From assembly GCA_029976075.1 (NCBI GenBank), contig JARKNW010000012.1, positions 1 to 64,000 of the forward strand: a DNA stretch of 64,000 nucleotides. Direction: 5' to 3'. Origin of the DNA: Pleomorphomonas sp. (GTDB lineage Bacteria > Pseudomonadota > Alphaproteobacteria > Rhizobiales > Pleomorphomonadaceae). Position 1 is the stretch's first letter, and every line of letters starts with the position of its first letter. A model generated the notes under the pieces. The model made no database searches. It saw only the letters and a program-made list of their open reading frames with translations, and was not told the origin of the DNA. Of the stretch, positions 1 to 64,000 are shown piece after piece. Both the position numbers and the translations under genes were made by a program.

Positions 1-101
1 ACCAGCGACAGATGGACCTTGCGCTTCAGGAACGCCCTGAGCTGATCTGCGGACAGCGTCGTGTCGGGCACGAACCAGGGCGGCGTCATCAGCGTCTCTA
101 C
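1..101 (-). pseudogene. C-terminal continuation of CorC-like protein after an in-frame stop (partial)
   Basis: Reading the minus strand past the TGA that ends the 276-aa ORF, the same frame stays open to the window edge. It encodes VETLMTPPWFVPDT and then a stretch rich in charged residues. 'PPWFVPDT' is typical of the linker between the two CBS domains of HlyC/CorC-family proteins. So this is the second CBS half of the neighbouring gene, separated by one stop codon and not by a frameshift. The rest lies outside the window. It could be a genuine nonsense mutation or a sequencing error. Confidence 0.6.
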
Positions 102-932
102 TCAAAACTTGGCGGTATCGCCGTCGACACGGTCGATGGCGCGCATAAGCTCCTTGGAATGCAGCACGCCGACGATGTTTTCAGGCTCGTCACGCCACAA
201 GGGGTGGCGCGTGAACGGGCTTGAGATCAACGCCTTCAGAAGATCGCCAACGGGCATGTCGATGTCGAAGGTGCGCATCTTGGTGCGATGCACCATGATG
301 TCGGACAGCGGCAGCTCGCTGAGGTCGAGCACGCCGCCCACCATGTCGCGGTCGTCCTTGACCACGCCACCTTCGCGATGCAGCAGATCGACCGCTTCGC
401 GGATTTCCTCATGCGCGGTCCAGGCAGCCTCGCGGGGCGACTTGCTGACGAGCTTCAGCGGGGCGATCACCCCTTTCTCGATGCCGGCGATCAATGGCTC
501 GAGCAGACGAGACGATGCCTCGATGGCCGGAAGAAGCAGCAGCGCTGACCGCTCGGGACGGAGCGACACCATGACGCGCGGGACCGCGTCGAGCAGAATG
601 GCGAGGATGATGCCGCCGATCGTCCAGACGACGAGGCGCGTGGGATCGCTTTCGTAGGCCAGCACGGCCCTCGTCGCGAATATGGTGAGCGCCACCGTCG
701 ATACCTGCCGCGCCAGACGGATGGCCGACACCGCCCGGGCTCGCTCGGCGGTCAGCTCGACGAGCCGCTTGATACGCCCGTCGCCCAGCCTTTCCATGTG
801 ATGCAGCTTGGTGCGGTTGGAGGCAAGCAGTGCCGACCCCGCCGCCGACAGGATGACAGTGATGACAACAAACAGGGCGACCGGTACGCCGGCCAGCAGG
901 AACTCGACGATCCTCCCGCCCCCCGGGCTCAT
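102..932 (-). CDS. HlyC/CorC-family CNNM and CBS-domain membrane protein, N-terminal part (prematurely stopped)
   Basis: The 276-aa ORF begins with a hydrophobic segment (about residues 9-35), a second membrane-associated stretch around 75-125, and then a linker leading to the first CBS domain (about 195-275, 'LSDIMVHRTKMRTFDIDMPV'). This layout matches the CNNM plus tandem-CBS proteins linked to Mg2+/Co2+ efflux or membrane damage resistance. The start codon overlaps the aroB stop by one base (TGATG), so it is translationally coupled as the third gene after aroK and aroB. The reading frame ends at TGA right after 'GDTAKF', while recognisable family sequence continues in the same frame. The protein as written therefore lacks its second CBS domain and is probably a broken gene. 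Confidence 0.75.
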   Translation of the reverse strand: MSPGGGRIVEFLLAGVPVALFVVITVILSAAGSALLASNRTKLHHMERLGDGRIKRLVELTAERARAVSAIRLARQVSTVALTIFATRAVLAYESDPTRLVVWTIGGIILAILLDAVPRVMVSLRPERSALLLLPAIEASSRLLEPLIAGIEKGVIAPLKLVSKSPREAAWTAHEEIREAVDLLHREGGVVKDDRDMVGGVLDLSELPLSDIMVHRTKMRTFDIDMPVGDLLKALISSPFTRHPLWRDEPENIVGVLHSKELMRAIDRVDGDTAKF

Positions 933-2071
933 CAGGCCTGCCCCTCGCTCAGCTTGTCGGTCAGGAAGGCACGGACGGCCTCGGCTGGCACATCCTTGGC
1001 AATGAAGGCCTCGCCGATACCGCGGCTCAGGATGAATGTCAGCGCGCCGTTCTGCACCTTCTTGTCCTGACCAATCAGTTCCATGAAAGTGCTGACCGAC
1101 GGCGCCCCGCCTGGAACTTCGGAAAGCTGAGTCGGCAAGCCGACCTCGGCCAAGTGCGCGCGGATGCGATTGGCGTCGTCGGGCGACATCTGGTTGAGAC
1201 GCGCCGAGAAATCGTGGGCCATCACCATGCCGAGGGCCACTGCCTCGCCGTGCACGACGGCGCCGTTGTAGCCGGCAGCCGTTTCGATGGCGTGACCGAA
1301 GGTGTGGCCAAGATTGAGCAGCGCCCGATCACCGGTCTCGCGCTCGTCGCGGGCGACGATGGCTGCCTTGGATCGACAGGAAACGGCAATTGCCTCGGCA
1401 CGCGCCGGTCCACCGGCAAACACATCGCGCCAGTTCTTCTCGAGTGAAGCGAAGAAATCGGCATTGTCGATCAGGCCGTACTTGACCACCTCGGCATAGC
1501 CCGCGCGGAACTCGCGCTCGGGCAGCGTATCCAGCACTTTCGTGTCGGCCAGGACGAGATCCGGCTGGTGGAACACGCCAACGAGATTCTTGCCGTGGCG
1601 GCTGTTGATGCCGGTCTTGCCGCCAACCGAGGAGTCGACCTGCGAAAGAAGCGTCGTCGGCACCTGCACGAAGCGCATGCCGCGCCGCACCACGCCGGCA
1701 ACGAAGCCGGCGAGATCGCCAACCACCCCGCCACCGAGAGCGACCACCGCGTCACCCCGTTCGTATCGGCCGCCGACGACCTGATCGACCACCTGCTCGA
1801 ACACGTCGAAGCACTTGGATGCCTCGCCCGCCGGGATGACCACGGCGCTGGCGGTGACGCCGGCGCGCCGCAGCGATTTCTCGAAGGCAACGAGGTGCCG
1901 GCCGGACACGTTGGAGTCGGTGATGATGCAGGCACGCGCCTTCGGCAGCACGGCCCGGAACCACCGGCCGGCATCGGTGGCAAGCCCCTCGCCGATCAGA
2001 ATGTCGTAAGACCGTTCGCCGAGCGACACCGGTACCCGGACGATACCGTCCATATCTTCTTCAAGCGCCAT
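932..2071 (-). CDS. aroB: 3-dehydroquinate synthase
   Basis: This cytoplasmic enzyme converts DAHP to 3-dehydroquinate, the second step of the shikimate pathway, using NAD+ and a divalent metal. The 379-aa product is full length. It shows the NAD-binding glycine run GGGVVGDLAGFVAG (about 110-125), the motif VPTTLLSQVDSSVGGKTGIN just after it, and the metal-site segment LLNLGHTFGHAIE (about 255-270). It follows aroK by about 34 bp and overlaps the CorC-like gene by one base. That aroK-aroB order is common in alphaproteobacteria and suggests co-transcription. The ATG at 2071 lies behind a G-rich ribosome-binding region. Confidence 0.96.
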   Translation of the reverse strand: MALEEDMDGIVRVPVSLGERSYDILIGEGLATDAGRWFRAVLPKARACIITDSNVSGRHLVAFEKSLRRAGVTASAVVIPAGEASKCFDVFEQVVDQVVGGRYERGDAVVALGGGVVGDLAGFVAGVVRRGMRFVQVPTTLLSQVDSSVGGKTGINSRHGKNLVGVFHQPDLVLADTKVLDTLPEREFRAGYAEVVKYGLIDNADFFASLEKNWRDVFAGGPARAEAIAVSCRSKAAIVARDERETGDRALLNLGHTFGHAIETAAGYNGAVVHGEAVALGMVMAHDFSARLNQMSPDDANRIRAHLAEVGLPTQLSEVPGGAPSVSTFMELIGQDKKVQNGALTFILSRGIGEAFIAKDVPAEAVRAFLTDKLSEGQA

Positions 2072-2105
2072 TTCAACCCCCGCCCGTTCCCCGGCCTATG
2101 CGCCA

Positions 2106-2738
2106 TTATGGCGCGCTTTTTTCACGTCCTGCTTCTTCGACAAGCCATGCATCCAGTGCCGTCACCACCGCGTCGACCATCGCCTCATGCGGCACGTCGA
2201 CCGACTGCACCACGAGATCCGCTTCTGCATAAACCGGATAACGCAGATCGACGAGCTTTCTCAGCGTACCCTCGGGATCGGCCGTCTGTAAGAGCGGTCG
2301 CGTAGGCCGGCGCCGCACCCGTTCGTAGAGCAGCTCCCAATCCGCCTTGAGCCAGATCGACAGGCCAGCGCTTCGGATGGCCGCCCGCGTCTCCGCATTC
2401 ATGAAAGCGCCGCCGCCGGTGGCGATGATCTGGCGCGGCTCGCGCAGCAAACGGGAGATCACCCGTCGCTCTCCCTGGCGAAAATAGTCTTCGCCATGTT
2501 CGGCGAAGATTTCGGTGACGGTTTTCTTGGCCGCCTCTTCGATGGCCGTGTCGGCATCGATGAACGTAAGCCCAAGACGGCCGGCAAGTCGCTTGCCGAC
2601 CGATGTCTTGCCCGCCCCCATCATGCCCACCAGCACCACCGAACGACGGCCGAGCAACTCAACGATGCGCGCGTTGACACCACCGCGCCGATGGGCGGCG
2701 TCGGTGTCGCGGCTGCGGCTGGTCTTGACGTCAGTCAT
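2106..2738 (-). CDS. aroK: shikimate kinase
   Basis: This enzyme phosphorylates shikimate at the 3-hydroxyl using ATP. The Walker A motif GMMGAGKTSVGKRLAG is clear. It is followed by the shikimate-binding DxD-like segment 'FIDADTAIEEAA', the motif FRQGERRV, and ATGGGAF. A lid region with RRPTRPLLQ follows. The ORF track runs to 2774, but that first codon is TTG. ATG codons lie at 2750 and 2738, and 2738 is chosen here without a strong ribosome-binding site, so the start is uncertain. The N-terminal extension before the P-loop (about 25-35 residues) is polar and poorly conserved in the family. It is first in the aroK-aroB-CorC-like run. Confidence 0.93.
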   Translation of the reverse strand: MTDVKTSRSRDTDAAHRRGGVNARIVELLGRRSVVLVGMMGAGKTSVGKRLAGRLGLTFIDADTAIEEAAKKTVTEIFAEHGEDYFRQGERRVISRLLREPRQIIATGGGAFMNAETRAAIRSAGLSIWLKADWELLYERVRRRPTRPLLQTADPEGTLRKLVDLRYPVYAEADLVVQSVDVPHEAMVDAVVTALDAWLVEEAGREKSAP

Positions 2739-2825
2739 GAGAAGTCTCATGGGTTGGGGAGGCGCTTCTGTCAAGCTGTTAGCGCTGCCGAGTGTCCTTG
2801 CCGGACCGGACCCCGGAGAGGAATT

Positions 2826-3062
2826 ATGCCGACCATAACACGCTTCCTCGGCTTCCTCCTTGTTCTGGCCGCCACTGCAACGGCCGCCGTTCTCGCACTT
2901 GCCTACCTGGTCACCCCAGAACCGCGTACCTACAAGGTGCCGATCGATCCGGCCGTCCTGTCGGGCGCCCGGCTGTTGTCCCCACCGCCGGCGCCGCCCA
3001 CCGTTTCAGATCCGGCCACAACCGACGCCGCTCCCTCCGACAGTACGGGCAAAGCACCATGA
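2826..3062 (+). CDS. small single-pass membrane protein of unknown function
   Basis: A 78-aa ORF with a very good ribosome-binding site (GGAGAGG, 5 bases before ATG). Residues about 6-30 form one transmembrane segment or uncleaved signal anchor. The tail is proline- and alanine-rich (LLSPPPAPP) and looks disordered. Its TGA overlaps the xerD start as ATGA, so it is translationally coupled to xerD. It is divergent from aroK. The track shows it inside a longer ORF from 2496, but that upstream part is antisense to aroK. I do not recognise the family and propose no function. Confidence 0.7.
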   Translation: MPTITRFLGFLLVLAATATAAVLALAYLVTPEPRTYKVPIDPAVLSGARLLSPPPAPPTVSDPATTDAAPSDSTGKAP

Positions 3063-3994
3063 GCGTCGGCGACTCCACGCTGGTCGAAACCTATCTCGAG
3101 GCAGCCAGTATCGAAGACGCGGCTTCCGACAACACGCTTGCCGCCTACCGTGCGGACCTCGACCTCTATGTCGCCTTCCTCGCCGGCCGTGGCCGCAGCC
3201 TTCTCAACGCAGAGACGGCCGACGTTGAGGCTTTCATCGCCGGGCTTGCCGCGGAAGGCTATGCCGCCGCTACCCAGGCCCGTCGGCTTTCTGCCGTTCG
3301 GCAACTGCACAAGTTCCTCTACACCGAGGGTCGCCGTACCGATGACCCGACTGCCCAGGTGGACCGTCCCCGTACCCGCCGTCCTTTGCCGAAGGTACTA
3401 TCCGTCGACGAGGTGGGCCGGCTGATGGACGCAGTCGCGCTTGCCGCCGCCGAGCCGCTGGACGATCAGGCTGAAACGCTCCGCCGCAGCCGCTTCTCTG
3501 CCATGCTGGAGACGCTTTACGCGTCCGGCCTCCGCGTCTCGGAGCTCGTCTCGCTGCCGGCCGGAGCCATTCGCGAGAGTACCGCCGCCATTACGGTGCG
3601 CGGCAAGGGCGCCAAGGATCGATTGGTGCCCATCGGCAACAAGGCGAGCGCCGCAGTCATCGCCTATCGTCAGCTCCTGAAGGCAAGCGGCCGTCACGCC
3701 GGCAGCGCCTTTCTATTTCCGGCCAACTCCGAAACCGGTCATGTCACCAGACAGAGCTTCGCCCGCCAGCTGAAGGATGCAGCCGCCCGGTTGGGGATAT
3801 CACCCGACAAGGTGTCGCCGCATGTGCTGCGCCACGCTTTTGCCAGCCACCTGCTGCAAAATGGTGCCGATCTGCGCGTCGTCCAGGAGCTGCTCGGCCA
3901 CGCCGACATCGGCACGACCGAGATCTACACCCACGTTCTGGAGCACCGGCTCACCGCCCTCGTTGCTGACCATCACCCCTTGTCGGAACGGTAA
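3059..3994 (+). CDS. xerD: site-specific tyrosine recombinase XerD
   Basis: XerD resolves chromosome dimers at dif together with XerC. The 311-aa length is normal. An N-terminal SAM-like core-binding domain (about 5-95) is followed by the catalytic domain. The catalytic residues are visible: Arg in YASGLRVSELV (about 160), Lys in RGKGAKDR, HVLRHAFASHLL (His and Arg), and LGHADIGTTEIYTH with His and the nucleophilic Tyr. The annotated start is the ATG that overlaps the upstream stop (ATGA), because the longer track ORF from 2792 overlaps that gene in another frame. The neighbour is accA, an order seen in many Rhizobiales. XerC is the alternative, but the accA context favours XerD. Confidence 0.92.
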   Translation: MSVGDSTLVETYLEAASIEDAASDNTLAAYRADLDLYVAFLAGRGRSLLNAETADVEAFIAGLAAEGYAAATQARRLSAVRQLHKFLYTEGRRTDDPTAQVDRPRTRRPLPKVLSVDEVGRLMDAVALAAAEPLDDQAETLRRSRFSAMLETLYASGLRVSELVSLPAGAIRESTAAITVRGKGAKDRLVPIGNKASAAVIAYRQLLKASGRHAGSAFLFPANSETGHVTRQSFARQLKDAAARLGISPDKVSPHVLRHAFASHLLQNGADLRVVQELLGHADIGTTEIYTHVLEHRLTALVADHHPLSER

Positions 3995-4026
3995 CCGACT
4001 TGGTATTGGCACTGAGATGATCACAG

Positions 4027-4049
4027 AATTGCCGGCATTTGCGGCAATT
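4027..4049. repeat. perfect inverted repeat between xerD and accA
   Basis: AATTGCCG and CGGCAATT are separated by 7 bases. There is no U-tract on either side, so it is a weak terminator candidate at best. A TTGACA hexamer follows at 4054-4059 and could be the -35 of an accA promoter, although the -10 (around 4077) is poor. Confidence 0.4.
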
Positions 4050-4152
4050 GGCGTTGACAAGGCGGTGGTTCGGAAGCCAAGTGTGCGCGGCTGCCGCACC
4101 CACGGTTGTCCCCGCGGGGCAAGACGACGGCCGGGCACCAGAAGAGAGCCGG

Positions 4153-5112
4153 ATGAGAAGCTATCTCGACTTTGAGAAACCCATCGCTGACCTTGAAGGC
4201 AAGGTTCAGGAGCTGAAAGCCCTGGCCGACAGCGGCAACGCCCTTTCAATCGACGATGACATCGCCAAGCTCGAGACGAGCGCTGCCCAGGCACTTGCCG
4301 ATATCTACACACGCCTTACTCCCTGGCAGAAGGCTCAGGTCGCCCGTCACCCGGACCGGCCACACACCATTCATTACGTCGAAAAGCTGATCGCCGACTG
4401 GACACCGCTCGCCGGTGACCGCAATTACGGCGAAGACGCCGCGATTCTCGCCGGCCTCGGCAGCTTTCGCGGCCGGCCGGTCGCGGTAATCGGCCAGGAA
4501 AAGGGCCACGATACCCAGACGCGCATTCGCCACAACTTTGGCATGGCCAGGCCCGAGGGCTACCGCAAGGCCATTCGCATCATGGAGATGGCCGACCGAT
4601 TCAACCTGCCGGTCATCTCGCTGATCGACACGGCTGGTGCCTATCCCGGCATCGGCGCCGAAGAACGCGGTCAGGCCGAAGCCATCGCTCGTTCCACGCA
4701 AGCCTGCCTGAGGGTCGGCGTCCCCATCGTGTCGGTGGTCATCGGCGAGGGCGGCTCAGGCGGAGCCATCGCCATCGCCACCGCCAATCGCGTCTTCATG
4801 CTGGAGCACTCGATCTACTCAGTCATCTCGCCAGAAGGCGCCGCTTCCATTCTGTGGAAGGACTCGGCCAAGGCCCAGGACGCGGCGATGAACATGCGCA
4901 TCACCGCCCAGGATCTTGCCCGCTTCGGCATCATCGACGGCATCATCGACGAACCGGTCGGTGGCGCTCATCGGTCGCCCGATCAGGTAGTCGAGGCGGT
5001 TGGCGGCGTCCTCGAGGCGGCGCTTGCCACATTTGACGGCAAGAGCCGCGACGACATCCGCTCCGACCGCCGTCGCAAGTTCCTGGCGATCGGTCGGGAC
5101 CTTAAGGTCTGA
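4153..5112 (+). CDS. accA: acetyl-CoA carboxylase carboxyltransferase, alpha subunit
   Basis: With AccD it transfers the carboxyl group from biotin to acetyl-CoA, giving malonyl-CoA for fatty-acid synthesis. The 319-aa length matches the family. Typical segments are [18 protein letters not shown] at the start, [40 protein letters not shown]-like [20 protein letters not shown], and [12 protein letters not shown] (oxyanion-hole glycines). The ATG at 4153 follows GAAGAGAG and fixes the N-terminus; the longer track ORF adds unrelated residues. It is monocistronic here, after xerD. Confidence 0.97.
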
Positions 5113-5244
5113 CATCGGGATCGGCGCAGAAACTTCCCTGCCTTGCCATGAATTTCTCACGTTTCCAGTGGAAATGAGAAGATCATGGTGCTCCGACGAA
5201 CATGGGCACCGGCCCTTCGGTGCCCCGGTACCAGGGACCACGTC

Positions 5245-5263
5245 GTAACCTTTCGGTAACCAT
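5245..5263. promoter_or_regulatory. degenerate CtrA-like box (GTAA-N7-GTAACCAT)
   Basis: GTAACC and GTAACCAT are spaced like the two halves of the CtrA consensus TTAA-N7-TTAAC, with G in place of the first T in both halves. It lies about 25-100 bp upstream of the L,D-transpeptidase gene. This is a similarity only and no binding is shown. Confidence 0.3.
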
Positions 5264-5282
5264 AACCGTCGAGGATCGCTTC

Positions 5283-5354
5283 ATGATATGCTATCCGGCG
5301 CCGGAGGCAGCAGACCTGCCCCAGTTGTACCGGACAACGTCATGGCGTCCATGA
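5283..5354 (+). CDS. possible 23-aa leader peptide overlapping the lipoprotein start
   Basis: ATG at 5283 sits 8 bases after GAGG and opens a 23-codon frame (MICYPAPEAA...). Its TGA overlaps the ATG at 5351 of the next gene as ATGA. The Shine-Dalgarno spacing is better for this ORF than for any in-frame start of the lipoprotein. It may therefore serve translational coupling, or be chance. The function is unknown. Confidence 0.3.
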   Translation: MICYPAPEAADLPQLYRTTSWRP

Positions 5355-6946
5355 GTGAAGCGGAGAGCATGACCTCGTTCTGCCCGACCCAGCCCTCTCC
5401 AGGCATTTCGACCGCTGGCCGTCTTGCGCGCCTTGCCGGCGCCCTCGCAGTTGCCGCGTTCCTCGCCGGCTGCCAGGCCGACGAGATTGGATACGGTTAC
5501 GGCCCCAAGGATCAGCGGCCGGTGTCGCCGAAGACGATCGAGCTGATGAAGAAGCTCGACATGAAGCTCTCCTCGCCGGTGCTGATGCGCATCTTCAAGG
5601 AAGAGAACAAGTTCGAAGTCTGGAAGATGAATGCGAGCGGCCGCTATGCGCTGCTCAAGAGCTATGACATCTGTCGTTGGTCCGGAGCGCTCGGCCCGAA
5701 GGTCAAGGAAGGCGACCGACAGGCACCGGAGGGCTTTTACGCCATCACGCCCGGCTTGATGAATCCCAAATCGGATTGGTATCTCGCTTTCAACACCGGT
5801 TTCCCGAACGCTTACGACCGCGCCAACGGTCGTAGCGGCACTGCTCTCATGGTACACGGCTCCTGTTCGTCGCGTGGTTGTTATGCGATGACCGATCCGC
5901 AGATCCAGGAGATCTATGCCTTGGCCCGCGAGGCCTTCCGAGGCGGCCAGAAGGCGTTCCAACTGCAGGCCTTCCCGTTCCACCTGGACGGGAAGAGCAT
6001 GGCCAAGCACTGGAACGATCCCAACATGCCCTTCTGGAAGATGCTGAAAGAGGGCTACGACACCTTCGAGCTGACCCATCTCGAGCCGAAGGTGGACGTC
6101 TGCGGCCGCAAGTATGTCTTCAACGCCAATCCGACCCAGCCGCTCGACACGGTCGCCGCTTGCCCAGCGGACCTTGGGCAGCCGAAGGAACTCGTGGCCT
6201 CGCTCGAGACGCGCGCGAAGACCGACTATGCCGAGGCCGAGGTGCTTTTCGCCAAGCTCGAGAACGACCGAAAGGCCGAAGAGGACAAGCGGATCCAGGT
6301 GGCGCTTGCCGCCGAAAAGCGCAAGACCGAAGAGGAGAAGGCCAAGGCTGACGCCGAGGCGGCCCGTATCGAGGCCGAGCGCAATCCCGGCGCCATCGCT
6401 CGGCTGTTCGGGGCCGAGCCGAACCCGGACGCCGGCATAACGGTGGGACCGGTGATCGTGCCGCCAACCGGCGCGCCCGTTCCGATCGCCGACCCGCGCG
6501 GACCGCAGGTTCACGCCGTTGCTCTGGCCGAGCCGGTCGAGCAGGAACGGAGCGGAGCCATTTCTCGCCTGTTTTCCTTCATGACGGGCAATGAGAAGAC
6601 CGAGCCGGTTCCGGCAACGGCGGCGCCGACCATTCCGATGATCGCGGCCGTGCCTTCCGCCACGTCGGCGCCGGCAGCCTCCCCTGCTGTCGTCGTGTCC
6701 CATTCGGCAGCCCCGACGGCAAACACTCCCATGCCGCCACTGCCCGCCCGGTCAGCACCGGCAAGCACAGCCCAGCCGACGACGGTTGCCCAGCCGGCCT
6801 CGCCGCAGATTGCCTGCGCCGCACCCGGCGCGGTGGTACCGGCAGGGACGCCGCCTTGCCCATCCATGGCCGCCGCGCCGCCCCCCGATGCGGCAGTGGC
6901 CGCAAAGGACAAGACTATCCTCGACCGCATCGGCAGCTGGTTCTGA
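5351..6946 (+). CDS. L,D-transpeptidase-family (YkuD/YafK-like) lipoprotein
   Basis: A secreted lipoprotein with a hydrophobic signal ending in the lipobox LAGC (about residue 40 from this start). A YkuD-type catalytic domain (about 60-210) follows, with the His...SxGCxx motif visible as MVHGSCSSRGCYAMTD. The nucleophilic Cys is in RGCYAM. Such enzymes make or edit 3-3 peptidoglycan crosslinks, or attach or detach proteins. After it come a charged helical, coiled-coil-like segment (KAEEDKRIQVALAAEKRK) and a long Pro/Ala/Thr-rich tail with two similar 'GAIxRLF' segments, probably spanning the periplasm. The start is uncertain: ATG also occurs at 5288 and 5342. 5351 is preferred because it overlaps the upstream short ORF. 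Confidence 0.85.
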   Translation: MSEAESMTSFCPTQPSPGISTAGRLARLAGALAVAAFLAGCQADEIGYGYGPKDQRPVSPKTIELMKKLDMKLSSPVLMRIFKEENKFEVWKMNASGRYALLKSYDICRWSGALGPKVKEGDRQAPEGFYAITPGLMNPKSDWYLAFNTGFPNAYDRANGRSGTALMVHGSCSSRGCYAMTDPQIQEIYALAREAFRGGQKAFQLQAFPFHLDGKSMAKHWNDPNMPFWKMLKEGYDTFELTHLEPKVDVCGRKYVFNANPTQPLDTVAACPADLGQPKELVASLETRAKTDYAEAEVLFAKLENDRKAEEDKRIQVALAAEKRKTEEEKAKADAEAARIEAERNPGAIARLFGAEPNPDAGITVGPVIVPPTGAPVPIADPRGPQVHAVALAEPVEQERSGAISRLFSFMTGNEKTEPVPATAAPTIPMIAAVPSATSAPAASPAVVVSHSAAPTANTPMPPLPARSAPASTAQPTTVAQPASPQIACAAPGAVVPAGTPPCPSMAAAPPPDAAVAAKDKTILDRIGSWF

Positions 6947-7025
6947 ACAGCCCGCCGTTGACCGTGTTGACACTCGGTGGCGTTTTTGACTTCCGCTCCC
7001 AGAGGGACCGGGTTAAGCTCGCTCA

Positions 7026-7547
7026 ATGAGCACCCTTTCGATCGACGTTCAACGCGCCGCCGTAGAGGATGCCGCGGACATCGCGGCCGTCCACGACGCC
7101 GCTTGGCGCTACGCCTATCGAGGAATTCTCGATGGCGTCGAACTCGAACGAATGATCGAGCGCCGCGGTCCGCGCTGGTGGGCCAAGGCAATCGCCCGCA
7201 ACGTAGCCATGCTGGTCATCAAGGTTGAGGGACGCGTCGCTGGCTACGCGACGCTGGGCCCGAGCCGCATGCGGACCCTGCCCTTCGGCGGTGAAATCTA
7301 CGAACTCTACCTTCATCCCGACATGCATGGCGTCGGCCTTGGCAGGAGATTGTTCGAGGAAGCACGCGCCGCACTTGCCGACATGCACCTCGATGGCCTG
7401 GTGGTGCGCGTGCTCTCGGCCAATGCCGTCGGCGTCGGATTTTATCAACGGCTGGGAGGCCAGGAAGTGGTCGGCTCGAGCGAGGAAATCGCCGGCCGCC
7501 TCGTTCCGGTCACCGTCTACGCCTGGCCGCCGGTCGGGCGAGGTTGA
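7026..7547 (+). CDS. GNAT-family N-acetyltransferase
   Basis: A 173-aa single-domain protein of the GCN5-related acetyltransferase fold. The acetyl-CoA-binding motif A is seen as ELYLHPDMHGVGLGRRLF (about 97-115), preceded by the usual beta strands (AGYATLGPSR) and followed by VRVLSANAVGVGFYQRLGG (motif B, about 130-148). The substrate cannot be read from sequence. It stands alone between the L,D-transpeptidase and ppa, with 79 bp upstream that could hold its own promoter. Confidence 0.88.
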   Translation: MSTLSIDVQRAAVEDAADIAAVHDAAWRYAYRGILDGVELERMIERRGPRWWAKAIARNVAMLVIKVEGRVAGYATLGPSRMRTLPFGGEIYELYLHPDMHGVGLGRRLFEEARAALADMHLDGLVVRVLSANAVGVGFYQRLGGQEVVGSSEEIAGRLVPVTVYAWPPVGRG

Positions 7548-7653
7548 AATTCAGGCAGCACGCCATTCCGCCGCTGCTTCTGTCGCCTTGCTTTCGTCCC
7601 ATCATTACGGATAAACACGTGCTCGCGACTTTGTTTCTTTTCAAGGATTAATC

Positions 7654-8187
7654 ATGCGCATCGACGCCGTTCCCATCGGCAGAAACCCGCCCGAGGACAT
7701 CAACGTCATCATTGAAGTGCCGCTCGGTGGCGAGCCCATCAAGTACGAGATGGATAAGGCGGCCGGCGCCATGTACGTCGACCGATTCCTCTACACGGCG
7801 ATGCACTATCCGGGAAACTATGGTTTCGTTCCCCACACGCTGTCCGACGACGGTGACCCGATCGACGTCATGGTGGTCAATACGCGTGCCATCGTGCCGG
7901 GCGCTATCATGAACTGCCGGCCCATCGGCGTCCTCAAGATGCAGGACGAGAGCGGACACGACGAGAAGATCATTGCCGTCCCGTCCGACAAGCTGACCAC
8001 GCGCTACTCGAAGATCAAGACGATCCAGGATCTGCCCGAGATCACGGTCCACCAGATCGAGCATTTCTTCGAGCACTACAAGGATCTGGAACCCGGCAAG
8101 TGGGTCAAGGTGACCGGCTGGGGTGGCGTCGATGAAGCAGCCGAGTTGATCATGGCTGCGATTGCCGCGGCCAAGACTGAATCCTGA
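7654..8187 (+). CDS. ppa: inorganic pyrophosphatase (family I)
   Basis: This enzyme hydrolyses pyrophosphate to two phosphates and pulls biosynthetic reactions forward. The 177-aa length and the signature [11 protein letters not shown] (about 66-76), with its Mg2+-binding aspartates, identify the soluble family I enzyme. Other family segments are [27 protein letters not shown] and the C-terminal KVTGWGG. The start follows AAGGATTAATC, a good ribosome-binding site. It is convergent with msrB. Confidence 0.97.
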
Positions 8188-8194
8188 TGCGACA

Positions 8195-8218
8195 AGCGGC
8201 GGCCCAAAAGCCGCCGCT
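8195..8218. terminator. GC-rich hairpin between convergent ppa and msrB
   Basis: AGCGGCGGC and GCCGCCGCT form a perfect 9-bp stem with a 6-base loop (CCAAAA), starting 8 bp after the ppa stop. There is no U-tract, so termination would be weak or Rho-assisted. Confidence 0.5.
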
Positions 8219-8227
8219 ACGTTCTCG

Positions 8228-8632
8228 TCAGGTTGATGGCCGGAACGCCAGCGCCACGCCATTGATGCAATAGCGCAGACCGCTCGGTGGCGGGCCATCG
8301 TCGAACACATGGCCAAGGTGCGAGCCACAGTTGGCGCAATGAACCTCGGTGCGCACCATGAAATGGCTGCGATCTACCGACGTTTCCACGGCACCCGGCT
8401 CAGGCTCGTTGAAGCTGGGCCAACCGGTGCCGCTTTCAAACTTGTCATTTGAAGCGAACAGCGGAGCATCGCAGCCGACACAATGGAAGACGCCGCGCCG
8501 CTTTTCATGAAGCAACGCGCAACTGCCGGGCGCTTCGGTGCCGTGGCTGCGCATGACGCGGTACTGCTCATCGGTGAGCAGGTGTCGCCACTCCTCATCG
8601 GTCCGCGTGAAGGGGAAGGTGTCTGTGGTCAT
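8228..8632 (-). CDS. msrB: peptide-methionine (R)-S-oxide reductase
   Basis: It repairs oxidised methionine (R-sulfoxide) in proteins. The 134-aa product has two CxxC zinc pairs (CVGCDAPLF and CANCGSHLGHVFDDG). The catalytic cysteine lies in RYCINGVAL near the C-terminus. GTGWPSF is also typical. A GGGAG ribosome-binding site precedes the ATG. It is not fused to MsrA, and no msrA is visible nearby. Confidence 0.96.
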   Translation of the reverse strand: MTTDTFPFTRTDEEWRHLLTDEQYRVMRSHGTEAPGSCALLHEKRRGVFHCVGCDAPLFASNDKFESGTGWPSFNEPEPGAVETSVDRSHFMVRTEVHCANCGSHLGHVFDDGPPPSGLRYCINGVALAFRPST

Positions 8633-8703
8633 GGCGGGCTCCCATATGCAATCTTGGCGACTGCGTCGTTCTCTACGTGGGAACCCTTAACGAAGACCGC
8701 AAG

Positions 8704-9024
8704 TCAGCGCCGGTCGGCGCTTTGCTCGCCCTGCTCCGAGGCAACAGGTGCGTCGACGGAGGGCGCCTCAGTGGACGGCTCCTCGACGGGCGGTTCCTCT
8801 GCAGCAACTCCACTCACCTCTGCCGGCTTGTCTTCCGGATCGACCCATTTGATGAGGAACACCCAGGCCGCATAGACGAATATGCCGGCGGTGAGCACCA
8901 TCCACATCGGGTCTTTGGTCCAGAAATTCTCGAAGCACGCCCAAGCCCCAGTCACCGCCACCAGCGTCACACGAACCCAAAGTGGCCGATATAGGGGGTG
9001 ATTTAGATCAGAAACGCGCTTCAT
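8704..9024 (-). CDS. small two-helix membrane protein of unknown function
   Basis: A 106-aa protein. The start chosen is the ATG with GGAGG seven bases upstream; the track ORF adds 32 unlikely residues. Two transmembrane helices are visible (about 13-32, with VTLVAVTGAWACFENF, and about 35-57, with MVLTAGIFVYAAWVFLI). The tail is acidic and rich in Pro, Glu and Ser, probably disordered and cytoplasmic. The first part (NHPLYRPLWVRV) looks conserved-protein-like, but I do not recognise a named family. It ends about 70 bp before msrB on the same strand. Confidence 0.65.
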   Translation of the reverse strand: MKRVSDLNHPLYRPLWVRVTLVAVTGAWACFENFWTKDPMWMVLTAGIFVYAAWVFLIKWVDPEDKPAEVSGVAAEEPPVEEPSTEAPSVDAPVASEQGEQSADRR

Positions 9025-9186
9025 CCGTCCTCCAGCCACCGGCCAAAACCGGCGGCGCCTCCATAGTAGCGCAGCACCCGGTATTTCCATGAAACTAAAG
9101 GAAGGTGCCTGGCGTGGCAACCTTGGGTCCTTGCCCTATCCTTTTCCAGATGTTCCCGTCTCACGCAATTTTGAGCCCCGTCCCGA

Positions 9187-9226
9187 GGAGTTGCCACGGG
9201 ATTGCCGGATTCGAACTGGCAACTCC
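9187..9226. repeat. inverted repeat upstream of the cytochrome b561 gene
   Basis: GGAGTTGCC and GGCAACTCC (9 bp, perfect) flank 22 bases that include GGATTCGAACT. No U-tract follows. It could be an operator or an mRNA leader hairpin of the downstream gene, about 60 bp away. Its T-loop-like core makes it resemble a tRNA fragment, but no cloverleaf can be built. Confidence 0.4.
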
Positions 9227-9284
9227 GAAAGTACGCACATCTGCGTAAATCAACAGCCTTCACGGGATGACAGGAGACCACGCC

Positions 9285-9866
9285 TTGACGAACGACCATT
9301 CAACGCTGCTTGACCATCCCGAAGGCTACGGCTCGGTCAGCCGGGCGCTGCACTGGGTTATGGCCGCACTCTTCGCCTGGCAGTTCCTTTCGGCCATCCT
9401 GCATGCGGTCGACCGGGAAATGCCTGTGGCGCGCTTCTTCTGGTCCGGACACGTCTCCGTCGGGTTCCTGTTGCTGGTCGCGGTCGTCCTGCGCGGCATC
9501 TGGGCGCTCGTCAATCTTCGCAACCGACCGGTCCACGCCGCCGGCTTTCTCGGCGCCGCCGCGCGACTCGGTCATATTGCCCTCTATCTCTTGATGATCG
9601 CCGTGCCCCTGCTCGCCACCCTGAGGGCCTATGGCAGCGGTCGAGGTGTTTCGGTGTTCGGGGTTCAGGTGTTCGCCGGCGCCAGTGAACGCATCCCTGC
9701 CCTGGTGGAGCCAGGCAGCGCACTGCACGGTCTTCTCGGCTGGGCGCTGTTGATCCTGGTGATCGGACACATCGTCATGGCTTTGGCCCACACCTTCCTC
9801 TGGCGCGAGAACATCCTGGCACGCATGCTGCGTGGCCGCCCAGTACCGAGCGTCAGAATGGAATAG
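9285..9866 (+). CDS. cytochrome b561-family membrane protein
   Basis: A four-helix inner-membrane di-haem cytochrome, probably carrying electrons between quinol and a periplasmic partner. Histidines suitable as haem ligands sit in RALHWVMAALF, WSGHVSVGF, ALHGLLGW and IGHIVMALAH. Hydrophobic helices are at roughly 22-42, 52-75, 95-115 and 145-170. The start taken is TTG at 9285, because AGGAG lies 8 bases upstream; an in-frame ATG at 9267 would precede that site. No partner such as a YceI protein is adjacent. Confidence 0.85.
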   Translation: MTNDHSTLLDHPEGYGSVSRALHWVMAALFAWQFLSAILHAVDREMPVARFFWSGHVSVGFLLLVAVVLRGIWALVNLRNRPVHAAGFLGAAARLGHIALYLLMIAVPLLATLRAYGSGRGVSVFGVQVFAGASERIPALVEPGSALHGLLGWALLILVIGHIVMALAHTFLWRENILARMLRGRPVPSVRME

Positions 9867-9883
9867 GCGCCAAAGTCGCTCGG

Positions 9884-10957
<1,074 letters not shown>

Positions 10958-10998
10958 GATGGGTTCCCGAAAATTTCGAGGCGATAAGTGTTGGAGGA

Positions 10999-11832
10999 TC
11001 AGCCCTTGACGGCGCCGGCGGTCATCGACCGACCGATCTGGCGATACATCAGGAGGCCAAGAACGAGGGGCGGCAACGTCGCCAGGATCATCACGGCAGC
11101 GGCGACGCCCCAGCGAACACCGCCGCCCGAGGCGGCGAAGAAGAATGAAGCGCCGACAGACACCGGCGTTGCTTTGTTGGTGGTCAGCATCAAGCCGAAC
11201 AGAAACTCGTTCCAGGAGTAGATGAAGGCCAGCACCGTCGAAGCGGCGACCACGTTGAGCGACATCGGCGCTACCACATAGGCAAGCAGCCTCAGTGTGC
11301 CCGCACCATCGACCCGGCCGGCTTCCTCGATCTCGAGCGGCAAGTCGGCAATCGACGAAGCGAACAGCACCAGCACCAGCGGCACGTTGACCAGGCAAAG
11401 GATGAGGGCGAGGCCGAGACGCGTGTCGAGCAAGCCGACCTGCTGGTACATCAGGTAAATGGGAATGGCGAAGATGATCAGCGGCACGGCGCGAAGGTTG
11501 ACGGCGAGCGGCAGCAGCCAGCTACGCCCGACACTGAAGCGGGCCATGGCATAGGCAGCGGGAAAGGCCAAGGCGATGGCGAGGGCGGAACCAATCAGCG
11601 AGGCGACAAGACTGTTCGTCAGAAAATGCAGGATGTCGAAGCGATCAGCCATGGCGAAGACGGCCGCGTAATTTTCAAGCGTCGGCGCCTCGATCATCAG
11701 CGAAGCGTTGGTCATGATCTCCGCCTCGCCCTTCAGCGAGGTCACCAGCGTGGCGATCACCGGGAAATTCAGGACGACCACGGCGGCGGCGAACACCAGC
11801 CAGCGCAGGGCATTGACGAGGGGCTTGCTCAT
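10999..11832 (-). CDS. carbohydrate ABC transporter permease (MalG-like)
   Basis: The second transmembrane subunit of the importer, 277 aa with six predicted helices. The coupling-helix EAA motif is present as EIEEAGRVDGAGTLRLLAYVVAPM (about 178-200). The first helix is VFAAAVVVLNFPVIATLV. ATG at 11832 overlaps the stop of the upstream permease (ATGA), so the two subunits are translationally coupled. The longer track ORF is antisense or out-of-frame material. Confidence 0.93.
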   Translation of the reverse strand: MSKPLVNALRWLVFAAAVVVLNFPVIATLVTSLKGEAEIMTNASLMIEAPTLENYAAVFAMADRFDILHFLTNSLVASLIGSALAIALAFPAAYAMARFSVGRSWLLPLAVNLRAVPLIIFAIPIYLMYQQVGLLDTRLGLALILCLVNVPLVLVLFASSIADLPLEIEEAGRVDGAGTLRLLAYVVAPMSLNVVAASTVLAFIYSWNEFLFGLMLTTNKATPVSVGASFFFAASGGGVRWGVAAAVMILATLPPLVLGLLMYRQIGRSMTAGAVKG

Positions 11833-12698
11833 AGCGGCGCCTTTCTGGCGGTCAGCCCGTTGATGATCCAGAGCACCACGAAGGAGGCGATGAGCAAAAG
11901 CATCGAAGCGGCTACGGCGAGGCCGATGTCGCCCACCTTGAAGAAAGCCTGGTAGATATAGATGCTCATCGACGTCGTGGAGCCGCCGGCACCTGGCCCG
12001 ACCAGGGTGTAGAGATTGTCGAACACCCTGAAGCTGTCGATGAAGCGGATGAAGAACGTGATGCCGATGGCCGGCAGCATCAGCGGCAGGTCGATGTAGA
12101 CGAACAACCGCCGGCCGCGCGCGCCATCCAGCGAGGCAGCCTCGCGGATGTCGGGTGACACGGCCGCATATGAAGAGTGCAGGATCAGCAGTGCGAACGG
12201 CGTCCACTGCAACGTCTCGACGGTGACCAGCGTCGTAAACGCCCAGTCGCGCCCGAGAAACGCCGGGAAATCCCCATACCACTCGAGAAGATAATAGGGC
12301 ACTGCGCCGACGAACTCATGCAGGATCAGCCGGTACATCAGGCCGACCAGTGCCGGCGCCACCATCATCGGCAGCATCAGCAGGGCGATCAGCCAGGGAT
12401 GCTTGGCAAACAGCGGCGCCAGAAACACAGCGAGGGCCAAGCCGACGACCACCTGGATAACGGCGACGATCAGACCGAACCGGAGCGAGAACCATGCCGC
12501 AGACCAGAACTCGGGGTCGGCCATCGCCTTGGCATAGTTGGAAAAGCCGATCAGCTCCGGCGCGCGGATGTTCTCGAAACCGACGCGGGAGATCGAATAA
12601 ATGATGTCGAGAACGAGCGGGAACCCGAGAAGGGCGATGAGGAAGGCCGTGAGTGGGGCGATCAGAAGGCGCCCCTCGAAACGGGAAGTCCGCGGCAT
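11829..12698 (-). CDS. carbohydrate ABC transporter permease (MalF/UgpA-like)
   Basis: The first transmembrane subunit, 289 aa from the ATG at 12698 (MPRTSRFEGRL), behind a GAGGACGAGA ribosome-binding region. Hydrophobic helices start at about 10 and 65. The EAA loop is present as DIREAASLDGARGRRLFVYIDLPL (about 185-207). It follows the binding-protein gene across a hairpin with a U-tract (12727-12767), so its expression should be lower than that of the binding protein. Confidence 0.93.
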   Translation of the reverse strand: MPRTSRFEGRLLIAPLTAFLIALLGFPLVLDIIYSISRVGFENIRAPELIGFSNYAKAMADPEFWSAAWFSLRFGLIVAVIQVVVGLALAVFLAPLFAKHPWLIALLMLPMMVAPALVGLMYRLILHEFVGAVPYYLLEWYGDFPAFLGRDWAFTTLVTVETLQWTPFALLILHSSYAAVSPDIREAASLDGARGRRLFVYIDLPLMLPAIGITFFIRFIDSFRVFDNLYTLVGPGAGGSTTSMSIYIYQAFFKVGDIGLAVAASMLLLIASFVVLWIINGLTARKAPL

Positions 12699-12726
12699 AC
12701 GGTCTCGTCCTCGACAGATCGGCTGC

Positions 12727-12767
12727 AAAAAGGCGCCCGCGCGCCGCCGGGGGGATCGGCGCGCGGG
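12727..12767 (-). terminator. hairpin plus U-tract between binding-protein and permease genes (attenuating terminator)
   Basis: On the minus strand CCCGCGCGCCG and CGGCGCGCGGG form a perfect 11-bp stem, followed by CGCC and TTTTT. It lies after the solute-binding protein gene and before the permease gene of the same operon. It probably ends or slows part of the transcription and protects the upstream mRNA, giving an excess of binding protein. Confidence 0.75.
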
Positions 12768-12856
12768 ATGGCGGCACGGCGTTGCTGGCTCAAATAGTCT
12801 ACCGCAATCCGCCAGCGAGGTGGAACAGCGACGGTCAGGCCACCGCTACCCGAGGA

Positions 12857-14176
12857 TTACGGCTTCAAGAGCTCGGCCATGCCCGTCTTGGCCGCGGCAA
12901 GCGCCTCGTCGAGCGACTTGCCGCCGGACCAGTAGGCCGTGAACTCCTTGGCCTGCAGTTCGTAGACCTGCAGAGCCTTGGCCGCCGTGCCACCGTGCAT
13001 CACGAAGCCATAGGCCCCGGCGAACTGGCCGAGCTTGACGAGATCCGGTCGCTCCGTGCTGACCTTGGCCACCACGGCGTCGCTGAGCGCCGGCGATCCG
13101 CCGGCCTTGGCGTAGATTACCATGGCATCGGGCGTGCCCAGCCAGTTCAGGAACTTGACGGCCCCTTCCTTGTTCTTGGACGCCTTGTTGATGCCGAGGC
13201 CGAGGCCGTGGATGTGCGTGAAGCGTCCCTCCGGTCCGGTCGGCGGCGCCACGGTGCCGATCTTGCCGGCGACGGCAGGCGTCTTTTCCTTGTTGTCGAG
13301 ATCGCCGAAGGCAGCATTCCACTGCAGCATGGTGGCCACCTGACCGGCACCGAAGGCGGCATTGGACTCTGCGAACTCATACGTCGTCGAATCCTTCGGC
13401 GAGGTGCCGTCGTCATAGAGCTTCTTGTACATCTCGAGCGCCGCGCGGAAGGCGGGGCTGTCGACGGTAATCTCGCCCTTGTCGTTCATCCAGTCGCCGC
13501 CCTGGGCACGCGCGGCCGAATGCCAGACCATCATGTTGAACAGCAGGTTCTTCATCTGGAGAACCGTGCCGTAGCGCGTCGGGCTGCTCGAATTGATCGA
13601 CTTGGTGAAGAACAGCGCCGTCGCCATCCAGTCGTCCCAAGTCCAGGCGTCCGGATCCTTCGGCTCCAGCTTCTTGCCGAGATACTTCTCGGAGATTTCG
13701 CCGTATTTGGCTTTCCAGTCAGCGTCGGCGAGCAGCTTCTCGATCAGGTCGGTGCGGTAGTACATGAAGTGCAACGACAGGTCGGTGGGGATACCATACT
13801 GCTTGCCGTCGTATTGCATGGTCGCAAGCACCTTCTCGGGGAAGGTGGCCTTCGAGGCATCCGGCAGCGTGATGGGATCCATGAACGGCGCATAGCGGCC
13901 GAGCGCGTAGGTGGCCAGAAGATTGACGTCGAAATCCGTGGAGCCGGCGGCAAGATCGGCGGCAAGCTTGTCAAAGAAACCGTCACGGTTGAAGAAGATC
14001 AGCTTCACCTTGTCGGCATCGGAAGCGGTCGCATTGTAGGCATCGGCCGCCTTGCGCAGGCCGGCCTCCTCCGGGCCACCGGGCCAGCCGAGCACGGTGA
14101 CCTCGGCCATGGCCCCGGTTACTCCAAGCGCCGCGAACAGGGCAGCGCTGGTCAGAAGAGTCTTCAGTCGCGTCAT
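12857..14176 (-). CDS. extracellular solute-binding protein, sugar ABC importer
   Basis: A 439-aa periplasmic binding protein of the large cluster that also holds UgpB and MalE-like proteins. A signal peptide ends at about residue 24 (GVTGAMA, then EVTVLGWPGG). The mature part has the usual bilobal features (YGIPTDLSLHFMYYRTDLIEK, NAAFGAGQVATMLQW). Ligand specificity cannot be read directly. The gene follows nanEK by 17 bp, so an amino sugar such as N-acetylmannosamine or a related compound is the likely substrate. It is the first transporter gene and is followed by a strong hairpin. Confidence 0.92.
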   Translation of the reverse strand: MTRLKTLLTSAALFAALGVTGAMAEVTVLGWPGGPEEAGLRKAADAYNATASDADKVKLIFFNRDGFFDKLAADLAAGSTDFDVNLLATYALGRYAPFMDPITLPDASKATFPEKVLATMQYDGKQYGIPTDLSLHFMYYRTDLIEKLLADADWKAKYGEISEKYLGKKLEPKDPDAWTWDDWMATALFFTKSINSSSPTRYGTVLQMKNLLFNMMVWHSAARAQGGDWMNDKGEITVDSPAFRAALEMYKKLYDDGTSPKDSTTYEFAESNAAFGAGQVATMLQWNAAFGDLDNKEKTPAVAGKIGTVAPPTGPEGRFTHIHGLGLGINKASKNKEGAVKFLNWLGTPDAMVIYAKAGGSPALSDAVVAKVSTERPDLVKLGQFAGAYGFVMHGGTAAKALQVYELQAKEFTAYWSGGKSLDEALAAAKTGMAELLKP

Positions 14177-14193
14177 TTGGGTCCCCTTGGATT

Positions 14194-15744
14194 TTATAAT
14201 GTGCGACGGGCGAGATCGGCGGCGCCGATCACGCCGGCTGATTTTCCGAGAGCCGCAGCGCGGATCTCGGGCTTCAAATGTGGCGGCAAGTGCGCCAGCC
14301 GCGCTTCGAGGCGCGCGCGGTAGCCATCGGCAAGGCCGACGCCGCCGCCTACGACCATGACGGCCGGATCAAAAAGCAGTTGCAGGTCTGCAAGAAGCCG
14401 AGCCACCACGTCGGCCGAGCGATCGACAATGGCCGATGCCCAGACCTCACCATGCGCGGCGGCGGCAAACACGGCCGGCGTATCGACGGAGTGACCTGCC
14501 ACAGCAGCCGTTTCGGCAATGAATCGACCGCTCGCCAAAGTCTCCAGTGGGCTGGGAGCCCCCCCTTGCGTGAGACCGACCGAACCGGCAACGCCACCGC
14601 GGCCGATCAGCAGCCGACCGCCGATGATGGCCCCGCCACCAATGCCCGTGGAAACGGTCACGAAAACGAGGTCACGGCCGGCGCCGGCACCGAAGCGGTA
14701 TTCGCCCCAGGCCGCGGCCTGGGCATCGTTGTGAAGCACGACCGGGTGACCGAGGCGGCTCGCCAGTGCGTCGGCCAGCGGATAGTTGGACGAAACCGGC
14801 AAGGTCCCCGGATTGAGCGCCGTCCAGCGCCCTCCATGCACAACCCCGGTCACCGCGCCGCCGACAGCGCCATAGTGACCCCGCCAGGGAGCGGCCAACT
14901 CGGCTATGGTGTCGCACCAGTCGTCGGGACCAAGCTCGCGGCTGGTGGAACGCTCGCCCGTTTCCAGGACGCGGTCGCCATCCACCAAGGCTACCAGGGT
15001 CTTGGTCCCGCCGAGATCGAATGCCAGCGTCGGTTTGGCCGATGCGGCGCGCGCGGCACCGATGGCATCCGCGAACCAATGGGTAATGTGCTCGGGACGG
15101 GTGATCGCCGAGCCGACGACGACGCCATGTGCTCCGAGACGGATTGCCTCGGCCGCTTGCTCCGGCACCCGGATGCGCCCCTCGGCGATGACCGGGCGGC
15201 CTAACCGAACGGCGGCGGCAAGCAAGGCAAAGTCGGGATCGGACGGTTCCGGACCGCCGGTGTAGCCCGACATGGTCGTCCCGACGACATCGACGCCAAG
15301 CGCCACCGCCGCCTTGGCTTCCTCGATATTGGAGATGTCGGCCATGGCGAGCTTGCCACAGGCGTGCACGGCCTTGCAGAGATCGGCGACGGGAACGGGA
15401 CGGACGCGGTCGGTGGCATCAAAGGCGATGATATCGGCGCCAGCCTCGGCCAGAGCCGCGACGTCGTCGAGAAAAGGCGTGATGCGGATGGGAGAAGTAT
15501 CGAGGTCCCGCTTGATGAGACCGATGATCGGAGCATCCGTGGCCGCCCTCACCGCCTTGAGATTGGCAATCCCTTCGATACGAAGGCCACGGCCACCCGA
15601 CGCAAGCGCCGCCAGCGCAAAACCAACCACTTGCTCGGGATGGTCGAGCGGTCCTTCCGGCACCGGCTGGCAGGAGACGACGAGCGATGACGCGAAACGC
15701 TGGAGGCAGTCAGACACGGTTTCCTCGCTGCTGTTCACTGACAA
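14194..15744 (-). CDS. fused N-acetylmannosamine-6-phosphate 2-epimerase / ROK-family sugar kinase
   Basis: A 516-aa fusion. Residues about 10-235 are a NanE-type TIM barrel (LRIEGIANLKAVRAAT, IGLIKRD, IAFDATDRVRPVPV, GTTMSGYTGG), which converts ManNAc-6-P to GlcNAc-6-P. Residues about 240-516 are a ROK kinase like NanK, with the phosphate loop FDLGGTKT and catalytic Asp in LHNDAQAAAWGE. The sugar-binding and zinc region is unusual. Where ROK kinases have ExGH and a CxCGxxGCxE zinc site, this protein reads AGSVGLTQGGAPSPLE, so the Glu, His and all Cys are missing. Kinase specificity is thus uncertain. It is the first enzyme gene after the GntR regulator. Confidence 0.88.
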   Translation of the reverse strand: MSVNSSEETVSDCLQRFASSLVVSCQPVPEGPLDHPEQVVGFALAALASGGRGLRIEGIANLKAVRAATDAPIIGLIKRDLDTSPIRITPFLDDVAALAEAGADIIAFDATDRVRPVPVADLCKAVHACGKLAMADISNIEEAKAAVALGVDVVGTTMSGYTGGPEPSDPDFALLAAAVRLGRPVIAEGRIRVPEQAAEAIRLGAHGVVVGSAITRPEHITHWFADAIGAARAASAKPTLAFDLGGTKTLVALVDGDRVLETGERSTSRELGPDDWCDTIAELAAPWRGHYGAVGGAVTGVVHGGRWTALNPGTLPVSSNYPLADALASRLGHPVVLHNDAQAAAWGEYRFGAGAGRDLVFVTVSTGIGGGAIIGGRLLIGRGGVAGSVGLTQGGAPSPLETLASGRFIAETAAVAGHSVDTPAVFAAAAHGEVWASAIVDRSADVVARLLADLQLLFDPAVMVVGGGVGLADGYRARLEARLAHLPPHLKPEIRAAALGKSAGVIGAADLARRTL

Positions 15745-15762
15745 CAGTGGTAGCAGCGTAAG

Positions 15763-15813
15763 AACCAGTCAGCAACCAGTTTGGACTAAAGGCCTATAAT
15801 TTGCTCAACTGGT
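15763..15813. promoter_or_regulatory. probable operator region: two AACCAGT repeats and one inverted ACTGGT
   Basis: In the gap between gntR and nanEK, AACCAGT occurs at 15763-15769 and 15774-15780, exactly 11 bp (one helical turn) apart. An inverted AACTGGT occurs at 15807-15813. The position upstream of the catabolic genes suggests sites for the neighbouring GntR-family regulator. The assignment is inferred from repeats only. Confidence 0.45.
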
Positions 15814-15828
15814 ATCAAAGTGATCACA

Positions 15829-16596
15829 TCAGTCTTGGGCCCGTAGTTCCACCAGAAAGTCGTAGCGCTCGCCGCAATAGTAGGTGCGGGTAAACTCCAC
15901 CGGCGTTCCGTCGGCGGTGAAGCAGCGCCGCTCGGCGACTAGAAGCGGTGCTCCGATCTCGAGGTGAAGCAGGCGGCCGTCCTCCGCGCCGGCCACCGCG
16001 GCGCGCAAGCGTTGCAAAGCTCTGACGGGGCGACGACTCCGCTCAGCCAGCACATCGTAAAGCGAGCCGGTGACCACCTCCGGATCATCGAGGATGTCGG
16101 CCGGCACCACCGCGTGCTCGATGGCCATCGGCATGCCGTCGCCGGTTCTGAGGCGCTTCAAGCGACAGACGCGGGCACCCATCGACAGATGCAGGGCCAT
16201 GATCTCCGCTGGCGAGGCAGGCCCCACCTCCCGACTGATCCAGGTCATGCCCGGCTCGATGCCGCGCGACCGCATGTCTTCCGAGAAGGAAGTAAGTGCC
16301 GACAACGGCTTCTCGACGCGCTCGGCAACCGCCGTCCGGGCACCATGGCGTCGAATCAGCACACCATCGCCGACCAGCGTTTCGATCGCTTTGCGCACCG
16401 ACGTTCGGGAGACGTCGATCGCCTCCGCGAAATCACGTTCGCCAGGCAGAACATCGCCGGTGCCGAGCACATTCTCTGTGATCGCCTGCCGGAGCGCCGT
16501 CGCCAGATCGCGATAGATCACGCCACTCGAATGCCGATCGAGGGCACCGCGAAGAAACTGGATGAGAGGAGATTGGTTCGGCTCGGAGGCTGACAT
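15829..16596 (-). CDS. GntR-family (HutC subfamily) transcriptional regulator
   Basis: A 255-aa regulator. The N-terminal winged-helix domain (about 22-90) has the GntR pattern LRQAITENVLGTGDVLPGE...SRTSVRKAIETLVGDGVL. The C-terminal UTRA ligand-binding domain (about 110-250) has MAIEHAVVPADI and FTRTYYCGERYDF. It is encoded just upstream of nanEK and the ABC importer in the same direction, so it most likely represses that operon and responds to a phosphorylated amino sugar. The ligand is inferred. The ribosome-binding site before the ATG is weak. Confidence 0.9.
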   Translation of the reverse strand: MSASEPNQSPLIQFLRGALDRHSSGVIYRDLATALRQAITENVLGTGDVLPGERDFAEAIDVSRTSVRKAIETLVGDGVLIRRHGARTAVAERVEKPLSALTSFSEDMRSRGIEPGMTWISREVGPASPAEIMALHLSMGARVCRLKRLRTGDGMPMAIEHAVVPADILDDPEVVTGSLYDVLAERSRRPVRALQRLRAAVAGAEDGRLLHLEIGAPLLVAERRCFTADGTPVEFTRTYYCGERYDFLVELRAQD

Positions 16597-16717
16597 GTCT
16601 TGGAATGATCGCGGTTGGGTTCGCCCGATTTAGCAGTTCGGAGCCGAAAGAGAAACACGGCGGAAGTCTCGCGGGCGCTCCGGGATATCAGAGCTGCGAT
16701 CAACGGGGGGCGAGCCT

Positions 16718-17365
16718 TCAATCGCTCCACTTCCTCACCAGCCGATCGGCCCACTCCGGTTCTCCCTTGATTCGGTAGATAGTACCCCGCTGCAGTCCCG
16801 TCATCTTTGCTATATGGGCCATGGGTCGCCCCTCGGCGATCAGTCGTCGGACCTCGACAAGCTTTCCGGCATCGAAGGACGGCGCCTTCCCTCGATATTT
16901 TTGAGGCTGGGTCTGGCGGGTTCGCTTGATGCCCGCCGCGCGGGCCGCCAGTCCCCCCTCAGGTTCGATCTCTGCGAAGTGCGAGAGAAGGGCGACGAGC
17001 AGTTCGTTTTGAATGCGATCCACGGCGCCACCGCTGGAACCACCCCTGAACACCAGGCTGCCGATCACCGTCCTGATCGTGACTCCCCTTGCCAGGAAGG
17101 TACGCACCGTATTGCTCAAGTCCGCCATGTTGTGACCAAGACGATCGAGGGCACGAACGATGAGTTCGTCGCCTTCGCCGAGGTAACCAAGGAGACGCCG
17201 GGCCTGCGGTCTGCCCTGGAAGGGCACCTTGCCGCCGACGATACCCGCATCAATGAAGGCTTGGTCAAACTCAAGCCCCTCGGCCTCCGCCATGATCTCC
17301 TGGTGGGCCGCGACCAGACCCTCGGTGCTGGTTCGCCCATAGAACGCACGCCGGCTTCTTCGCAT
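16718..17365 (-). CDS. serine recombinase (resolvase/invertase family) with altered active-site arginine
   Basis: A 215-aa protein with an N-terminal resolvase catalytic domain (about 1-130) and a C-terminal helix-turn-helix (about 175-210, KLVEVRRLIAEGRPMAHIAKMTGLQRGTIYRIK). The catalytic Ser is in FYGRTSTEG, and Arg is kept in ALDRLG. The second arginine of the usual LDRLGR motif is His here (LDRLGHN). The helix that normally reads AEFERxLIxERT is also degenerate (AEIEPEGGLAAR). The gene stands alone without a transposase. Two abutting 32-bp inverted-repeat sites lie 30 bp upstream of its start, and a tRNA-Leu gene lies beyond them. It may be an active resolvase, an invertase without visible targets, or a remnant acting as an autorepressor. 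Confidence 0.88.
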   Translation of the reverse strand: MRRSRRAFYGRTSTEGLVAAHQEIMAEAEGLEFDQAFIDAGIVGGKVPFQGRPQARRLLGYLGEGDELIVRALDRLGHNMADLSNTVRTFLARGVTIRTVIGSLVFRGGSSGGAVDRIQNELLVALLSHFAEIEPEGGLAARAAGIKRTRQTQPQKYRGKAPSFDAGKLVEVRRLIAEGRPMAHIAKMTGLQRGTIYRIKGEPEWADRLVRKWSD

Positions 17366-17394
17366 CGAACGCCCCCAAGCTCGACCGGTTGATG

Positions 17395-17458
17395 TGTCAT
17401 TATATCAACGCGAATCCATAATGACATGTCATTAGTTTGCACATGATCCTTAATGACA
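17395..17458. repeat. two abutting 32-bp inverted-repeat sites (TGTCATTA-N16-TAATGACA), putative recombinase binding sites
   Basis: Site 1 is 17395-17426 and site 2 is 17427-17458. Each has the 8-bp arms TGTCATTA and TAATGACA around a 16-bp spacer of different sequence. The arms are identical in all four copies. The inner two arms join into the 16-bp palindrome TAATGACATGTCATTA. The stretch is AT-rich against GC-rich surroundings. It lies directly in front of the serine recombinase gene, and a TATAAT on the minus strand (17399-17404) overlaps site 1. It could be a res-like recombination site, an autoregulatory operator, or both. Confidence 0.85.
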
Positions 17459-17820
17459 GATTCCGTGACAGTGAACGCTCTATCGTCCGCAACAGGAGTT
17501 TGTGAACGCACCGCCGGACCGGGTGAACCGCCGACAGATCGCCCGACAGAGACGCGCATTCCCCTGCCTGCGTTATTGGCCGGTGCATCGGGCGTGAACC
17601 AACCAACTCGGATGTCAGCGACTGGAACCTTGACCAGACGGCTTTGCTACATCGGTCGCAAGTCGCCTCCGCGGATCCGGCCCGAATCCCTTCGGTACGA
17701 GCAAGGCCTGCCCGCCAACCTGCGCCTCACGTACCAATCCGCCCCCCTTGAAAGGGAGATAAGCAGAAGCTGGCTTGCCCGAGCAGGTAATAGCTTGATC
17801 AAAAAAGGAAAATTGAGTTT
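17459..17820. other. non-coding stretch between recombinase sites and tRNA-Leu
   Basis: ORFs here in the track run through the tRNA or are antisense and lack ribosome-binding sites and family features. A T-rich tract on the minus strand just after the tRNA 3' end (TTTTCCTTTTTTGATC) may end tRNA transcription. I see no other gene or repeat. Confidence 0.4.
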
Positions 17821-17906
17821 TGGTGCCCCAGGCCGGACTCGAACCAGCACGTTCTCGCGAACAACAGATTTTGAGTCTGCCGCGTCTACCATTTCGCCAC
17901 TGGGGC
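17821..17906 (-). tRNA. tRNA-Leu (anticodon CAA)
   Basis: The minus strand gives an 86-nt class II tRNA including an encoded CCA. The acceptor stem is GCCCCAG/CTGGGGC. The anticodon loop is CTCAAAA with anticodon CAA, followed by a long variable arm (GTTCGCGAGAAC), a T-loop GGTTCGAGTCC and ACCA at the end. It reads the leucine codon UUG. Confidence 0.95.
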
Positions 17907-17917
17907 AGCGGAGGCGG

Positions 17918-17945
17918 ACTATACCGGCCAGCCATGCGCCGTCAA
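17918..17945 (-). promoter_or_regulatory. sigma-70-type promoter of tRNA-Leu
   Basis: On the minus strand TTGACG and TATAGT are separated by 16 bp, ending about 11 bp before the tRNA 5' end. Confidence 0.7.
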
Positions 17946-18052
17946 CGGAGAAAGATCAGTTTTTGAAGAGGTTTTTACGTCGACAGCCACGTTTAAGACG
18001 GCGGAAAGGTCCTGTGGATATTGTTCATTGGTCATTTGCCAGGAAACCGATC

Positions 18053-18583
18053 ATGCCCATGCGACCGTCCCCTGCCTCCCCGACCGCTGGTTCAAGCGGC
18101 GCTCAGGCGATTATCGGCGGCCGCCGTCTTGTCGGCCACCTTCTCGGACGGCGGGTCGTTTCCTCGACATCCGCCAGCGATGGAGATGACGCATCGGCCA
18201 ACGAAACTCGCCCCGTGGCACTCGTCGTTGACGACAGCCCGATCGCTCGGATGCTGATGGCGAGCATTCTCGAATCCTTCGAGGTGGATGTATTCGAAGC
18301 CGGCGGCAGCGCCGAAGCGGTAACTGTTGCCACCACCTGCCGGCCGGATGTGGTGATCGTTGACTGGACGCTGCGTGCAGAAACGGCCACCGACGTGCTC
18401 GATGCGCTGGAAACCCGCTTCGCCAGCGGATTGCCACCCGTCGTCATGGTCAGCGCCTCTGCTCGCATGCCTACCGACCTGCGCGCAACGGCAACTCTGC
18501 GCAAACCTTTCACGCCACGAGAGCTCTACGCGGCACTGGCAGCCGCCTTCTCAGGCAAGGGAGGAGGCGCCGCCGAGGCCTGA
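18053..18583 (+). CDS. single-domain response regulator
   Basis: A 176-aa protein. An N-terminal segment of about 55 residues is rich in Ser, Ala and Gly and has no recognised domain. A CheY-like receiver domain (about 56-170) follows, with the acidic pair in ALVVDDSPIARML, the phospho-acceptor Asp in VVIVDWTL, and the conserved Lys in LRKPF. There is no output domain, so it probably acts by protein contact. No histidine kinase is adjacent. The ATG at 18053 has AGGAAA upstream; the 376-aa track ORF is artificial because it reads through the tRNA-Leu gene. Confidence 0.85.
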   Translation: MPMRPSPASPTAGSSGAQAIIGGRRLVGHLLGRRVVSSTSASDGDDASANETRPVALVVDDSPIARMLMASILESFEVDVFEAGGSAEAVTVATTCRPDVVIVDWTLRAETATDVLDALETRFASGLPPVVMVSASARMPTDLRATATLRKPFTPRELYAALAAAFSGKGGGAAEA

Positions 18584-18607
18584 TCGGCTCCGGCAGCGCG
18601 CCATTGC

Positions 18608-19198
18608 TTACCTTATCGTGAAGGTCGTAGCCGGTGCCATGCCGCCGGTCGTGGCGCCCATGAGCGTGCCACCGGCCGTGACCACCGGCGGGTGAGCGAA
18701 GATCAGGCACCAGAACACCTTGTACTTGGAGTTCGGGTTATAGGCCGTGGCGATGCCCATCAGTGTCATGTCGCGGTCCTTCATGCCACGATCATGCGGC
18801 GGGGACTGGCGCCAACCGGAGAAGGCTTCGGCCAAGGTGTGATAGCCGGCTGCCACGTTCTCGCCAGCGTTAGAGAACTGATACCCATAGCTCTTGAGGC
18901 GGGTGCCGAGCAGCGAATGGCCGTCAACGTCGTGGCCCATCTTGTCGGCCGCAGCCATCTTCCTCGCGTAATCCTGGGCAATGCGGCTGAGCTCCGGATC
19001 GAGTGCCAGCGGCGCGATTCCCGACTGGGCGCGATACTGGTTGAGCATGGACAGCGCCTTGTTCTCGTCGACGCGCGCCGTCGGAGAAGCGAGATCTTCG
19101 TAGAACGCCGGCTTTTGCGGCGGCGGCGGTGCGCTCTGGCAGGCAGCGAGAACGAGCGCCGCGAGAAGCGGCAAAAGGGCAAAGGCGCGTCGGGACAC
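18608..19198 (-). CDS. CAP (SCP/PR-1-like) domain lipoprotein
   Basis: A 196-aa exported protein. The start is GTG at 19198, behind GGAG, and it opens directly into a signal peptide ending in the lipobox LAAC (about residue 20). The CAP fold (about 45-165) shows SMLNQYRAQSGIAPL, KMGHDVDGHSL and GENVAAGYHTLAEAFSGWRQSPPH. The His and Glu residues of the CAP cavity are present. Function in bacteria is mostly unknown, with a cell-envelope role assumed. The longer track ORF (from 19417) adds residues overlapping the divergent M20 gene. Confidence 0.87.
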   Translation of the reverse strand: MSRRAFALLPLLAALVLAACQSAPPPPQKPAFYEDLASPTARVDENKALSMLNQYRAQSGIAPLALDPELSRIAQDYARKMAAADKMGHDVDGHSLLGTRLKSYGYQFSNAGENVAAGYHTLAEAFSGWRQSPPHDRGMKDRDMTLMGIATAYNPNSKYKVFWCLIFAHPPVVTAGGTLMGATTGGMAPATTFTIR

Positions 19199-19388
19199 GG
19201 GGGAATCTCCATGATGGCTCGATCGACTGGGCCGATCGGCAGGTGGATTTGCCACCAAGAACACGAATGGGTGGTTAAATTTCGACAAATTTAGGTGGAA
19301 CGCGCGAAGGCGATTGCCCCTCGCCTTGGCGGCTGTCGGCATGCTAGGCTGAAACTCCTCCGCAATTGTCCGTAGAGAGGTCATCCCC

Positions 19389-20561
19389 TTGTCCGCCCTT
19401 GAAGAGATCGCCGCCATTGCCGGAGAGGCCGCGCTCTGGCGCCGCGATCTGCATCGTCGCCCCGAACTTCTCTATGCCCTCGACGAGACCTCGGCCTTCG
19501 TGACGCAAAAGCTCCGTGCTTTCGGCCTCGACGAGGTCGTGACCGGCGTTGGCGGCAGTGGAGTCGTCGGCGTGCTGCGCGGGCGGCCAGGCAACCGGGC
19601 CGTGGCGTTACGTGCCGACATGGATGCCTTGCCCATCGAGGAAATCACCGGAGCCCCCTGGGCCTCGGAAAAGCCTGGCGCCATGCATGCCTGTGGCCAC
19701 GATGGACACACCGCAACGCTGCTTGCCGCGGCCGGCCACCTTGCTTCCAGCCGCGACTTTGCCGGCACCGTCGTCTTTGTGTTCCAACCGGCCGAGGAAG
19801 GTGGCGCCGGCGCACGGGCGATGATCGACGATGGCCTCTTCGAACGTTTCCCGGTCGATGAAGTCTACGGCATTCACAACCTGCCGGGCTTGCCCGTCGG
19901 GCGCTTCGCGGTGCGGCCGGGTGCCATCATGGCCTCGACCGACCGCTTCTACATCGACATTCTCGGTCGAGGGGGACACGCGGCCCGCCCCCACGAGACG
20001 ATCGATCCCATCCTGGTCGGCGCTCAACTGGTCACGGCCCTCCAGTCGATCGTGGCACGCAACACCGATCCACTTGCGTCTGGCGTTGTTTCGGTCACCA
20101 CCTTCCATGCCGGCAACACCGACAACGTCATCCCCCAGAGTGCCCGCCTGTCTGGCACCGTCCGAGCACTTGACGAGCAGATCCGCGCCGACCTAGAGGC
20201 CGCCGTCAGTCGAATCGCCACAACTGTCGCCACCGCCTTTGGCGCCGAAGCGAAAGTTGCCTACGAGCGCGGCTATCCGGTGACGGTCAACCATGCCATC
20301 GCGGCAACGCGAGTTGGCGACGTTATCGAGGGCCTGCTCGGCGGTGATGCCATCAACCGAGCCGGCGCCCCGCTGATGGCCGCCGAGGACTTCTCCTATT
20401 ACCTGCAGCGCGTACCGGGAGCCTATTTCTTCATGGGCAACGGACCGTCGGCCGGTTTGCATCATCCCGCCTACGACTTTGCAGACGACGCGATTGCCCC
20501 CGGCGCAGCCGTGTGGTCCGCCCTGGCCAAGGCGAGCCTTGCCGCCGGCGATCACGCTTAA
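19389..20561 (+). CDS. M20-family amidohydrolase (hippurate hydrolase-like)
   Basis: A 390-aa cytoplasmic metallopeptidase that cleaves N-acyl or amide bonds of amino-acid derivatives. Metal ligands are seen in MHACGHDGHTA (about 98-108) and the catalytic Glu pair in QPAEEGGAGA (about 133-143). Dimerisation-domain features follow (GRGGHAARPHETIDP, about 195-210), with a late metal ligand in AEDFSYYLQ. The start is TTG at 19389, with AGAGAGG about 7 bases upstream. The substrate is not determined; hippurate, N-acetyl amino acids and indole-acetyl amino acids are all known for the family. Confidence 0.9.
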   Translation: MSALEEIAAIAGEAALWRRDLHRRPELLYALDETSAFVTQKLRAFGLDEVVTGVGGSGVVGVLRGRPGNRAVALRADMDALPIEEITGAPWASEKPGAMHACGHDGHTATLLAAAGHLASSRDFAGTVVFVFQPAEEGGAGARAMIDDGLFERFPVDEVYGIHNLPGLPVGRFAVRPGAIMASTDRFYIDILGRGGHAARPHETIDPILVGAQLVTALQSIVARNTDPLASGVVSVTTFHAGNTDNVIPQSARLSGTVRALDEQIRADLEAAVSRIATTVATAFGAEAKVAYERGYPVTVNHAIAATRVGDVIEGLLGGDAINRAGAPLMAAEDFSYYLQRVPGAYFFMGNGPSAGLHHPAYDFADDAIAPGAAVWSALAKASLAAGDHA

Positions 20562-20624
20562 GGCTTTGAGAACCGCCATCTCCTAACCTGCCAATGCGAC
20601 CGACACGGTCGAGCGGGGGATGTG

Positions 20625-21134
20625 ATGCTCCGTCTTCTTGGATGGGTACTGGCCGCAACGGTCGTCATCGGTTTCTTCGCGCCGGAACTGCAGCGGTTCG
20701 CCGACATGCCTTCGGCGAACGAAGCACCGACTCCGGCGGCATCTCCCAAGCCGGTGGCAAAGCTAGGCAGGGCGGAAATTGCTGCCGACAGCCGCGGCCA
20801 TTTCGTTTTCACCGGTCGCGTCAATGGCAGGCCGTTTTCCATGCTGGCCGACACAGGCGCCACTCTGGTGGCCCTGCGCGCCTCCGACGCCCGCGCCGCC
20901 GGGCTGATCGTTCTGCCGGGCGACTACACCGCAAAGGTATCGACGGCAGGCGGCGTGGCCGAGGCCGCCCGCGTCCACCTTCAGGAAATCGAGGTGGGAG
21001 ATATCCGTGTCAGGGATGTTGAAGCCGTCGTCCTGTCCGATAACCATCTCGCCACAAACCTGCTCGGAATGAGCTTTCTTGGCCGCCTGAAGGCATTTGC
21101 CATCGAAAATGGGCGTCTGGTCCTGAGCCAGTAA
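20625..21134 (+). CDS. retropepsin-like aspartic protease (TIGR02281 type)
   Basis: A 169-aa protein with one N-terminal membrane helix (about 5-22) and a single clan-AA aspartic protease domain (about 60-165). The active-site motif is MLADTGATLVAL, and LLGMSFLGRL is the conserved second segment. Such proteins are anchored to the inner membrane and would act as homodimers in the periplasm. Their substrates are unknown. GTG at 20622 is directly before this ATG and either could be used. The gene follows the M20 gene by about 60 bp. Confidence 0.85.
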   Translation: MLRLLGWVLAATVVIGFFAPELQRFADMPSANEAPTPAASPKPVAKLGRAEIAADSRGHFVFTGRVNGRPFSMLADTGATLVALRASDARAAGLIVLPGDYTAKVSTAGGVAEAARVHLQEIEVGDIRVRDVEAVVLSDNHLATNLLGMSFLGRLKAFAIENGRLVLSQ

Positions 21135-21157
21135 AGCAGCGTAACACGCCGACCAAT

Positions 21158-22789
21158 CTACTCGGTAGCTTTCGCCTTCATGGCGGTTTGCATGCGCTCG
21201 GCAGCGCCCCGCAGAACCACGCGGACGATGACTGCGCCATTCTCGTCCTTTTCCACCTCTGGAAGCTGTCCCCCCACCCGGGTGACGGCTGCCTTGAGAG
21301 CGGCGAGCGCCAGATTGGTATCCGCAGCGCAGGCGCCCTTGCTTCCGCCGGCGGCGACACGCGCCTGCACTTGAAGGCCTGCCGTTTCGAAGTCGATGCC
21401 TCGAACGTCGATTTTCATGTCGACCGGCAAGCTGCCCACCTGCGTATAGGCGACAAAGGCGGCAAACCGCGTCACCGCCCGCAGGTTTTCGGCACCACCA
21501 GCGACTTCCGGGTCCTCCCCATCGATTTCCGACACCGTCACCGCACCCGCCTCGGTCGCCGTGTCGAGCCACTCGCGTACGAAGGTGGCGATCTGAATGT
21601 GATCCTGGCTCTTCTTGCCACCGCCCATCAGAGCCAGACAGGCCTCCAGCATCTGCTTGTACTCAAAGGTGCGCGTCGCCGCCCGGGCCACATCCTCCAT
21701 GCCCGCCTTGAGCGATTCCTCGGCAGCGACCCGCTCTCCATACAATGTACTGATATCGACCCCGACGAGCACATTGACCGGAGCTCGGGTGTCAGCTCCG
21801 AGCACCAGCGAGGCCATCAGCGCCTGCTTAGGACCGCTGGGAGTTGGAAACTCCACCGACCTGATGCCGCTCTTGTAGGTTTCGACATAGGCCTTGAGGC
21901 TATGACGTGCACCGCTCGTCAGGTCGCGCAAGCTCAGGGGCGAGACCTCGTTGGTTCTCAGAAGATCGCGTCCAAAAAGGCGGGCGCAGGCAGGGTTGCC
22001 AAAGAACGGATGACCGTCACCATTGATCTGCAGAACGGCGAAGGGCGACGACTCGATGATGGTGTCGGCCACCATGACGCGCGTCCGCCAGACGTCGGCC
22101 AACATCGATCGCAGGCATTCGAATGCGAACGTCAGCCTGCCGACCTCGCCACCCCACCCCTTGAGCGGATGACCGCGGTCCGCCGATGCCGGATCCTGCA
22201 GCATCGCTTCGACCACGGCACGCACCCGGCGAAGCGGCCACCAGACCATCAGAAGCATGACCAGCTCGGTAATGGCCGCCGCCGCCGCGCCACCACCTAG
22301 CGCGATCGTAAAGGCTCGACCGTCGCGGATCGTCTCAAGGCTGGTTATCTCGCCCACATCGACCCGTACGAAGATATGAAAGGGCGTCAGCGAGAATTCC
22401 GGCGGATAGTAGAAATCGGCTTTGCTACCGCCCGCCGGCCGAAAAACGGTATGCCCGGTACGCATCACCGCGTTGAAGCTCGCTTCGATGCGTTCTCCGA
22501 ACACCTGCTGCTCATGCCCGGAGCCATCGTAAAGAACACCGCCCCGGATAGCGCCAATCACCACCAACCGCTCGGCGACGCGCGTGATTTCATCCGCCTT
22601 GGTCTGGAAGCGCGGATCGATCGCCGCCGACAGGACCTTACCGACATCGGCATACCGCCGCTCGAGATAACGCTCATCGTCTTGATCACGAACGACACTG
22701 GTGATCGAGAAAAGCGCGACGAACACGGCAGCGAAGGCCAGCACCGACGGCCTCAGGATCGTTGAGATGTGGAACACGGGGGATGCCAC
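21158..22789 (-). CDS. membrane PAS-domain sensor-like protein with no recognisable histidine-kinase core
   Basis: A 543-aa protein. Transmembrane helices at about 11-30 and 160-185 flank a periplasmic segment of about 130 residues. A HAMP-like linker (about 185-240) and a PAS domain (about 245-355, DTIIESSPFAVLQINGDGHPFFGNPACARLFGRD) follow. The C-terminal part (about 365-543) has the length of a kinase module, but I see no H-box, N-box or G-box. Only the last strand pattern (GGQLPEVEKDENGAVIVRVVLRG) resembles the end of an ATPase domain. It is probably a degenerate or divergent sensor. It is convergent with the protease gene and upstream of the pilus locus. Confidence 0.7.
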   Translation of the reverse strand: MASPVFHISTILRPSVLAFAAVFVALFSITSVVRDQDDERYLERRYADVGKVLSAAIDPRFQTKADEITRVAERLVVIGAIRGGVLYDGSGHEQQVFGERIEASFNAVMRTGHTVFRPAGGSKADFYYPPEFSLTPFHIFVRVDVGEITSLETIRDGRAFTIALGGGAAAAAITELVMLLMVWWPLRRVRAVVEAMLQDPASADRGHPLKGWGGEVGRLTFAFECLRSMLADVWRTRVMVADTIIESSPFAVLQINGDGHPFFGNPACARLFGRDLLRTNEVSPLSLRDLTSGARHSLKAYVETYKSGIRSVEFPTPSGPKQALMASLVLGADTRAPVNVLVGVDISTLYGERVAAEESLKAGMEDVARAATRTFEYKQMLEACLALMGGGKKSQDHIQIATFVREWLDTATEAGAVTVSEIDGEDPEVAGGAENLRAVTRFAAFVAYTQVGSLPVDMKIDVRGIDFETAGLQVQARVAAGGSKGACAADTNLALAALKAAVTRVGGQLPEVEKDENGAVIVRVVLRGAAERMQTAMKAKATE

Positions 22790-22920
22790 GGAACACGTTC
22801 TCTCAGGCAGACGTCAAACGGTACTTTCGGTCAGCTTAGCACCCCCGCGTTGCTGCCCCGTTAACTGCCGGAGGACGCCATTCATCCCTCACAGGGTCAC
22901 GCTTCCGTCAGTCATCAAAC

Positions 22921-23514
22921 TCAACCGCCCGTGAACGTGATGGTCGTTCCCTGGCGCGGCTTCAGATAGAAGATGTGGCTGAGATTGTACGTCGAGCTTC
23001 CCGTAATGCTCTGCATGATGTTTGAGAAGGGAGAGCTGTAGGAATAGGTGACCCGCCCCACCACCACCTCGTCACCAACGGATCCTATCGTACTGGGAAC
23101 CTTCAACGCAGTTGGAGGCGCCACATTGGCAGTCGCGGCGGTATCGTAGCGCGCCTTGGACCAGGCGACCGTCTGCCCGGAAGATTTGATATCGATGACG
23201 ACGACCAGCACCTTTGCAATGGAAGCATCGTATGGTTCGATAATTGCGGCCGTCGCATCGAAGATGCCATTCATCAAGGTTGTGCTGACGGACGTCTGCT
23301 GCGCGACAAGATCGGAAATGGTGCTGGCGGCCCGGCTGACCTTACGGTCGATCACGAGCGCGGTCGTAACTTCGCTACAACCGGCGTAGATCACCAGCAT
23401 CAATGGCAGAATAAGCGCGAACTCAACGGCAGAAACGCCGCCGCGTTCGGCCAGGAAGCGCCGAACGAGCCGTTTGAGAGCTACTGGTGCCGCTTTTACC
23501 CACGCTACGGCCAT
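22921..23514 (-). CDS. TadE/TadG-family pseudopilin-like protein
   Basis: A 197-aa protein with the TadE signature. The basic N-terminus RRFLAERGGVSAVEFALILPLMLVIY contains the prepilin-like Gly-Gly-Val region, and Glu is at position +5 of the hydrophobic stretch. The rest is extracytoplasmic. These minor pilins are processed by a prepilin peptidase and help assemble Flp pili. The start taken is ATG at 23514, which overlaps the upstream TadE-like gene by 10 bp, so the two are coupled. It is somewhat shorter than typical TadG and lacks a von Willebrand domain. Confidence 0.87.
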   Translation of the reverse strand: MAVAWVKAAPVALKRLVRRFLAERGGVSAVEFALILPLMLVIYAGCSEVTTALVIDRKVSRAASTISDLVAQQTSVSTTLMNGIFDATAAIIEPYDASIAKVLVVVIDIKSSGQTVAWSKARYDTAATANVAPPTALKVPSTIGSVGDEVVVGRVTYSYSSPFSNIMQSITGSSTYNLSHIFYLKPRQGTTITFTGG

Positions 23515-24035
23515 GGATAGGGCTCCGTCTGAAAAGCGACAACGGCTCCGAGCAACTGATCGCCGTTCGAAAGGCGGATGGAGGCTCTTGCCAGAAGATT
23601 GAACAAGACAGGCCAAGCATAAAAGCTCCGGACAACGATAATCTCGCTTGGATTTCCAGTCGTATAGTGGGTCGACGTTATCTTACCATCCTTGTCGAGC
23701 GGGCTTGTCGGTTTATAACCTCCAAAACTCGAATAAGACTGGACGTCGACATAAAGTCGGGTTTTACAGTCAACGAGATTGACCATGCCTGTGCAGATCT
23801 GTGCCGCGAACTGATCCTGACTGAGAGGCAGGTGTTTGGCCTCACCCGTTCGGATCAGACGGGACGCCGACATCGTGGCCGTATCGAGCACCTGGCCGAC
23901 AAAGAACATCAGCGCCATTTCCAGGATGGCAAACAGCAATAGGAAGAACGGAATCGAGACGATGGCAAACTCCATGGCCACCGCGCCCCGGCAATCACGC
24001 AGAAAGCGAGCTCGGGGCAGGGCTTCGTTTGCCAT
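23505..24035 (-). CDS. TadE-family pseudopilin-like protein
   Basis: A 176-aa TadE-like minor pilin from the chosen ATG at 24035. The track start at 24101 is a TTG without a clear ribosome-binding site, and another TTG in between is possible. The signature RDCRGAVAMEFAIVSIPFFLLLFAILEMAL holds the processing region and Glu+5. Cysteines in AAQICTGMVNLVDCKTRL may form a disulfide. It is upstream of and overlaps the second TadE-like gene. The pair is divergent from the main pilus operon. Confidence 0.87.
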   Translation of the reverse strand: MANEALPRARFLRDCRGAVAMEFAIVSIPFFLLLFAILEMALMFFVGQVLDTATMSASRLIRTGEAKHLPLSQDQFAAQICTGMVNLVDCKTRLYVDVQSYSSFGGYKPTSPLDKDGKITSTHYTTGNPSEIIVVRSFYAWPVLFNLLARASIRLSNGDQLLGAVVAFQTEPYPWP

Positions 24036-24146
24036 GCTGGAACGGCGGAATGGCCAGATCAGGCGCAATCGAACTTCTCCCCGCGGCGAGTTAGCTTGCA
24101 AGAGTAGAAGTTTGCCTCGAACACCTTACCAAGCGGTGTAGTTCGA

Positions 24147-24689
24147 CTATTGGCTGTTGGGCGACGCCGGAGTGGACGCGCTGGCACCGCTGCCGGTGGC
24201 GCCACCGGTAGAGGCCGTGACGCCGCTGCCACTACCGGTCCCGTTATGCTGAGCGACCTGCCCCAGGATTCCTCCGAAATGCGCAGAGTCGTCCCCCGGC
24301 ACCGCCGCCGGTTGACATTCGGGGAGACAGCTCAAGGATTGTCGCTTGACACCCTTATAGACTGTAACGAGGTTCTCCGACGCCGCAAGCACGGCAAGCT
24401 GAACGTCGGTGATCGTTTCACCCTGGTCGTCGAGAACGATCAGATTCGTCTGGCCATAAGCACGCCCGGTCACGATAAGCGTCTGCGAGTCCTGCAATGT
24501 TGCGTCGGCAATTGCTGGATTGCCGATGACAATAGTGCTGGCTGGGGCTGCAAGTCTGTAAATTCTGGCCTGATCGAGTTCAACCTTCACCATATCGGCG
24601 GCGTGGGCAGGGGAGGCCATGAGGGCCACGACGGTCGGGCCGGCGAGAACCGCGACCAGCAGAGCCGAACGAACGAACCTCGTGGACAT
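24147..24689 (-). CDS. stand-alone pilus assembly N-terminal domain protein (CpaC N-domain paralogue)
   Basis: A 180-aa exported protein with a signal peptide cleaved at about residue 31 (ASPAHA, then ADMVKVELDQARIYRL). The following domain (about 32-105) matches the N-terminal domain of CpaC encoded nearby: compare STIVIGNPAIADATLQDSQTLIVTGRAYGQTNL with CpaC VLVSNPTIADAVVRNNRKIYLIGMSVGEANV. No secretin domain follows. Instead there is a Cys pair (SLSCLPECQP) and a Gly/Ser/Thr-rich tail. It may modulate the secretin or bind peptidoglycan. The start has GGAG six bases upstream. Confidence 0.82.
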   Translation of the reverse strand: MSTRFVRSALLVAVLAGPTVVALMASPAHAADMVKVELDQARIYRLAAPASTIVIGNPAIADATLQDSQTLIVTGRAYGQTNLIVLDDQGETITDVQLAVLAASENLVTVYKGVKRQSLSCLPECQPAAVPGDDSAHFGGILGQVAQHNGTGSGSGVTASTGGATGSGASASTPASPNSQ

Positions 24690-25096
24690 GGGGCGCTCCG
24701 GTAACCATCTGTTCACCGCGATCATCCCGGAAGTTGGTAAATAAAGCGCCAACGCCTTGGCACTTCCCCGCTTTCCAGCTTGGGGACAGGAATGCAGCAC
24801 TATGACACCACTTCCGTCGGCCCAGGCTCGGCGCCCCACTTTCAGGGAGAAAAAGCATTCCGAAGGCCACATATGCCAAATTCTCGCGAAGAACTAGGTA
24901 AAGAAAGAGTTTTTTGCCCACCCGTTCAGTTAACTTTAACCATCAGGCGATTTCCGCTGATGATGGCATGTTTCATCGATCACTTTAACTCGGTGGAAAC
25001 AGCTCCAAACCTACATTGACCTCGGTTCAGACGGGTCAGGCGAAATTAGACCTTCGAACCTGTGCTGTCAGATAAGTGAGCTTAGGAGTATCTTAA
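24690..25096. promoter_or_regulatory. divergent regulatory region upstream of the Flp pilin
   Basis: This 407-bp gap separates the CpaC-N-like gene from the pilin gene. It is AT-richer than its surroundings and holds TTAACTTTAACCAT (24931-24944), which contains the TTAACCAT-type half-site used by CtrA in alphaproteobacteria. Another TTAAC lies near 24985. A TTGACC at 25016-25021 could be a -35, but the -10 is weak. The single ORF in the track here (24780-25019) lacks support. Confidence 0.4.
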
Positions 25097-25282
25097 ATGA
25101 AGGCTCTCGTGTCGCGCTTCCTCAAGGACGAGTCCGGCGCCACCGCCATTGAATACGGCCTGATCGCCTCGCTGATCGCCGTTGCCATCATCACCGCCGC
25201 CGGCGCTCTCGGCAACCAGATCAGCGATACGTTCGTCAACATCACGAACGCCCTGAAGCCTAAGGCTGCCGCTGCCACCTGA
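25097..25282 (+). CDS. flp: Flp/Fap-type pilin subunit
   Basis: The 61-aa major pilin of the Tad system. Leader residues MKALVSRFLKDESG precede the processing site G/ATAIEYGLIASLIAVAI, with Glu at +5 and Tyr at +6 as in Flp pilins. A single hydrophobic helix runs to about residue 45, followed by a short tail. The ribosome-binding site TAGGAGTATCTTAA is strong. A terminator hairpin follows 65 bp downstream, so the pilin can be made in excess over the assembly proteins. Confidence 0.94.
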   Translation: MKALVSRFLKDESGATAIEYGLIASLIAVAIITAAGALGNQISDTFVNITNALKPKAAAAT

Positions 25283-25346
25283 TCGTCAATCTGGTGTAAG
25301 CTGCCGTTCAAGGACGCTTTGGACAGAAAAGCGATCCCGTCACGAT

Positions 25347-25380
25347 AAAGGGAGGCCGTATGGCCTCTCTTTGCGTTTTC
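25347..25380 (+). terminator. terminator hairpin after the Flp pilin gene
   Basis: AAAGGGAGGCC, a GTAT loop and GGCCTCTCTTT form an 11-bp stem with one G-U pair, followed by GCGTTTTC. Partial read-through into cpaA is likely. Confidence 0.75.
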
Positions 25381-25456
25381 GGCATTGTTCAGGCCACGTT
25401 TACCTGCATGAGCTAAATGTTTCGGTCGCCGCTTCAGCCGGTGTCCGGAGAACGTT

Positions 25457-25969
25457 TTGCTGCTCGTCATCTCACTCCTTACGGTCATCTTTCCCGTCGT
25501 TGTTACGGTCGCCGCCTGCTACGACCTGTTGACGATGCAGATTCCAAACCGGTTTCCAGCCGTACTCGCGGTCGTCTTCTTAGCTTTGGCACTTCTGACC
25601 GGCCAGCCAGTCACAACAATCGGTATCCACTTCCTCGCGGGGCTCGGCGTTCTCGTCGGCACGTTCGCTCTCTTCGCCTTCGGCTTCCTCGGAGGGGGCG
25701 ACGCCAAGTTAGCTTCGGCAATCACCCTCTGGCTGGGCATTGAACAGGCTCTACCTTTCCTGGTGCTGACCGCACTGTTCGGTGGTGCGTTGTCGATCGC
25801 TGTACTGGCGTTTCGTTACCTACCTCTTCCCGGTTTTCTCCTAGGCTGGACACCGGCGTTGCGGCTGCACGAAAAGGGGGCTGGCGTTCCCTATGGGGTG
25901 GCGCTCGCGGCAGCGGCCCTCGTTATCTTTCCCGACACGCAATGGTTCGCCGCCCTCGCCGGGATATAA
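25457..25969 (+). CDS. cpaA: prepilin peptidase CpaA (A24 family)
   Basis: A 170-aa polytopic membrane aspartic protease that cleaves and matures Flp and TadE-type prepilins. The two catalytic aspartates are visible: one in ACYDLLTMQIPN (about 23) and one in the family motif FLGGGDAKL (about 80). There are about five to six hydrophobic helices. Only the peptidase domain is present, without a methyltransferase domain. The start is TTG at 25457, with GGAG 7 bases upstream. Confidence 0.9.
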   Translation: MLLVISLLTVIFPVVVTVAACYDLLTMQIPNRFPAVLAVVFLALALLTGQPVTTIGIHFLAGLGVLVGTFALFAFGFLGGGDAKLASAITLWLGIEQALPFLVLTALFGGALSIAVLAFRYLPLPGFLLGWTPALRLHEKGAGVPYGVALAAAALVIFPDTQWFAALAGI

Positions 25970-26041
25970 GTTTCCGGGAACCGCCAATTCCTGACGATTC
26001 CTGAACGATCGATGCAAACCGATACGATTTCCAACACCTTA

Positions 26042-26058
26042 TTAACCATAAATTCAAC
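26042..26058. promoter_or_regulatory. near-consensus CtrA-like box upstream of cpaB
   Basis: TTAACCATAAATTCAAC matches TTAA-N7-TTAAC except for one base in the second half (TTCA). It lies about 65 bp upstream of cpaB in a 150-bp gap, so a second promoter for cpaB-tadC is possible. Confidence 0.4.
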
Positions 26059-26120
26059 GTTACCCCGTGTACTCGGCCTCAGAGTGGAACGCTCGCCGTC
26101 CCAGGTCATGAGGCAACATC

Positions 26121-26915
26121 ATGCGTCCGATCCAAATGGTCATCCTGCTCGTCGCCGTCGGCGCCGCCGCTGGCGCAGGGCTTTTAGCGACACGGATCGG
26201 AGCCCGCGCACCGGAAGCGCCCCAGCAAGTTGCGGCCCAACCGGCACCCCCACCCATGGACCTCGAGGATGTGCTGGTTGCATCCAAGGACATCGGGATC
26301 GGCAAGAATGTCGACGCCGACAACCTCGTCTGGAAGACCTGGCCCAAGAACGGCCTGAGCGACGGGTATATCCAGCGGTCGAGTGAGCCTGACGCGGTCA
26401 CCGATCTCAAAGGCATGCTGGCGCGCAGCCCCATCTTGGCAGGCGAACCCATTCGCAAGGCCAAGCTGGTTCGTTCTGACCGTGGCTTCCTGTCGGCCGT
26501 GCTCCCCGAGGGCATGCGCGCCGTGGCGGTGCGCGTCAACGCTGCTTCCACAGCTGGCGGCTTCATCCTGCCCGAGGATCGCGTCGACATCCTGCTGGTC
26601 CGCCAGAAGGATGCCAATGAAGCAGTGGCCGAGACCATCCTGACCGACATCAGGGTACTGGCCATCGATCAGTCCGTGCAGCAGTCCGGCGATGAAAAGC
26701 AGCCATCGATCGTCGCTCAGAACACGGCAACGCTGGAGCTCACGCCTGACCAGACCGAGCTGGTTACCCAGGCCCAGCAGATCGGCTCGATCTCGCTGGC
26801 CTTGCGCCCGCTTGCCGACAACGCTCAACCCGCCGCCCGACAACGCAAGCCCACCGGCATTGCCGTCGTGAAATTCGGCGTCGTCTCGCGCGTCACGGCC
26901 CAGCAAGCGCCATGA
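26121..26915 (+). CDS. cpaB: Flp pilus assembly protein CpaB (RcpC)
   Basis: A 264-aa inner-membrane-anchored periplasmic protein. An N-terminal helix (about 5-25) is followed by a SAF-type domain (LVASKDIGIGKNVDADNLVW, about 52-72, and GMRAVAVRVN) and a C-terminal domain with TATLELTPDQTELVTQAQQ. CpaB is needed for Tad pilus assembly and is thought to help the secretin. The GAGG ribosome-binding site is good. The stop overlaps the cpaC start (ATGA). Confidence 0.93.
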   Translation: MRPIQMVILLVAVGAAAGAGLLATRIGARAPEAPQQVAAQPAPPPMDLEDVLVASKDIGIGKNVDADNLVWKTWPKNGLSDGYIQRSSEPDAVTDLKGMLARSPILAGEPIRKAKLVRSDRGFLSAVLPEGMRAVAVRVNAASTAGGFILPEDRVDILLVRQKDANEAVAETILTDIRVLAIDQSVQQSGDEKQPSIVAQNTATLELTPDQTELVTQAQQIGSISLALRPLADNAQPAARQRKPTGIAVVKFGVVSRVTAQQAP

Positions 26916-28348
26916 ACCAAGCGTCCCGACCGATGACAACTTCAGGAAACACGGTCATGAACCGCTGCCTAGCGCTGATTCTTCCTTTCGCGGGCCTGTT
27001 TGCCGCCGGCCTCGCAACTTACGCCGTGCCGGCCCGAGCGGCCGATCCCGCCGCCCTCAGCTCGGTTGCCGATATCGAAGGTAGGGTCATCAACCTGGGC
27101 CTCAACAAGTCGATGGTCATCGACTTGCCGGAGGATATCCGCGACGTTCTGGTTTCCAATCCGACGATCGCCGACGCGGTCGTCCGCAACAATCGCAAGA
27201 TCTATCTGATCGGCATGAGCGTCGGCGAAGCGAACGTCTTCCTGTTCGGCGAAGGCAACCGGCAGATCGCGCACTTTGAACTGGTGATCGGCCGCGACAC
27301 CGTCGGCCTTGAGAACACGCTTGCCCAAGTCATTCCCGATTCTCACATCAAGGCGCAATCACTCGGCGATTCGATCGTGTTGTCCGGCACCGTCACTTCG
27401 GCGGAAGCCGTCGCCATGGCGACGAACATCGCCGGCAAGTTCGTTGGCTCGCCCGACAAGATCGTCAACTCCATTACCGTTTCCGGCTCTGATCAGGTCA
27501 ATCTTCGCGTCGTCATTGCCGAGGTGGAAAAGAACACGGTCAGGAAACTCGGGATCGATATGGCCGGCACCGTGGGTGCGGTCGCTGCGGTAAGTTCTCC
27601 AAACAACCTTACCTATAATCTCGCGGGCCTCTCCTCCGCCTCAACCAAGATGTTCGGTATCGCCGACGGCAGCAGCAGCTCGGCGGTCAACATCGGAACG
27701 GACCACTTCTCGGCGATGATCAACGCCCTGAAGACACAGGGTGTCGTGCGCACACTGGCCGAGCCCAACGTTACTGCCATCTCCGGCCAGCCGGCCAAGG
27801 TGGTGGTGGGTGGCGAGATTCCCTACACGATCGTCAGCAACAACGGCAACACCATCAACTTCAAGGAATACGGCGTCATCCTGAAGTTCACGCCGGTTGT
27901 GCTCACCTCCGGCCGCATCAGCCTCAACATCAATACCGAGGTGAGCGATATCGACACCTCACTCAGTTCGTCCGTGCCGGCCATCAAGAAGCGTGGCGCC
28001 GAGACGACGGTCGAGGTCCCATCGGGCGGGGCGATCGCCATTGGCGGCCTCCTGCGCGACAACATTTCCAAGACCATCAACGGCACGCCGGGGCTGTCGG
28101 ACGTGCCGATCCTCGGCGCGCTGTTCAAGAGCGACGCCTACCAGCGTCAACAGACCGAGCTGGTCGTCTTCGTGACGCCCTATCTCGTCAAGCCCGTCGC
28201 GCAGTCGGCCATCACGCGTCCCGACCAGAACCTCAACTTCCAGGCAGACGCCCAGAGCTATTTCTTGAATCAGATCAACCGCATCTACCGCGTCAACGGT
28301 GCCGCTTCCGGTTCCTACAAGGGCCGCTACGGCTTCTCCTATGAATAA
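26912..28348 (+). CDS. cpaC: outer-membrane secretin CpaC (RcpA)
   Basis: A 478-aa secretin that forms the outer-membrane channel of the Tad pilus. A signal peptide ends at about residue 43 (VPARAADP). The pilus-assembly N-terminal domain (about 55-130) is followed by a BON-like region (about 140-190) and the secretin domain (about 225-420). The latter includes VRTLAEPNVTAISGQPAKVVVGGEIP and GGAIAIGGLLRDN, ending in TELVVFVTPYLVKP. The first ATG overlaps the cpaB stop. MNRCLALIL (residue 16) is an alternative start that gives a normal-length signal peptide. Confidence 0.94.
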   Translation: MNQASRPMTTSGNTVMNRCLALILPFAGLFAAGLATYAVPARAADPAALSSVADIEGRVINLGLNKSMVIDLPEDIRDVLVSNPTIADAVVRNNRKIYLIGMSVGEANVFLFGEGNRQIAHFELVIGRDTVGLENTLAQVIPDSHIKAQSLGDSIVLSGTVTSAEAVAMATNIAGKFVGSPDKIVNSITVSGSDQVNLRVVIAEVEKNTVRKLGIDMAGTVGAVAAVSSPNNLTYNLAGLSSASTKMFGIADGSSSSAVNIGTDHFSAMINALKTQGVVRTLAEPNVTAISGQPAKVVVGGEIPYTIVSNNGNTINFKEYGVILKFTPVVLTSGRISLNINTEVSDIDTSLSSSVPAIKKRGAETTVEVPSGGAIAIGGLLRDNISKTINGTPGLSDVPILGALFKSDAYQRQQTELVVFVTPYLVKPVAQSAITRPDQNLNFQADAQSYFLNQINRIYRVNGAASGSYKGRYGFSYE

Positions 28349-28370
28349 GCCGGCGCATTGGAGGAGTGCC

Positions 28371-29081
28371 ATGCAGGCAATGAATCCGCTTACCTGCTCT
28401 CGAAGGCAGCCGCGTCGGTGCGCAAAGCCGGTGGTGGCTGCTCTCGCGCTCGTGCTTGCTGCGTGCAACCAGCAGGGCCAGACCGTGACGGACGGCCTTC
28501 CGACCGATGGCTACCGCAGTGCTTATCCCATCGCGGTCACCGAAGCGCCACAGACACTGGACATCCCGGTTGGCACGGGAACTGGCGGACTTTCGCCAGA
28601 TCTCAAGGCTGTCATTGCCGACTTCGGTGCCGACGCCGCGCGGAACGCCACCGGACCAGTCGTGGTGATGACGCCGGCTGGATCGATCAATCAGGCTGCC
28701 GCCGATTATGTCGCTCGCCAGATTCGGACCGTCCTGAGGCAATCGGGCGTAGCGGCCACCTATCTGAGAAATCAGACCTATGCGGTAGCCGATCCGCGTA
28801 TTCCGGCGCCTATCCGGCTCGGCTTCACGCGCATCAAGGCGGTGAGCCCTCCGTGTGGCCGTTGGACTTCCGATGCCATGCCGGACAATCAAAAGGGTAC
28901 CGATGGTGCCGAGTTCGGCTGTTCCACGCAGGCGAATCTCGCCGCCATGGTGGAGAATCCCAACGACCTCCTGATGCCCAGAGCCGAAACTCCCGTGCAC
29001 GGCTGGCAGCGCTGGGAAATGTTGCAGAAGGCGTCCAAGGGATCGAGCCCATCTGCCACTTATCCGACTTCGACCTTCTAG
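28371..29081 (+). CDS. cpaD: Tad pilus biogenesis lipoprotein CpaD
   Basis: A 236-aa lipoprotein with a signal segment ending in LAAC (about residue 32). The hallmark C-terminal region FGCSTQANLAAMVENPNDLLMPRA identifies the CpaD family. It probably assists the secretin in the outer membrane. ATG at 28371 is preferred because GGAGGAG lies five bases upstream. An earlier ATG at 28341 overlaps the end of cpaC and is possible. Confidence 0.91.
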   Translation: MQAMNPLTCSRRQPRRCAKPVVAALALVLAACNQQGQTVTDGLPTDGYRSAYPIAVTEAPQTLDIPVGTGTGGLSPDLKAVIADFGADAARNATGPVVVMTPAGSINQAAADYVARQIRTVLRQSGVAATYLRNQTYAVADPRIPAPIRLGFTRIKAVSPPCGRWTSDAMPDNQKGTDGAEFGCSTQANLAAMVENPNDLLMPRAETPVHGWQRWEMLQKASKGSSPSATYPTSTF

Positions 29082-29093
29082 GAACCGACGGCT

Positions 29094-30362
29094 ATGACCA
29101 CCGACGATCCGTTCGTCCCCCCCACTTCTGGCCGATCCGACAGCGAAGGGCTCAAGCCCGTGCCACGCATTGCCATCCAGGCGTTCTGCGAGACGCCCGA
29201 GGTCGCCGATGTGCTGGAGCAAGCTGCGGCCGATCGTCATATGGCCAAGGCACACGTCAAGGTACACCAGGGAGGCGTCCCCGCCGCCCTCGATTTCTAC
29301 TCCGCCGCCCCAACGCCCAATCTGCTGTTCGTCGAGACACGCGAACGACGGGAGCAGGTGCTTGAGCAGGTCGATCAGTTGGCCACCGTCTGCGATGCCG
29401 GAACCAAGGTGGTACTCATCGGTCATCACAACGATGTCGCCCTTTACCGCGACCTGATGCGGCGTGGCGTCTCGGAATACATGGTGGCCCCTTTCGACCT
29501 CTACGACGTGATCAGAGAAATCGGCGAGATCTATCTTTCTCCGGACGTCAAACCAGTGGGACGGACGATCGCCTTCATCGGGGCTCGCGGTGGGGCGGGT
29601 TCTTCGACGGTTGCCCACAATGTTGCGTTTGCGCTGTCGCGCTCATTCGATGGCGGTGTCGTTCTGGCCGATCTCGACTTGCCCTTCGGCACGGCCAGTC
29701 TCGACTTCAATCAGGAGCCGGCGCAAACCCTGGCGGACGCCCTGGCTGCCGGTGACAGGGTCGACGATGTCTATCTCGACCGACTGCTTTCGAAATGCGC
29801 CGACAACCTGAGCCTCTTGGCCGCCCCGGCCACCCTTGATCGTGCCTTCGATCATGACGAGATGGCCTTCGACACGATCGTCGACTCTGCCCGCGTCGGG
29901 GCTCCCGCCGTGATCCTGGACCTGCCGCATCTCTGGACGGCATGGGTCCGTCGGCTGCTCAGCTCAGCCGACGAGGTCGTCATCACGACGATGCCCGATC
30001 TGGCCTCCCTCAGGAACGCCAAGAACCTGATCGACCAGCTAAAGATAGCCCGCCCGAACGATGACGCCCCTCGCCTCGTCATCAATCAGGTCGGACTGCC
30101 GAAGCGACCGGAAATCAAGCCAGTCGAGTTTCAGAAGGCACTGCAGCTCGAACCGGCAGCCATCATTCCTTTTGATGCGGCCCTGTTCGGAACTGCCACC
30201 AACAATGGGCAGATGATCGCCGAGATCAACGCTCGTTCGTCCGTCGCCCAGATCTTCGAAGCGCTTGCCGCCCGCCTGACCGGCCGTAGCGTCGCTCGCA
30301 GCGGCCGCAAATCCGCTCTCATGCCGTTACTTGCCCGCCTGCCGCGCCTCAAGGCGCGCTGA
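29094..30362 (+). CDS. cpaE: Tad pilus localisation ATPase-like protein CpaE (TadZ)
   Basis: A 422-aa cytoplasmic protein. An atypical receiver-like N-terminal domain (about 25-145) is followed by a ParA/MinD-type domain (about 155-400). The P-loop is the deviant GARGGAGSSTVAHN, without the Walker lysine, as is common in CpaE. Other motifs are VVLADLDLPFGTASLDF and VILDLPHLWTAWV. CpaE/TadZ places the pilus machine at the cell pole. It lies between cpaD and cpaF, as in Caulobacter and Rhizobiales. Confidence 0.93.
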   Translation: MTTDDPFVPPTSGRSDSEGLKPVPRIAIQAFCETPEVADVLEQAAADRHMAKAHVKVHQGGVPAALDFYSAAPTPNLLFVETRERREQVLEQVDQLATVCDAGTKVVLIGHHNDVALYRDLMRRGVSEYMVAPFDLYDVIREIGEIYLSPDVKPVGRTIAFIGARGGAGSSTVAHNVAFALSRSFDGGVVLADLDLPFGTASLDFNQEPAQTLADALAAGDRVDDVYLDRLLSKCADNLSLLAAPATLDRAFDHDEMAFDTIVDSARVGAPAVILDLPHLWTAWVRRLLSSADEVVITTMPDLASLRNAKNLIDQLKIARPNDDAPRLVINQVGLPKRPEIKPVEFQKALQLEPAAIIPFDAALFGTATNNGQMIAEINARSSVAQIFEALAARLTGRSVARSGRKSALMPLLARLPRLKAR

Positions 30363-30386
30363 CGGTCAAGACGAGGAGACCGTTCA

Positions 30387-31862
30387 ATGTCATTTGGCAA
30401 GCGTGGCTCATTTGGCTCGGTGCAGGAAAAGCCGGCGGCTCCCGCGGTCGCTCGGGTGCCCGACGTGTCGCACGCCGCCACACCTGCTGCCCCCCCGCCG
30501 GCGCCGGTTGCCGCGAGCCGTCCCACGCCGCCCCCTGCCCCGGAGATGCAGGAGCGGCGCAAGTCCGACAGTTATTATGACACCAAGTCATCGATCTTTT
30601 CGGCGCTGATCGAGACCATCGACCTCAGCCAGCTTGCCAAGCTCGACATAGAAACAGCGCGCGAGGAAATCCGCGACATCGTCGGCGATATCATCACTCT
30701 GAAGGCCGTGGTGATGTCGATCTCCGAGCAGGAAGAGCTGCTCGACGACATCTGCAACGACGTTCTGGGCTACGGCCCGCTTGAGCCGTTGCTGGCGCGT
30801 GACGATATTGCCGACATCATGGTCAACGGAGCCGACGCCACCTTCATCGAAGTGGCTGGCAAGATGGTCAAGACCGGCGTGCGCTTCCGCGACAACGTGC
30901 AGCTGATGAATATCTGTCAGCGCATCGTCAGCCAGACAGGCCGCCGTGTCGATGAAGCCTCGCCGATTTGCGACGCCCGCCTTCCCGACGGCAGCCGCGT
31001 CAACGTCATCGCCCCGCCGCTCGCCATCGATGGGCCGACGCTGACCATTCGTAAATTCAAGAAAGACAAGCTGACACTGCCGCAACTGGTCAAGTTCGGC
31101 TCGATCACCCCCGAGGGTGCCACCATCCTCGAAATCATCGGCCGCTGCCGCTGCAACGTGCTGATATCCGGCGGTACCGGTTCCGGCAAGACGACGCTGC
31201 TGAACTGTCTCACCGCCTACATCGAACCGACCGAACGCATCATCACCTGCGAAGACGCCGCAGAGCTCCAGCTGCAGCAGCCGCACGTCGTTCGCCTTGA
31301 GACGCGCCCGCCCAATCTGGAGGGCGAGGGCCAGGTGACCATGCGCGACCTCGTGAAGAACTGCCTGCGCATGCGTCCCGAACGCATCATCGTCGGCGAA
31401 GTGCGCGGCCCTGAGGCTTTCGATCTTCTGCAGGCCATGAACACCGGCCACGATGGCTCGATGGGCACGCTGCATGCCAACACGCCGCGCGAAGCGATCT
31501 CCCGCATTGAATCGATGATCTCCATGGGTGGCTACACGCTGCCCTCCAAGACGGTGCGCGAGATGATCGTCACTTCGATCGATGTCATCATCCAGGCGGC
31601 GCGCCTGAGAGACGGTTCGCGCCGCATCACCCACATCACCGAGGTGGTTGGCCTCGAAGGCGATGTGGTGATCACTCAGGATCTGTTCGTATACGACATC
31701 GTCGGCGAGGAAGCCGACGGGCGGCTGATCGGTCGTCACAGGTCGACCGGCATCGGTCGGCCGAAGTTCTGGGATCGCGCTCGCTATTTTGGCGAAGAGC
31801 GGCGGCTCGCCGCGGCTCTCGACGCGTCCGAGGCGCCGGCACCGTCCGGCGCGTTCGGCTGA
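30387..31862 (+). CDS. cpaF: Tad pilus secretion ATPase CpaF (TadA)
   Basis: A 491-aa hexameric ATPase that drives pilus extension and, in this family, retraction. A Pro/Ala-rich N-terminus (about 1-60) is followed by an N-terminal domain and then the ATPase core. The core has Walker [15 protein letters not shown] (about 260), an Asp box around CEDAAELQL, Walker [20 protein letters not shown], and the His box [14 protein letters not shown]. It works with TadB and TadC, encoded directly downstream. Confidence 0.96.
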
Positions 31863-31891
31863 TCGTTGGCGACCGACAAGGGAGAAGGAGC

Positions 31892-32890
31892 ATGCCGATC
31901 GATATCCACGTCCTCGCGATCATGGGACTTGTTGGCTTTTCGATTGCGGCGATGCTCTATGGCTTTTTCTATGGTCGCATCGAGCGGCAGGCCTCGGAGG
32001 AGCGCCGCAGGACACTCATTGTCGCCCCGCCGGCTGAAACCGAGCGATCCAAGGCGACGACCACACCGACCGCCCGCCGCCGCAATGTCCAGGAGACGCT
32101 CAAGGAACTCGAGATCAAGCAGAAGCACAAGGCGTCGAAATCCACCAATCCGCCGATGCAGCTCCGTCTCGAGCAAGCCGGCCTGAGCCTTTCGATCGGT
32201 CGCTTCTACACCTATAGCGCCCTGACCGGCCTCATCGTTACACTCATTTGTTTCCTCGTCGGCCTGCCGCTTGCGCTGGTGCTCGGCGCGGGTTTCGTCG
32301 GCGCCGTCGGTTTGCCGCGCTTCCTTGTCAATTTCATTCGCAAGCGTCGCCACGCAGCCTTTATCGAAGAACTTGCCAATGCCGTCGAGGTCATCGTCCG
32401 CGGTGTCAAGGCAGGCCTTCCGCTCAACGATTGCCTTCGAATGATCGCCAGCGAAGCGAAGGAGCCGGTCAGAAGCGAGTTCCGTACGGTCATCGAGGCA
32501 TTGCAACTGGGGATGCCGCTCGATGAGGCGGTCACCCGCATGTACGAGCGCGTGCCACTGCCGGAAACCAACTTCTTCGGCATTGTGCTGTCCATCCAGT
32601 CGAAGGCGGGCGGCAACCTTTCGGAAGCGCTCGGCAACCTTGCCAAGGTGTTGCGCGAACGCAAGAAGATGCGGGCCAAGATCCAGGCCATGAGCATGGA
32701 GGCCAAGTCCTCGGCCGGCATCATCGGCTCGCTGCCGTTCATCGTCACCACCCTCGTTTACCTGACCAGCCCCGGCTACATCATGGTGCTGTTCGTCACG
32801 CCGATCGGGCAGATCGTTCTGGGCATTTCACTTCTCTGGATGTTGATCGGCGTCTTCGTCATGAAACGCATGATCGCTTTCGATTTCTAA
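31892..32890 (+). CDS. tadB: Tad pilus inner-membrane platform protein TadB
   Basis: A 332-aa type II secretion F-domain protein. Hydrophobic helices are at about 10-28, 105-150 and 270-325. The T2SSF domain has IEELANAVEVIVRGVKAGLPL and KAGGNLSEALGNLAKVLRERKKM. A charged segment (QETLKELEIKQKHKASK) precedes the second helix. With TadC it forms the platform that couples CpaF motion to pilin insertion. Confidence 0.94.
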   Translation: MPIDIHVLAIMGLVGFSIAAMLYGFFYGRIERQASEERRRTLIVAPPAETERSKATTTPTARRRNVQETLKELEIKQKHKASKSTNPPMQLRLEQAGLSLSIGRFYTYSALTGLIVTLICFLVGLPLALVLGAGFVGAVGLPRFLVNFIRKRRHAAFIEELANAVEVIVRGVKAGLPLNDCLRMIASEAKEPVRSEFRTVIEALQLGMPLDEAVTRMYERVPLPETNFFGIVLSIQSKAGGNLSEALGNLAKVLRERKKMRAKIQAMSMEAKSSAGIIGSLPFIVTTLVYLTSPGYIMVLFVTPIGQIVLGISLLWMLIGVFVMKRMIAFDF

Positions 32891-32899
32891 AGGGCCAAC

Positions 32900-33874
32900 A
32901 TGGGCGCGATCATCGATACACTGCGCGATCCGGTGGCCCTGATGGCCATCCTGGTGTCGCTTGCCATCTTTGCAACGGTCCTCAGTCTGGCCATGCCGCT
33001 GCTGTCGAGCGACCGCTTGCCGGCCCGCATGCGCGCTGTTGCCGACGAGCGCGAAAAGATCCGCCAGCGCGAGCGTGCCCGGCTTGCTGAGGAGGGGCGC
33101 GGTTCGCTGCGCGGCAAGGAGTCCAAGGCCTATATGCGCAGCTTGGTCGAGAAGCTGTCGCTCAGAAAGGCGCTGCTCGACGAAAAGGGCGAGGAAAAGC
33201 TGAAGCAGGCCGGCTTTCGGAGCGAGGCGGCAACGACGACCTTTCTGTTCGCCCGCTTCGTGCTGCCCTTCGCCTTCCTGGCCATTGCCGTCTTCTACAT
33301 CTTCATCGTCTTGAAGATCGATCGTCCGCTGCCCTTCAAGCTCGGTCTCTGCCTGGTATTTGCCTATGTCGGCTTCTACCTGCCGGTGATCTTCGTCTCA
33401 AACGCGCTGCAGAAGCGCCAGCAGTCGATCAAGCGGGCCTTTCCCGACTCTCTCGATCTGATGCTCATCTGCGTCGAAAGCGGCATGTCGATCGAACTCG
33501 CCTTTCGCAGGGTATCCGAAGAAATTGGCAGTCAGTCCCTGGCTCTGGCGGAAGAACTCAGCCTTACGACCGCCGAGCTGTCCTTCCTGTCCGATAGAAG
33601 ACAAGCTTACGAGAACCTGGCGAACAGGACCGGCCTCGACGGCGTCAAGGCGGTTTGTCTGGCGCTGATCCAATCCGAGCGATACGGCACGCCGCTTGGC
33701 CAGACGTTGCGCGTGCTCAGCCAGGAAAATCGCGACATGCGCATGAACGAAGCGGAGAAGAAGGCAGCCGCGCTACCGCCCAAGCTGACGGTACCGATGA
33801 TCCTGTTCTTCCTGCCGGTGCTGTTCGCCGTCATCATGGCGCCGGCGATCATCAAGATCATGTCGATGCACTGA
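32900..33874 (+). CDS. tadC: Tad pilus inner-membrane platform protein TadC
   Basis: A 324-aa T2SSF-domain protein and partner of TadB. The first helix is about 15-35. A basic linker (EREKIRQRERARLAEE) follows, then two central helices (about 115-165) and the F domain with FPDSLDLMLICVESGMSIELAFRRV, ending in a helix with LFFLPVLFAVIMAPAIIKI. It is the last gene of the plus-strand pilus operon. TadD, usually next, is missing and a hairpin follows. Confidence 0.94.
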   Translation: MGAIIDTLRDPVALMAILVSLAIFATVLSLAMPLLSSDRLPARMRAVADEREKIRQRERARLAEEGRGSLRGKESKAYMRSLVEKLSLRKALLDEKGEEKLKQAGFRSEAATTTFLFARFVLPFAFLAIAVFYIFIVLKIDRPLPFKLGLCLVFAYVGFYLPVIFVSNALQKRQQSIKRAFPDSLDLMLICVESGMSIELAFRRVSEEIGSQSLALAEELSLTTAELSFLSDRRQAYENLANRTGLDGVKAVCLALIQSERYGTPLGQTLRVLSQENRDMRMNEAEKKAAALPPKLTVPMILFFLPVLFAVIMAPAIIKIMSMH

Positions 33875-33893
33875 GCCCGGTCATAAAAGAAAA

Positions 33894-33917
33894 GGCCCCG
33901 ATCGACTCGCCGGGGCC
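33894..33917. terminator. bidirectional terminator between tadC and upp
   Basis: GGCCCCG and CGGGGCC form a 7-bp stem. On the minus strand it is followed by TTTTCTTTTATG, a good U-tract ending the nucleoside operon. On the plus strand only CTTACG follows, so it is weaker for tadC. Confidence 0.75.
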
Positions 33918-33942
33918 CTTACGTCACGAAGGTTCCGAAAAA

Positions 33943-34569
33943 CTACTTGGTGCCGTACATCCGGTCGCCGGCATCGCCGAGTCCCGGCACGATATAGCCC
34001 TTCTCATTGAGGTGGCTATCGATGGCAGCCGTGAACACCGGCACGTCGGGATGCGCCTCGGTGAAGTGCTTGATGCCCTCAGGGGCCGCCAGCAGGCACA
34101 CGAAGCGGATATCGCGCGCGCCGCGCTCTTTCAGCTTGTCAACGGCGGCAATCGATGAGTTACCGGTCGCCAGCATCGGATCGACCACGATCGTCAGGCG
34201 ATCGGAAAGATCGGCCGGCGCCTTGAAGTAATACTCGACCGGCTGCAGCGTCTCATGATCGCGATAGATGCCGATATGCGACACGCGAGCGGCAGGAACG
34301 AGATCGAGCATGCCTTCAAGCAGGCCATTGCCGGCGCGAAGAACCGAGGCGAACACCAGCTTCTTGCCTTCAAGCGTCGGCGCCGTCATCGTCTGAAGCG
34401 GCGTTTCGATCTCGATTTCGGTCAGCGCCAGATCGCGCGTCACCTCGTAGCAGAGCAGCGTCGAAATCTCGCGCAGCAACCGCCGGAAACTCGCCGTCGA
34501 GGTTTCCTTGTTGCGCATGATGGTGAGCTTGTGCTGCACCAGCGGATGATCGATGACCTTAACGCTCAT
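33943..34569 (-). CDS. upp: uracil phosphoribosyltransferase
   Basis: It makes UMP from uracil and PRPP. The 208-aa length is normal. The N-terminus [19 protein letters not shown] is typical, [13 protein letters not shown] binds substrate, and the PRPP motif is [12 protein letters not shown]. The uracil-binding end has [18 protein letters not shown]. The start is the ATG after GAGGAAACC; the longer track ORF adds 32 unrelated residues. It is the last gene of the nucleoside salvage operon, where it recovers uracil released from pyrimidine nucleosides. Confidence 0.96.
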
Positions 34570-34661
34570 GGTTTCCTCGCGGGCTTTGAGTTTGGGCGAC
34601 CATAGAGATTCAGAGCCGCCTCCGAAACCGGCATTTTCCCCGATCTCCACCAGATTCCCGC

Positions 34662-35648
34662 TCATAACTTGGCGAAAAGCCGCGCTTTGGTTACCTCATC
34701 GCAGAAGGCATCCTCGATGGCGGTCCGCGTGACGGCGGCAAGGTCGTCCTCGCTCAGCCCGAACGCATCGCGTGCCATCCGATACTCATGGCCGACCGAT
34801 GTCCAGAAGAACGGCGGATCGTCCGTATTGAGCGAATGACGAACGCCCGCCTCCCTGAGCGCGCGAAGCGGGTGGCGCGCATAGTCGGGATAGACACCCA
34901 GCGTCACGTTCGAGACGGGGCAGATCTCGAGGTGAATGCCCTCCTCGACGATGCGACGGATAAGGTCGCCGTTCTCGATGGCCCTTACGCCATGGCCGAT
35001 ACGCTTCACCGGAATGGCATCGAGCGTTGCGGCGACGCCTTCCCAGGAGCACCATTCGCCCGCATGACAGGTAAGAGGCAGGCCGGCCTCGGCAGCGATC
35101 TCGAACGCGGCGGCAAACTCATGCGGAGCATGCAGCCGTTCTTCACCGGCCATACCGAAGCCCACCACTTCGGGAACGAGATTGTTTACGGCGATCCGGG
35201 CGGCCTCGACGCCACGCTCCGGACCATAGTGGCGCTCGACGAGCGGAATGACCCGACCGACGATACCCGTTGCGGCCTCGGCCCGCCGCAACCCTTCGAC
35301 AATACCGTCGAGATAAGCACGGTAGCCGAGGCCGGAGCGTTCGCCGAAGTCAGGCGACACGAAGAACTCGGTGTAGATCGAGCCAGCGGCGGCGGCCTCC
35401 TGCTGATAGATTTCCGCGAGTTCGGCAAAATCCTCCGGCGTCCGGAACACCGAGGCCGCGAGATCATAGGCGACAAGGAACGCGGAAAAGTCAGTCCAGA
35501 GATATCGTCCCTCCTCGTCGAAGAGGCGCGAGACATCCACTCCATAGCGGGCAGCGTTGCGGCGGACCAGTTCAGGGGCGGCGCCGGCTTCGAGATGAAC
35601 ATGCAGTTCGGCTTTCGGCACCAGGGGCACGGAAGTCGGTTCGGTCAT
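34662..35648 (-). CDS. add: adenosine deaminase
   Basis: A 328-aa metal-dependent deaminase that turns adenosine or deoxyadenosine into inosine or deoxyinosine. Zinc ligands and catalytic residues are seen in [17 protein letters not shown] (catalytic Glu), RIGHGV and [10 protein letters not shown] (Asp pair). The first motif reads HLEAG rather than the common HLxG, a small deviation. Context (purine nucleoside phosphorylase, deoB) favours adenosine over adenine as substrate, since adenine deaminases of the same fold are similar. It lies 9 bp after deoB. Confidence 0.88.
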
Positions 35649-35657
35649 GATGAACCT

Positions 35658-36875
35658 TCAGAGCAGTGAGCGGCCATGCTGCCCCGGCGCGAGGCCAAGC
35701 CAGTCGGCAACGGTTTCGGCCATGTCGGCGAAGGTATTGGGTCGACCGGCCGGGCCAGGCGGCACGCGAGCTCCGGCAAACAGCGCCGGCACGCGCTCCC
35801 GTGTGTGGTCGCTGCCACTCCAGGTTGGATCGCAGCCGTGGTCGGCAGTGATCAGCAGCATGTCGCCTTCGCCCATCGCCGCTTCCACCTCGGGCAGGCG
35901 GCGATCGAAAGCCTCAAGGCACGCGGCATAACCGGCGACGTCGCGCCGGTGCCCATATTCGGTATCGAAGTCGACGAGATTGACAAACACCAAGTCCCCA
36001 TCGGCGGCCTCCCCGAGCGCGGCGATGCCGAGGTCGAGATTGCCATCGTTGGACTTTCCCTTTCGGGTGATGGTGATGTTCTGATGGGCGAAGATATCCC
36101 CGATCTTGCCGATGCCGTAGACCTTGTGGCCCGCCGCCTCGACGCGGGTGAGCAAGGTCGGTTCAGGTGGCGGCACGGCATAATCTCGCCGGTTGGCCGT
36201 GCGCTTGAAGGTATCCTTGGTTTCGCCGACGAAGGGTCGGGCTATCACCCGGCCGACGCGGTAGTCGTCGACCAGCCTGCGGGCGATTTCACAATCGGCG
36301 AGCAACTTGGCGAGGCCGAAATGGGTCTCATGCGCCGCGATCTGCAGCACCGAGTCCGCCGAGGTATAAATGATCGGCTTGCCGGTGCGGATATGTTCCT
36401 CCCCGAACCGGGCGATCACCTCGGTTCCTGAAGAGTGGCAGTTGCCCAGAATGCCGGGCACGCCCGTCTCGCGCACATAAGCCTCGATCAGCTCGGCGGG
36501 AAAGCTCGGATACTCCGGCGGGAAATAGGTCCATTCGAAGGGGACTGGCACGCCGGCGATTTCCCAGTGACCGGACGGAGTATCCTTGCCGCTCGACACC
36601 TCGGCAGGCGCAGCATATCGGCCTTCGGCCTTGGCCCGGGTAAAGCCGGCCGGCTTGCGACCCGTCGCGAGTTCCGCCGCAAGCCCCAGGCCGATGCGCT
36701 CGAGATTGGGGAGCAACAGCGGCCCCGAACGCACACCATCCCGATCGCCCCGTCCGGCCGCGCACTCGGCGGCAATATGACCGAGCGTGTCGGAGCCTTC
36801 ATCGCCGAAGCGGGCGGCATCCGGCGCACCGCCGATGCCAAAGCTGTCCAGCACGATGATGATGGCCCGTCTCAT
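35658..36875 (-). CDS. deoB: phosphopentomutase
   Basis: It interconverts (deoxy)ribose-1-phosphate and the 5-phosphate. The 405-aa protein of the alkaline-phosphatase superfamily has metal-binding segments [20 protein letters not shown] (start), [16 protein letters not shown] (phospho-threonine site), [16 protein letters not shown] and [21 protein letters not shown]. The start at 36875 follows GAGGAGGAATC; the track ORF adds ten residues. It accepts the sugar phosphates made by the phosphorylases encoded just upstream. Confidence 0.96.
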
Positions 36876-36961
36876 GATTCCTCCTCGATGCCTGAACGGC
36901 ACCACAACCTTCCAAAACTCATCCTGGGGCGGCGCCGTCCGCTGCCGCCCCAGGAAATCTC

Positions 36962-38278
36962 TTAGCCGCCGACCCGCTCGATCACCGACGGGCCGCGTTC
37001 CGGCCGATCGCCGAGCTGGTAGGCGGCGATCAGCGCGGCGGCGGCAACTTCGGCAGCCGAGTCGCTTGCCGCATGCACGAAGCCAAGCGGATGGTCGGCA
37101 TCAACGTCCTCGCCAAGACCGGCCAGCGCCGAGAAGCCGACAGACGGATCTATGGGATCCTGCGGACGGGTACGGCCGCCGCCCAGCCCGACGACGGCAA
37201 CGCCGATCGCCCGTGCGTCGATCGATGCGACGGTACCTGCCTGAGGCGCGTGAACCGGCTTCACCACCGGCGCCTTGGCGAGATAGCTGTCGGCCTTGGT
37301 GACGAAATCGATCGGGCCACCGAGCGCACTGACCATGCTGCCGAAGATTTCCGCCGCGCGGCCGGAGGTGAAGGCCTCCTCGATGGCCACGCGCGCTTCG
37401 GCGAGATCGGGACGAAGACCGCCGATCACCAGCATTTCGGCGGAAAGAGCAACCGTGACGTCCCACATGCGCGGATCGATGCGCTTGCCCGTCAGAAAGT
37501 CGACGGCGAGCTGCACTTCCAACGCATTGCCCGCCGCGGTCCCCAAGGGTTCGTTCATGTCGGTGATCAGGCCGATGGTCGGAAGTCCTGCCCCGTTGGC
37601 AACGCGAACGAGGCTTTCAGCCAGGGCGCGCGAGTCGTCCAACGTCGCCATGAACGCGCCGGTACCCGTCTTGACGTCGAGAACCAAGCCATGCAGTCCG
37701 GCGGCGAGCTTCTTGGAAAGGATCGACGCGGTGATGAGGTCGATGCTTTCCACCGTACCGGTCACGTCGCGGATGGAATAAACCCGCTTGTCGGCCGGCG
37801 CGAGATCTGCGGTCTGGCCGATGACGGCGCAACCAACTTCGCGAACCACCTTGCGGAACAGGTCGTTGTCGGGCTGCGTCTTGTAGCCGGGCACCGTGTC
37901 GAGCTTGTCGAGCGTGCCGCCAGTGTGCCCGAGGCCCCGGCCGGAAATCATCGGCACGTAGCCGCCGCAAGCGGCGATCGCTGGCGCCAGCATCAATGAC
38001 ACGGTATCGCCGATGCCGCCCGTCGAGTGCTTGTCGAGGGCCGGTCCCGGCAGGTCCGACCAATCGAGCACGGTTCCGGAATCGCGCATGGCAAGCGTCA
38101 GTGCCACGCGTTCATCGATGGTCATGCCCCGGAAGAAGGTCGCCATGGCAAAAGCCGCCACTTGCCCCTCGGTTACCGAGCCGGCGGTCAGCCCCTCGAC
38201 CATGAAGGCGATCTCTTCGCGACTGAGCACGGCACCGTCGCGCTTGCGACGGATGATTTCCTGCGGCAGGAAGCTCAT
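36962..38278 (-). CDS. deoA: thymidine phosphorylase
   Basis: It cleaves thymidine (and deoxyuridine) to the base and deoxyribose-1-phosphate. The 438-aa length is normal. The family signature is seen as [21 protein letters not shown] (about 112-132), phosphate-binding [12 protein letters not shown] (about 84-95) and [10 protein letters not shown]. Its ATG overlaps the stop of the purine nucleoside phosphorylase gene (ATGA), so the two phosphorylases are translationally coupled. Confidence 0.96.
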
Positions 38279-39096
38279 GCGGATGCTCCATAGGCAGCGA
38301 TGACGCGGGGCAGGATGCGCCGAAGCTTCTCGGCTCCCTTGGGAGCAGCTTCCTTCACTTCCTCGTGGCTGAGTTCCTGGTCGGTGAGCCCGGCGGCCGG
38401 ATTGGTGACGGTGGAGACGGCCGCGACTTCAAGGCCCATGTAGCGGGCGAGGATAACCTCGGGCACTGTCGACATGCCGACGGCGTCACCACCGAGGATC
38501 TTCGCAGCGCGGATCTCGGCCGGCGTCTCGAAGGACGGACCGGTGAACCAGACATAGACACCGGAATGCAGCTTGATCCCCTCGGCTGCCGCCGCTTCCC
38601 GGAACAGGCTCTGCAGACGTAGATCGTAGGCCTGCGACATGCCGACGAAGCGCTCGTCTCCTAGCTCGCCGACCAGCGGATTGGAGCCGGTGAAGTTGAT
38701 GTGGTCGGTGATCAGCATCAACTCGCCGGGACCGACCTCGAGGTGCAGGCCGCCGGCGGCGTTGGTCAGGATCACCGCCTTGCAGCCGATCAGCTTCAGC
38801 ACCTCGATCGGTGTCTTCATGATCGCCGCCTCGCCATGCTCATAATAGTGAGCGCGACCGGACAACACTGCTACCGGCTGGCCGGCGATACGGCCGATGA
38901 CCAGTTCGCCCTTGTGGCTGGAGACGGTGGACACAGGGAAGCCGGGCAGATCGGCAAAGGAGAAGCGGACGGCGCCCTCGACACTGTCGGCAAACGAGCC
39001 GAGACCGGAGCCCAGCACCATGCCGACAACCGGCTTCAGATCCGTCTTGGCAGCGATCATCGCCGCCGCGCGGGCAGCGTTGGAGACTTCGGACAT
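38275..39096 (-). CDS. purine-nucleoside phosphorylase (trimeric, family 2)
   Basis: It splits inosine, guanosine and the deoxy forms to base and sugar-1-phosphate. A 273-aa protein with the family's phosphate-binding [11 protein letters not shown] near the start, [24 protein letters not shown] (about 80-90), [26 protein letters not shown] and [25 protein letters not shown]. The length and motifs fit the mammalian-type trimeric enzyme (PunA/DeoD2) rather than the hexameric DeoD. GGAGTGAACGAAC precedes the ATG. Confidence 0.94.
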
Positions 39097-39102
39097 GTTC
39101 GT

Positions 39103-39522
39103 TCACTCCTCCAGAACGAAACCGGCCGGCAGCAGCTCGGCCATTGTGAAACGCTGGCTGGCACCGTCGGGATCGGCGGCCCACACTTCGGTCATCGGCG
39201 ATGCGGCGAACTCCGAGAGGCGCTGGCGGCAACCGCCGCAGGGCGTGCAGAAGCGACCGCCCGGCACCCGCTCGCCGTCGATGCGGCTCGCCACCACCAC
39301 GGCACGAATGATGCGTTTGCCGCCGCCCATGACCATGTGGCCGATGGCCGTCGTCTCGGCACACCATCCCTCCGGGAAGGCCGCATTCTCGACGTTGCAA
39401 CCGGCATAGACCTTACCGTCGTCGGCAAGCAGCGCCGCTCCGACGGCATAGTTGGAATAAGGGGCATGCGCGCGAGCGCGGGCAGCGCTCGCCGCCGCGA
39501 ACAACGTATCGAAATCGGCCAT
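39103..39522 (-). CDS. cdd: cytidine deaminase
   Basis: It deaminates cytidine and deoxycytidine to uridine forms. The 139-aa length fits the homotetrameric class. Zinc ligands and catalytic Glu are present in ENAAFPEGWCAETTAI (CAE) and FCTPCGGCRQRLSEF (PCxxC). It lies between the permease genes and the nucleoside phosphorylase gene, two bases from the permease stop, with AAGGAGCG as ribosome-binding site. Confidence 0.95.
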   Translation of the reverse strand: MADFDTLFAAASAARARAHAPYSNYAVGAALLADDGKVYAGCNVENAAFPEGWCAETTAIGHMVMGGGKRIIRAVVVASRIDGERVPGGRFCTPCGGCRQRLSEFAASPMTEVWAADPDGASQRFTMAELLPAGFVLEE

Positions 39523-39523
39523 C

Positions 39524-40492
39524 TCAGCGCTCCTTCACATAAGGCACGCCACCCGCCTTCGGCGGCCGGGCAACGCCGATGAAGCCGGCAAGCAGCACGC
39601 AGGTCAGCACATAGGGCAGCGCCTGGAAGATCTGCACGGGCACCTCGCCAATCCCCGGCACGCTCTTGCCTTGCATGAAGTTGGCGAAAGCGTCGAGGAA
39701 GCCGAACAGAAGACAGGCCAGCATCACCGGCACCGGCCGCCACTTGGCGAAGATGAGCGCGGCAAGCGCGATGTAGCCCTTGCCAGCCGACATGTCCTTC
39801 ACGAAGCCCGCCGACTGGGCGATGGCGAGATAAGTACCCGAACAACCGCACAGGATACCGGCGCAGATGGTGGCCCGGTAACGCAGCCAGGTGACCGAGA
39901 TACCGGCGGTATCGACGGCGCCCGGATTCTCGCCGACAGCCCGGAGACGCAGGCCGAACCGGGTTCGATACAGAATCCACCAGGACACCGGCACGGCGAT
40001 GAAGGCCAGGTAGGTCAGAATGTTGTGGCCCGAAATGACGTTGGCATAGAAGCGGCCGATGAAGCCCGTGTTCCGGAGCTCGGCGGCATAGGGAAAGACG
40101 ATTTCGGTAAAGCGTGCCGAAGGCGCCAGCGGCGGCGTGCGGCCGCCCTGGCTGAACCAGGCCTGCCCCAGCACCGCCGTCAGACCGGAGGCCAGGAAGT
40201 TGATGGCGACGCCCGACACGATCTGGTTGCCGCGGTTGGTGATCGAAGCAAAGCCGTGGATCAGCGAGATCAGCACCGACACGGCGATGCCGGCCAGAAG
40301 GCCCATCCATGGCGATCCGGTCATGAAGGCGGCGACGGCGGCGGCAAAGGCTGAGAACAGCATCTTGCCTTCGAGACCGATGTCGAACACACCGGCCCGC
40401 TCCGTGAAGAGACCCGCCAATGCGGTGAAGATCAGCGGGATCGACAGTCGAATGGTCGAGCCGAGGATCGAGATGAGGTCAAGGTTTTCCAT
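39524..40492 (-). CDS. nucleoside ABC transporter permease (NupQ/YufQ type)
   Basis: A 322-aa membrane subunit of the branched-chain-type ABC permease family (BPD_transp_2). About eight to nine hydrophobic helices are visible. Typical segments are TALAGLFTERAGVFDIGLEGKMLF (about 20-45), RAVGENPGAVDTAGISV and the C-terminal SVPGIGEVPVQIFQALPYVL. It pairs with the permease encoded upstream and the double-ATPase protein. GGGAGAGAG precedes the ATG. Confidence 0.92.
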   Translation of the reverse strand: MENLDLISILGSTIRLSIPLIFTALAGLFTERAGVFDIGLEGKMLFSAFAAAVAAFMTGSPWMGLLAGIAVSVLISLIHGFASITNRGNQIVSGVAINFLASGLTAVLGQAWFSQGGRTPPLAPSARFTEIVFPYAAELRNTGFIGRFYANVISGHNILTYLAFIAVPVSWWILYRTRFGLRLRAVGENPGAVDTAGISVTWLRYRATICAGILCGCSGTYLAIAQSAGFVKDMSAGKGYIALAALIFAKWRPVPVMLACLLFGFLDAFANFMQGKSVPGIGEVPVQIFQALPYVLTCVLLAGFIGVARPPKAGGVPYVKER

Positions 40493-40505
40493 GGATCTCT
40501 CTCCC

Positions 40506-41609
40506 TCAGGCCTTGCCGAACCGCTGCCAAATCCGGACGATGGCCGGACGGAACATGTATTCGAGGGCGCCGGCGAACAGGACCACCAGACCCTGGATGA
40601 CGACGATCATGTCACGGGTGATCTTCGGCATGTCGAAGGACAAGGCGTCACCGCCCTGATAGAGCACGCCGAACAGGATGGCCGCGAGCACGATGCCGAT
40701 TGGATGACTGCGTCCCATCAGGGACACCGCGATGCCGACGAAGCCGGCGCCGCCCACGAACTCCACCTGCAAGCGGGCGGACGCACCAAGAACAGGATTG
40801 AGCGCCATCATGCCGGCGAGGCCGCCGGAGATCAGCATGGTGATGATGACAGTCTTGACATAGGGGATGCCGGCGTAGACGGCAGCCGTCGGACTGGCCC
40901 CGAGGGTACGGATCTCGTAGCCGAACTTGGTCCGCCAGATCAGCAGCCAGACGACGACGCACATGACCAGCGCGATGAGGAACGACACGTTGAACGGTGC
41001 CGCCCCGAGCTTGCCCCCGAACATCGCGATCAGCCAGTCGAGCTTGGGCAACTGCCCGCCCTCCAGGAAAACGCGGGTTTCCGGCGCCATCTTGCCCGGC
41101 ACGATCAGCACGTGAACGAGCAGATAGACCATCATCGCGGCGCCGATGAAGTTGAACATGATGGTGGTGATGACGATGTGGCTGCCCCGCTTGGCCTGCA
41201 GCCACGCCGGGATCAACGCCCAGGCGGCGCCGAAAATCGCCGAGCCGATCACCGCAAAGGGCATCGTCACGTACCAGGGCACATAATGATCGAGGGCGAG
41301 CGAGGCGAGCGCCGCGCCGAGGCCACCCACATAGGCCTGGCCTTCCGAACCGATGTTGAAGAGACCGGCATGATAGGCGACGGCCACCGACAAGCCGGTG
41401 AAGATGAAGTTGGTGGCGTAGTAGAGCGTGAAGCCTATGCCCTCGCCGTTGCCGAGCGCCCCTTGCAACAGGAGCTTGACGGCTTCGAGCGGGCTCTCGC
41501 CGATGAACCAGACGACAAGTCCGGAAATCAGGAAGGCGACCACAAGGTTGAGAAACGGCATCAGGCCGTAGGTGATCCAGTTGGGAAGCGGTACGGACGC
41601 GGTGCTCAT
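40506..41609 (-). CDS. nucleoside ABC transporter permease (NupP/YufP type)
   Basis: A 367-aa membrane subunit with many hydrophobic helices. Family segments include AVAYHAGLFNIGSEGQAYVGGLGAA, ITTIMFNFIGAAMMVYLL and GGAGFVGIAVSLMGRSHPIGIVLAA. ATG at 41609 has GAGG upstream; the track start at 41627 lies inside the end of the ATPase gene and is a weaker choice. The ATPase stop is at 41617, just upstream. Confidence 0.92.
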   Translation of the reverse strand: MSTASVPLPNWITYGLMPFLNLVVAFLISGLVVWFIGESPLEAVKLLLQGALGNGEGIGFTLYYATNFIFTGLSVAVAYHAGLFNIGSEGQAYVGGLGAALASLALDHYVPWYVTMPFAVIGSAIFGAAWALIPAWLQAKRGSHIVITTIMFNFIGAAMMVYLLVHVLIVPGKMAPETRVFLEGGQLPKLDWLIAMFGGKLGAAPFNVSFLIALVMCVVVWLLIWRTKFGYEIRTLGASPTAAVYAGIPYVKTVIITMLISGGLAGMMALNPVLGASARLQVEFVGGAGFVGIAVSLMGRSHPIGIVLAAILFGVLYQGGDALSFDMPKITRDMIVVIQGLVVLFAGALEYMFRPAIVRIWQRFGKA

Positions 41610-41616
41610 CTCGGCC

Positions 41617-43140
41617 TCACGCGGCAATGCCGGCCATCATCAGGCCGAGTGTCTGTTCGCCGGTATCCGGCGTCTTCTCGCCAACCACATGGCCGGCGAA
41701 CATCACGAGGATGCGGTCGGAAAGCGAGCGGATCTCATCGAGCTCCACCGAGACCAACAGCACCGCCTTGCCGGCGTCGCGCATGGCGATCAACCGACGA
41801 TGAATGAATTCGATGGCACCGATGTCAACGCCGCGCGTCGGCTGACCGACGATCAGGAGCGACGGATCGCGCTCGATCTCGCGGGCCACGACGATCTTCT
41901 GCTGATTGCCACCTGAGAAGTTGGCAGTCTTCAGCCGGCAGTTGGGTGGTCGGATATCGTATTTCTCGATCTTGGCCTTGGCATCCTCACGACAGGAATC
42001 GAGATTGAGCATCGGTCCACGACCATAGCGGCTATCCCGATGATAGCCCAGAATGGAGTTCTCGCTCTCTTCAAACCCCAGCACGAGGCCCATGTGGTGC
42101 CTGTCCTCGGGGATGTGACCGAGACCGAGCGACCGCAGACGGGCGGAATCGAACCCGGTCACCGGCTTGCCGTGCATCAGGATTTCGCCCGAGGTCGGCT
42201 TGCGGATACCGGTGATCGCTTCCAGAAGCTCCGACTGGCCGTTACCGGCAACACCGGCGATGCCGACCACCTCGCCGGCACGAACGTCGAAGGAGACGTT
42301 GTCGACCATGACGACGCCACGGCCGTCCTTGACCGTCAGGTTCCGGACCGAAAGCACGATATCGCTGGGGGCCGCCGGCCCCTTCTCAACGCGCAGCAGC
42401 ACGCGGCGGCCAACCATCAGCTCGGCGAGTTCCTCAACCGTCGTCTCGGAGGTACGGCGCGTCGCCACCATCTCGCCACGCCGCATCACCGAGACAGTGT
42501 CGGTAATCGCCATGATCTCGCGGAGCTTGTGAGTGATCAGGATGATCGTCTTGCCCTGATCGCGCAGCACGCCAAGGATGCGGAACAGGTGATCGGCCTC
42601 GGCCGGGGTCAGCACGCCCGTAGGCTCGTCGAGGATCAGTATCTCGGCACCGCGATAGAGCGCCTTGAGAATCTCGACACGTTGCTGCAGACCGACCGGC
42701 AGTTCCTCGATGATCGCGTCGGGATCGACCTCCAGCCCATAGTCGGCCTCAAGCCGCTTTAGCGCCGACCGCGCCTCGGAGACGCCCCGACCGAGCAGGG
42801 CCCCTCCCTCGACACCAAGAACCACGTTTTCCAGGACCGAGAAATTCTCGACCAGCATGAAATGCTGGTGGACCATGCCGATACCGGCGGAAATCGCCGC
42901 CTGGCTATCGTGGATGATGGTTTCCTTGCCGTTGATGCGGATCGAGCCGCCATCGGCTTGATAGAAACCATAGAGGATCGACATCAGCGTCGACTTGCCG
43001 GCGCCATTCTCACCGATGATGCCGTGGATCGATCCCTTGGCGACGGTGAGGTTGATATTCTTGTTGGCATGGACGGCGCCAAACTTCTTGTCGATGCCGA
43101 TCAGTTCAATGGCGGGCACTGCGGTCGTGGATGGGCTCAC
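41617..43140 (-). CDS. nucleoside ABC transporter ATP-binding protein (two ATPase domains)
   Basis: A 507-aa protein with two fused ABC domains. The first has Walker A GENGAGKSTLMSILYG (about 45), signature-like LPVGLQQRVEILKAL and Walker B EILILDEPTGVLTP. The second (about 260-500) has a glycine loop in GIAGVAGNGQSELLEA instead of a full Walker A, signature FSGGNQQKIVVARE and Walker B LLIVGQPTRGVDIGA. This asymmetric layout is normal for BMP-type and ribose-type importers. The start is GTG at 43140, since the track start at 43173 is TTG within the hairpin region. Confidence 0.93.
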   Translation of the reverse strand: MSPSTTAVPAIELIGIDKKFGAVHANKNINLTVAKGSIHGIIGENGAGKSTLMSILYGFYQADGGSIRINGKETIIHDSQAAISAGIGMVHQHFMLVENFSVLENVVLGVEGGALLGRGVSEARSALKRLEADYGLEVDPDAIIEELPVGLQQRVEILKALYRGAEILILDEPTGVLTPAEADHLFRILGVLRDQGKTIILITHKLREIMAITDTVSVMRRGEMVATRRTSETTVEELAELMVGRRVLLRVEKGPAAPSDIVLSVRNLTVKDGRGVVMVDNVSFDVRAGEVVGIAGVAGNGQSELLEAITGIRKPTSGEILMHGKPVTGFDSARLRSLGLGHIPEDRHHMGLVLGFEESENSILGYHRDSRYGRGPMLNLDSCREDAKAKIEKYDIRPPNCRLKTANFSGGNQQKIVVAREIERDPSLLIVGQPTRGVDIGAIEFIHRRLIAMRDAGKAVLLVSVELDEIRSLSDRILVMFAGHVVGEKTPDTGEQTLGLMMAGIAA

Positions 43141-43160
43141 GGTTGGACGACTCCGGATAC

Positions 43161-43206
43161 GAAAAAGGCGCAAGGCACGCCCGAGAAACCGGCCATGCCT
43201 TGCGCC
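43161..43206 (-). terminator. hairpin plus U-tract between BMP-binding-protein and ATPase genes (attenuating terminator)
   Basis: On the minus strand GGCGCAAGGCA and TGCCTTGCGCC form a perfect 11-bp stem around 18 bases, followed by TTTTTC. It lies between the binding-protein gene and the rest of its operon, as in the amino-sugar operon at 12.7 kb, and probably lowers downstream expression. Confidence 0.75.
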
Positions 43207-43221
43207 CCCATGATTGCTAGA

Positions 43222-44217
43222 TCATTTCGGGCAGGAGTTGTCCGACATATAGTCGTGCACCTTGACGGCGCCGGAGACGATGTCGGCCTTGGCCTTCTCG
43301 ACCGCCGCAAGGATCTCTGGCGTGATCAGCGGCTTGTTGTTGTCGTCATAGGCCCAGGCAACGCCGTCTTCCTTGATGCCGAGCGCCTGTACGCCGGGGG
43401 TGAACTTGCCGGCCTTGGTGTCGGTGAAGGCATTGTAGACCGCGAGATCGACGCGCTTGACCATCGAGGTCAGCACCGAACCGGGATGCAGATAGTTCTG
43501 GTTGCTGTCGACGCCGATCGAGAACTTGCCCTGGTCGGCCGCCGTCTGGAGCACACCGATGCCCGACGCACCAGCCGCCGCGTAGATGACATCCGCGCCC
43601 TGGTCGATCTGGCCCTTGGCAAGCTCGCCGCCGCGCACCGGATCGCTCCAGGCGGCGCCAGTGGTGCCGATGAAGTTCTGGAACACTTCGTTGCCCGCCT
43701 TGGCCGCACGAGCGCCCTGATCGTAACCGCACTCGAACTTGCGGATCAGCGGAATGTCCATACCGCCGACGAAACCGACCTTGCCGGTCTTCGAGAACAG
43801 CCCGGCAACGGTGCCGACGAGGTAGGAACCTTCCTCTTCCTTGTAGACAACCGAACGGACATTGGGCTTGTCGACAACGGCATCAACGATGACGAACTTG
43901 GTATCGGGGAACTCGGTCGCAACCTTCTCGATGGCCGAAGTCCAGGCGAAGGAGACGGCCACCACCGGATTGAAGCCCTTGGAAGCGAAGTTGCGGATCG
44001 CCTGCTCGCCCTGGGTATCGCCGGTCGGTTCGAAGTCGCGATACTCGATGCCGGTCTCGGCCTTGAACTTCTCGGCGCCGGCATAGGACGCCTCGTTGAA
44101 GGACTTGTCGAACTTGCCGCCGGTGCCATAGACGAGCGCCGGCTTGATATCCGCCGCCATGGCCGTGCTGGTCAGCATGGCTGCGACAAAGGTAGCGCCG
44201 ATCAGTTTGTTGATCAT
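43222..44217 (-). CDS. BMP-family nucleoside-binding protein
   Basis: A 331-aa periplasmic binding protein of the basic membrane protein (Med/PnrA) family. A signal peptide ends at about residue 22 (STAMAADIKPALVYG). Typical ligand-site segments are GTGGKFDKSFNEASYAGAEKF, VAVSFAWTSAIEKVA, GFVGGMDIPLIRKFECGY, and GVDSNQNYLHPGSVLTSMVKRVD. The protein ends in DNSCPK, as is common. With the permeases and ATPase it should import purine or pyrimidine nucleosides. The start follows GTGAGGAACACG; the 536-aa track ORF is artificial upstream of it. Confidence 0.94.
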   Translation of the reverse strand: MINKLIGATFVAAMLTSTAMAADIKPALVYGTGGKFDKSFNEASYAGAEKFKAETGIEYRDFEPTGDTQGEQAIRNFASKGFNPVVAVSFAWTSAIEKVATEFPDTKFVIVDAVVDKPNVRSVVYKEEEGSYLVGTVAGLFSKTGKVGFVGGMDIPLIRKFECGYDQGARAAKAGNEVFQNFIGTTGAAWSDPVRGGELAKGQIDQGADVIYAAAGASGIGVLQTAADQGKFSIGVDSNQNYLHPGSVLTSMVKRVDLAVYNAFTDTKAGKFTPGVQALGIKEDGVAWAYDDNNKPLITPEILAAVEKAKADIVSGAVKVHDYMSDNSCPK

Positions 44218-44650
44218 CGTGTTCCTCACCCCTTGTGGAAGGAGCCCCCGTTCGGGCTGGTCGGTGGAGGAAACCCCAAACGCTCCTCCCCCGAGTGGCG
44301 CATACCTAAGCATGCTTTCTGGCCCTTTGCATCGTCTTTCTTCTGTTTTTGACCAAATGGACAATATTAATGCACAACGCTTTCGGGGGAGGCAGGCGTT
44401 GCCGGATAACGCGCCAGCAATGGCTAAAACCCAAGGTTCCGGCGCATCATGGGAACACTGAGCACGACGATTGCCGGCTTGCTGCCAGCCATTTCTTACG
44501 CGTTTGCCCGTAGAACAACCGGCCAGCACGTCGCTTCGGAGGCACCCAAGCCGAAATTTCCAGAGGGCGAGGAGCAAAACCGATACCGTTTCAGGGGGAA
44601 AGGCGCTAAGAGCGTGCCGAGCGAGTTCCCTGCCGTATCCGAAGGACACG
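44218..44650. promoter_or_regulatory. divergent intergenic region between the nucleoside operon and mgsA
   Basis: This 433-bp non-coding gap must hold the promoter of the nucleoside operon and that of mgsA. I see GGAGG...CCTCC and AGCCC...GGGGCT inverted repeats in the leader of the binding-protein gene (about 44240-44300) and an AT-rich stretch (AATATTAATGCAC) near 44365. I could not assign a riboswitch or a named operator. ORFs of the track here are unsupported. Confidence 0.35.
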
Positions 44651-45076
44651 ATGACCGCGCCGACCGCATCCGCCATCGCCCCAGCCATCGCGCTCGTCGC
44701 CCACGACGCCAAGAAGGACGAGATGGTCGCCTTCGCCCGTATCCACGAAATGTGGCTTTCCGCGTACCGCCTGTTTGCCACGGGCACGACCGGCGGCCGT
44801 ATTCTGGATGCCTGCCCATCCCTCAACATCACGCGCCTGAAGAGCGGCCCGCTCGGCGGTGATCAGCAGATCGGCGCGATGATCGCAGAGGGCAGACTGA
44901 GCGGCCTCTTCTTCTTCATCGACCCGCTGTCGCCGATGCCGCACGACGTCGACGTCAAGGCCCTCACCCGGTTATCGGTCGTCTACGACATTCCGATGGC
45001 TCTCAATCGCGCGACCGCCGAGCTGTTGATCCGTGCCGACGGTTTCGTCCACCCCGCCCCTCATTCCTCCGACTGA
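44651..45076 (+). CDS. mgsA: methylglyoxal synthase
   Basis: It converts dihydroxyacetone phosphate to methylglyoxal and phosphate, bypassing lower glycolysis when phosphate is short. A 141-aa protein with [17 protein letters not shown] (about 13-29), [28 protein letters not shown] (phosphate site) and [18 protein letters not shown] (catalytic Asp). ATG at 44651 follows GAAGGA; the 201-aa track ORF starts in non-coding sequence. It is 12 bp upstream of glk. Confidence 0.94.
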
Positions 45077-45088
45077 GCGAAGATCACG

Positions 45089-46105
45089 ATGTCCCAGAGC
45101 GCCTCCAACGTCGTCACCTTTCCGGTCCTTTTCGCCGACATCGGCGGCACCAATGCCCGCTTCGCCCTCCTGACCGATGCCGACGGTGAGATCCGCCATT
45201 TCGACACCGTCGAGACCCGGCTGTTCCCGATGATCGAGGACGCCATCCAGAAGACGGTCATCGACGCCGGCGCCCCCGCACCGAAGTCCCTGGTGTTTGC
45301 CCTCGCTGGGCCGATCGGCGAGGAAAGCACCCAACTGACCAACTGCCCCTGGGTCGTCACCCCGAAACGCCTCGTCGAGCGCTTTCGGCTCGATCACGTC
45401 ATCCTGTTCAACGATTTCGAGGCACTCGGCCTCTGCCTGCCCGGCCTCAGGCCGAACGACCTTGTCGCCATCGGTGGGGGACTGCCGCCGGAGCGTGGGA
45501 CCACGGTGGTGATCGGCCCCGGTACCGGTCTTGGTGCCGCCGGTCTGGTCGATGCGGCGGGCCTCTGGGTGCCTGTACCCGGCGAGGGTGGGCACATCGA
45601 TCTCGCGCCGGTGACGGCGCGGGACTATGACATCTGGCCGCATATCGAGCGCGCCGGTGGCCGCGTGACCGGCGAAACCATCATCTGCGGCTCCGGCCTG
45701 CTGCGTCTTTACCGAGCGGTGGCCGCCGCCAGCAAGTCCCTGCCGGCCTGCGACACGCCGGCTGCCGTCACCGGCGCCGCCGAGACGGGTGATCCGCTCG
45801 CCGTCGAAACCGTTGCCTTGTTTGCCGAGCATCTCGGTCGCATCGCCGGCAATCTTGCCCTCACCTTCCTTGCCCATGGTGGCGTCTATCTGGCTGGCGG
45901 CATCGCGCCACGCATCGTCAAGGTGCTGCAGCAGGGCAGCTTCCGCGCCGCCTTCGAGGACAAGTATCCGCATCAAGGCCTGATGGCGACGCTGCCGACG
46001 GCGATCATCGTCCATGATCGTCCGGCGCTGGCCGGCCTCGTCGACTTCGCTCGACGCCCAAGCACCTTTGGGCTGCGTCTCGACGGACGCCACTGGCGCG
46101 GCTGA
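45089..46105 (+). CDS. glk: glucokinase
   Basis: It phosphorylates glucose with ATP. A 338-aa cytoplasmic kinase of the bacterial glucokinase family (not ROK). The phosphate loop is LFADIGGTNARFAL (about 14-27), glucose-binding segments are NDFEALGL and PGEGGHIDL, and there is an adenine-side GPGTGLGAAGL. It follows mgsA directly, so the two probably form an operon linking sugar entry with the methylglyoxal bypass. Confidence 0.94.
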   Translation: MSQSASNVVTFPVLFADIGGTNARFALLTDADGEIRHFDTVETRLFPMIEDAIQKTVIDAGAPAPKSLVFALAGPIGEESTQLTNCPWVVTPKRLVERFRLDHVILFNDFEALGLCLPGLRPNDLVAIGGGLPPERGTTVVIGPGTGLGAAGLVDAAGLWVPVPGEGGHIDLAPVTARDYDIWPHIERAGGRVTGETIICGSGLLRLYRAVAAASKSLPACDTPAAVTGAAETGDPLAVETVALFAEHLGRIAGNLALTFLAHGGVYLAGGIAPRIVKVLQQGSFRAAFEDKYPHQGLMATLPTAIIVHDRPALAGLVDFARRPSTFGLRLDGRHWRG

Positions 46106-46188
46106 CAGCCCGACGTCGAAACGACAAAGTGAATGGGAGGGAGACGATCGGCGGCCATCATCTGCTATAGGATCGGCAGAGGTGTGAA

Positions 46189-48417
46189 ATGACCGAAAGC
46201 TCCGTCCGTTCCTTCGACATTCGTGGCATGACCTGCGCCGCATGCTCGGCTCGTCTCGAGCGGGTGTTGAAGAAGACACCCGGCATCCTCGACGCCCGCG
46301 TCAATCTCGCCCTTGAACGCGCCGACATAGCGGTCGGCCCTGAAGTAACGCCTGAGGCGATCGCCTCCGCCGTGGACCGGGCCGGCTTCTCGGCGACGCT
46401 GAGGTCCGATGATCCCGTTATCGCCCGCGCCGAGCGTGAAGCCCGTGAGGCGGAGGCGACGACAAACCGCCGCCGCACGGCTTGGCTGCTCGCGGTCTGC
46501 GCCGTCCTGACATTGCCTTTCGTCGTTGCCATGGCCGCGATGATGGCGGGGTTCGGCCATGTCCTGCCGGCCTATGTCCAACTACTGCTCGCCACTGCCG
46601 TGCAGATTCTCGCCGGCAGGCGCTTTTACCGCGGAGCCTGGAATGCCCTGCGCGGAGGCGGTGCCAACATGGACGTGCTGGTGTCGCTCGGCACCACGGC
46701 GGCATGGGGCTTCTCGGTCTACATGATGGCAACCATCCACCACATGGTGGAAGATCATCTCTATTTCGAAGCATCGGCCGTCGTGCTGACGCTCGTCCTC
46801 CTCGGCAAGTTCCTGGAAGAACGCGCCAAGGCCTCCACTACGCGCGCCGTGCGCTCGCTCATGGCGTTGCGGCCGGAGACGGCGACAAAACTCGCCGACG
46901 ACGGCAGCCAGATCATCGTACCGGTCACCAGCATACTGCCCGGCGATCGCGTGCTGATCAGACCGGGTGAGCGCGTGCCGGTCGATGGACGCATTCTCTC
47001 GGGCGAGAGCCACTTCGATGAGGCGGTCATCACGGGAGAGAGCCTGCCGGTACGGCGAGCTTCGGGCGAACCGGTGGTTACCGGCGCCGTCAATGGCGAA
47101 GGTGCCATCACCGTCGAGGTCGGGGCCGTTGGCGAGGAATCGACCCTCGGGCGCATTACCCGCCTCGTCGAGAATGCCCAGTCCGGCAAAGCGCCGGTAC
47201 AGCGCCTCGTCGATCGCGTCGCCGCCATCTTCGTACCGACGGTGGTCACCGTCGCCGCCATCGCCTTTGCGTTCTGGCTTGTGTTCAGCGGTAATCTTGA
47301 GCAGGCGCTCGCCGCCGCCGTCGCCGTTCTCGTCATCGCCTGCCCCTGTGCCCTTGGCCTTGCCACCCCGACGGCGCTCGTCGCCGGAACCGGAGCCGCA
47401 GCACGTGCCGGTATCCTCATCAAGGATATCGAAGTGCTGGAGCGCGCGGCCCATATCGGCACCGTGGTGTTCGACAAAACCGGCACGCTGACCGCCGGAC
47501 ATCCGGAGTTGCAGGAAGTCGTGACAGCCGACGGTATCGAACCATCTCGGCTGCTGGCGCTGGCGGCCGGAGCGCAGACTGCCTCCGAGCATCCACTTGC
47601 CCGCGCCACGCTCGCCCGCGCCGCGGCGGACAACATCGCCCCGTTGGCCGCAGAAGACGTGAAGGCGGTACCCGGCAAGGGTCTCATCGCCCGTGTGGGC
47701 GACGCCAACGTCCTGATTGGCACCGCCGCGCTTCTCGATGAGCACGGTATCGATCACGCCGATGTCGACAAGGCCGGCCTCGGTCGCCTTCGTCCGGAAA
47801 TGACGCTTGCCTACGTTGCCGAGGGCGATCGCACCATCGGTCTCTTCGGCTATGCCGATGCGCTTCGTCCGGAAGCCCCGGCCGGCGTGACCGAACTGCG
47901 CAAGCGCGGCATCCGCACATTACTGTTGACCGGCGATCGGGCACCCGCCGCGCGCGCCATTGCTGGCGCCGCCGGCCTCGACGACTGGCGCGCCGAAGTG
48001 CTGCCCGAGGGCAAGGCCACGGAGGTCGAGGGGCTGCGCGCAGCCGGCGGTCGCCTCGCCATGGTCGGCGATGGGGTCAATGACGCACCGGCGCTCGCGG
48101 CAGCCGACGTCGGCATCGCCATGGGATCGGGCACCGATGTCGCGATGGAAACGGCCGGCATCACGCTGATGCGGCCCGATCCGCGCCTTGTTGCCGCAGC
48201 TTTCGATATTTCAGCCGCCACGTCGCGGAAAATCCGCCAGAACCTGTTCTGGGCCTTTATCTACAATGTCATCGGCATTCCGCTTGCCGCCTTCGGCTTG
48301 CTGACGCCGGCGCTTGCCGGCGCCGCCATGGCCATGAGTTCGGTGTCGGTCGTCACCAACGCCGGCCTTCTGACGCGCTGGTCGCCGAAACTTCCGCCAA
48401 TCAGCCAGACGGATTGA
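46189..48417 (+). CDS. copA: copper-translocating P1B-type ATPase
   Basis: A 742-aa inner-membrane Cu+ exporter. One N-terminal heavy-metal-binding domain holds GMTCAACSAR (about 11-20). The transmembrane metal motif is CPC in VIACPCALGLATPT, the phosphorylation site is VFDKTGTLTAGHP, and the ATP-binding HP motif is in SEHPLARATL. The hinge GDGVNDAPALAAADVGIAMGSG is present. It has only one HMA domain, where many homologues have two. No CueR-type regulator or chaperone gene is adjacent. It ends 9 bp from the convergent AsmA-like gene. Confidence 0.95.
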   Translation: MTESSVRSFDIRGMTCAACSARLERVLKKTPGILDARVNLALERADIAVGPEVTPEAIASAVDRAGFSATLRSDDPVIARAEREAREAEATTNRRRTAWLLAVCAVLTLPFVVAMAAMMAGFGHVLPAYVQLLLATAVQILAGRRFYRGAWNALRGGGANMDVLVSLGTTAAWGFSVYMMATIHHMVEDHLYFEASAVVLTLVLLGKFLEERAKASTTRAVRSLMALRPETATKLADDGSQIIVPVTSILPGDRVLIRPGERVPVDGRILSGESHFDEAVITGESLPVRRASGEPVVTGAVNGEGAITVEVGAVGEESTLGRITRLVENAQSGKAPVQRLVDRVAAIFVPTVVTVAAIAFAFWLVFSGNLEQALAAAVAVLVIACPCALGLATPTALVAGTGAAARAGILIKDIEVLERAAHIGTVVFDKTGTLTAGHPELQEVVTADGIEPSRLLALAAGAQTASEHPLARATLARAAADNIAPLAAEDVKAVPGKGLIARVGDANVLIGTAALLDEHGIDHADVDKAGLGRLRPEMTLAYVAEGDRTIGLFGYADALRPEAPAGVTELRKRGIRTLLLTGDRAPAARAIAGAAGLDDWRAEVLPEGKATEVEGLRAAGGRLAMVGDGVNDAPALAAADVGIAMGSGTDVAMETAGITLMRPDPRLVAAAFDISAATSRKIRQNLFWAFIYNVIGIPLAAFGLLTPALAGAAMAMSSVSVVTNAGLLTRWSPKLPPISQTD

Positions 48418-48426
48418 AACCCTGGA

Positions 48427-51399
48427 TCAAGGAATGCAACGCCCGTCGCGCCCCGGACGACACTGATAGCCCCGAGGACTGGGTGTCGGCCCAACACCGC
48501 CCGCGACACGTCCCAGAGCCCCGAGGTCGAGCGGTCCCCCCTCGGCCACATTGGGGGAGCGTGCCGCAGCTTGCTCCCGACGCGGAGCGGACACCAGGCC
48601 GTTTGGGCGAGCCAAAGGCAAAGGCAACGGTGGCTCGGCTATTGCCGAAGGCGCGGCGACCACCGCGACGGGGACAGCCGTGGGGGCTTCCGCCGGCTTC
48701 GGAGCTTCCGACAGCGTATCGATCATCGACGTCACCGCATCCGGCTTAACCGGCTCCAGCTTCGGCGTAGCATCGCCACCGATCAAGCGAGCAAAGCCGC
48801 CCGTCATGGTCGCAAGGCGTGAATAGCCCGAGACGGAATCATCCAGAAGACCAGGAAGATCCGGATAGAGACGCGGCGAAGCAAGCGAGCCGACCACCGC
48901 CACGGGAACTTCGAACTCCGGGTATCCCTTCAGCGTCGGACGGAGCCGCATGTCGAGATTGCCACCAACCAGACCAAGCGTACCGGTTCCCGACAGTTGG
49001 AGATCGCCAGCCGAAAGCACAAGCTCATCGGCCGTCATCGTCCCGTTTGACAGTTTCAGACGACCGTTCAGCTTGTCGAAGCCGACGCGCCCAGAATCCG
49101 TTCCAAAACCCACCTGGACGGACCGGGCCAGCCGGCCGAGCAGCGCCACCGGATCAAGGCCATCGAGAAGGCCATGCGCGATGGAGAAGTCGGCAGTGCC
49201 GGCGGCCGATTTGAAAAGATCGCTCCGCTTCCTTCCTGCGGCGCCGATATCGACCGCCAGGGCGAGCTCGCCATCCACCATGTTGCCGATAAGCGGCGCA
49301 AGGCTGGCAAGACGTGCCCCCTCGAGCTTGCCACGGATGGTATAGCCCGGCTGGCTGCCCGGCTTGACCGTCAATGTCGCGAAACCACTGCCACCCCCGA
49401 GAGAAAGCTTGGGAAGCGAGATCTCGCCCCCTTCTTTGCCAACCCGGAAATCGACGGGCCCGCCAGCCGCAGCCACCGGACCGGCCACAATGCGCCCGGC
49501 CTCGACATGGAGATCGGCGTCGATAATGGCCGGCTGCTGGCCAGCTTTCGACGGGCCATTGGCAAGTGCGCCCGCCAAGGCACCTACATCAACCATATCA
49601 CCACTGAGACGGCCGGTCAGATGCTCCTGGCTATCGACAGTTGCGAGGTCAAGTACTCCGCCAAAGGCCACATCGCCAAGCATCAGCCTGACATCCGAGA
49701 GGGTGAAACGGCCGGCAGCAGCTTCCAACTGGCCATCAAGCGAAGCACTCTGTGGCAGATCGGCAATGCCTGTCAGCACTGGAAGCCGACTGCTTGTCAT
49801 GGTCAGGCTGCCATTCAACGAAGCCGCAGCCGGATCGGCCTCGCCGATGAAACCCGCGGACAACGCCGGACCTTCGACGCGCACCTCAACAGGCGCCGCA
49901 CCGCCGCCGAGCAACTGGCGCGCCGGTGCCGTCATCTCGAACGTGACGGCGCCGGACGGCGCAGTTCCTTGCGCGGTGAGCCGCGCCGGCTTGTCGATGC
50001 CGACCACTGACAAATCGGCAGAAAGGTCTGTCAAAGCCGGCAGTTTGATCGCACCGCTCAGCGGCAACGCATCGAGATGCCCTCCCCGGACCTGGCCCGC
50101 CCCATCGATTGACAGTGTTGCGGCCAGTTCATCAGCCGTCCGGCCATGAGCCGCCATGCGAAGATCGGCGGCAAGCCGGCCGGAGAGCGGCGACGAGGGT
50201 AGGCCGGCGATCATCGACAGATTGCCGACATCGACATTCTTTGCCGAAAACGAGGCGCCAAGGCGCCGACCATCGCCATCGGGAACCAAGTCGAGCCGCC
50301 CCGACAGCACGCCGTCGCCGGCCGCTCCATCAAACAGTGCACCGAAGCGCCCATCCCGATCGACGGCAGTGAACCGGAGGTTTCGCATCCCCCCGCCAGG
50401 GAGCGTGAGCTCGGCAAGCTTCAGATCCAGCCCGGCATCAAAGGGAGCTGGACCGCCGGCCGGATCAAAGCCCAGATGGGTGGCCAGAGAACCAAGCGCC
50501 GCCAGGGAGCCAGCCGGCAGCCTGCTGAAATCCGCGTGAAGATCAACCGAAGCACGCGGCGCACTCAGATCGAGCGCGGCGGACAGTCGGCCGTTGCCAC
50601 CGAAAGCGATAGCCGCAGCATCGACCAACTCGATCCGATCCGAGGACAATGAAACGGCGCCGCTGAGCTTCATTGGTCCACGCGCCGCGGCAAACGGCCC
50701 ACCAAAGGCGGCGGCATCCGGCGCTGACAGTTCGAGACGCCCGGCGAAGGCGCCGCCGGCCAGCCCACCGTCGAGATCGATGTTGAGTGCCGCCGTCGTG
50801 AACTGTGCCCGGGCCGCCCCAGCCGAGCCAGCTTCGATGGTCAGCGAAAGCGGCTTGTCTTGCAGCGTCGCCTTGAGAACGAGGCGGTGACCTTCCTCGG
50901 CACGCGCGGCCGAAGCCGTCAGCCCTTCAAAACTCGCTTCCGTACCCCCCGTCGAAATGACGAGACGCCCATCCGTAGCCAGAAAATGCCGGCTGGTGGC
51001 CAGACTGGCCAGATTGGCCAGTGCAGCGATCATTCTCGACGGATCGAGGTCCCTTCCCTTGAGGGCGAGATTGAGTATTGGTCGCTCGATCGTCACGCTA
51101 CCGAGTTCGGCCGATCCGGAGAGGACGGGGAGCGGGCTGAGAGCAAGGAGAAGACGATCGGCATGTACGCTGCCAAGTCCGTCAGGCAGCTCGATCGCGA
51201 CATCGGCCGCCACAACGCAGGGCGTCGGCAGCAGGGTGAGGTCGGCATTCCGAAACTTGACCAGCGTCCCGGTCTCGGTCTCGAAGGTGGTGATGGCCGG
51301 CGCGACGAACTTGTCGAGCGGAAACAGCGGCGCCATCGCCAAGCGCAACGCAAGGACGATCAACACCAGCCCCGACAAGGCGGTGACGACGCGAACCAT
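48427..51399 (-). CDS. AsmA-family (AsmA-like) membrane-anchored protein
   Basis: A 990-aa protein with one N-terminal membrane helix (about 5-22, ALSGLVLIVLALRLAMA) and a long beta-rich periplasmic part made of repeated 'LSLSG...' strands. The C-terminal AsmA-like region (about 780-900) has GMVDGELALAVDIGAAG and SGTGTLGLVGGNLDMRLRPTLKGYPEFEVPVAVVGSLASPRLYPD. The tail is Pro/Ala-rich. Such proteins are linked to phospholipid transport to, or assembly of, the outer membrane. The start at 51399 is preceded by GGGGGAAC; the longer track ORF runs upstream through non-coding sequence. Confidence 0.88.
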   Translation of the reverse strand: MVRVVTALSGLVLIVLALRLAMAPLFPLDKFVAPAITTFETETGTLVKFRNADLTLLPTPCVVAADVAIELPDGLGSVHADRLLLALSPLPVLSGSAELGSVTIERPILNLALKGRDLDPSRMIAALANLASLATSRHFLATDGRLVISTGGTEASFEGLTASAARAEEGHRLVLKATLQDKPLSLTIEAGSAGAARAQFTTAALNIDLDGGLAGGAFAGRLELSAPDAAAFGGPFAAARGPMKLSGAVSLSSDRIELVDAAAIAFGGNGRLSAALDLSAPRASVDLHADFSRLPAGSLAALGSLATHLGFDPAGGPAPFDAGLDLKLAELTLPGGGMRNLRFTAVDRDGRFGALFDGAAGDGVLSGRLDLVPDGDGRRLGASFSAKNVDVGNLSMIAGLPSSPLSGRLAADLRMAAHGRTADELAATLSIDGAGQVRGGHLDALPLSGAIKLPALTDLSADLSVVGIDKPARLTAQGTAPSGAVTFEMTAPARQLLGGGAAPVEVRVEGPALSAGFIGEADPAAASLNGSLTMTSSRLPVLTGIADLPQSASLDGQLEAAAGRFTLSDVRLMLGDVAFGGVLDLATVDSQEHLTGRLSGDMVDVGALAGALANGPSKAGQQPAIIDADLHVEAGRIVAGPVAAAGGPVDFRVGKEGGEISLPKLSLGGGSGFATLTVKPGSQPGYTIRGKLEGARLASLAPLIGNMVDGELALAVDIGAAGRKRSDLFKSAAGTADFSIAHGLLDGLDPVALLGRLARSVQVGFGTDSGRVGFDKLNGRLKLSNGTMTADELVLSAGDLQLSGTGTLGLVGGNLDMRLRPTLKGYPEFEVPVAVVGSLASPRLYPDLPGLLDDSVSGYSRLATMTGGFARLIGGDATPKLEPVKPDAVTSMIDTLSEAPKPAEAPTAVPVAVVAAPSAIAEPPLPLPLARPNGLVSAPRREQAAARSPNVAEGGPLDLGALGRVAGGVGPTPSPRGYQCRPGRDGRCIP

Positions 51400-51634
51400 G
51401 TTCCCCCGATTCCTAGAAGCCTCTCCCGAGCGCACCGCATTCTCCTCCGAAACCGGTGCAAGTTGATACAATACCAGTCCTTTCGGACTTTGGCATCCTT
51501 GTCCGGCTATCCGATGGGAGAACACTCGTTTCGCACTGCAAAAGAAACAACTGCGGAGCAAAAGGCTTGGCTGCGGTGCACCAATGCCCCTATGCTGGCG
51601 GGATCGCGCAGTAGCATTGCGGCATGAGGCTCCG

Positions 51635-52201
51635 ATGTCGAAGACGAAGCAGGGCACCGTAATCCGGAAGTACGCCAACCGACGCCTCTACAACACGGGC
51701 ACCTCCAGTTACGTTACCCTGCAGGATCTCGCCACCATGGTGCGCGCCAACACGGACTTCGTGGTGATCGATGCGAAAAGCGACGAAGACATCACCCATG
51801 AAGTCCTGACGCAGATCATCCTCGAGGAGGAAATGCGCGGGCCGCATCTTCTACCCGTCAACTTCCTTCGCCAGCTCATTCGCTTCTACGGAGATGAACT
51901 GCAGGCCATGGTGCCTGCGTTCCTCGAATACTCGATCGGCCAGTTCGCTCGCGAACAAGGCAAGATGCGTGGCATCGCCGGTGAGGCGCTGGGTGCCTCG
52001 AGCCTCAGCGAAAAGCTCGGAGAGCAGGTAAGGCTCAATGCCGAGTCCTTTGAACGTGCGGTGCGCGCCGCCTTGCCGGGGGAAGCGCCGGAGAGCGAAG
52101 AACGCCCTCCCGAAAGCCGCGCTGCCGACATCAATGCGCTGCGTGACGAGCTTGACGCCATGCGACGGCGGCTCGATCGTCTCGCGCCGGAGAACGAATA
52201 A
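51635..52201 (+). CDS. phaR: polyhydroxyalkanoate synthesis regulator PhaR
   Basis: A 188-aa repressor that senses PHA and controls phasin and PHA genes. The N-terminal PHB/PHA accumulation DNA-binding domain (about 1-70) has VIRKYANRRLYNTGTSSYVTL and DAKSDEDITHEVLTQIILEEE. A second domain (about 72-115) contains FLRQLIRFYGDELQAMVPAFLEYSI. The charged C-terminus is helical. ATG at 51635 follows GAGG. No phaA, phaB or phaC gene is in the window. Confidence 0.93.
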   Translation: MSKTKQGTVIRKYANRRLYNTGTSSYVTLQDLATMVRANTDFVVIDAKSDEDITHEVLTQIILEEEMRGPHLLPVNFLRQLIRFYGDELQAMVPAFLEYSIGQFAREQGKMRGIAGEALGASSLSEKLGEQVRLNAESFERAVRAALPGEAPESEERPPESRAADINALRDELDAMRRRLDRLAPENE

Positions 52202-52211
52202 GCCGGCCGGA

Positions 52212-53963
52212 TCAAGTCAGGTTGACGGCGAGCGGTCCGTGGAGCCAGCCATCGTCATCGAGGCCATCAAGCACCGCGGCGTTCGGCACCGCCCGAAGAC
52301 GCGGCTCGCCGATCAGGCGCCCCTGGAAGGCAGAAATGCCCAGCTCGGCGAGCAATGTCGCCGAGTCCTCATCTTGCACGAACTCGGCCACCGTCCGGAT
52401 GCCGAAATGACCAGCGAGCGTTGTAAGCGCCCTCACGAAGACAACGGCGTCGGGATCCCGACCGATATCGCGAATGAAGGCACCATCGATCTTCAGCCAG
52501 TCCGGCTTGATGTCACGCAGCATCCTGAGCGAGGTATGCCCGGAACCGAAGTCGTCGATGGCAATCCGGCAGCCGATATCGCGCACGGTAGCGACCATGT
52601 GCCTGAGGTCGTCTATGCGCGACCATGCCGCCGTTTCGGTGATCTCGATGGTCAGCCTCTTGAGGGCATCGCCGTCGCGACGGGCGCCCGCTACCAGCAT
52701 GCTGAGCCATGCCGGATCGGCCAGGGTCTCCGGCGACACATTGACGGACAGCTTGAGTGACGGTGAAGCCTGAAGGTCGGCCATCACCAGCATCAACGCC
52801 CGCATATCGAGACGCCGGATCAACCCAAGCTTTTCAGCCGCTTCCACATAGGGGCCGCCCGAGACGATTTCACCCGACGGCAGGACCAGGCGGCTGAGAG
52901 CTTCGTAATAGATGATGTCCCGATCGCCCACCCGAGCAATTGGCTGGTAGGCGAGCACGAAGCGATCCTCGGCAAGGCCGCGCTGGATCGCCTCGGCAAT
53001 CTCCACGTTGCGGCGCCGAAGGGCATCGCGAGCCACGGACGGTTCATAGAGGTTGAGATGGCGGTCGGCATCCCGCCGGGCATCGCCGAGCGCCTCTTCG
53101 GCACGGTTGGCGGCCATGGCCCCGGACAACGCATGCTGCGGCAGCATGACGGCACCGATGGCAATGTCGGCTCGAATGGCAGCGCCATCGCAATCGATTG
53201 TCTCGCTTCGCACCGCATCCCGGAACCGCTCGGCTGCAACAATCAGCGCATGTTCGTTGCAATCGTTGAGAATGGCACCGAACTTGTGGCCGGAGAACGA
53301 GCCAAACACGTCGCCCTGCCGCATGCGACGGAGGATGCGCTCACCGGCGACGTCAATGACCCGATCACCGGCTTCGTAGCCAAAATTCGCATTGATCCGG
53401 CCTATATCGAGCACGGCTATGATCAGAAACACCGCCGAGCCGCCTTCGGCCTCCAGAAGCTTCAGCCGATCGGTGAGGCTTTGGAGCAGTTCATCGCGAT
53501 CAAGCCGGCGATCTGGTCCGTAAGCGCGGGTCGGGCTCGCCATCTGCGTATCGCGTGGCAGAACACGAACGGCGCCTCGCGCGCCAAGCGCAGGCTGGCC
53601 GGCCGGTCCGAACCAACTGCCGCTCTCTTCGATGCGGACACCTTGCGGTTTGCCGCCGCGCGGCAGCAAGTCGTAGACGAGCCGATAATCGGGACCGATG
53701 CGATCGGCGGGCAATAGCGGAGGTGGCGTTGCGGCGGCCCGCAGCGTTTCAGCCTGCGGACCGATCAGGCGATGAAGCGCCCGGACGGAGAGCGGTACGT
53801 CGTAGCTGGGAAGATCCAGCACCGCCCCCGCATTCGGAGACCAGCGCAGGCGATCTTCGACATAGTCATATTCGTAGGCGGCAACCCCGGCCGCAGCCAT
53901 CGCTGCGTCGATAGCGCCACTGGCCAGCCCGTGTCCTTCGGGGGAAACGAGATCGTCATCCAT
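52212..53963 (-). CDS. EAL-domain protein with PAS-like and degenerate GGDEF domains
   Basis: A 583-aa cytoplasmic protein without membrane helices. A PAS-like sensory region spans about 10-140. The GGDEF domain (about 150-310) has lost its active site, with SGHKF in place of GGDEF. The EAL domain (about 320-565) keeps key residues: YYEALSRL (EAL), LSVNVSP (Asn), EITETAAW (Glu), AIDDFGSGHTS (Asp pair), KIDG (Lys) and FQGRLIG (Gln). It is therefore likely a cyclic-di-GMP phosphodiesterase, possibly tuned by GTP binding at the dead GGDEF site. A perfect CtrA-type box lies about 140 bp upstream. Confidence 0.88.
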   Translation of the reverse strand: MDDDLVSPEGHGLASGAIDAAMAAAGVAAYEYDYVEDRLRWSPNAGAVLDLPSYDVPLSVRALHRLIGPQAETLRAAATPPPLLPADRIGPDYRLVYDLLPRGGKPQGVRIEESGSWFGPAGQPALGARGAVRVLPRDTQMASPTRAYGPDRRLDRDELLQSLTDRLKLLEAEGGSAVFLIIAVLDIGRINANFGYEAGDRVIDVAGERILRRMRQGDVFGSFSGHKFGAILNDCNEHALIVAAERFRDAVRSETIDCDGAAIRADIAIGAVMLPQHALSGAMAANRAEEALGDARRDADRHLNLYEPSVARDALRRRNVEIAEAIQRGLAEDRFVLAYQPIARVGDRDIIYYEALSRLVLPSGEIVSGGPYVEAAEKLGLIRRLDMRALMLVMADLQASPSLKLSVNVSPETLADPAWLSMLVAGARRDGDALKRLTIEITETAAWSRIDDLRHMVATVRDIGCRIAIDDFGSGHTSLRMLRDIKPDWLKIDGAFIRDIGRDPDAVVFVRALTTLAGHFGIRTVAEFVQDEDSATLLAELGISAFQGRLIGEPRLRAVPNAAVLDGLDDDGWLHGPLAVNLT

Positions 53964-54101
53964 CAGCCGCCGTCCTCACCGTTTTGGAACACCTACCGCA
54001 ACGTCTCACCAACGGGAACCCGCGATTTTGCCCCGTCCGTCGCCTTTCCGCTTCTAAAGGACCTGAGTTACCAAAGTTTTTTCAGTCCGGAGACTTGCCG
54101 A

Positions 54102-54120
54102 TTAACCTTTTCTTAACCAT
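54102..54120. promoter_or_regulatory. consensus CtrA-type box TTAA-N7-TTAACCAT
   Basis: TTAACCTTTTCTTAACCAT fits the alphaproteobacterial CtrA consensus TTAA-N7-TTAAC exactly. It lies in the divergent gap between the EAL-protein gene (140 bp to its start) and the 127-aa unknown gene (88 bp to its start). CtrA binding is inferred from sequence. Confidence 0.65.
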
Positions 54121-54207
54121 TCTTGAAATGTGGCGCACCAATTGCTCCGCATTCCTTGCGTTGGTTCATTTGTGCCAAAACGGCACAATCTTGGAAAGGC
54201 CTGCGAC

Positions 54208-54591
54208 ATGATCGGATCGATCGGCTCCATCGGCAAGAGCGTCAGCAGCCAATACGAAAGAGCGCCCCATCGCGCTTCCGGTCGTTATGTCGAAGCAACC
54301 GAGGACGTTTCTTCGGGGGACGAACAGTCACGTCCTGCCCTGGTCGACCTTCGTGCAGAAGCCATGAAGGAAGCCTTTCGTCAACGTGCCACGATGTCGG
54401 CGAACAATCCAGCGTCCGCGCCGTTCATTGCCCAACTTGCCGCCGTTGGTCTTGGCGACGCCGGAACTGGAGAACGCCGCGTGCGCCGTGACCCGTCGCT
54501 GATCGTCGCACGAGCCGACGCTCTCTATCGCGATGGCTACCGCCGCGTGACCGATCTCGAGCCCGGCTTCTTCGGCACCGCCGAGTACTGA
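54208..54591 (+). CDS. uncharacterised 127-aa soluble protein
   Basis: A protein with a Gly/Ser-rich start (MIGSIGSIGKSVSSQYERAP), then a charged helical segment (LVDLRAEAMKEAFRQRA) and a C-terminal part with RRDPSLIVARADALYRDGYRRV. There is no signal peptide, membrane segment or cysteine. The ATG has GGAAAGG upstream, and a terminator follows 20 bp after the stop, so it is a single-gene unit. The nearby CtrA-type box suggests cell-cycle or flagellum/pilus-linked expression. I do not recognise the family. Confidence 0.7.
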   Translation: MIGSIGSIGKSVSSQYERAPHRASGRYVEATEDVSSGDEQSRPALVDLRAEAMKEAFRQRATMSANNPASAPFIAQLAAVGLGDAGTGERRVRRDPSLIVARADALYRDGYRRVTDLEPGFFGTAEY

Positions 54592-54609
54592 ACAGCCCCA
54601 AAACAAAAA

Positions 54610-54634
54610 GGCCGGCGCAATGCACCGGCTCTTT
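54610..54634. terminator. bidirectional terminator between the 127-aa gene and rpmF
   Basis: GCCGG and CCGGC surround a 9-base loop. TCTTTT follows on the plus strand, and TTTTTGTTTT follows on the minus strand. It serves both convergent genes. Confidence 0.75.
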
Positions 54635-54680
54635 TCAGGTCGACATCCCGGCCGTCGTGGACGGCCGAGCGAAGCTGTTG

Positions 54681-54863
54681 TCAGGCTTCCTTGGGCGCCA
54701 GAATCTGGCGGCCGCGGTACATGCCAGTCTTGAGATCGACATGATGGGGACGACGCAGCTCACCCGAGGTCTTGTCCTCGACGTAGGTCGGCTGCTTCAG
54801 AGCATCGGCGGACCGACGCATGCCCCGCTTGGACGGCGAGGTCTTTCGCTTGGGAACTGCCAT
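54681..54863 (-). CDS. rpmF: 50S ribosomal protein L32
   Basis: A 60-aa basic ribosomal protein. The N-terminus [20 protein letters not shown] is diagnostic. The zinc-type cysteines of some L32 proteins are absent, as is usual in alphaproteobacteria. The stop is followed by a bidirectional terminator. The mtgA gene lies upstream on the same strand, but rpmF has its own promoter candidate. Confidence 0.97.
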
Positions 54864-54950
54864 TGTCTTCTACTCCATCGCCCGCTCTGAAGGGAGAACC
54901 GCAATGATCCACCATTCGGGCGCGCGGGCGCTCGTTCCTAAAGATGCGGC

Positions 54951-54979
54951 CTTATACAGACTGACGGGCTACTTTGCCA
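54951..54979 (-). promoter_or_regulatory. putative rpmF promoter
   Basis: On the minus strand TGGCAA and TATAAG are separated by 17 bp, about 90 bp upstream of the rpmF start. The -10 is good and the -35 is moderate. Confidence 0.4.
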
Positions 54980-55051
54980 GTGCCTGCCCGGAAAAAAGTA
55001 CGTCTCTCCGTCGCAATCCCGATGGCGGAACCTCATAAGGATGGGCGACCC

Positions 55052-55795
55052 TCAGGGAGCGAGGCACTCGACATACGCCCCGGACTGACCAACGCGGAGC
55101 TCAATGATCCTCGAAAGAGTCTTTTGTGCCCGGCTCGGCTTCAGCGGATTGCGGATGGACGGATTGGGCAGGGCAGCGGCGATGAGGGCAGCTTCTCTTC
55201 GGCTCAGCTTCGATGCCGGCTTCTTGAAATAATACCGGGCCGCCGCCTCGACACCGTAAATGTTGGGGCCAAGCTCGGCAATGTTCAGATAGATTTCCAG
55301 CGTCCGCCGTTTCGACCAGACCAGATCGGCATAAAGAGCAAGCGGTATTTCGAGTCCCTTGCGGATATAGGAGCGGGACGGCCAGAGAAAGACGTTCTTC
55401 ACCGTCTGCATGGTGATGGTGCTGGCACCACGGTTGGGACCGCCGTTGCGGTTCAGGACGGCGCGAAGCTGTGCCCAATCGACGCCATCGTGGAAACAGA
55501 ACTGACCATCTTCGCTCATGACGACGGCCTGCTTCATGCTGGGCGCGATATCATCGAGATCGACCCACTGACGACTGTAGCCCTGAAAGGTCAGCAGATC
55601 CCAGATCATGATCGTCGAAACAGGGCGGACGAACAGATAGAGCGGCGCCAGCACGAAGGGCAGGATGACAACCACCGCGGCAGCCATGGAGACCCGCCGG
55701 AGCCAGATCCGCCAGCCAGCTTGCCTCACAGCCGCCGCCTCCCCATCGCTCACCACCGGCTCGCCTTCGGCCATCGCCTCGCTGAGATCGCTCAT
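55052..55795 (-). CDS. mtgA: monofunctional peptidoglycan glycosyltransferase
   Basis: A 247-aa GT51 enzyme that polymerises lipid II into glycan strands. One N-terminal membrane helix (about 32-55) is followed by the catalytic domain. The catalytic Glu is in VVMSEDGQFCFHDGVDW (about 92), with the motifs GASTITMQTVKNVFLWPSRS, RKGLEIPLALYADLVWSKRRTLEIYLN and GVEAAARYYFKKPASKLSRREAALIAAALPNP. There is no transpeptidase domain. It lies upstream of rpmF on the same strand. Confidence 0.95.
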   Translation of the reverse strand: MSDLSEAMAEGEPVVSDGEAAAVRQAGWRIWLRRVSMAAAVVVILPFVLAPLYLFVRPVSTIMIWDLLTFQGYSRQWVDLDDIAPSMKQAVVMSEDGQFCFHDGVDWAQLRAVLNRNGGPNRGASTITMQTVKNVFLWPSRSYIRKGLEIPLALYADLVWSKRRTLEIYLNIAELGPNIYGVEAAARYYFKKPASKLSRREAALIAAALPNPSIRNPLKPSRAQKTLSRIIELRVGQSGAYVECLAP

Positions 55796-55977
55796 GCCCC
55801 ACCCGCCTGTCCGTTTTTTTCATAAACCAACGGTGCCGGCCGGGCAAACGGGGGAATCATGGCAATCATCCATTAGCCGCCACACCACCTGCCCTCCACG
55901 CCGCTTTGAGCTCGAAGAGGCGCAAAACGCCACCCAATGCGGCAAATGCCTGCAATTTGGACAGACGTGGCGCTATT

Positions 55978-56006
55978 TTGACATGGCGAAAATTGAGGCA
56001 GCATGA
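55978..56006 (+). promoter_or_regulatory. putative promoter of the small RNA
   Basis: TTGACA (55978-55983) is followed after 17 bp by GCATGA. The -35 is perfect, the -10 is weak. Transcription would start near 56012, upstream of the anti-Shine-Dalgarno hairpin. Confidence 0.5.
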
Positions 56007-56011
56007 GACCT

Positions 56012-56125
56012 TTTACTTGTGAGCGCTGCTTTGTCGGTCTTCCGTCTGGATCTTCCTCCTGATCCACCGTGGCACTCCAGCTTTCCTCCCAGAACTCAGG
56101 CCGGCGACCCCGGCCTGTTTTTTTT
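56012..56125 (+). ncRNA. candidate trans-acting small RNA with anti-Shine-Dalgarno loops
   Basis: About 114 nt in a 430-bp gap between divergently placed mtgA and putA (both minus strand), with no ORF. A perfect hairpin GGATC-TTCCTCCT-GATCC (56048-56065) shows CCUCC in its loop. A second pyrimidine stretch CTTTCCTCCC follows (56081-56090). It ends in a strong intrinsic terminator (56097-56125). Exposed CCUCC loops are known in alphaproteobacterial small RNAs such as the AbcR (alpha-r15) and alpha-r14 ('cuckoo') groups, which pair with ribosome-binding sites. Family membership here is inferred. The 5' end is estimated from the promoter. Confidence 0.65.
56097..56125 (+). terminator. strong intrinsic terminator of the small RNA
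   Basis: CAGGCCGG, a 5-base loop and CCGGCCTG form a perfect 8-bp stem followed by eight T. No protein gene lies upstream on this strand for several kilobases, so it marks a non-coding transcript. Confidence 0.85.
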
Positions 56126-56168
56126 GCGCCGCACCTCGGCGGGCCATTAGGTCTAAACCTGAATAAAG

Positions 56169-56196
56169 AAGGACCGGAGATCACTCCCCGGCCCTT
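56169..56196 (-). terminator. terminator hairpin after putA
   Basis: On the minus strand AAGGGCCGGGGA and TCTCCGGTCCTT form a 12-bp stem with two G-U pairs and a GTGA loop, followed by CTTTATTC. It lies 30 bp after the putA stop. Confidence 0.65.
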
Positions 56197-56225
56197 CCGG
56201 CCCTCTGCGTCTTGTTGTGTTGTGG

Positions 56226-59200
56226 TCAGTCGTCGCCCATGGCAACCAGCGTCGCGTTGCCACCGGCTGCGGCCGTATTGATGGACACCACCTGCTCGAG
56301 CGCAAAGCGGGTGAGGTAGTTGGGACCACCCGCCTTCGGCCCGGTCCCCGAAAGACCTGAGCCACCAAAGGGTTGCGAGCCAACCACCGCTCCTATCATG
56401 TTGCGGTTGACGTAGACATTGCCGACCGGCAACCGTTCGACGACGCGCTTCACGGTGGTCTCGATACGCGAGTGGATACCCAAGGTGAGGCCGTAACCGC
56501 TCGCAGCAATATCCTCGATGACCTTGTCGAGTTCCTTTGCCTTGTAGCGGACGATGTGCAGCACCGGGCCGAACACCTCCTTTTCGAGCGCACTCGCATC
56601 GGGCAGCTCGACGATGGTCGGCGCAAAGTAGGTGCCACCGGCCAGGGCACTTTGCGGGGTCTCGCCGGAAAACAGCACACCTCCCTTGCCCTGCCAGGCG
56701 GCCACGTGAACGGCGAGTTTCTCTCTCTGCTCGCGGTCGATGATCGGACCGACATCCGTCTCCGGCCGGCGCGGATCGCCGACCTTGAGCTCGGCCGCCG
56801 CGCCCTTGATGAGATCGACCATATGGTCGGCGACATCGTCCTGTACGAACAACAGCCGCAGTGCCGAACAACGCTGGCCGGCGGAGCGAAACGCGGAGGT
56901 AATGACGTCATCGGTCACCTGTTCGCCGAGCGCAGTGGCATCGACGATCATGGCGTTGAGACCACCCGTCTCGGCAATCAGCGGCACGATCGGTCCGCGT
57001 TTGGCGGCTAGCGCCCTGTTGATGGCAAAGGCAGTATCCGTCGAACCGGTAAAGGCAACGCCAGCAATGCGCGGATCGTCGACAAGCGCCGCGCCGGCGG
57101 AGCCATCGCCAACGACCAGCGTCAACGCCGACACGGGCACCCCCGCTTCATGCAACAACCGCACCGCCATGGCGCCGGTAAGCGGCGTCTGTTCGGCGGG
57201 CTTGGCCACCACGGCATTGCCGGCCGCAAGTGCCGCTGCCGTCTGGCCGACAAAAATCGCCAGCGGGAAGTTCCACGGTGCAATAGCGGCAAAGACGCCC
57301 CGTCCCCGGTAGTCGAGGTGGTTTTCCTCGCCTGTCGGGCCGGGCATGGCAACCGGCGCCTCGAACAGGCGCCGTGCCTCGGCGGCATAGTAACGGCAGA
57401 AATCGACCGCCTCGCGGACCTCGGCGATGCCATCGGCCAGCGTCTTGCCTGCCTCAAGCGCCAGTACCGCCAGAAGCTGCGGTAGTCTGTCCTCGAGAAG
57501 ATCGGCCGCCCGCTCAAGGGCAGAGGCGCGTGTCTCGGCTGAAGCTGTACACCAGGAGCGGAAGCCCTCGGAGGCCGAGGAGACCGCTCGCCTCACGGTT
57601 TCCACATCGGCGTCGATCGCACGGCCGATCTCCGTCTTTCCATCGATCGGCGACAGAAGAACGCGCGGCGTGCCGGTCGCATCTTCTCCATCAACGATCG
57701 AAGCGGCAGTCCCGAAGTCGCTGCCCGCAGCCGCGATGGCGTTCAGCAGCGGCTCGAGCGCCTGCTCATCGGCCAGCTCCACGCCGCGCGAGTTCCGGCG
57801 GGACCCGAACAGATCGGCAGGCAGCGGAATGCGGGCATGACGGGCGCGGTCGCCGCCAGCCAATACGTCAGCGGGACGCTTCAACAAGGTCGAGATCTCC
57901 ACATTGGAATCGCCGACGGCGGCGACGAAGGATGAGTTGGCGCCGTTCTCCAGAAGGCGTCGAACGAGATAGGCGAGAAGATCCTTGTGCCCTCCGACGG
58001 GCGCATAGATGCGGCAGGGCTGGCCGCCCTTTTCAGTGACCTCGCGATAGAGCGTGTCACCCATGCCGTGCAGGCGCTGGAACTCGAAATGCCGGTCCTT
58101 GCCGGCGATCTCCGAAACTTCGGCCACCGTCAACGCATTGTGCGTGGCGAACTGCGGGTAGATGCGAGGTCGCGCACGAAGGAGTTTTTCGGCACAGACG
58201 AGGTAGGAGAGGTCGGTGGAAGCCTTGCGGGTGAACAGCGGGTAGTCCGCAAGCCCCCGCTCCTGGCCGCGCTTCATCTCGGTATCCCAATAGGCTCCCT
58301 TGACGAGGCGCACCATGAAACGGCGCCCAAGGCTTTCGGCTAGCTCGATCATGTAGTCGATCACTGCCGGCGCGCGCTTTTGATAGGCCTGCACGGCAAG
58401 GCCAAAGCCATGCCACCCGGCGAGCGACGGATCGGCGGCCACGGCGGCAATCACCTCGAGCGACAGCTTCAGGCGATCGGCCTCCTCTGCATCGACCGTC
58501 AGATTGAGATCGTAGGCCTTTGCCGCTCGTGACAGCTCCAGGAGTTTCGGTACCAACTCGGCCATTACCCGTTCGGCATTCAGTGCCTCATAACGCGGAT
58601 GCAGGGCCGACAACTTGACCGAGATACCCGGCCGGGCCGGCAGCGGCTCCGAGCCGGCCGACTTGCCGATTGCCTCGATCGCCATCGCATAATCGGCAAA
58701 GTAACGCGCCGCATCTGCAGCCGTGCGGGCCCCTTCCCCGAGCATGTCATAGGAATGACGATAACCCTTGCCGCCAAGGCCACGGGCGCGCGACAGCGCC
58801 GCCTCGATCGAGGTACCCAGCACGAACTGGTAACCCATGATCTTCATCGCCTGCCGCGTGGCAGCGCGCACCGGCGGCATGCCCAGGCGCTTGACAAGGC
58901 CGGTGAAGATATTCTCCGGCGTCTCGCCCGGCTGCAGCACGCGCGTGGTCACGCCGAGCGCCCAGCCGGAGGCGGCGACCAGCCAGGGATCCTCACCCTT
59001 GCCGTGGAAGCCGAAGGCGGCCGATGCGAGCTTGTCTTCGATCAGCCGGTCGGCAGTGGCGCCATCCGGCACGCGCAACAGCGCCTCCGCCATCACCATG
59101 ATGGCAAGCCCCTCGCGTGTCGTCAGCGAGTAAGCCTTCAGAAAATCCTCGACACCACCGATTGCCGATTTGCCATCACGAATGGCCGAGATGAGACGGC

Positions 59201-59342
59201 TGGCGTGCGCATCGACACGCGCCCGCGTCTCGCGGTTCTCGGGCCGTGCCGCCAGAAGACGACGGACCACGATGGTCTCGTCCTCCGCATAGGGCGGCGA
59301 AAAGCACGGAGCCCGGACGGGCTCGGAATGAACTGCAGACAT
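56226..59342 (-). CDS. putA: bifunctional proline dehydrogenase / L-glutamate-gamma-semialdehyde dehydrogenase
   Basis: A 1038-aa enzyme that oxidises proline to glutamate in two steps (FAD, then NAD+). There is an N-terminal arm domain (about 10-130). The proline dehydrogenase barrel (about 170-470) has MVRLVKGAYWDTEMKRGQERGL and FATHNALT. The aldehyde dehydrogenase domain (about 560-1020) has IAPWNFPLAIFVGQ, AETGGLNAMIVDA (Glu) and the catalytic Cys in AGQRCSAL. There is no ribbon-helix-helix domain at the N-terminus, so it is not a self-regulating PutA; the divergent Lrp-type gene fills that role. GGAGATCAA precedes the ATG. Confidence 0.97.
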   Translation of the reverse strand: MSAVHSEPVRAPCFSPPYAEDETIVVRRLLAARPENRETRARVDAHASRLISAIRDGKSAIGGVEDFLKAYSLTTREGLAIMVMAEALLRVPDGATADRLIEDKLASAAFGFHGKGEDPWLVAASGWALGVTTRVLQPGETPENIFTGLVKRLGMPPVRAATRQAMKIMGYQFVLGTSIEAALSRARGLGGKGYRHSYDMLGEGARTAADAARYFADYAMAIEAIGKSAGSEPLPARPGISVKLSALHPRYEALNAERVMAELVPKLLELSRAAKAYDLNLTVDAEEADRLKLSLEVIAAVAADPSLAGWHGFGLAVQAYQKRAPAVIDYMIELAESLGRRFMVRLVKGAYWDTEMKRGQERGLADYPLFTRKASTDLSYLVCAEKLLRARPRIYPQFATHNALTVAEVSEIAGKDRHFEFQRLHGMGDTLYREVTEKGGQPCRIYAPVGGHKDLLAYLVRRLLENGANSSFVAAVGDSNVEISTLLKRPADVLAGGDRARHARIPLPADLFGSRRNSRGVELADEQALEPLLNAIAAAGSDFGTAASIVDGEDATGTPRVLLSPIDGKTEIGRAIDADVETVRRAVSSASEGFRSWCTASAETRASALERAADLLEDRLPQLLAVLALEAGKTLADGIAEVREAVDFCRYYAAEARRLFEAPVAMPGPTGEENHLDYRGRGVFAAIAPWNFPLAIFVGQTAAALAAGNAVVAKPAEQTPLTGAMAVRLLHEAGVPVSALTLVVGDGSAGAALVDDPRIAGVAFTGSTDTAFAINRALAAKRGPIVPLIAETGGLNAMIVDATALGEQVTDDVITSAFRSAGQRCSALRLLFVQDDVADHMVDLIKGAAAELKVGDPRRPETDVGPIIDREQREKLAVHVAAWQGKGGVLFSGETPQSALAGGTYFAPTIVELPDASALEKEVFGPVLHIVRYKAKELDKVIEDIAASGYGLTLGIHSRIETTVKRVVERLPVGNVYVNRNMIGAVVGSQPFGGSGLSGTGPKAGGPNYLTRFALEQVVSINTAAAGGNATLVAMGDD

Positions 59343-59514
59343 TTGATCTCCGGAAGGTTGTCGCCTTCAGTGGGCGGCTTCTATTTATAATCCGCAGGAT
59401 AGCAGCAGACTTTCGGTGACACTCTCCTTAATGAGGTATAGAATCGGGGCTATTCTCGGAATGAACCGTTTGCTTCCGTGAATTTTCCGGATTGATCTGT
59501 CTTGGAGGCCTGCA

Positions 59515-60021
59515 ATGGCGGCAGCGGCGAGTGGTGATCGGTCTCCTTACAACAAGGATATCCCGGGCCTCGATCGCATTGATCGTCGTATCCTCGCTGC
59601 ACTCCAGGAAGATGGCCGGATCACCAACCTGGAACTCGCCGAGAAGATCGGCATGTCTGCAACAGCCACGGCGGAACGGGTCAAACGACTGTCGCGCGAT
59701 GGTTTCATCATCGGTTATACGGCTCGTCTCGATCCGCTTCATCTCCAGCGGGGCCTCCTCGTCTTTGTCGAGATCAAGCTGGACCGCATGAACCCAGAGG
59801 TATTCACCACCTTTGCCGCAGCTGTGAAAAAGGCGCCCGAAGTCCTTGAATGCCATCTGATTGCCGGCGGATTCGACTATCTCGTCAAGGCGCGTGTCCG
59901 GGACATGGAAGCCTACCGCGAGTTCCTGTCCGAGGTGCTGATGACACTGCCAGGCGTGCGCGAGACCCACACCTATCCGGTGATGGAAGAAGTGAAGAAC
60001 ACCACCGTGCTACCGGTATGA
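59515..60021 (+). CDS. putR: Lrp/AsnC-family regulator, likely activator of putA
   Basis: A 168-aa regulator. The N-terminal helix-turn-helix (about 15-60) has LDRIDRRILAALQEDGRITNLELAEKIGMSATATAERVKRL. A C-terminal RAM ligand-binding domain (about 80-160) has VLECHLIAGGFDYLVKARVRDMEAYREFL. It is divergent from putA with a 172-bp gap, the arrangement of proline-responsive PutR in Rhizobiales. GGAGG precedes the ATG. The proline role is inferred from position. Confidence 0.88.
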   Translation: MAAAASGDRSPYNKDIPGLDRIDRRILAALQEDGRITNLELAEKIGMSATATAERVKRLSRDGFIIGYTARLDPLHLQRGLLVFVEIKLDRMNPEVFTTFAAAVKKAPEVLECHLIAGGFDYLVKARVRDMEAYREFLSEVLMTLPGVRETHTYPVMEEVKNTTVLPV

Positions 60022-60103
60022 GCCTCGCCTTGACCGCATGGCGAGGCCAGAGCTAGGACGGTGATCAACTGGTGACCAACTCATGTGCATGACCGGATAA
60101 CCG

Positions 60104-61030
60104 ATGACTGCCGCATTCGAAGCCGCCCTTTCCGAGTTTGCCCGTCTGATCGAAGAAGGGCTCGCGGCGCGTCTCGACGACATTCCTCGTCCTGGAGAGA
60201 CGACACGGCCGGCAAGGCTGCTCGCCGCCATGAGGCATGCCGCGCTCGCCGGAGGCAAGCGCCTCAGGCCATTTCTACTCGCGGAAGTCGCCCGCCTTCT
60301 GAACCCGGGCTTGACCGCCGAGGACCTGATGCCGGCGGCGACGGCCATCGAATGTCTGCACTGCTATTCGCTGGTTCACGACGACCTGCCGGCCATGGAC
60401 GACGACGCGTTGCGGCGCGGCCGACCGACCGTTCACGTTGCCTATGACGAAGCGACGGCCATCCTGGCCGGAGACGGTCTTCTGACACTGGCATTCGACC
60501 TCCTTTCCGATCCGGTCTGCCATCCCGATCCGGCGATCCGAGCAGCGCTCGTGCTCGATCTCGCCCGCGCTGGGGGTCTCGGCGGCATGGTGGGAGGCCA
60601 GATGCTCGATCTCGCGGCGGAAGGACGGTTCGGCGACGGCGCAGCCCCCAACGAGAACGACATCCGCCGACTTCAGGCCATGAAAACCGGAGCATTGATC
60701 CGTGCAGCGACGGTGATGGGCGCCCGGCTGGGCGGCGCCAGCGAGGGAGAGGTCAGCCGCTTCGGGCGCTTTGGCGAGATCATCGGTCTGGCTTTCCAGC
60801 TCGCCGACGATCTGCTCGACGTCACTGCCACCGAGAGCGAAATGGGCAAGGCGGTCGCCAAGGACGCGGCGCACGGCAAGGGCACGCTCGTGGCGTTCCT
60901 AGGCATCGATGCGGTCCGCGCCGAGCTCGACAAACTCGTCGCCGAAGCGACGGAGCTGCTCGCCCCATGGGGTACTCGCTCGGAGATGCTGGCCGCCGCG
61001 GCACACTTCGTCGCCGAAAGACGGCGCTGA
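60104..61030 (+). CDS. ispA: farnesyl diphosphate synthase (polyprenyl synthetase)
   Basis: A 308-aa prenyltransferase that condenses isopentenyl and allyl diphosphates. The first Asp-rich motif is LVHDDLPAMDDD with the RRGRPT segment following (about 93-113), and the second is QLADDLLDVTATE (about 230). GGKRLRP at the N-terminus is typical. Its size and CHCYSLVHDDLPAMD context fit farnesyl or geranylgeranyl synthases. An xseB gene, often upstream in relatives, is not seen here. Confidence 0.93.
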   Translation: MTAAFEAALSEFARLIEEGLAARLDDIPRPGETTRPARLLAAMRHAALAGGKRLRPFLLAEVARLLNPGLTAEDLMPAATAIECLHCYSLVHDDLPAMDDDALRRGRPTVHVAYDEATAILAGDGLLTLAFDLLSDPVCHPDPAIRAALVLDLARAGGLGGMVGGQMLDLAAEGRFGDGAAPNENDIRRLQAMKTGALIRAATVMGARLGGASEGEVSRFGRFGEIIGLAFQLADDLLDVTATESEMGKAVAKDAAHGKGTLVAFLGIDAVRAELDKLVAEATELLAPWGTRSEMLAAAAHFVAERRR

Positions 61031-61072
61031 GCATCCATTCGAAACGCCCTCGCGAGACCGTTTCTTCAGCGA

Positions 61073-62329
61073 TCATTCAGCCGCTGGCTTGCGATGGGCA
61101 CCATCGCCGAACCGCCGTTCGATATAGTCAAGCACCAGCGACTGGAAATCCTGGGCGATGGTGGGCCCGCGTAGCGTCGCCGCCTTTTCACCGTCGATGA
61201 AGACCGGTGCGGCCGGATTTTCACCGGTTCCGGGCAGGGATATGCCGATGTCGGCGTGCTTGGACTCGCCGGGACCGTTGACGATGCACCCCATCACGGC
61301 GACCTGCAGGGCCTCGACACCGGGGTAGCGCTGCCGCCATTCCGGCATGGCGTCGCGGATCTGGTCCTGGATGGTCTTGGCGAGTTCCTGAAAGACCGTC
61401 GAGGTGGTGCGTCCGCAACCGGGGCAGGCGGCGACGATCGGCACAAAGCTGCGGAAGCCCATGACCTGCAAGAGTTCCTGGGCGACCACCACTTCGCGCG
61501 TGCGGTCGCCACCGGGCTCCGGCGTCAATGAAACGCGGATGGTGTCGCCGATGCCATGCTGCAGCAGGTAGCCCATGGACGCCGACGAAGCGACGACCCC
61601 CTTGGTGCCCATGCCGGCCTCGGTGAGACCAAGATGAAGGGCGTAGTCGCCACGCGAAGCGAGTTCACCATAGACCGCGATGAGATCCTGGACCTGGCTG
61701 ACCTTGGCTGACAACACGATGCGGTCGCGGGAAAGACCGATCTCCTCGGCCCGGGCGGCCGACAGCAAGGCCGACTGCACCATTGCCTCGCGCATGACTT
61801 GCTGCGCTGTCATCGGCGAGCCCTTCGCCTTGTTCTCGTCCATCAGCCGTGTCGCCAGTTCCTGGTCGAGCGACCCCCAGTTGACGCCGATGCGTACCGC
61901 CTTGCCGTGACGGGCAGCGATTTCGACGATGTCGGTGAAGTGGCGATCGCGCTTGGCGCGCACGCCGACATTGCCGGGATTGATGCGATACTTGGCGAGC
62001 GCCTCGGCACAGGCGGGAAAGTCGGCGAGCAACCGATGACCGATGAAGTGAAAATCGCCGATCAGCGGCACATCGACGCCGACCCGATCGAGCCGCTCGC
62101 GGATCCGTGGCACGGCGGCGGCGCTCTCATCGCGGTCGACCGTAATGCGGACAAGTTCCGAGCCAGCGCGGGCGAGCGCCATCACCTGCGCCACCGTTGC
62201 ATCGACGTCGGCAGTATCCGTGTTGGTCATCGATTGAACGACGACGGGTGCATCGCCACCGATCGTTACCTTGCCGACAAAGACGGGAACCGAGCGGCGG
62301 CGCGGCGCCGGACCAAAGGAGTTGGGCAT
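61073..62329 (-). CDS. ispG: 4-hydroxy-3-methylbut-2-en-1-yl diphosphate synthase (flavodoxin)
   Basis: The penultimate step of the MEP isoprenoid pathway, done by a [4Fe-4S] enzyme. A 418-aa protein with cluster cysteines in ACPGCGRTT and [11 protein letters not shown]. An N-terminal TIM-barrel region contains [18 protein letters not shown] and [11 protein letters not shown]. The GTG/ATG context supports ATG at 62329; the longer track ORF lies in the upstream regulator. It follows the Zur-like gene by 14 bp, so it is probably co-transcribed. It is convergent with ispA, which acts later in the same pathway. Confidence 0.96.
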
Positions 62330-62343
62330 TGCGTCGAGAATCC

Positions 62344-62862
62344 TCAACTGTGGCTGTGCGAGTGATCGTGATGATGGCCACCGGCCCGGCAGGCGGCACA
62401 AAGACCGCGCACCTCGAGGACCGAGGCTGACGGCGAAAAACCTTCCGCCGCCGCTATGCGGGTGAGCAAACCGCCAAGCTCGGCCGGTTCGGCCTCGGTA
62501 GCCGAGCCGCACTCCTCGCAAAGAAGGAACACGAGCGGAGCCTCCGGCCCCGAGCTGGCATGCCCATGCTCGTCGATGCAGGCAAGAAAGGCGTTTCGGC
62601 TCTCGATGCGGTGAGCGAAACGATGCGCAACCAGGAAATCAAGGGCACGATAAACGGAGATCGGGCTCGGCCGGCGTGCCTTTTCGGCTATGCGATCCAT
62701 GATCTCGTAGGCGGACACCGGCGCATGGCTCTCAAGCATCGCCTCAAGCACCTGCCGCCGCTGCTCGGTGAGACGCAGTCCCTCATCGCGGCAACGCTCC
62801 TCGGCGCGAGCAACGGCGCGACTGCGGCAGACCTGATGATCGTGGTCGGAATCGTTGAGCAA
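62344..62862 (-). CDS. zur: Fur-family regulator, Zur-like
   Basis: A 172-aa metalloregulator. The winged-helix domain (about 18-85) has [30 protein letters not shown] and [14 protein letters not shown]. The dimerisation domain (about 95-160) has structural zinc cysteines in [13 protein letters not shown] and [10 protein letters not shown] His-rich tail ([10 protein letters not shown]) ends the protein, a common sign of zinc binding. The start taken is TTG at 62862, behind GGAGAGAGA; the track start is GTG at 62931. Zur rather than Fur is favoured by the His tail and Cys pattern. No znu genes are in the window. Confidence 0.85.
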
Positions 62863-62960
62863 GTCTCTCTCCAGGCATCCAACACAGTATATAGTCGCCC
62901 GAACCGTCCGGAGAAAGACTGATTGTCGCACCGTCCGGCCTGTCTTCCAGGGGGACCGCC

Positions 62961-63818
62961 ATGCATTTTCCCGCCGTCGACCGCAGCATTCTGATCACCG
63001 GAGCCTCCTCCGGTATCGGCCTTGCCGCCGCCACCACCATGGCAGGGCGAGGTTGGAGGGTATTTGCGACAGTGCGCCGCGCTGAGGATGGCGAGCGCCT
63101 CGCCTCCATACCCGGCGTAACGCCCCTTCTCATGGATTATGCCGATTCCGGCTCGATCGCCGCCACCGCCGACGCGGTGCTTGAAGCGACAGGCGGTCGG
63201 CTTGGCGCGCTCTACAACAACGGAGCCTATGGCCAGCCCGGGGCGCTCGAAGATCTGTCCACCGAAGTGCTCCGACACGTGTTCGAGGTCAACGTGCTCG
63301 GCTGGCACGATCTCACGCGCCGCTTGATCCCTTCGATGCGCCGAGCCGGAGCGGGACGCATCGTCATGTGCTCGTCGATCCTCGGCTTCCTGTCGATGCC
63401 CTATCGCGGGGCCTACAACGCTTCCAAGCATGCCATCGAAGGGCTGGCCGACAGCTGGCGGCTGGAACTGATCGATGCCGGTATCCACGTGGCCACCATC
63501 CAGCCCGGACCGATTGCCACCAGCTTTTCTTCGACCGCGATGAAGAAGTTCCATGAAAACGTCGATATAGGGGGCTCCGCAAACGCCGCCGGCTATCGTC
63601 AGCGGCTCGCCGATATGCAGCGGCCGCCAGAAGCGTCCTTCTTCAGAAAGCCGCCGGAGGCCGTGGTGGATTGCCTCGTCCATGCCTGCGAATCAGCCCG
63701 GCCCCGCCCCTACTACCGGGTGACATGGCTCACCAAGGGAGCCGCGGTGGCCAAGCATCTCTTGCCGGCCTCCTGGTTCGTCGCCTTACTGCATCGCGCG
63801 GCAAAAGCCGGCAATTGA
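62961..63818 (+). CDS. short-chain dehydrogenase/reductase
   Basis: A 285-aa NAD(P)-dependent oxidoreductase. The nucleotide motif is ILITGASSGIGLAAATTM (about 11-28), with LYNNGAYGQPG in place of the usual NNAG, catalytic Ser in VMCSSILGFLSMP and the YNASKHAIEGLAD motif (Tyr and Lys, about 153-157). The size fits the classical SDRs with a C-terminal extension, often annotated as SDR-family lipid or steroid oxidoreductases. The substrate is unknown. It is divergent from the Zur-like gene with about 100 bp between. Confidence 0.9.
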   Translation: MHFPAVDRSILITGASSGIGLAAATTMAGRGWRVFATVRRAEDGERLASIPGVTPLLMDYADSGSIAATADAVLEATGGRLGALYNNGAYGQPGALEDLSTEVLRHVFEVNVLGWHDLTRRLIPSMRRAGAGRIVMCSSILGFLSMPYRGAYNASKHAIEGLADSWRLELIDAGIHVATIQPGPIATSFSSTAMKKFHENVDIGGSANAAGYRQRLADMQRPPEASFFRKPPEAVVDCLVHACESARPRPYYRVTWLTKGAAVAKHLLPASWFVALLHRAAKAGN

Positions 63819-64000
63819 CGAGCACGGGCAATATCTTAGATGCAAGGCCGCCCAAGCGCGGCAGCACTTTGGCCTGCCTGCGAAACGGGCGGAAAACAGC
63901 GGCTTTCAGCTTCACATCACCGACATCATCAGCGTAGAGTATGCGGGCGTGGGGCCGGCTCGTACGCCGCCTCGGTGAAGGAGAGCGTGAGGTGACGATC
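63819..64000 (+). other. end of window; possible start of a further gene
   Basis: After the SDR gene there is a short non-coding stretch. An open frame begins at ATG 63941 (MRAWGRLVRRLGEG) and runs to the edge, and GTG at 63992 with GGAGAG upstream is another possible start. I cannot decide between them or name a product. Confidence 0.25.

Follow-up and report, generated by a model that had tools for sequence, protein, structure and literature searches.

A predicted small RNA with anti-Shine-Dalgarno segments beside mtgA in the Pleomorphomonadaceae

Results

A conserved element with the features of an RNA gene adjoins mtgA

In the window (the whole 64,000-nucleotide stretch of DNA that was analysed) of Pleomorphomonas, a bacterium of soil, mtgA and putA are separated by a 430-bp gap. 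The plus strand of this gap carries an element of 114-122 nt that ends in a strong terminator and, judged by its sequence, behaves as a conserved RNA gene. Among the genomes sampled it is specific to the Pleomorphomonadaceae lineage, and it had not been described: the family is absent from Rfam, and the literature searched yielded no small RNA of Pleomorphomonas. We consider it probable that the element encodes a small RNA that acts in trans and is derived from, or sibling to, the alphaR8 (suhB/mmgR) RNAs; its CCUCC segments would block ribosome entry, with solute-binding-protein and sugar-use genes as the probable targets. It would add a lineage-specific member to the anti-Shine-Dalgarno (anti-SD) RNAs. 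The features of the region are as follows.

55052-55795, minus strand: mtgA, monofunctional biosynthetic peptidoglycan transglycosylase (NCBIfam TIGR02070, 188.5 bits); divergent neighbour
55941-55950, plus strand: dyad GGCA-N2-TGCC, possible regulator site (conserved in the alignment consensus)
55978-55983, plus strand: TTGACA, possible -35 element (from the sequence; in most of the genus)
55984-56009, plus strand: promoter box TGGCG-N8-GGCA-N3-TGAGAC (from alignments; spacing fixed across genera)
56012-56125, plus strand: predicted small RNA (conservation, fold, covariance model R1; 5' end uncertain by several nt)
56017-56080, plus strand: long-range helix, 56017-56029 with 56069-56080, enclosing the anti-SD hairpin
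56047-56066, plus strand: anti-SD hairpin 1, stem UGGAUC/GAUCCA, loop UUCCUCCU at 56053-56060 (compensatory changes; CCUCC invariant in the genus)
56081-56091, plus strand: anti-SD segment 2, CUUUCCUCCCA, single-stranded (invariant in the family; aligned to RF00519)
56097-56125, plus strand: Rho-independent terminator with 8 T (sequence and fold; stem invariant in 14 genomes)
56226-59342, minus strand: putA, proline dehydrogenase / glutamate semialdehyde dehydrogenase (NCBIfam NF008869, 1506 bits); convergent neighbour

The plus-strand intrinsic terminator recognised in the initial annotation consists of an 8-pair stem (56097-56117) followed by eight T (56118-56125). The hairpin and the second CCUCC-bearing segment proposed at the same time are likewise present and conserved. 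In the long-range helix around the hairpin, 98.5% of the cells are paired among 12 distinct sequences, and all changes are one-sided. Taken as a whole, the 114-nt span has a more favourable fold than dinucleotide shuffles of it (z = -3.5); only 1 of 200 was as good. The mtgA-putA gap holds three CCUCC motifs where 0.85 are expected (P about 0.06), a count that by itself is unremarkable; the segments are more than chance because they are conserved.

The element is conserved within one family

A DNA search of 60 genomes placed the element in every one of the 14 genus genomes and, in part, in Methylobrevis and Chthonobacter; of six other Pleomorphomonadaceae genomes, at least four carry it. All named carriers (Pleomorphomonas, Oryzibacter, Methylobrevis and Chthonobacter) belong to this one family; a single Verrucomicrobiales match had neither terminator nor promoter box and was discarded as chance. 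Across the 14 genus genomes, the element averages 87% pairwise identity, against 72% for its promoter stretch, 42% for the DNA before that stretch and 36% for the DNA that follows the element.

A covariance model (R1, spanning 56005-56124) built from the 14 genus sequences recovered all of them together with the same-family genomes G014, G016, G018 and G019 at 43-47 bits, and matched G017 weakly (25.7 bits). In an even sample of 249 Hyphomicrobiales genomes, about 240 of them from other families, nothing outside the family exceeded 26 bits. Ten weak R1 matches were rejected as they had no CUUUCCUCCC linker, and another turned out to be a canonical alphaR8 RNA.

Neither segment CUUUCCUCCCA nor the terminator stem varies among 17 aligned family sequences. 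In the loop hairpin, compensatory changes affect four of the six pairs, while its loop CCUCC stays unchanged throughout the genus; loop loss in relatives, which had been named beforehand as evidence against the RNA, was thus not seen at this level. Two Chthonobacter copies have lost the loop CCUCC. Over the whole structure, five pairs changed on both sides compared to 0.9 in shuffles (0 of 500 reached five) and 0-1 in slid controls. Identical rows were counted once here, and kinship can inflate covariation scores, the count of doubly changed pairs being the more robust measure. Identity, fold and compensatory changes together bear out, at the level of sequence, the earlier proposal of a discrete, independently terminated RNA gene with two unpaired CCUCC segments.

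The 3' half of the element resembles alphaR8 RNAs

The initial annotation had pointed to the alphaproteobacterial small RNA families of Rfam, but no such match was obtained: at gathering score, only a tRNA was matched in the whole window. The nearest model was suhB/mmgR (alphaR8, RF00519) with 22.3 bits against a gathering score of 41 (E 0.019). This sub-threshold match spans the CCUCCC segment and the terminator, so that the likeness is confined to the 3' half. Among the other copies listed, RF00519 scores were about 25-28.5 bits, that of G014 reached 37.6 bits, and none reached 41. As the threshold is not reached, we do not file the element as an alphaR8 member.

Aligned to RF00519, anti-SD segment 2 is the counterpart of the alphaR8 10-mer core with A replacing the last U; the position reads UUUCCUCCCA in the genus and UUUCCUCCCU in the G014 copy. 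As in alphaR8 RNAs (RF00519; SisA-D in Caulobacter), an unpaired UUUCCUCCC precedes a strong terminator, the single-stranded 10-mer lying directly upstream of it. Besides the final base of the 10-mer, the element differs from alphaR8 in its linker (GAACUC, not AGACUU), in a longer 5' domain with the long-range helix around a separate CCUCC hairpin, in scoring below the Rfam threshold in all copies, and in its place beside mtgA.

Several alphaR8 copies per genome are usual. The source genome encodes elsewhere, at three places, a canonical suhB (62.7 bits) along with two lower-scoring suhB-like terminator elements, and a search found a canonical suhB copy in every genus genome but G007. The genome's own suhB reads CCGCCCUCCUUGGGCG, then UUUCCUCCCUAAGACUU, then the terminator. 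Its CCUCC-bearing upstream stretch is a further likeness to the element, and its 3' order of CCUCC, UUUCCUCCCU and terminator recurs in the G014 copy, which adjoins mtgA and has the promoter box of the window. Because this copy beside mtgA has the 10-mer and scores 37.6 bits, the window RNA is, on sequence grounds, likely a diverged alphaR8 relative with the G014 copy as an intermediate, which suggests how alphaR8 RNAs may diversify.

Alternatively, the RNA may act in the manner described and yet be unrelated by descent to alphaR8, having converged on UUUCCUCCC beside a terminator; this would change its ancestry only, not its mechanism. The low RF00519 score and the restriction of the likeness to the 3' half fit such an origin, whereas the G014 intermediate, with the same mtgA neighbour and promoter box, argues against it, and we regard convergence as possible but rather doubtful. 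For descent from alphaR8, a more specific course can be pictured, which we put forward as speculation with little chance of holding in full: an alphaR8 copy would have moved beside mtgA in the Pleomorphomonadaceae ancestor, where it acquired the promoter box together with a second anti-SD hairpin; the changed last base of its 10-mer would make it prefer UGGGAGGAAA sites of solute-binding-protein genes, while the original suhB keeps the AGGGAGGAAA sites of other sugar-use genes. If true, a duplicated regulator would divide its targets by one base.

The element also resembles two other families of anti-SD small RNAs. It shares with alphar14 (NfeR1) a length of about 115-123 nt and repeated unpaired CCUCC segments, but NfeR1 forms three hairpins each with CCUCCUCCC, whereas the element has the two segments UUCCUCCU and CUUUCCUCCCA, neither of which contains CCUCCUCCC. 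With alphar15 (AbcR1/AbcR2) it has in common two anti-SD segments and ABC binding-protein mRNAs as targets (proposed ones in the case of the element); it differs in having no Rfam match, no VtlR/LsrB box upstream, a single copy and other neighbours. Up to E = 5, neither the alphar14 nor the alphar15 Rfam model matched the element, which we place in neither family.

Exact complements of the anti-SD core often precede solute-binding-protein genes

By analogy with characterised RNAs, the element is most likely a relative of alphaR8 that regulates through its anti-SD segments. We infer a small RNA of about 114-120 nt, independently transcribed and terminated, that would act in trans: its unpaired CCUCC segments (loop and linker) would keep ribosomes out by pairing with G/A-rich Shine-Dalgarno regions, turning down probable targets that include periplasmic solute-binding-protein and sugar-use genes. 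Caulobacter SisA represses a target through the alphaR8 10-mer (PMC12559287), NfeR1 uses its CCUCC motifs to repress ntrB and the mRNAs of transporter binding proteins (PMC10746234), and the anti-SD motifs of NfeR1 and AbcR1/2 pair at the start region, with periplasmic binding-protein mRNAs among their targets (PMC10746234, PMC8844928). The alphaR8 members MmgR and SisA-D share Hfq association as a trait, and the element may depend on Hfq as well.

The exact complement UGGGAGGAAA (searched as TGGGAGGAAA, 2-9 bases before ATG) occurs at 55 sites in the 14 genomes and its reversed pattern at none; in the same genomes, the comparable ribosome site AAAGGAGGAA precedes ATG at 10 sites and AGGGAGGAAA at 48. 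Among the TGGGAGGAAA loci read, which include orthologues from several species and are therefore not independent, 19 of 30 lead into solute-binding proteins. These represent 8 of the 17 distinct families sampled, a 431-aa family being counted only by a weak MalE match. In 2.4 Mb of the G012 genome, 4 of 18 genes with GGGAGGAA start sites are binding-protein-like compared to 2.6% of all genes (p = 0.001), and 0 of 9 with AGGAGGAA start sites, where gene calls and the binding-protein label followed simple ad hoc rules, as they did in the energy test below.

In a duplex-energy ranking of 2,023 genes of a close relative, binding-protein genes did not rank higher with this RNA than with scrambled flanks or the 16S tail (AUC 0.54, p = 0.18), and Pfam counts among the top 90 differed only modestly. 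The extended complement of the loop segment, TCAGGAGGAAG, precedes ATG at only 8 sites, which follow no pattern. The evidence on targets is therefore mixed, with the exact-core counts in favour and the energy ranking against. GGGAGG may also simply be the ribosome site that binding-protein genes prefer.

The two ABC binding-protein genes that had been singled out in the window (12857-14176 and 43222-44217, minus strand) are indeed there, but their start sites show only ordinary pairing with the linker, the conserved single-stranded segment, at -6.5 and -11.4 kcal/mol against a 5% background of -13.9. We rejected them as good targets. Given the exact-core result on one side and the energy ranking and the ordinary pairing of the window genes on the other, we consider binding-protein targets plausible from the sequence data. 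Of the earlier claim of ribosome-site blocking at ABC binding-protein mRNAs, the UGGGAGGAAA sites lend support to a part, while the energy test found nothing specific; the earlier interpretation is partly supported, being right in kind and unproven in detail. It leads to the prediction that UGGGAGGAAA start sites, many of them before binding-protein genes, form the regulon of the element.

A real RNA with these segments might also serve mainly for something other than repressing mRNAs, by binding a protein, or by sponging or being sponged by another RNA through CCUCC. C/U-rich loops are able to capture G-rich partner RNAs, the binding of the sponge RNA CrfA by SisA-D being an example (PMC12559287), and the negative energy test would agree with such a role. 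Against it, the CCUCC of characterised relatives represses mRNAs by pairing at ribosome sites, and the genus has an excess of exact complements ahead of its start codons, so that we hold this function to be unlikely and retain mRNA repression as the preferred reading.

Some further patterns were seen at start sites. Before ATG, GGGAGGAAA is far commoner than AAAGGAGGAA in the 14 genus genomes. The AGGGAGGAAA start sites belong mostly to sugar-use and transport genes. In nine or ten of the 14 genomes, a TGGGAGGAAA site stands before the gene for L-rhamnose isomerase.

The element has its own conserved upstream region

Every Pleomorphomonas copy of the element has mtgA next to it, as does the element in Oryzibacter, the two Chthonobacter genomes and G014. 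On the other side, putA is found in Pleomorphomonas with one exception (L011) and is not found in Oryzibacter; in Methylobrevis (L021), neither gene is near the element within the fetched DNA. Small RNA and putA are convergent, and from the orientation and position of the terminator no overlap with mtgA or putA is needed. A cis-acting role, as a divergent promoter or leader part of mtgA or as an antisense or 3'-UTR element of putA, would agree with the mtgA adjacency in nearly all species and with a conserved eight-codon ATG...TGA frame over the promoter box, but is very improbable: the terminator and T-run would serve a plus-strand transcript that leads away from mtgA and ends ahead of the putA stop, and Methylobrevis (L021) keeps the element with no mtgA found nearby.

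This frame (55983-56006; ATG GCG ... GCA NNN TGA) is present in 14 of 14 genus genomes and also in Chthonobacter, starts with ATG or GTG and has no ribosome-binding site. We regard it as incidental.

The sigma-70 promoter proposed in the initial annotation is weak and, in the form described there, not supported. TTGACA is present at 55978-55983, but three species (L009-L011) have TTAGCA in its place and L014 has lost it. The hexamer 17 bp past it, GCATGA, is no recognisable -10, and a promoter scan returned no sigma-70 site. The promoter box matched no known sigma-factor or regulator motif; a sigma-54 promoter was rejected on inspection of the alignments because 11 bases, instead of 10, separate GG from GC in the box.

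Upstream of the promoter, about 67 bp before the presumed start, lies the dyad GGCA-N2-TGCC. The AbcR1 promoter has the LsrB/VtlR box GCAT-N3-TG-N3-T (PMC7486931, PMC8844928), and the PhaR box YGCRNYGCR is known from the mmgR promoter (PMC12542648). Among 18 upstream regions, none had the VtlR/LsrB box, and the PhaR box was absent across the genus, its sole match falling over the promoter box of a Methylobrevis copy (L015), not at the dyad.

Elsewhere in the window, a sugar-acid cluster (9887-15744) encodes a NanE-ROK fusion, an ABC ATPase, permeases and the 12857-14176 binding protein; just beyond the cluster lies a GntR/UTRA regulator (15832-16596). At 16721-17906, a resolvase-domain gene adjoins a tRNA gene (17824-17906, minus strand), a possible mobile-element boundary. 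A nucleoside-use cluster (34665-44217) comprises genes for an adenosine deaminase, a metalloenzyme-superfamily (phosphopentomutase-like) protein, a pyrimidine nucleoside phosphorylase and a nucleoside phosphorylase, together with a sugar-type ABC ATPase and a PnrA-like binding protein whose start is at 44217.
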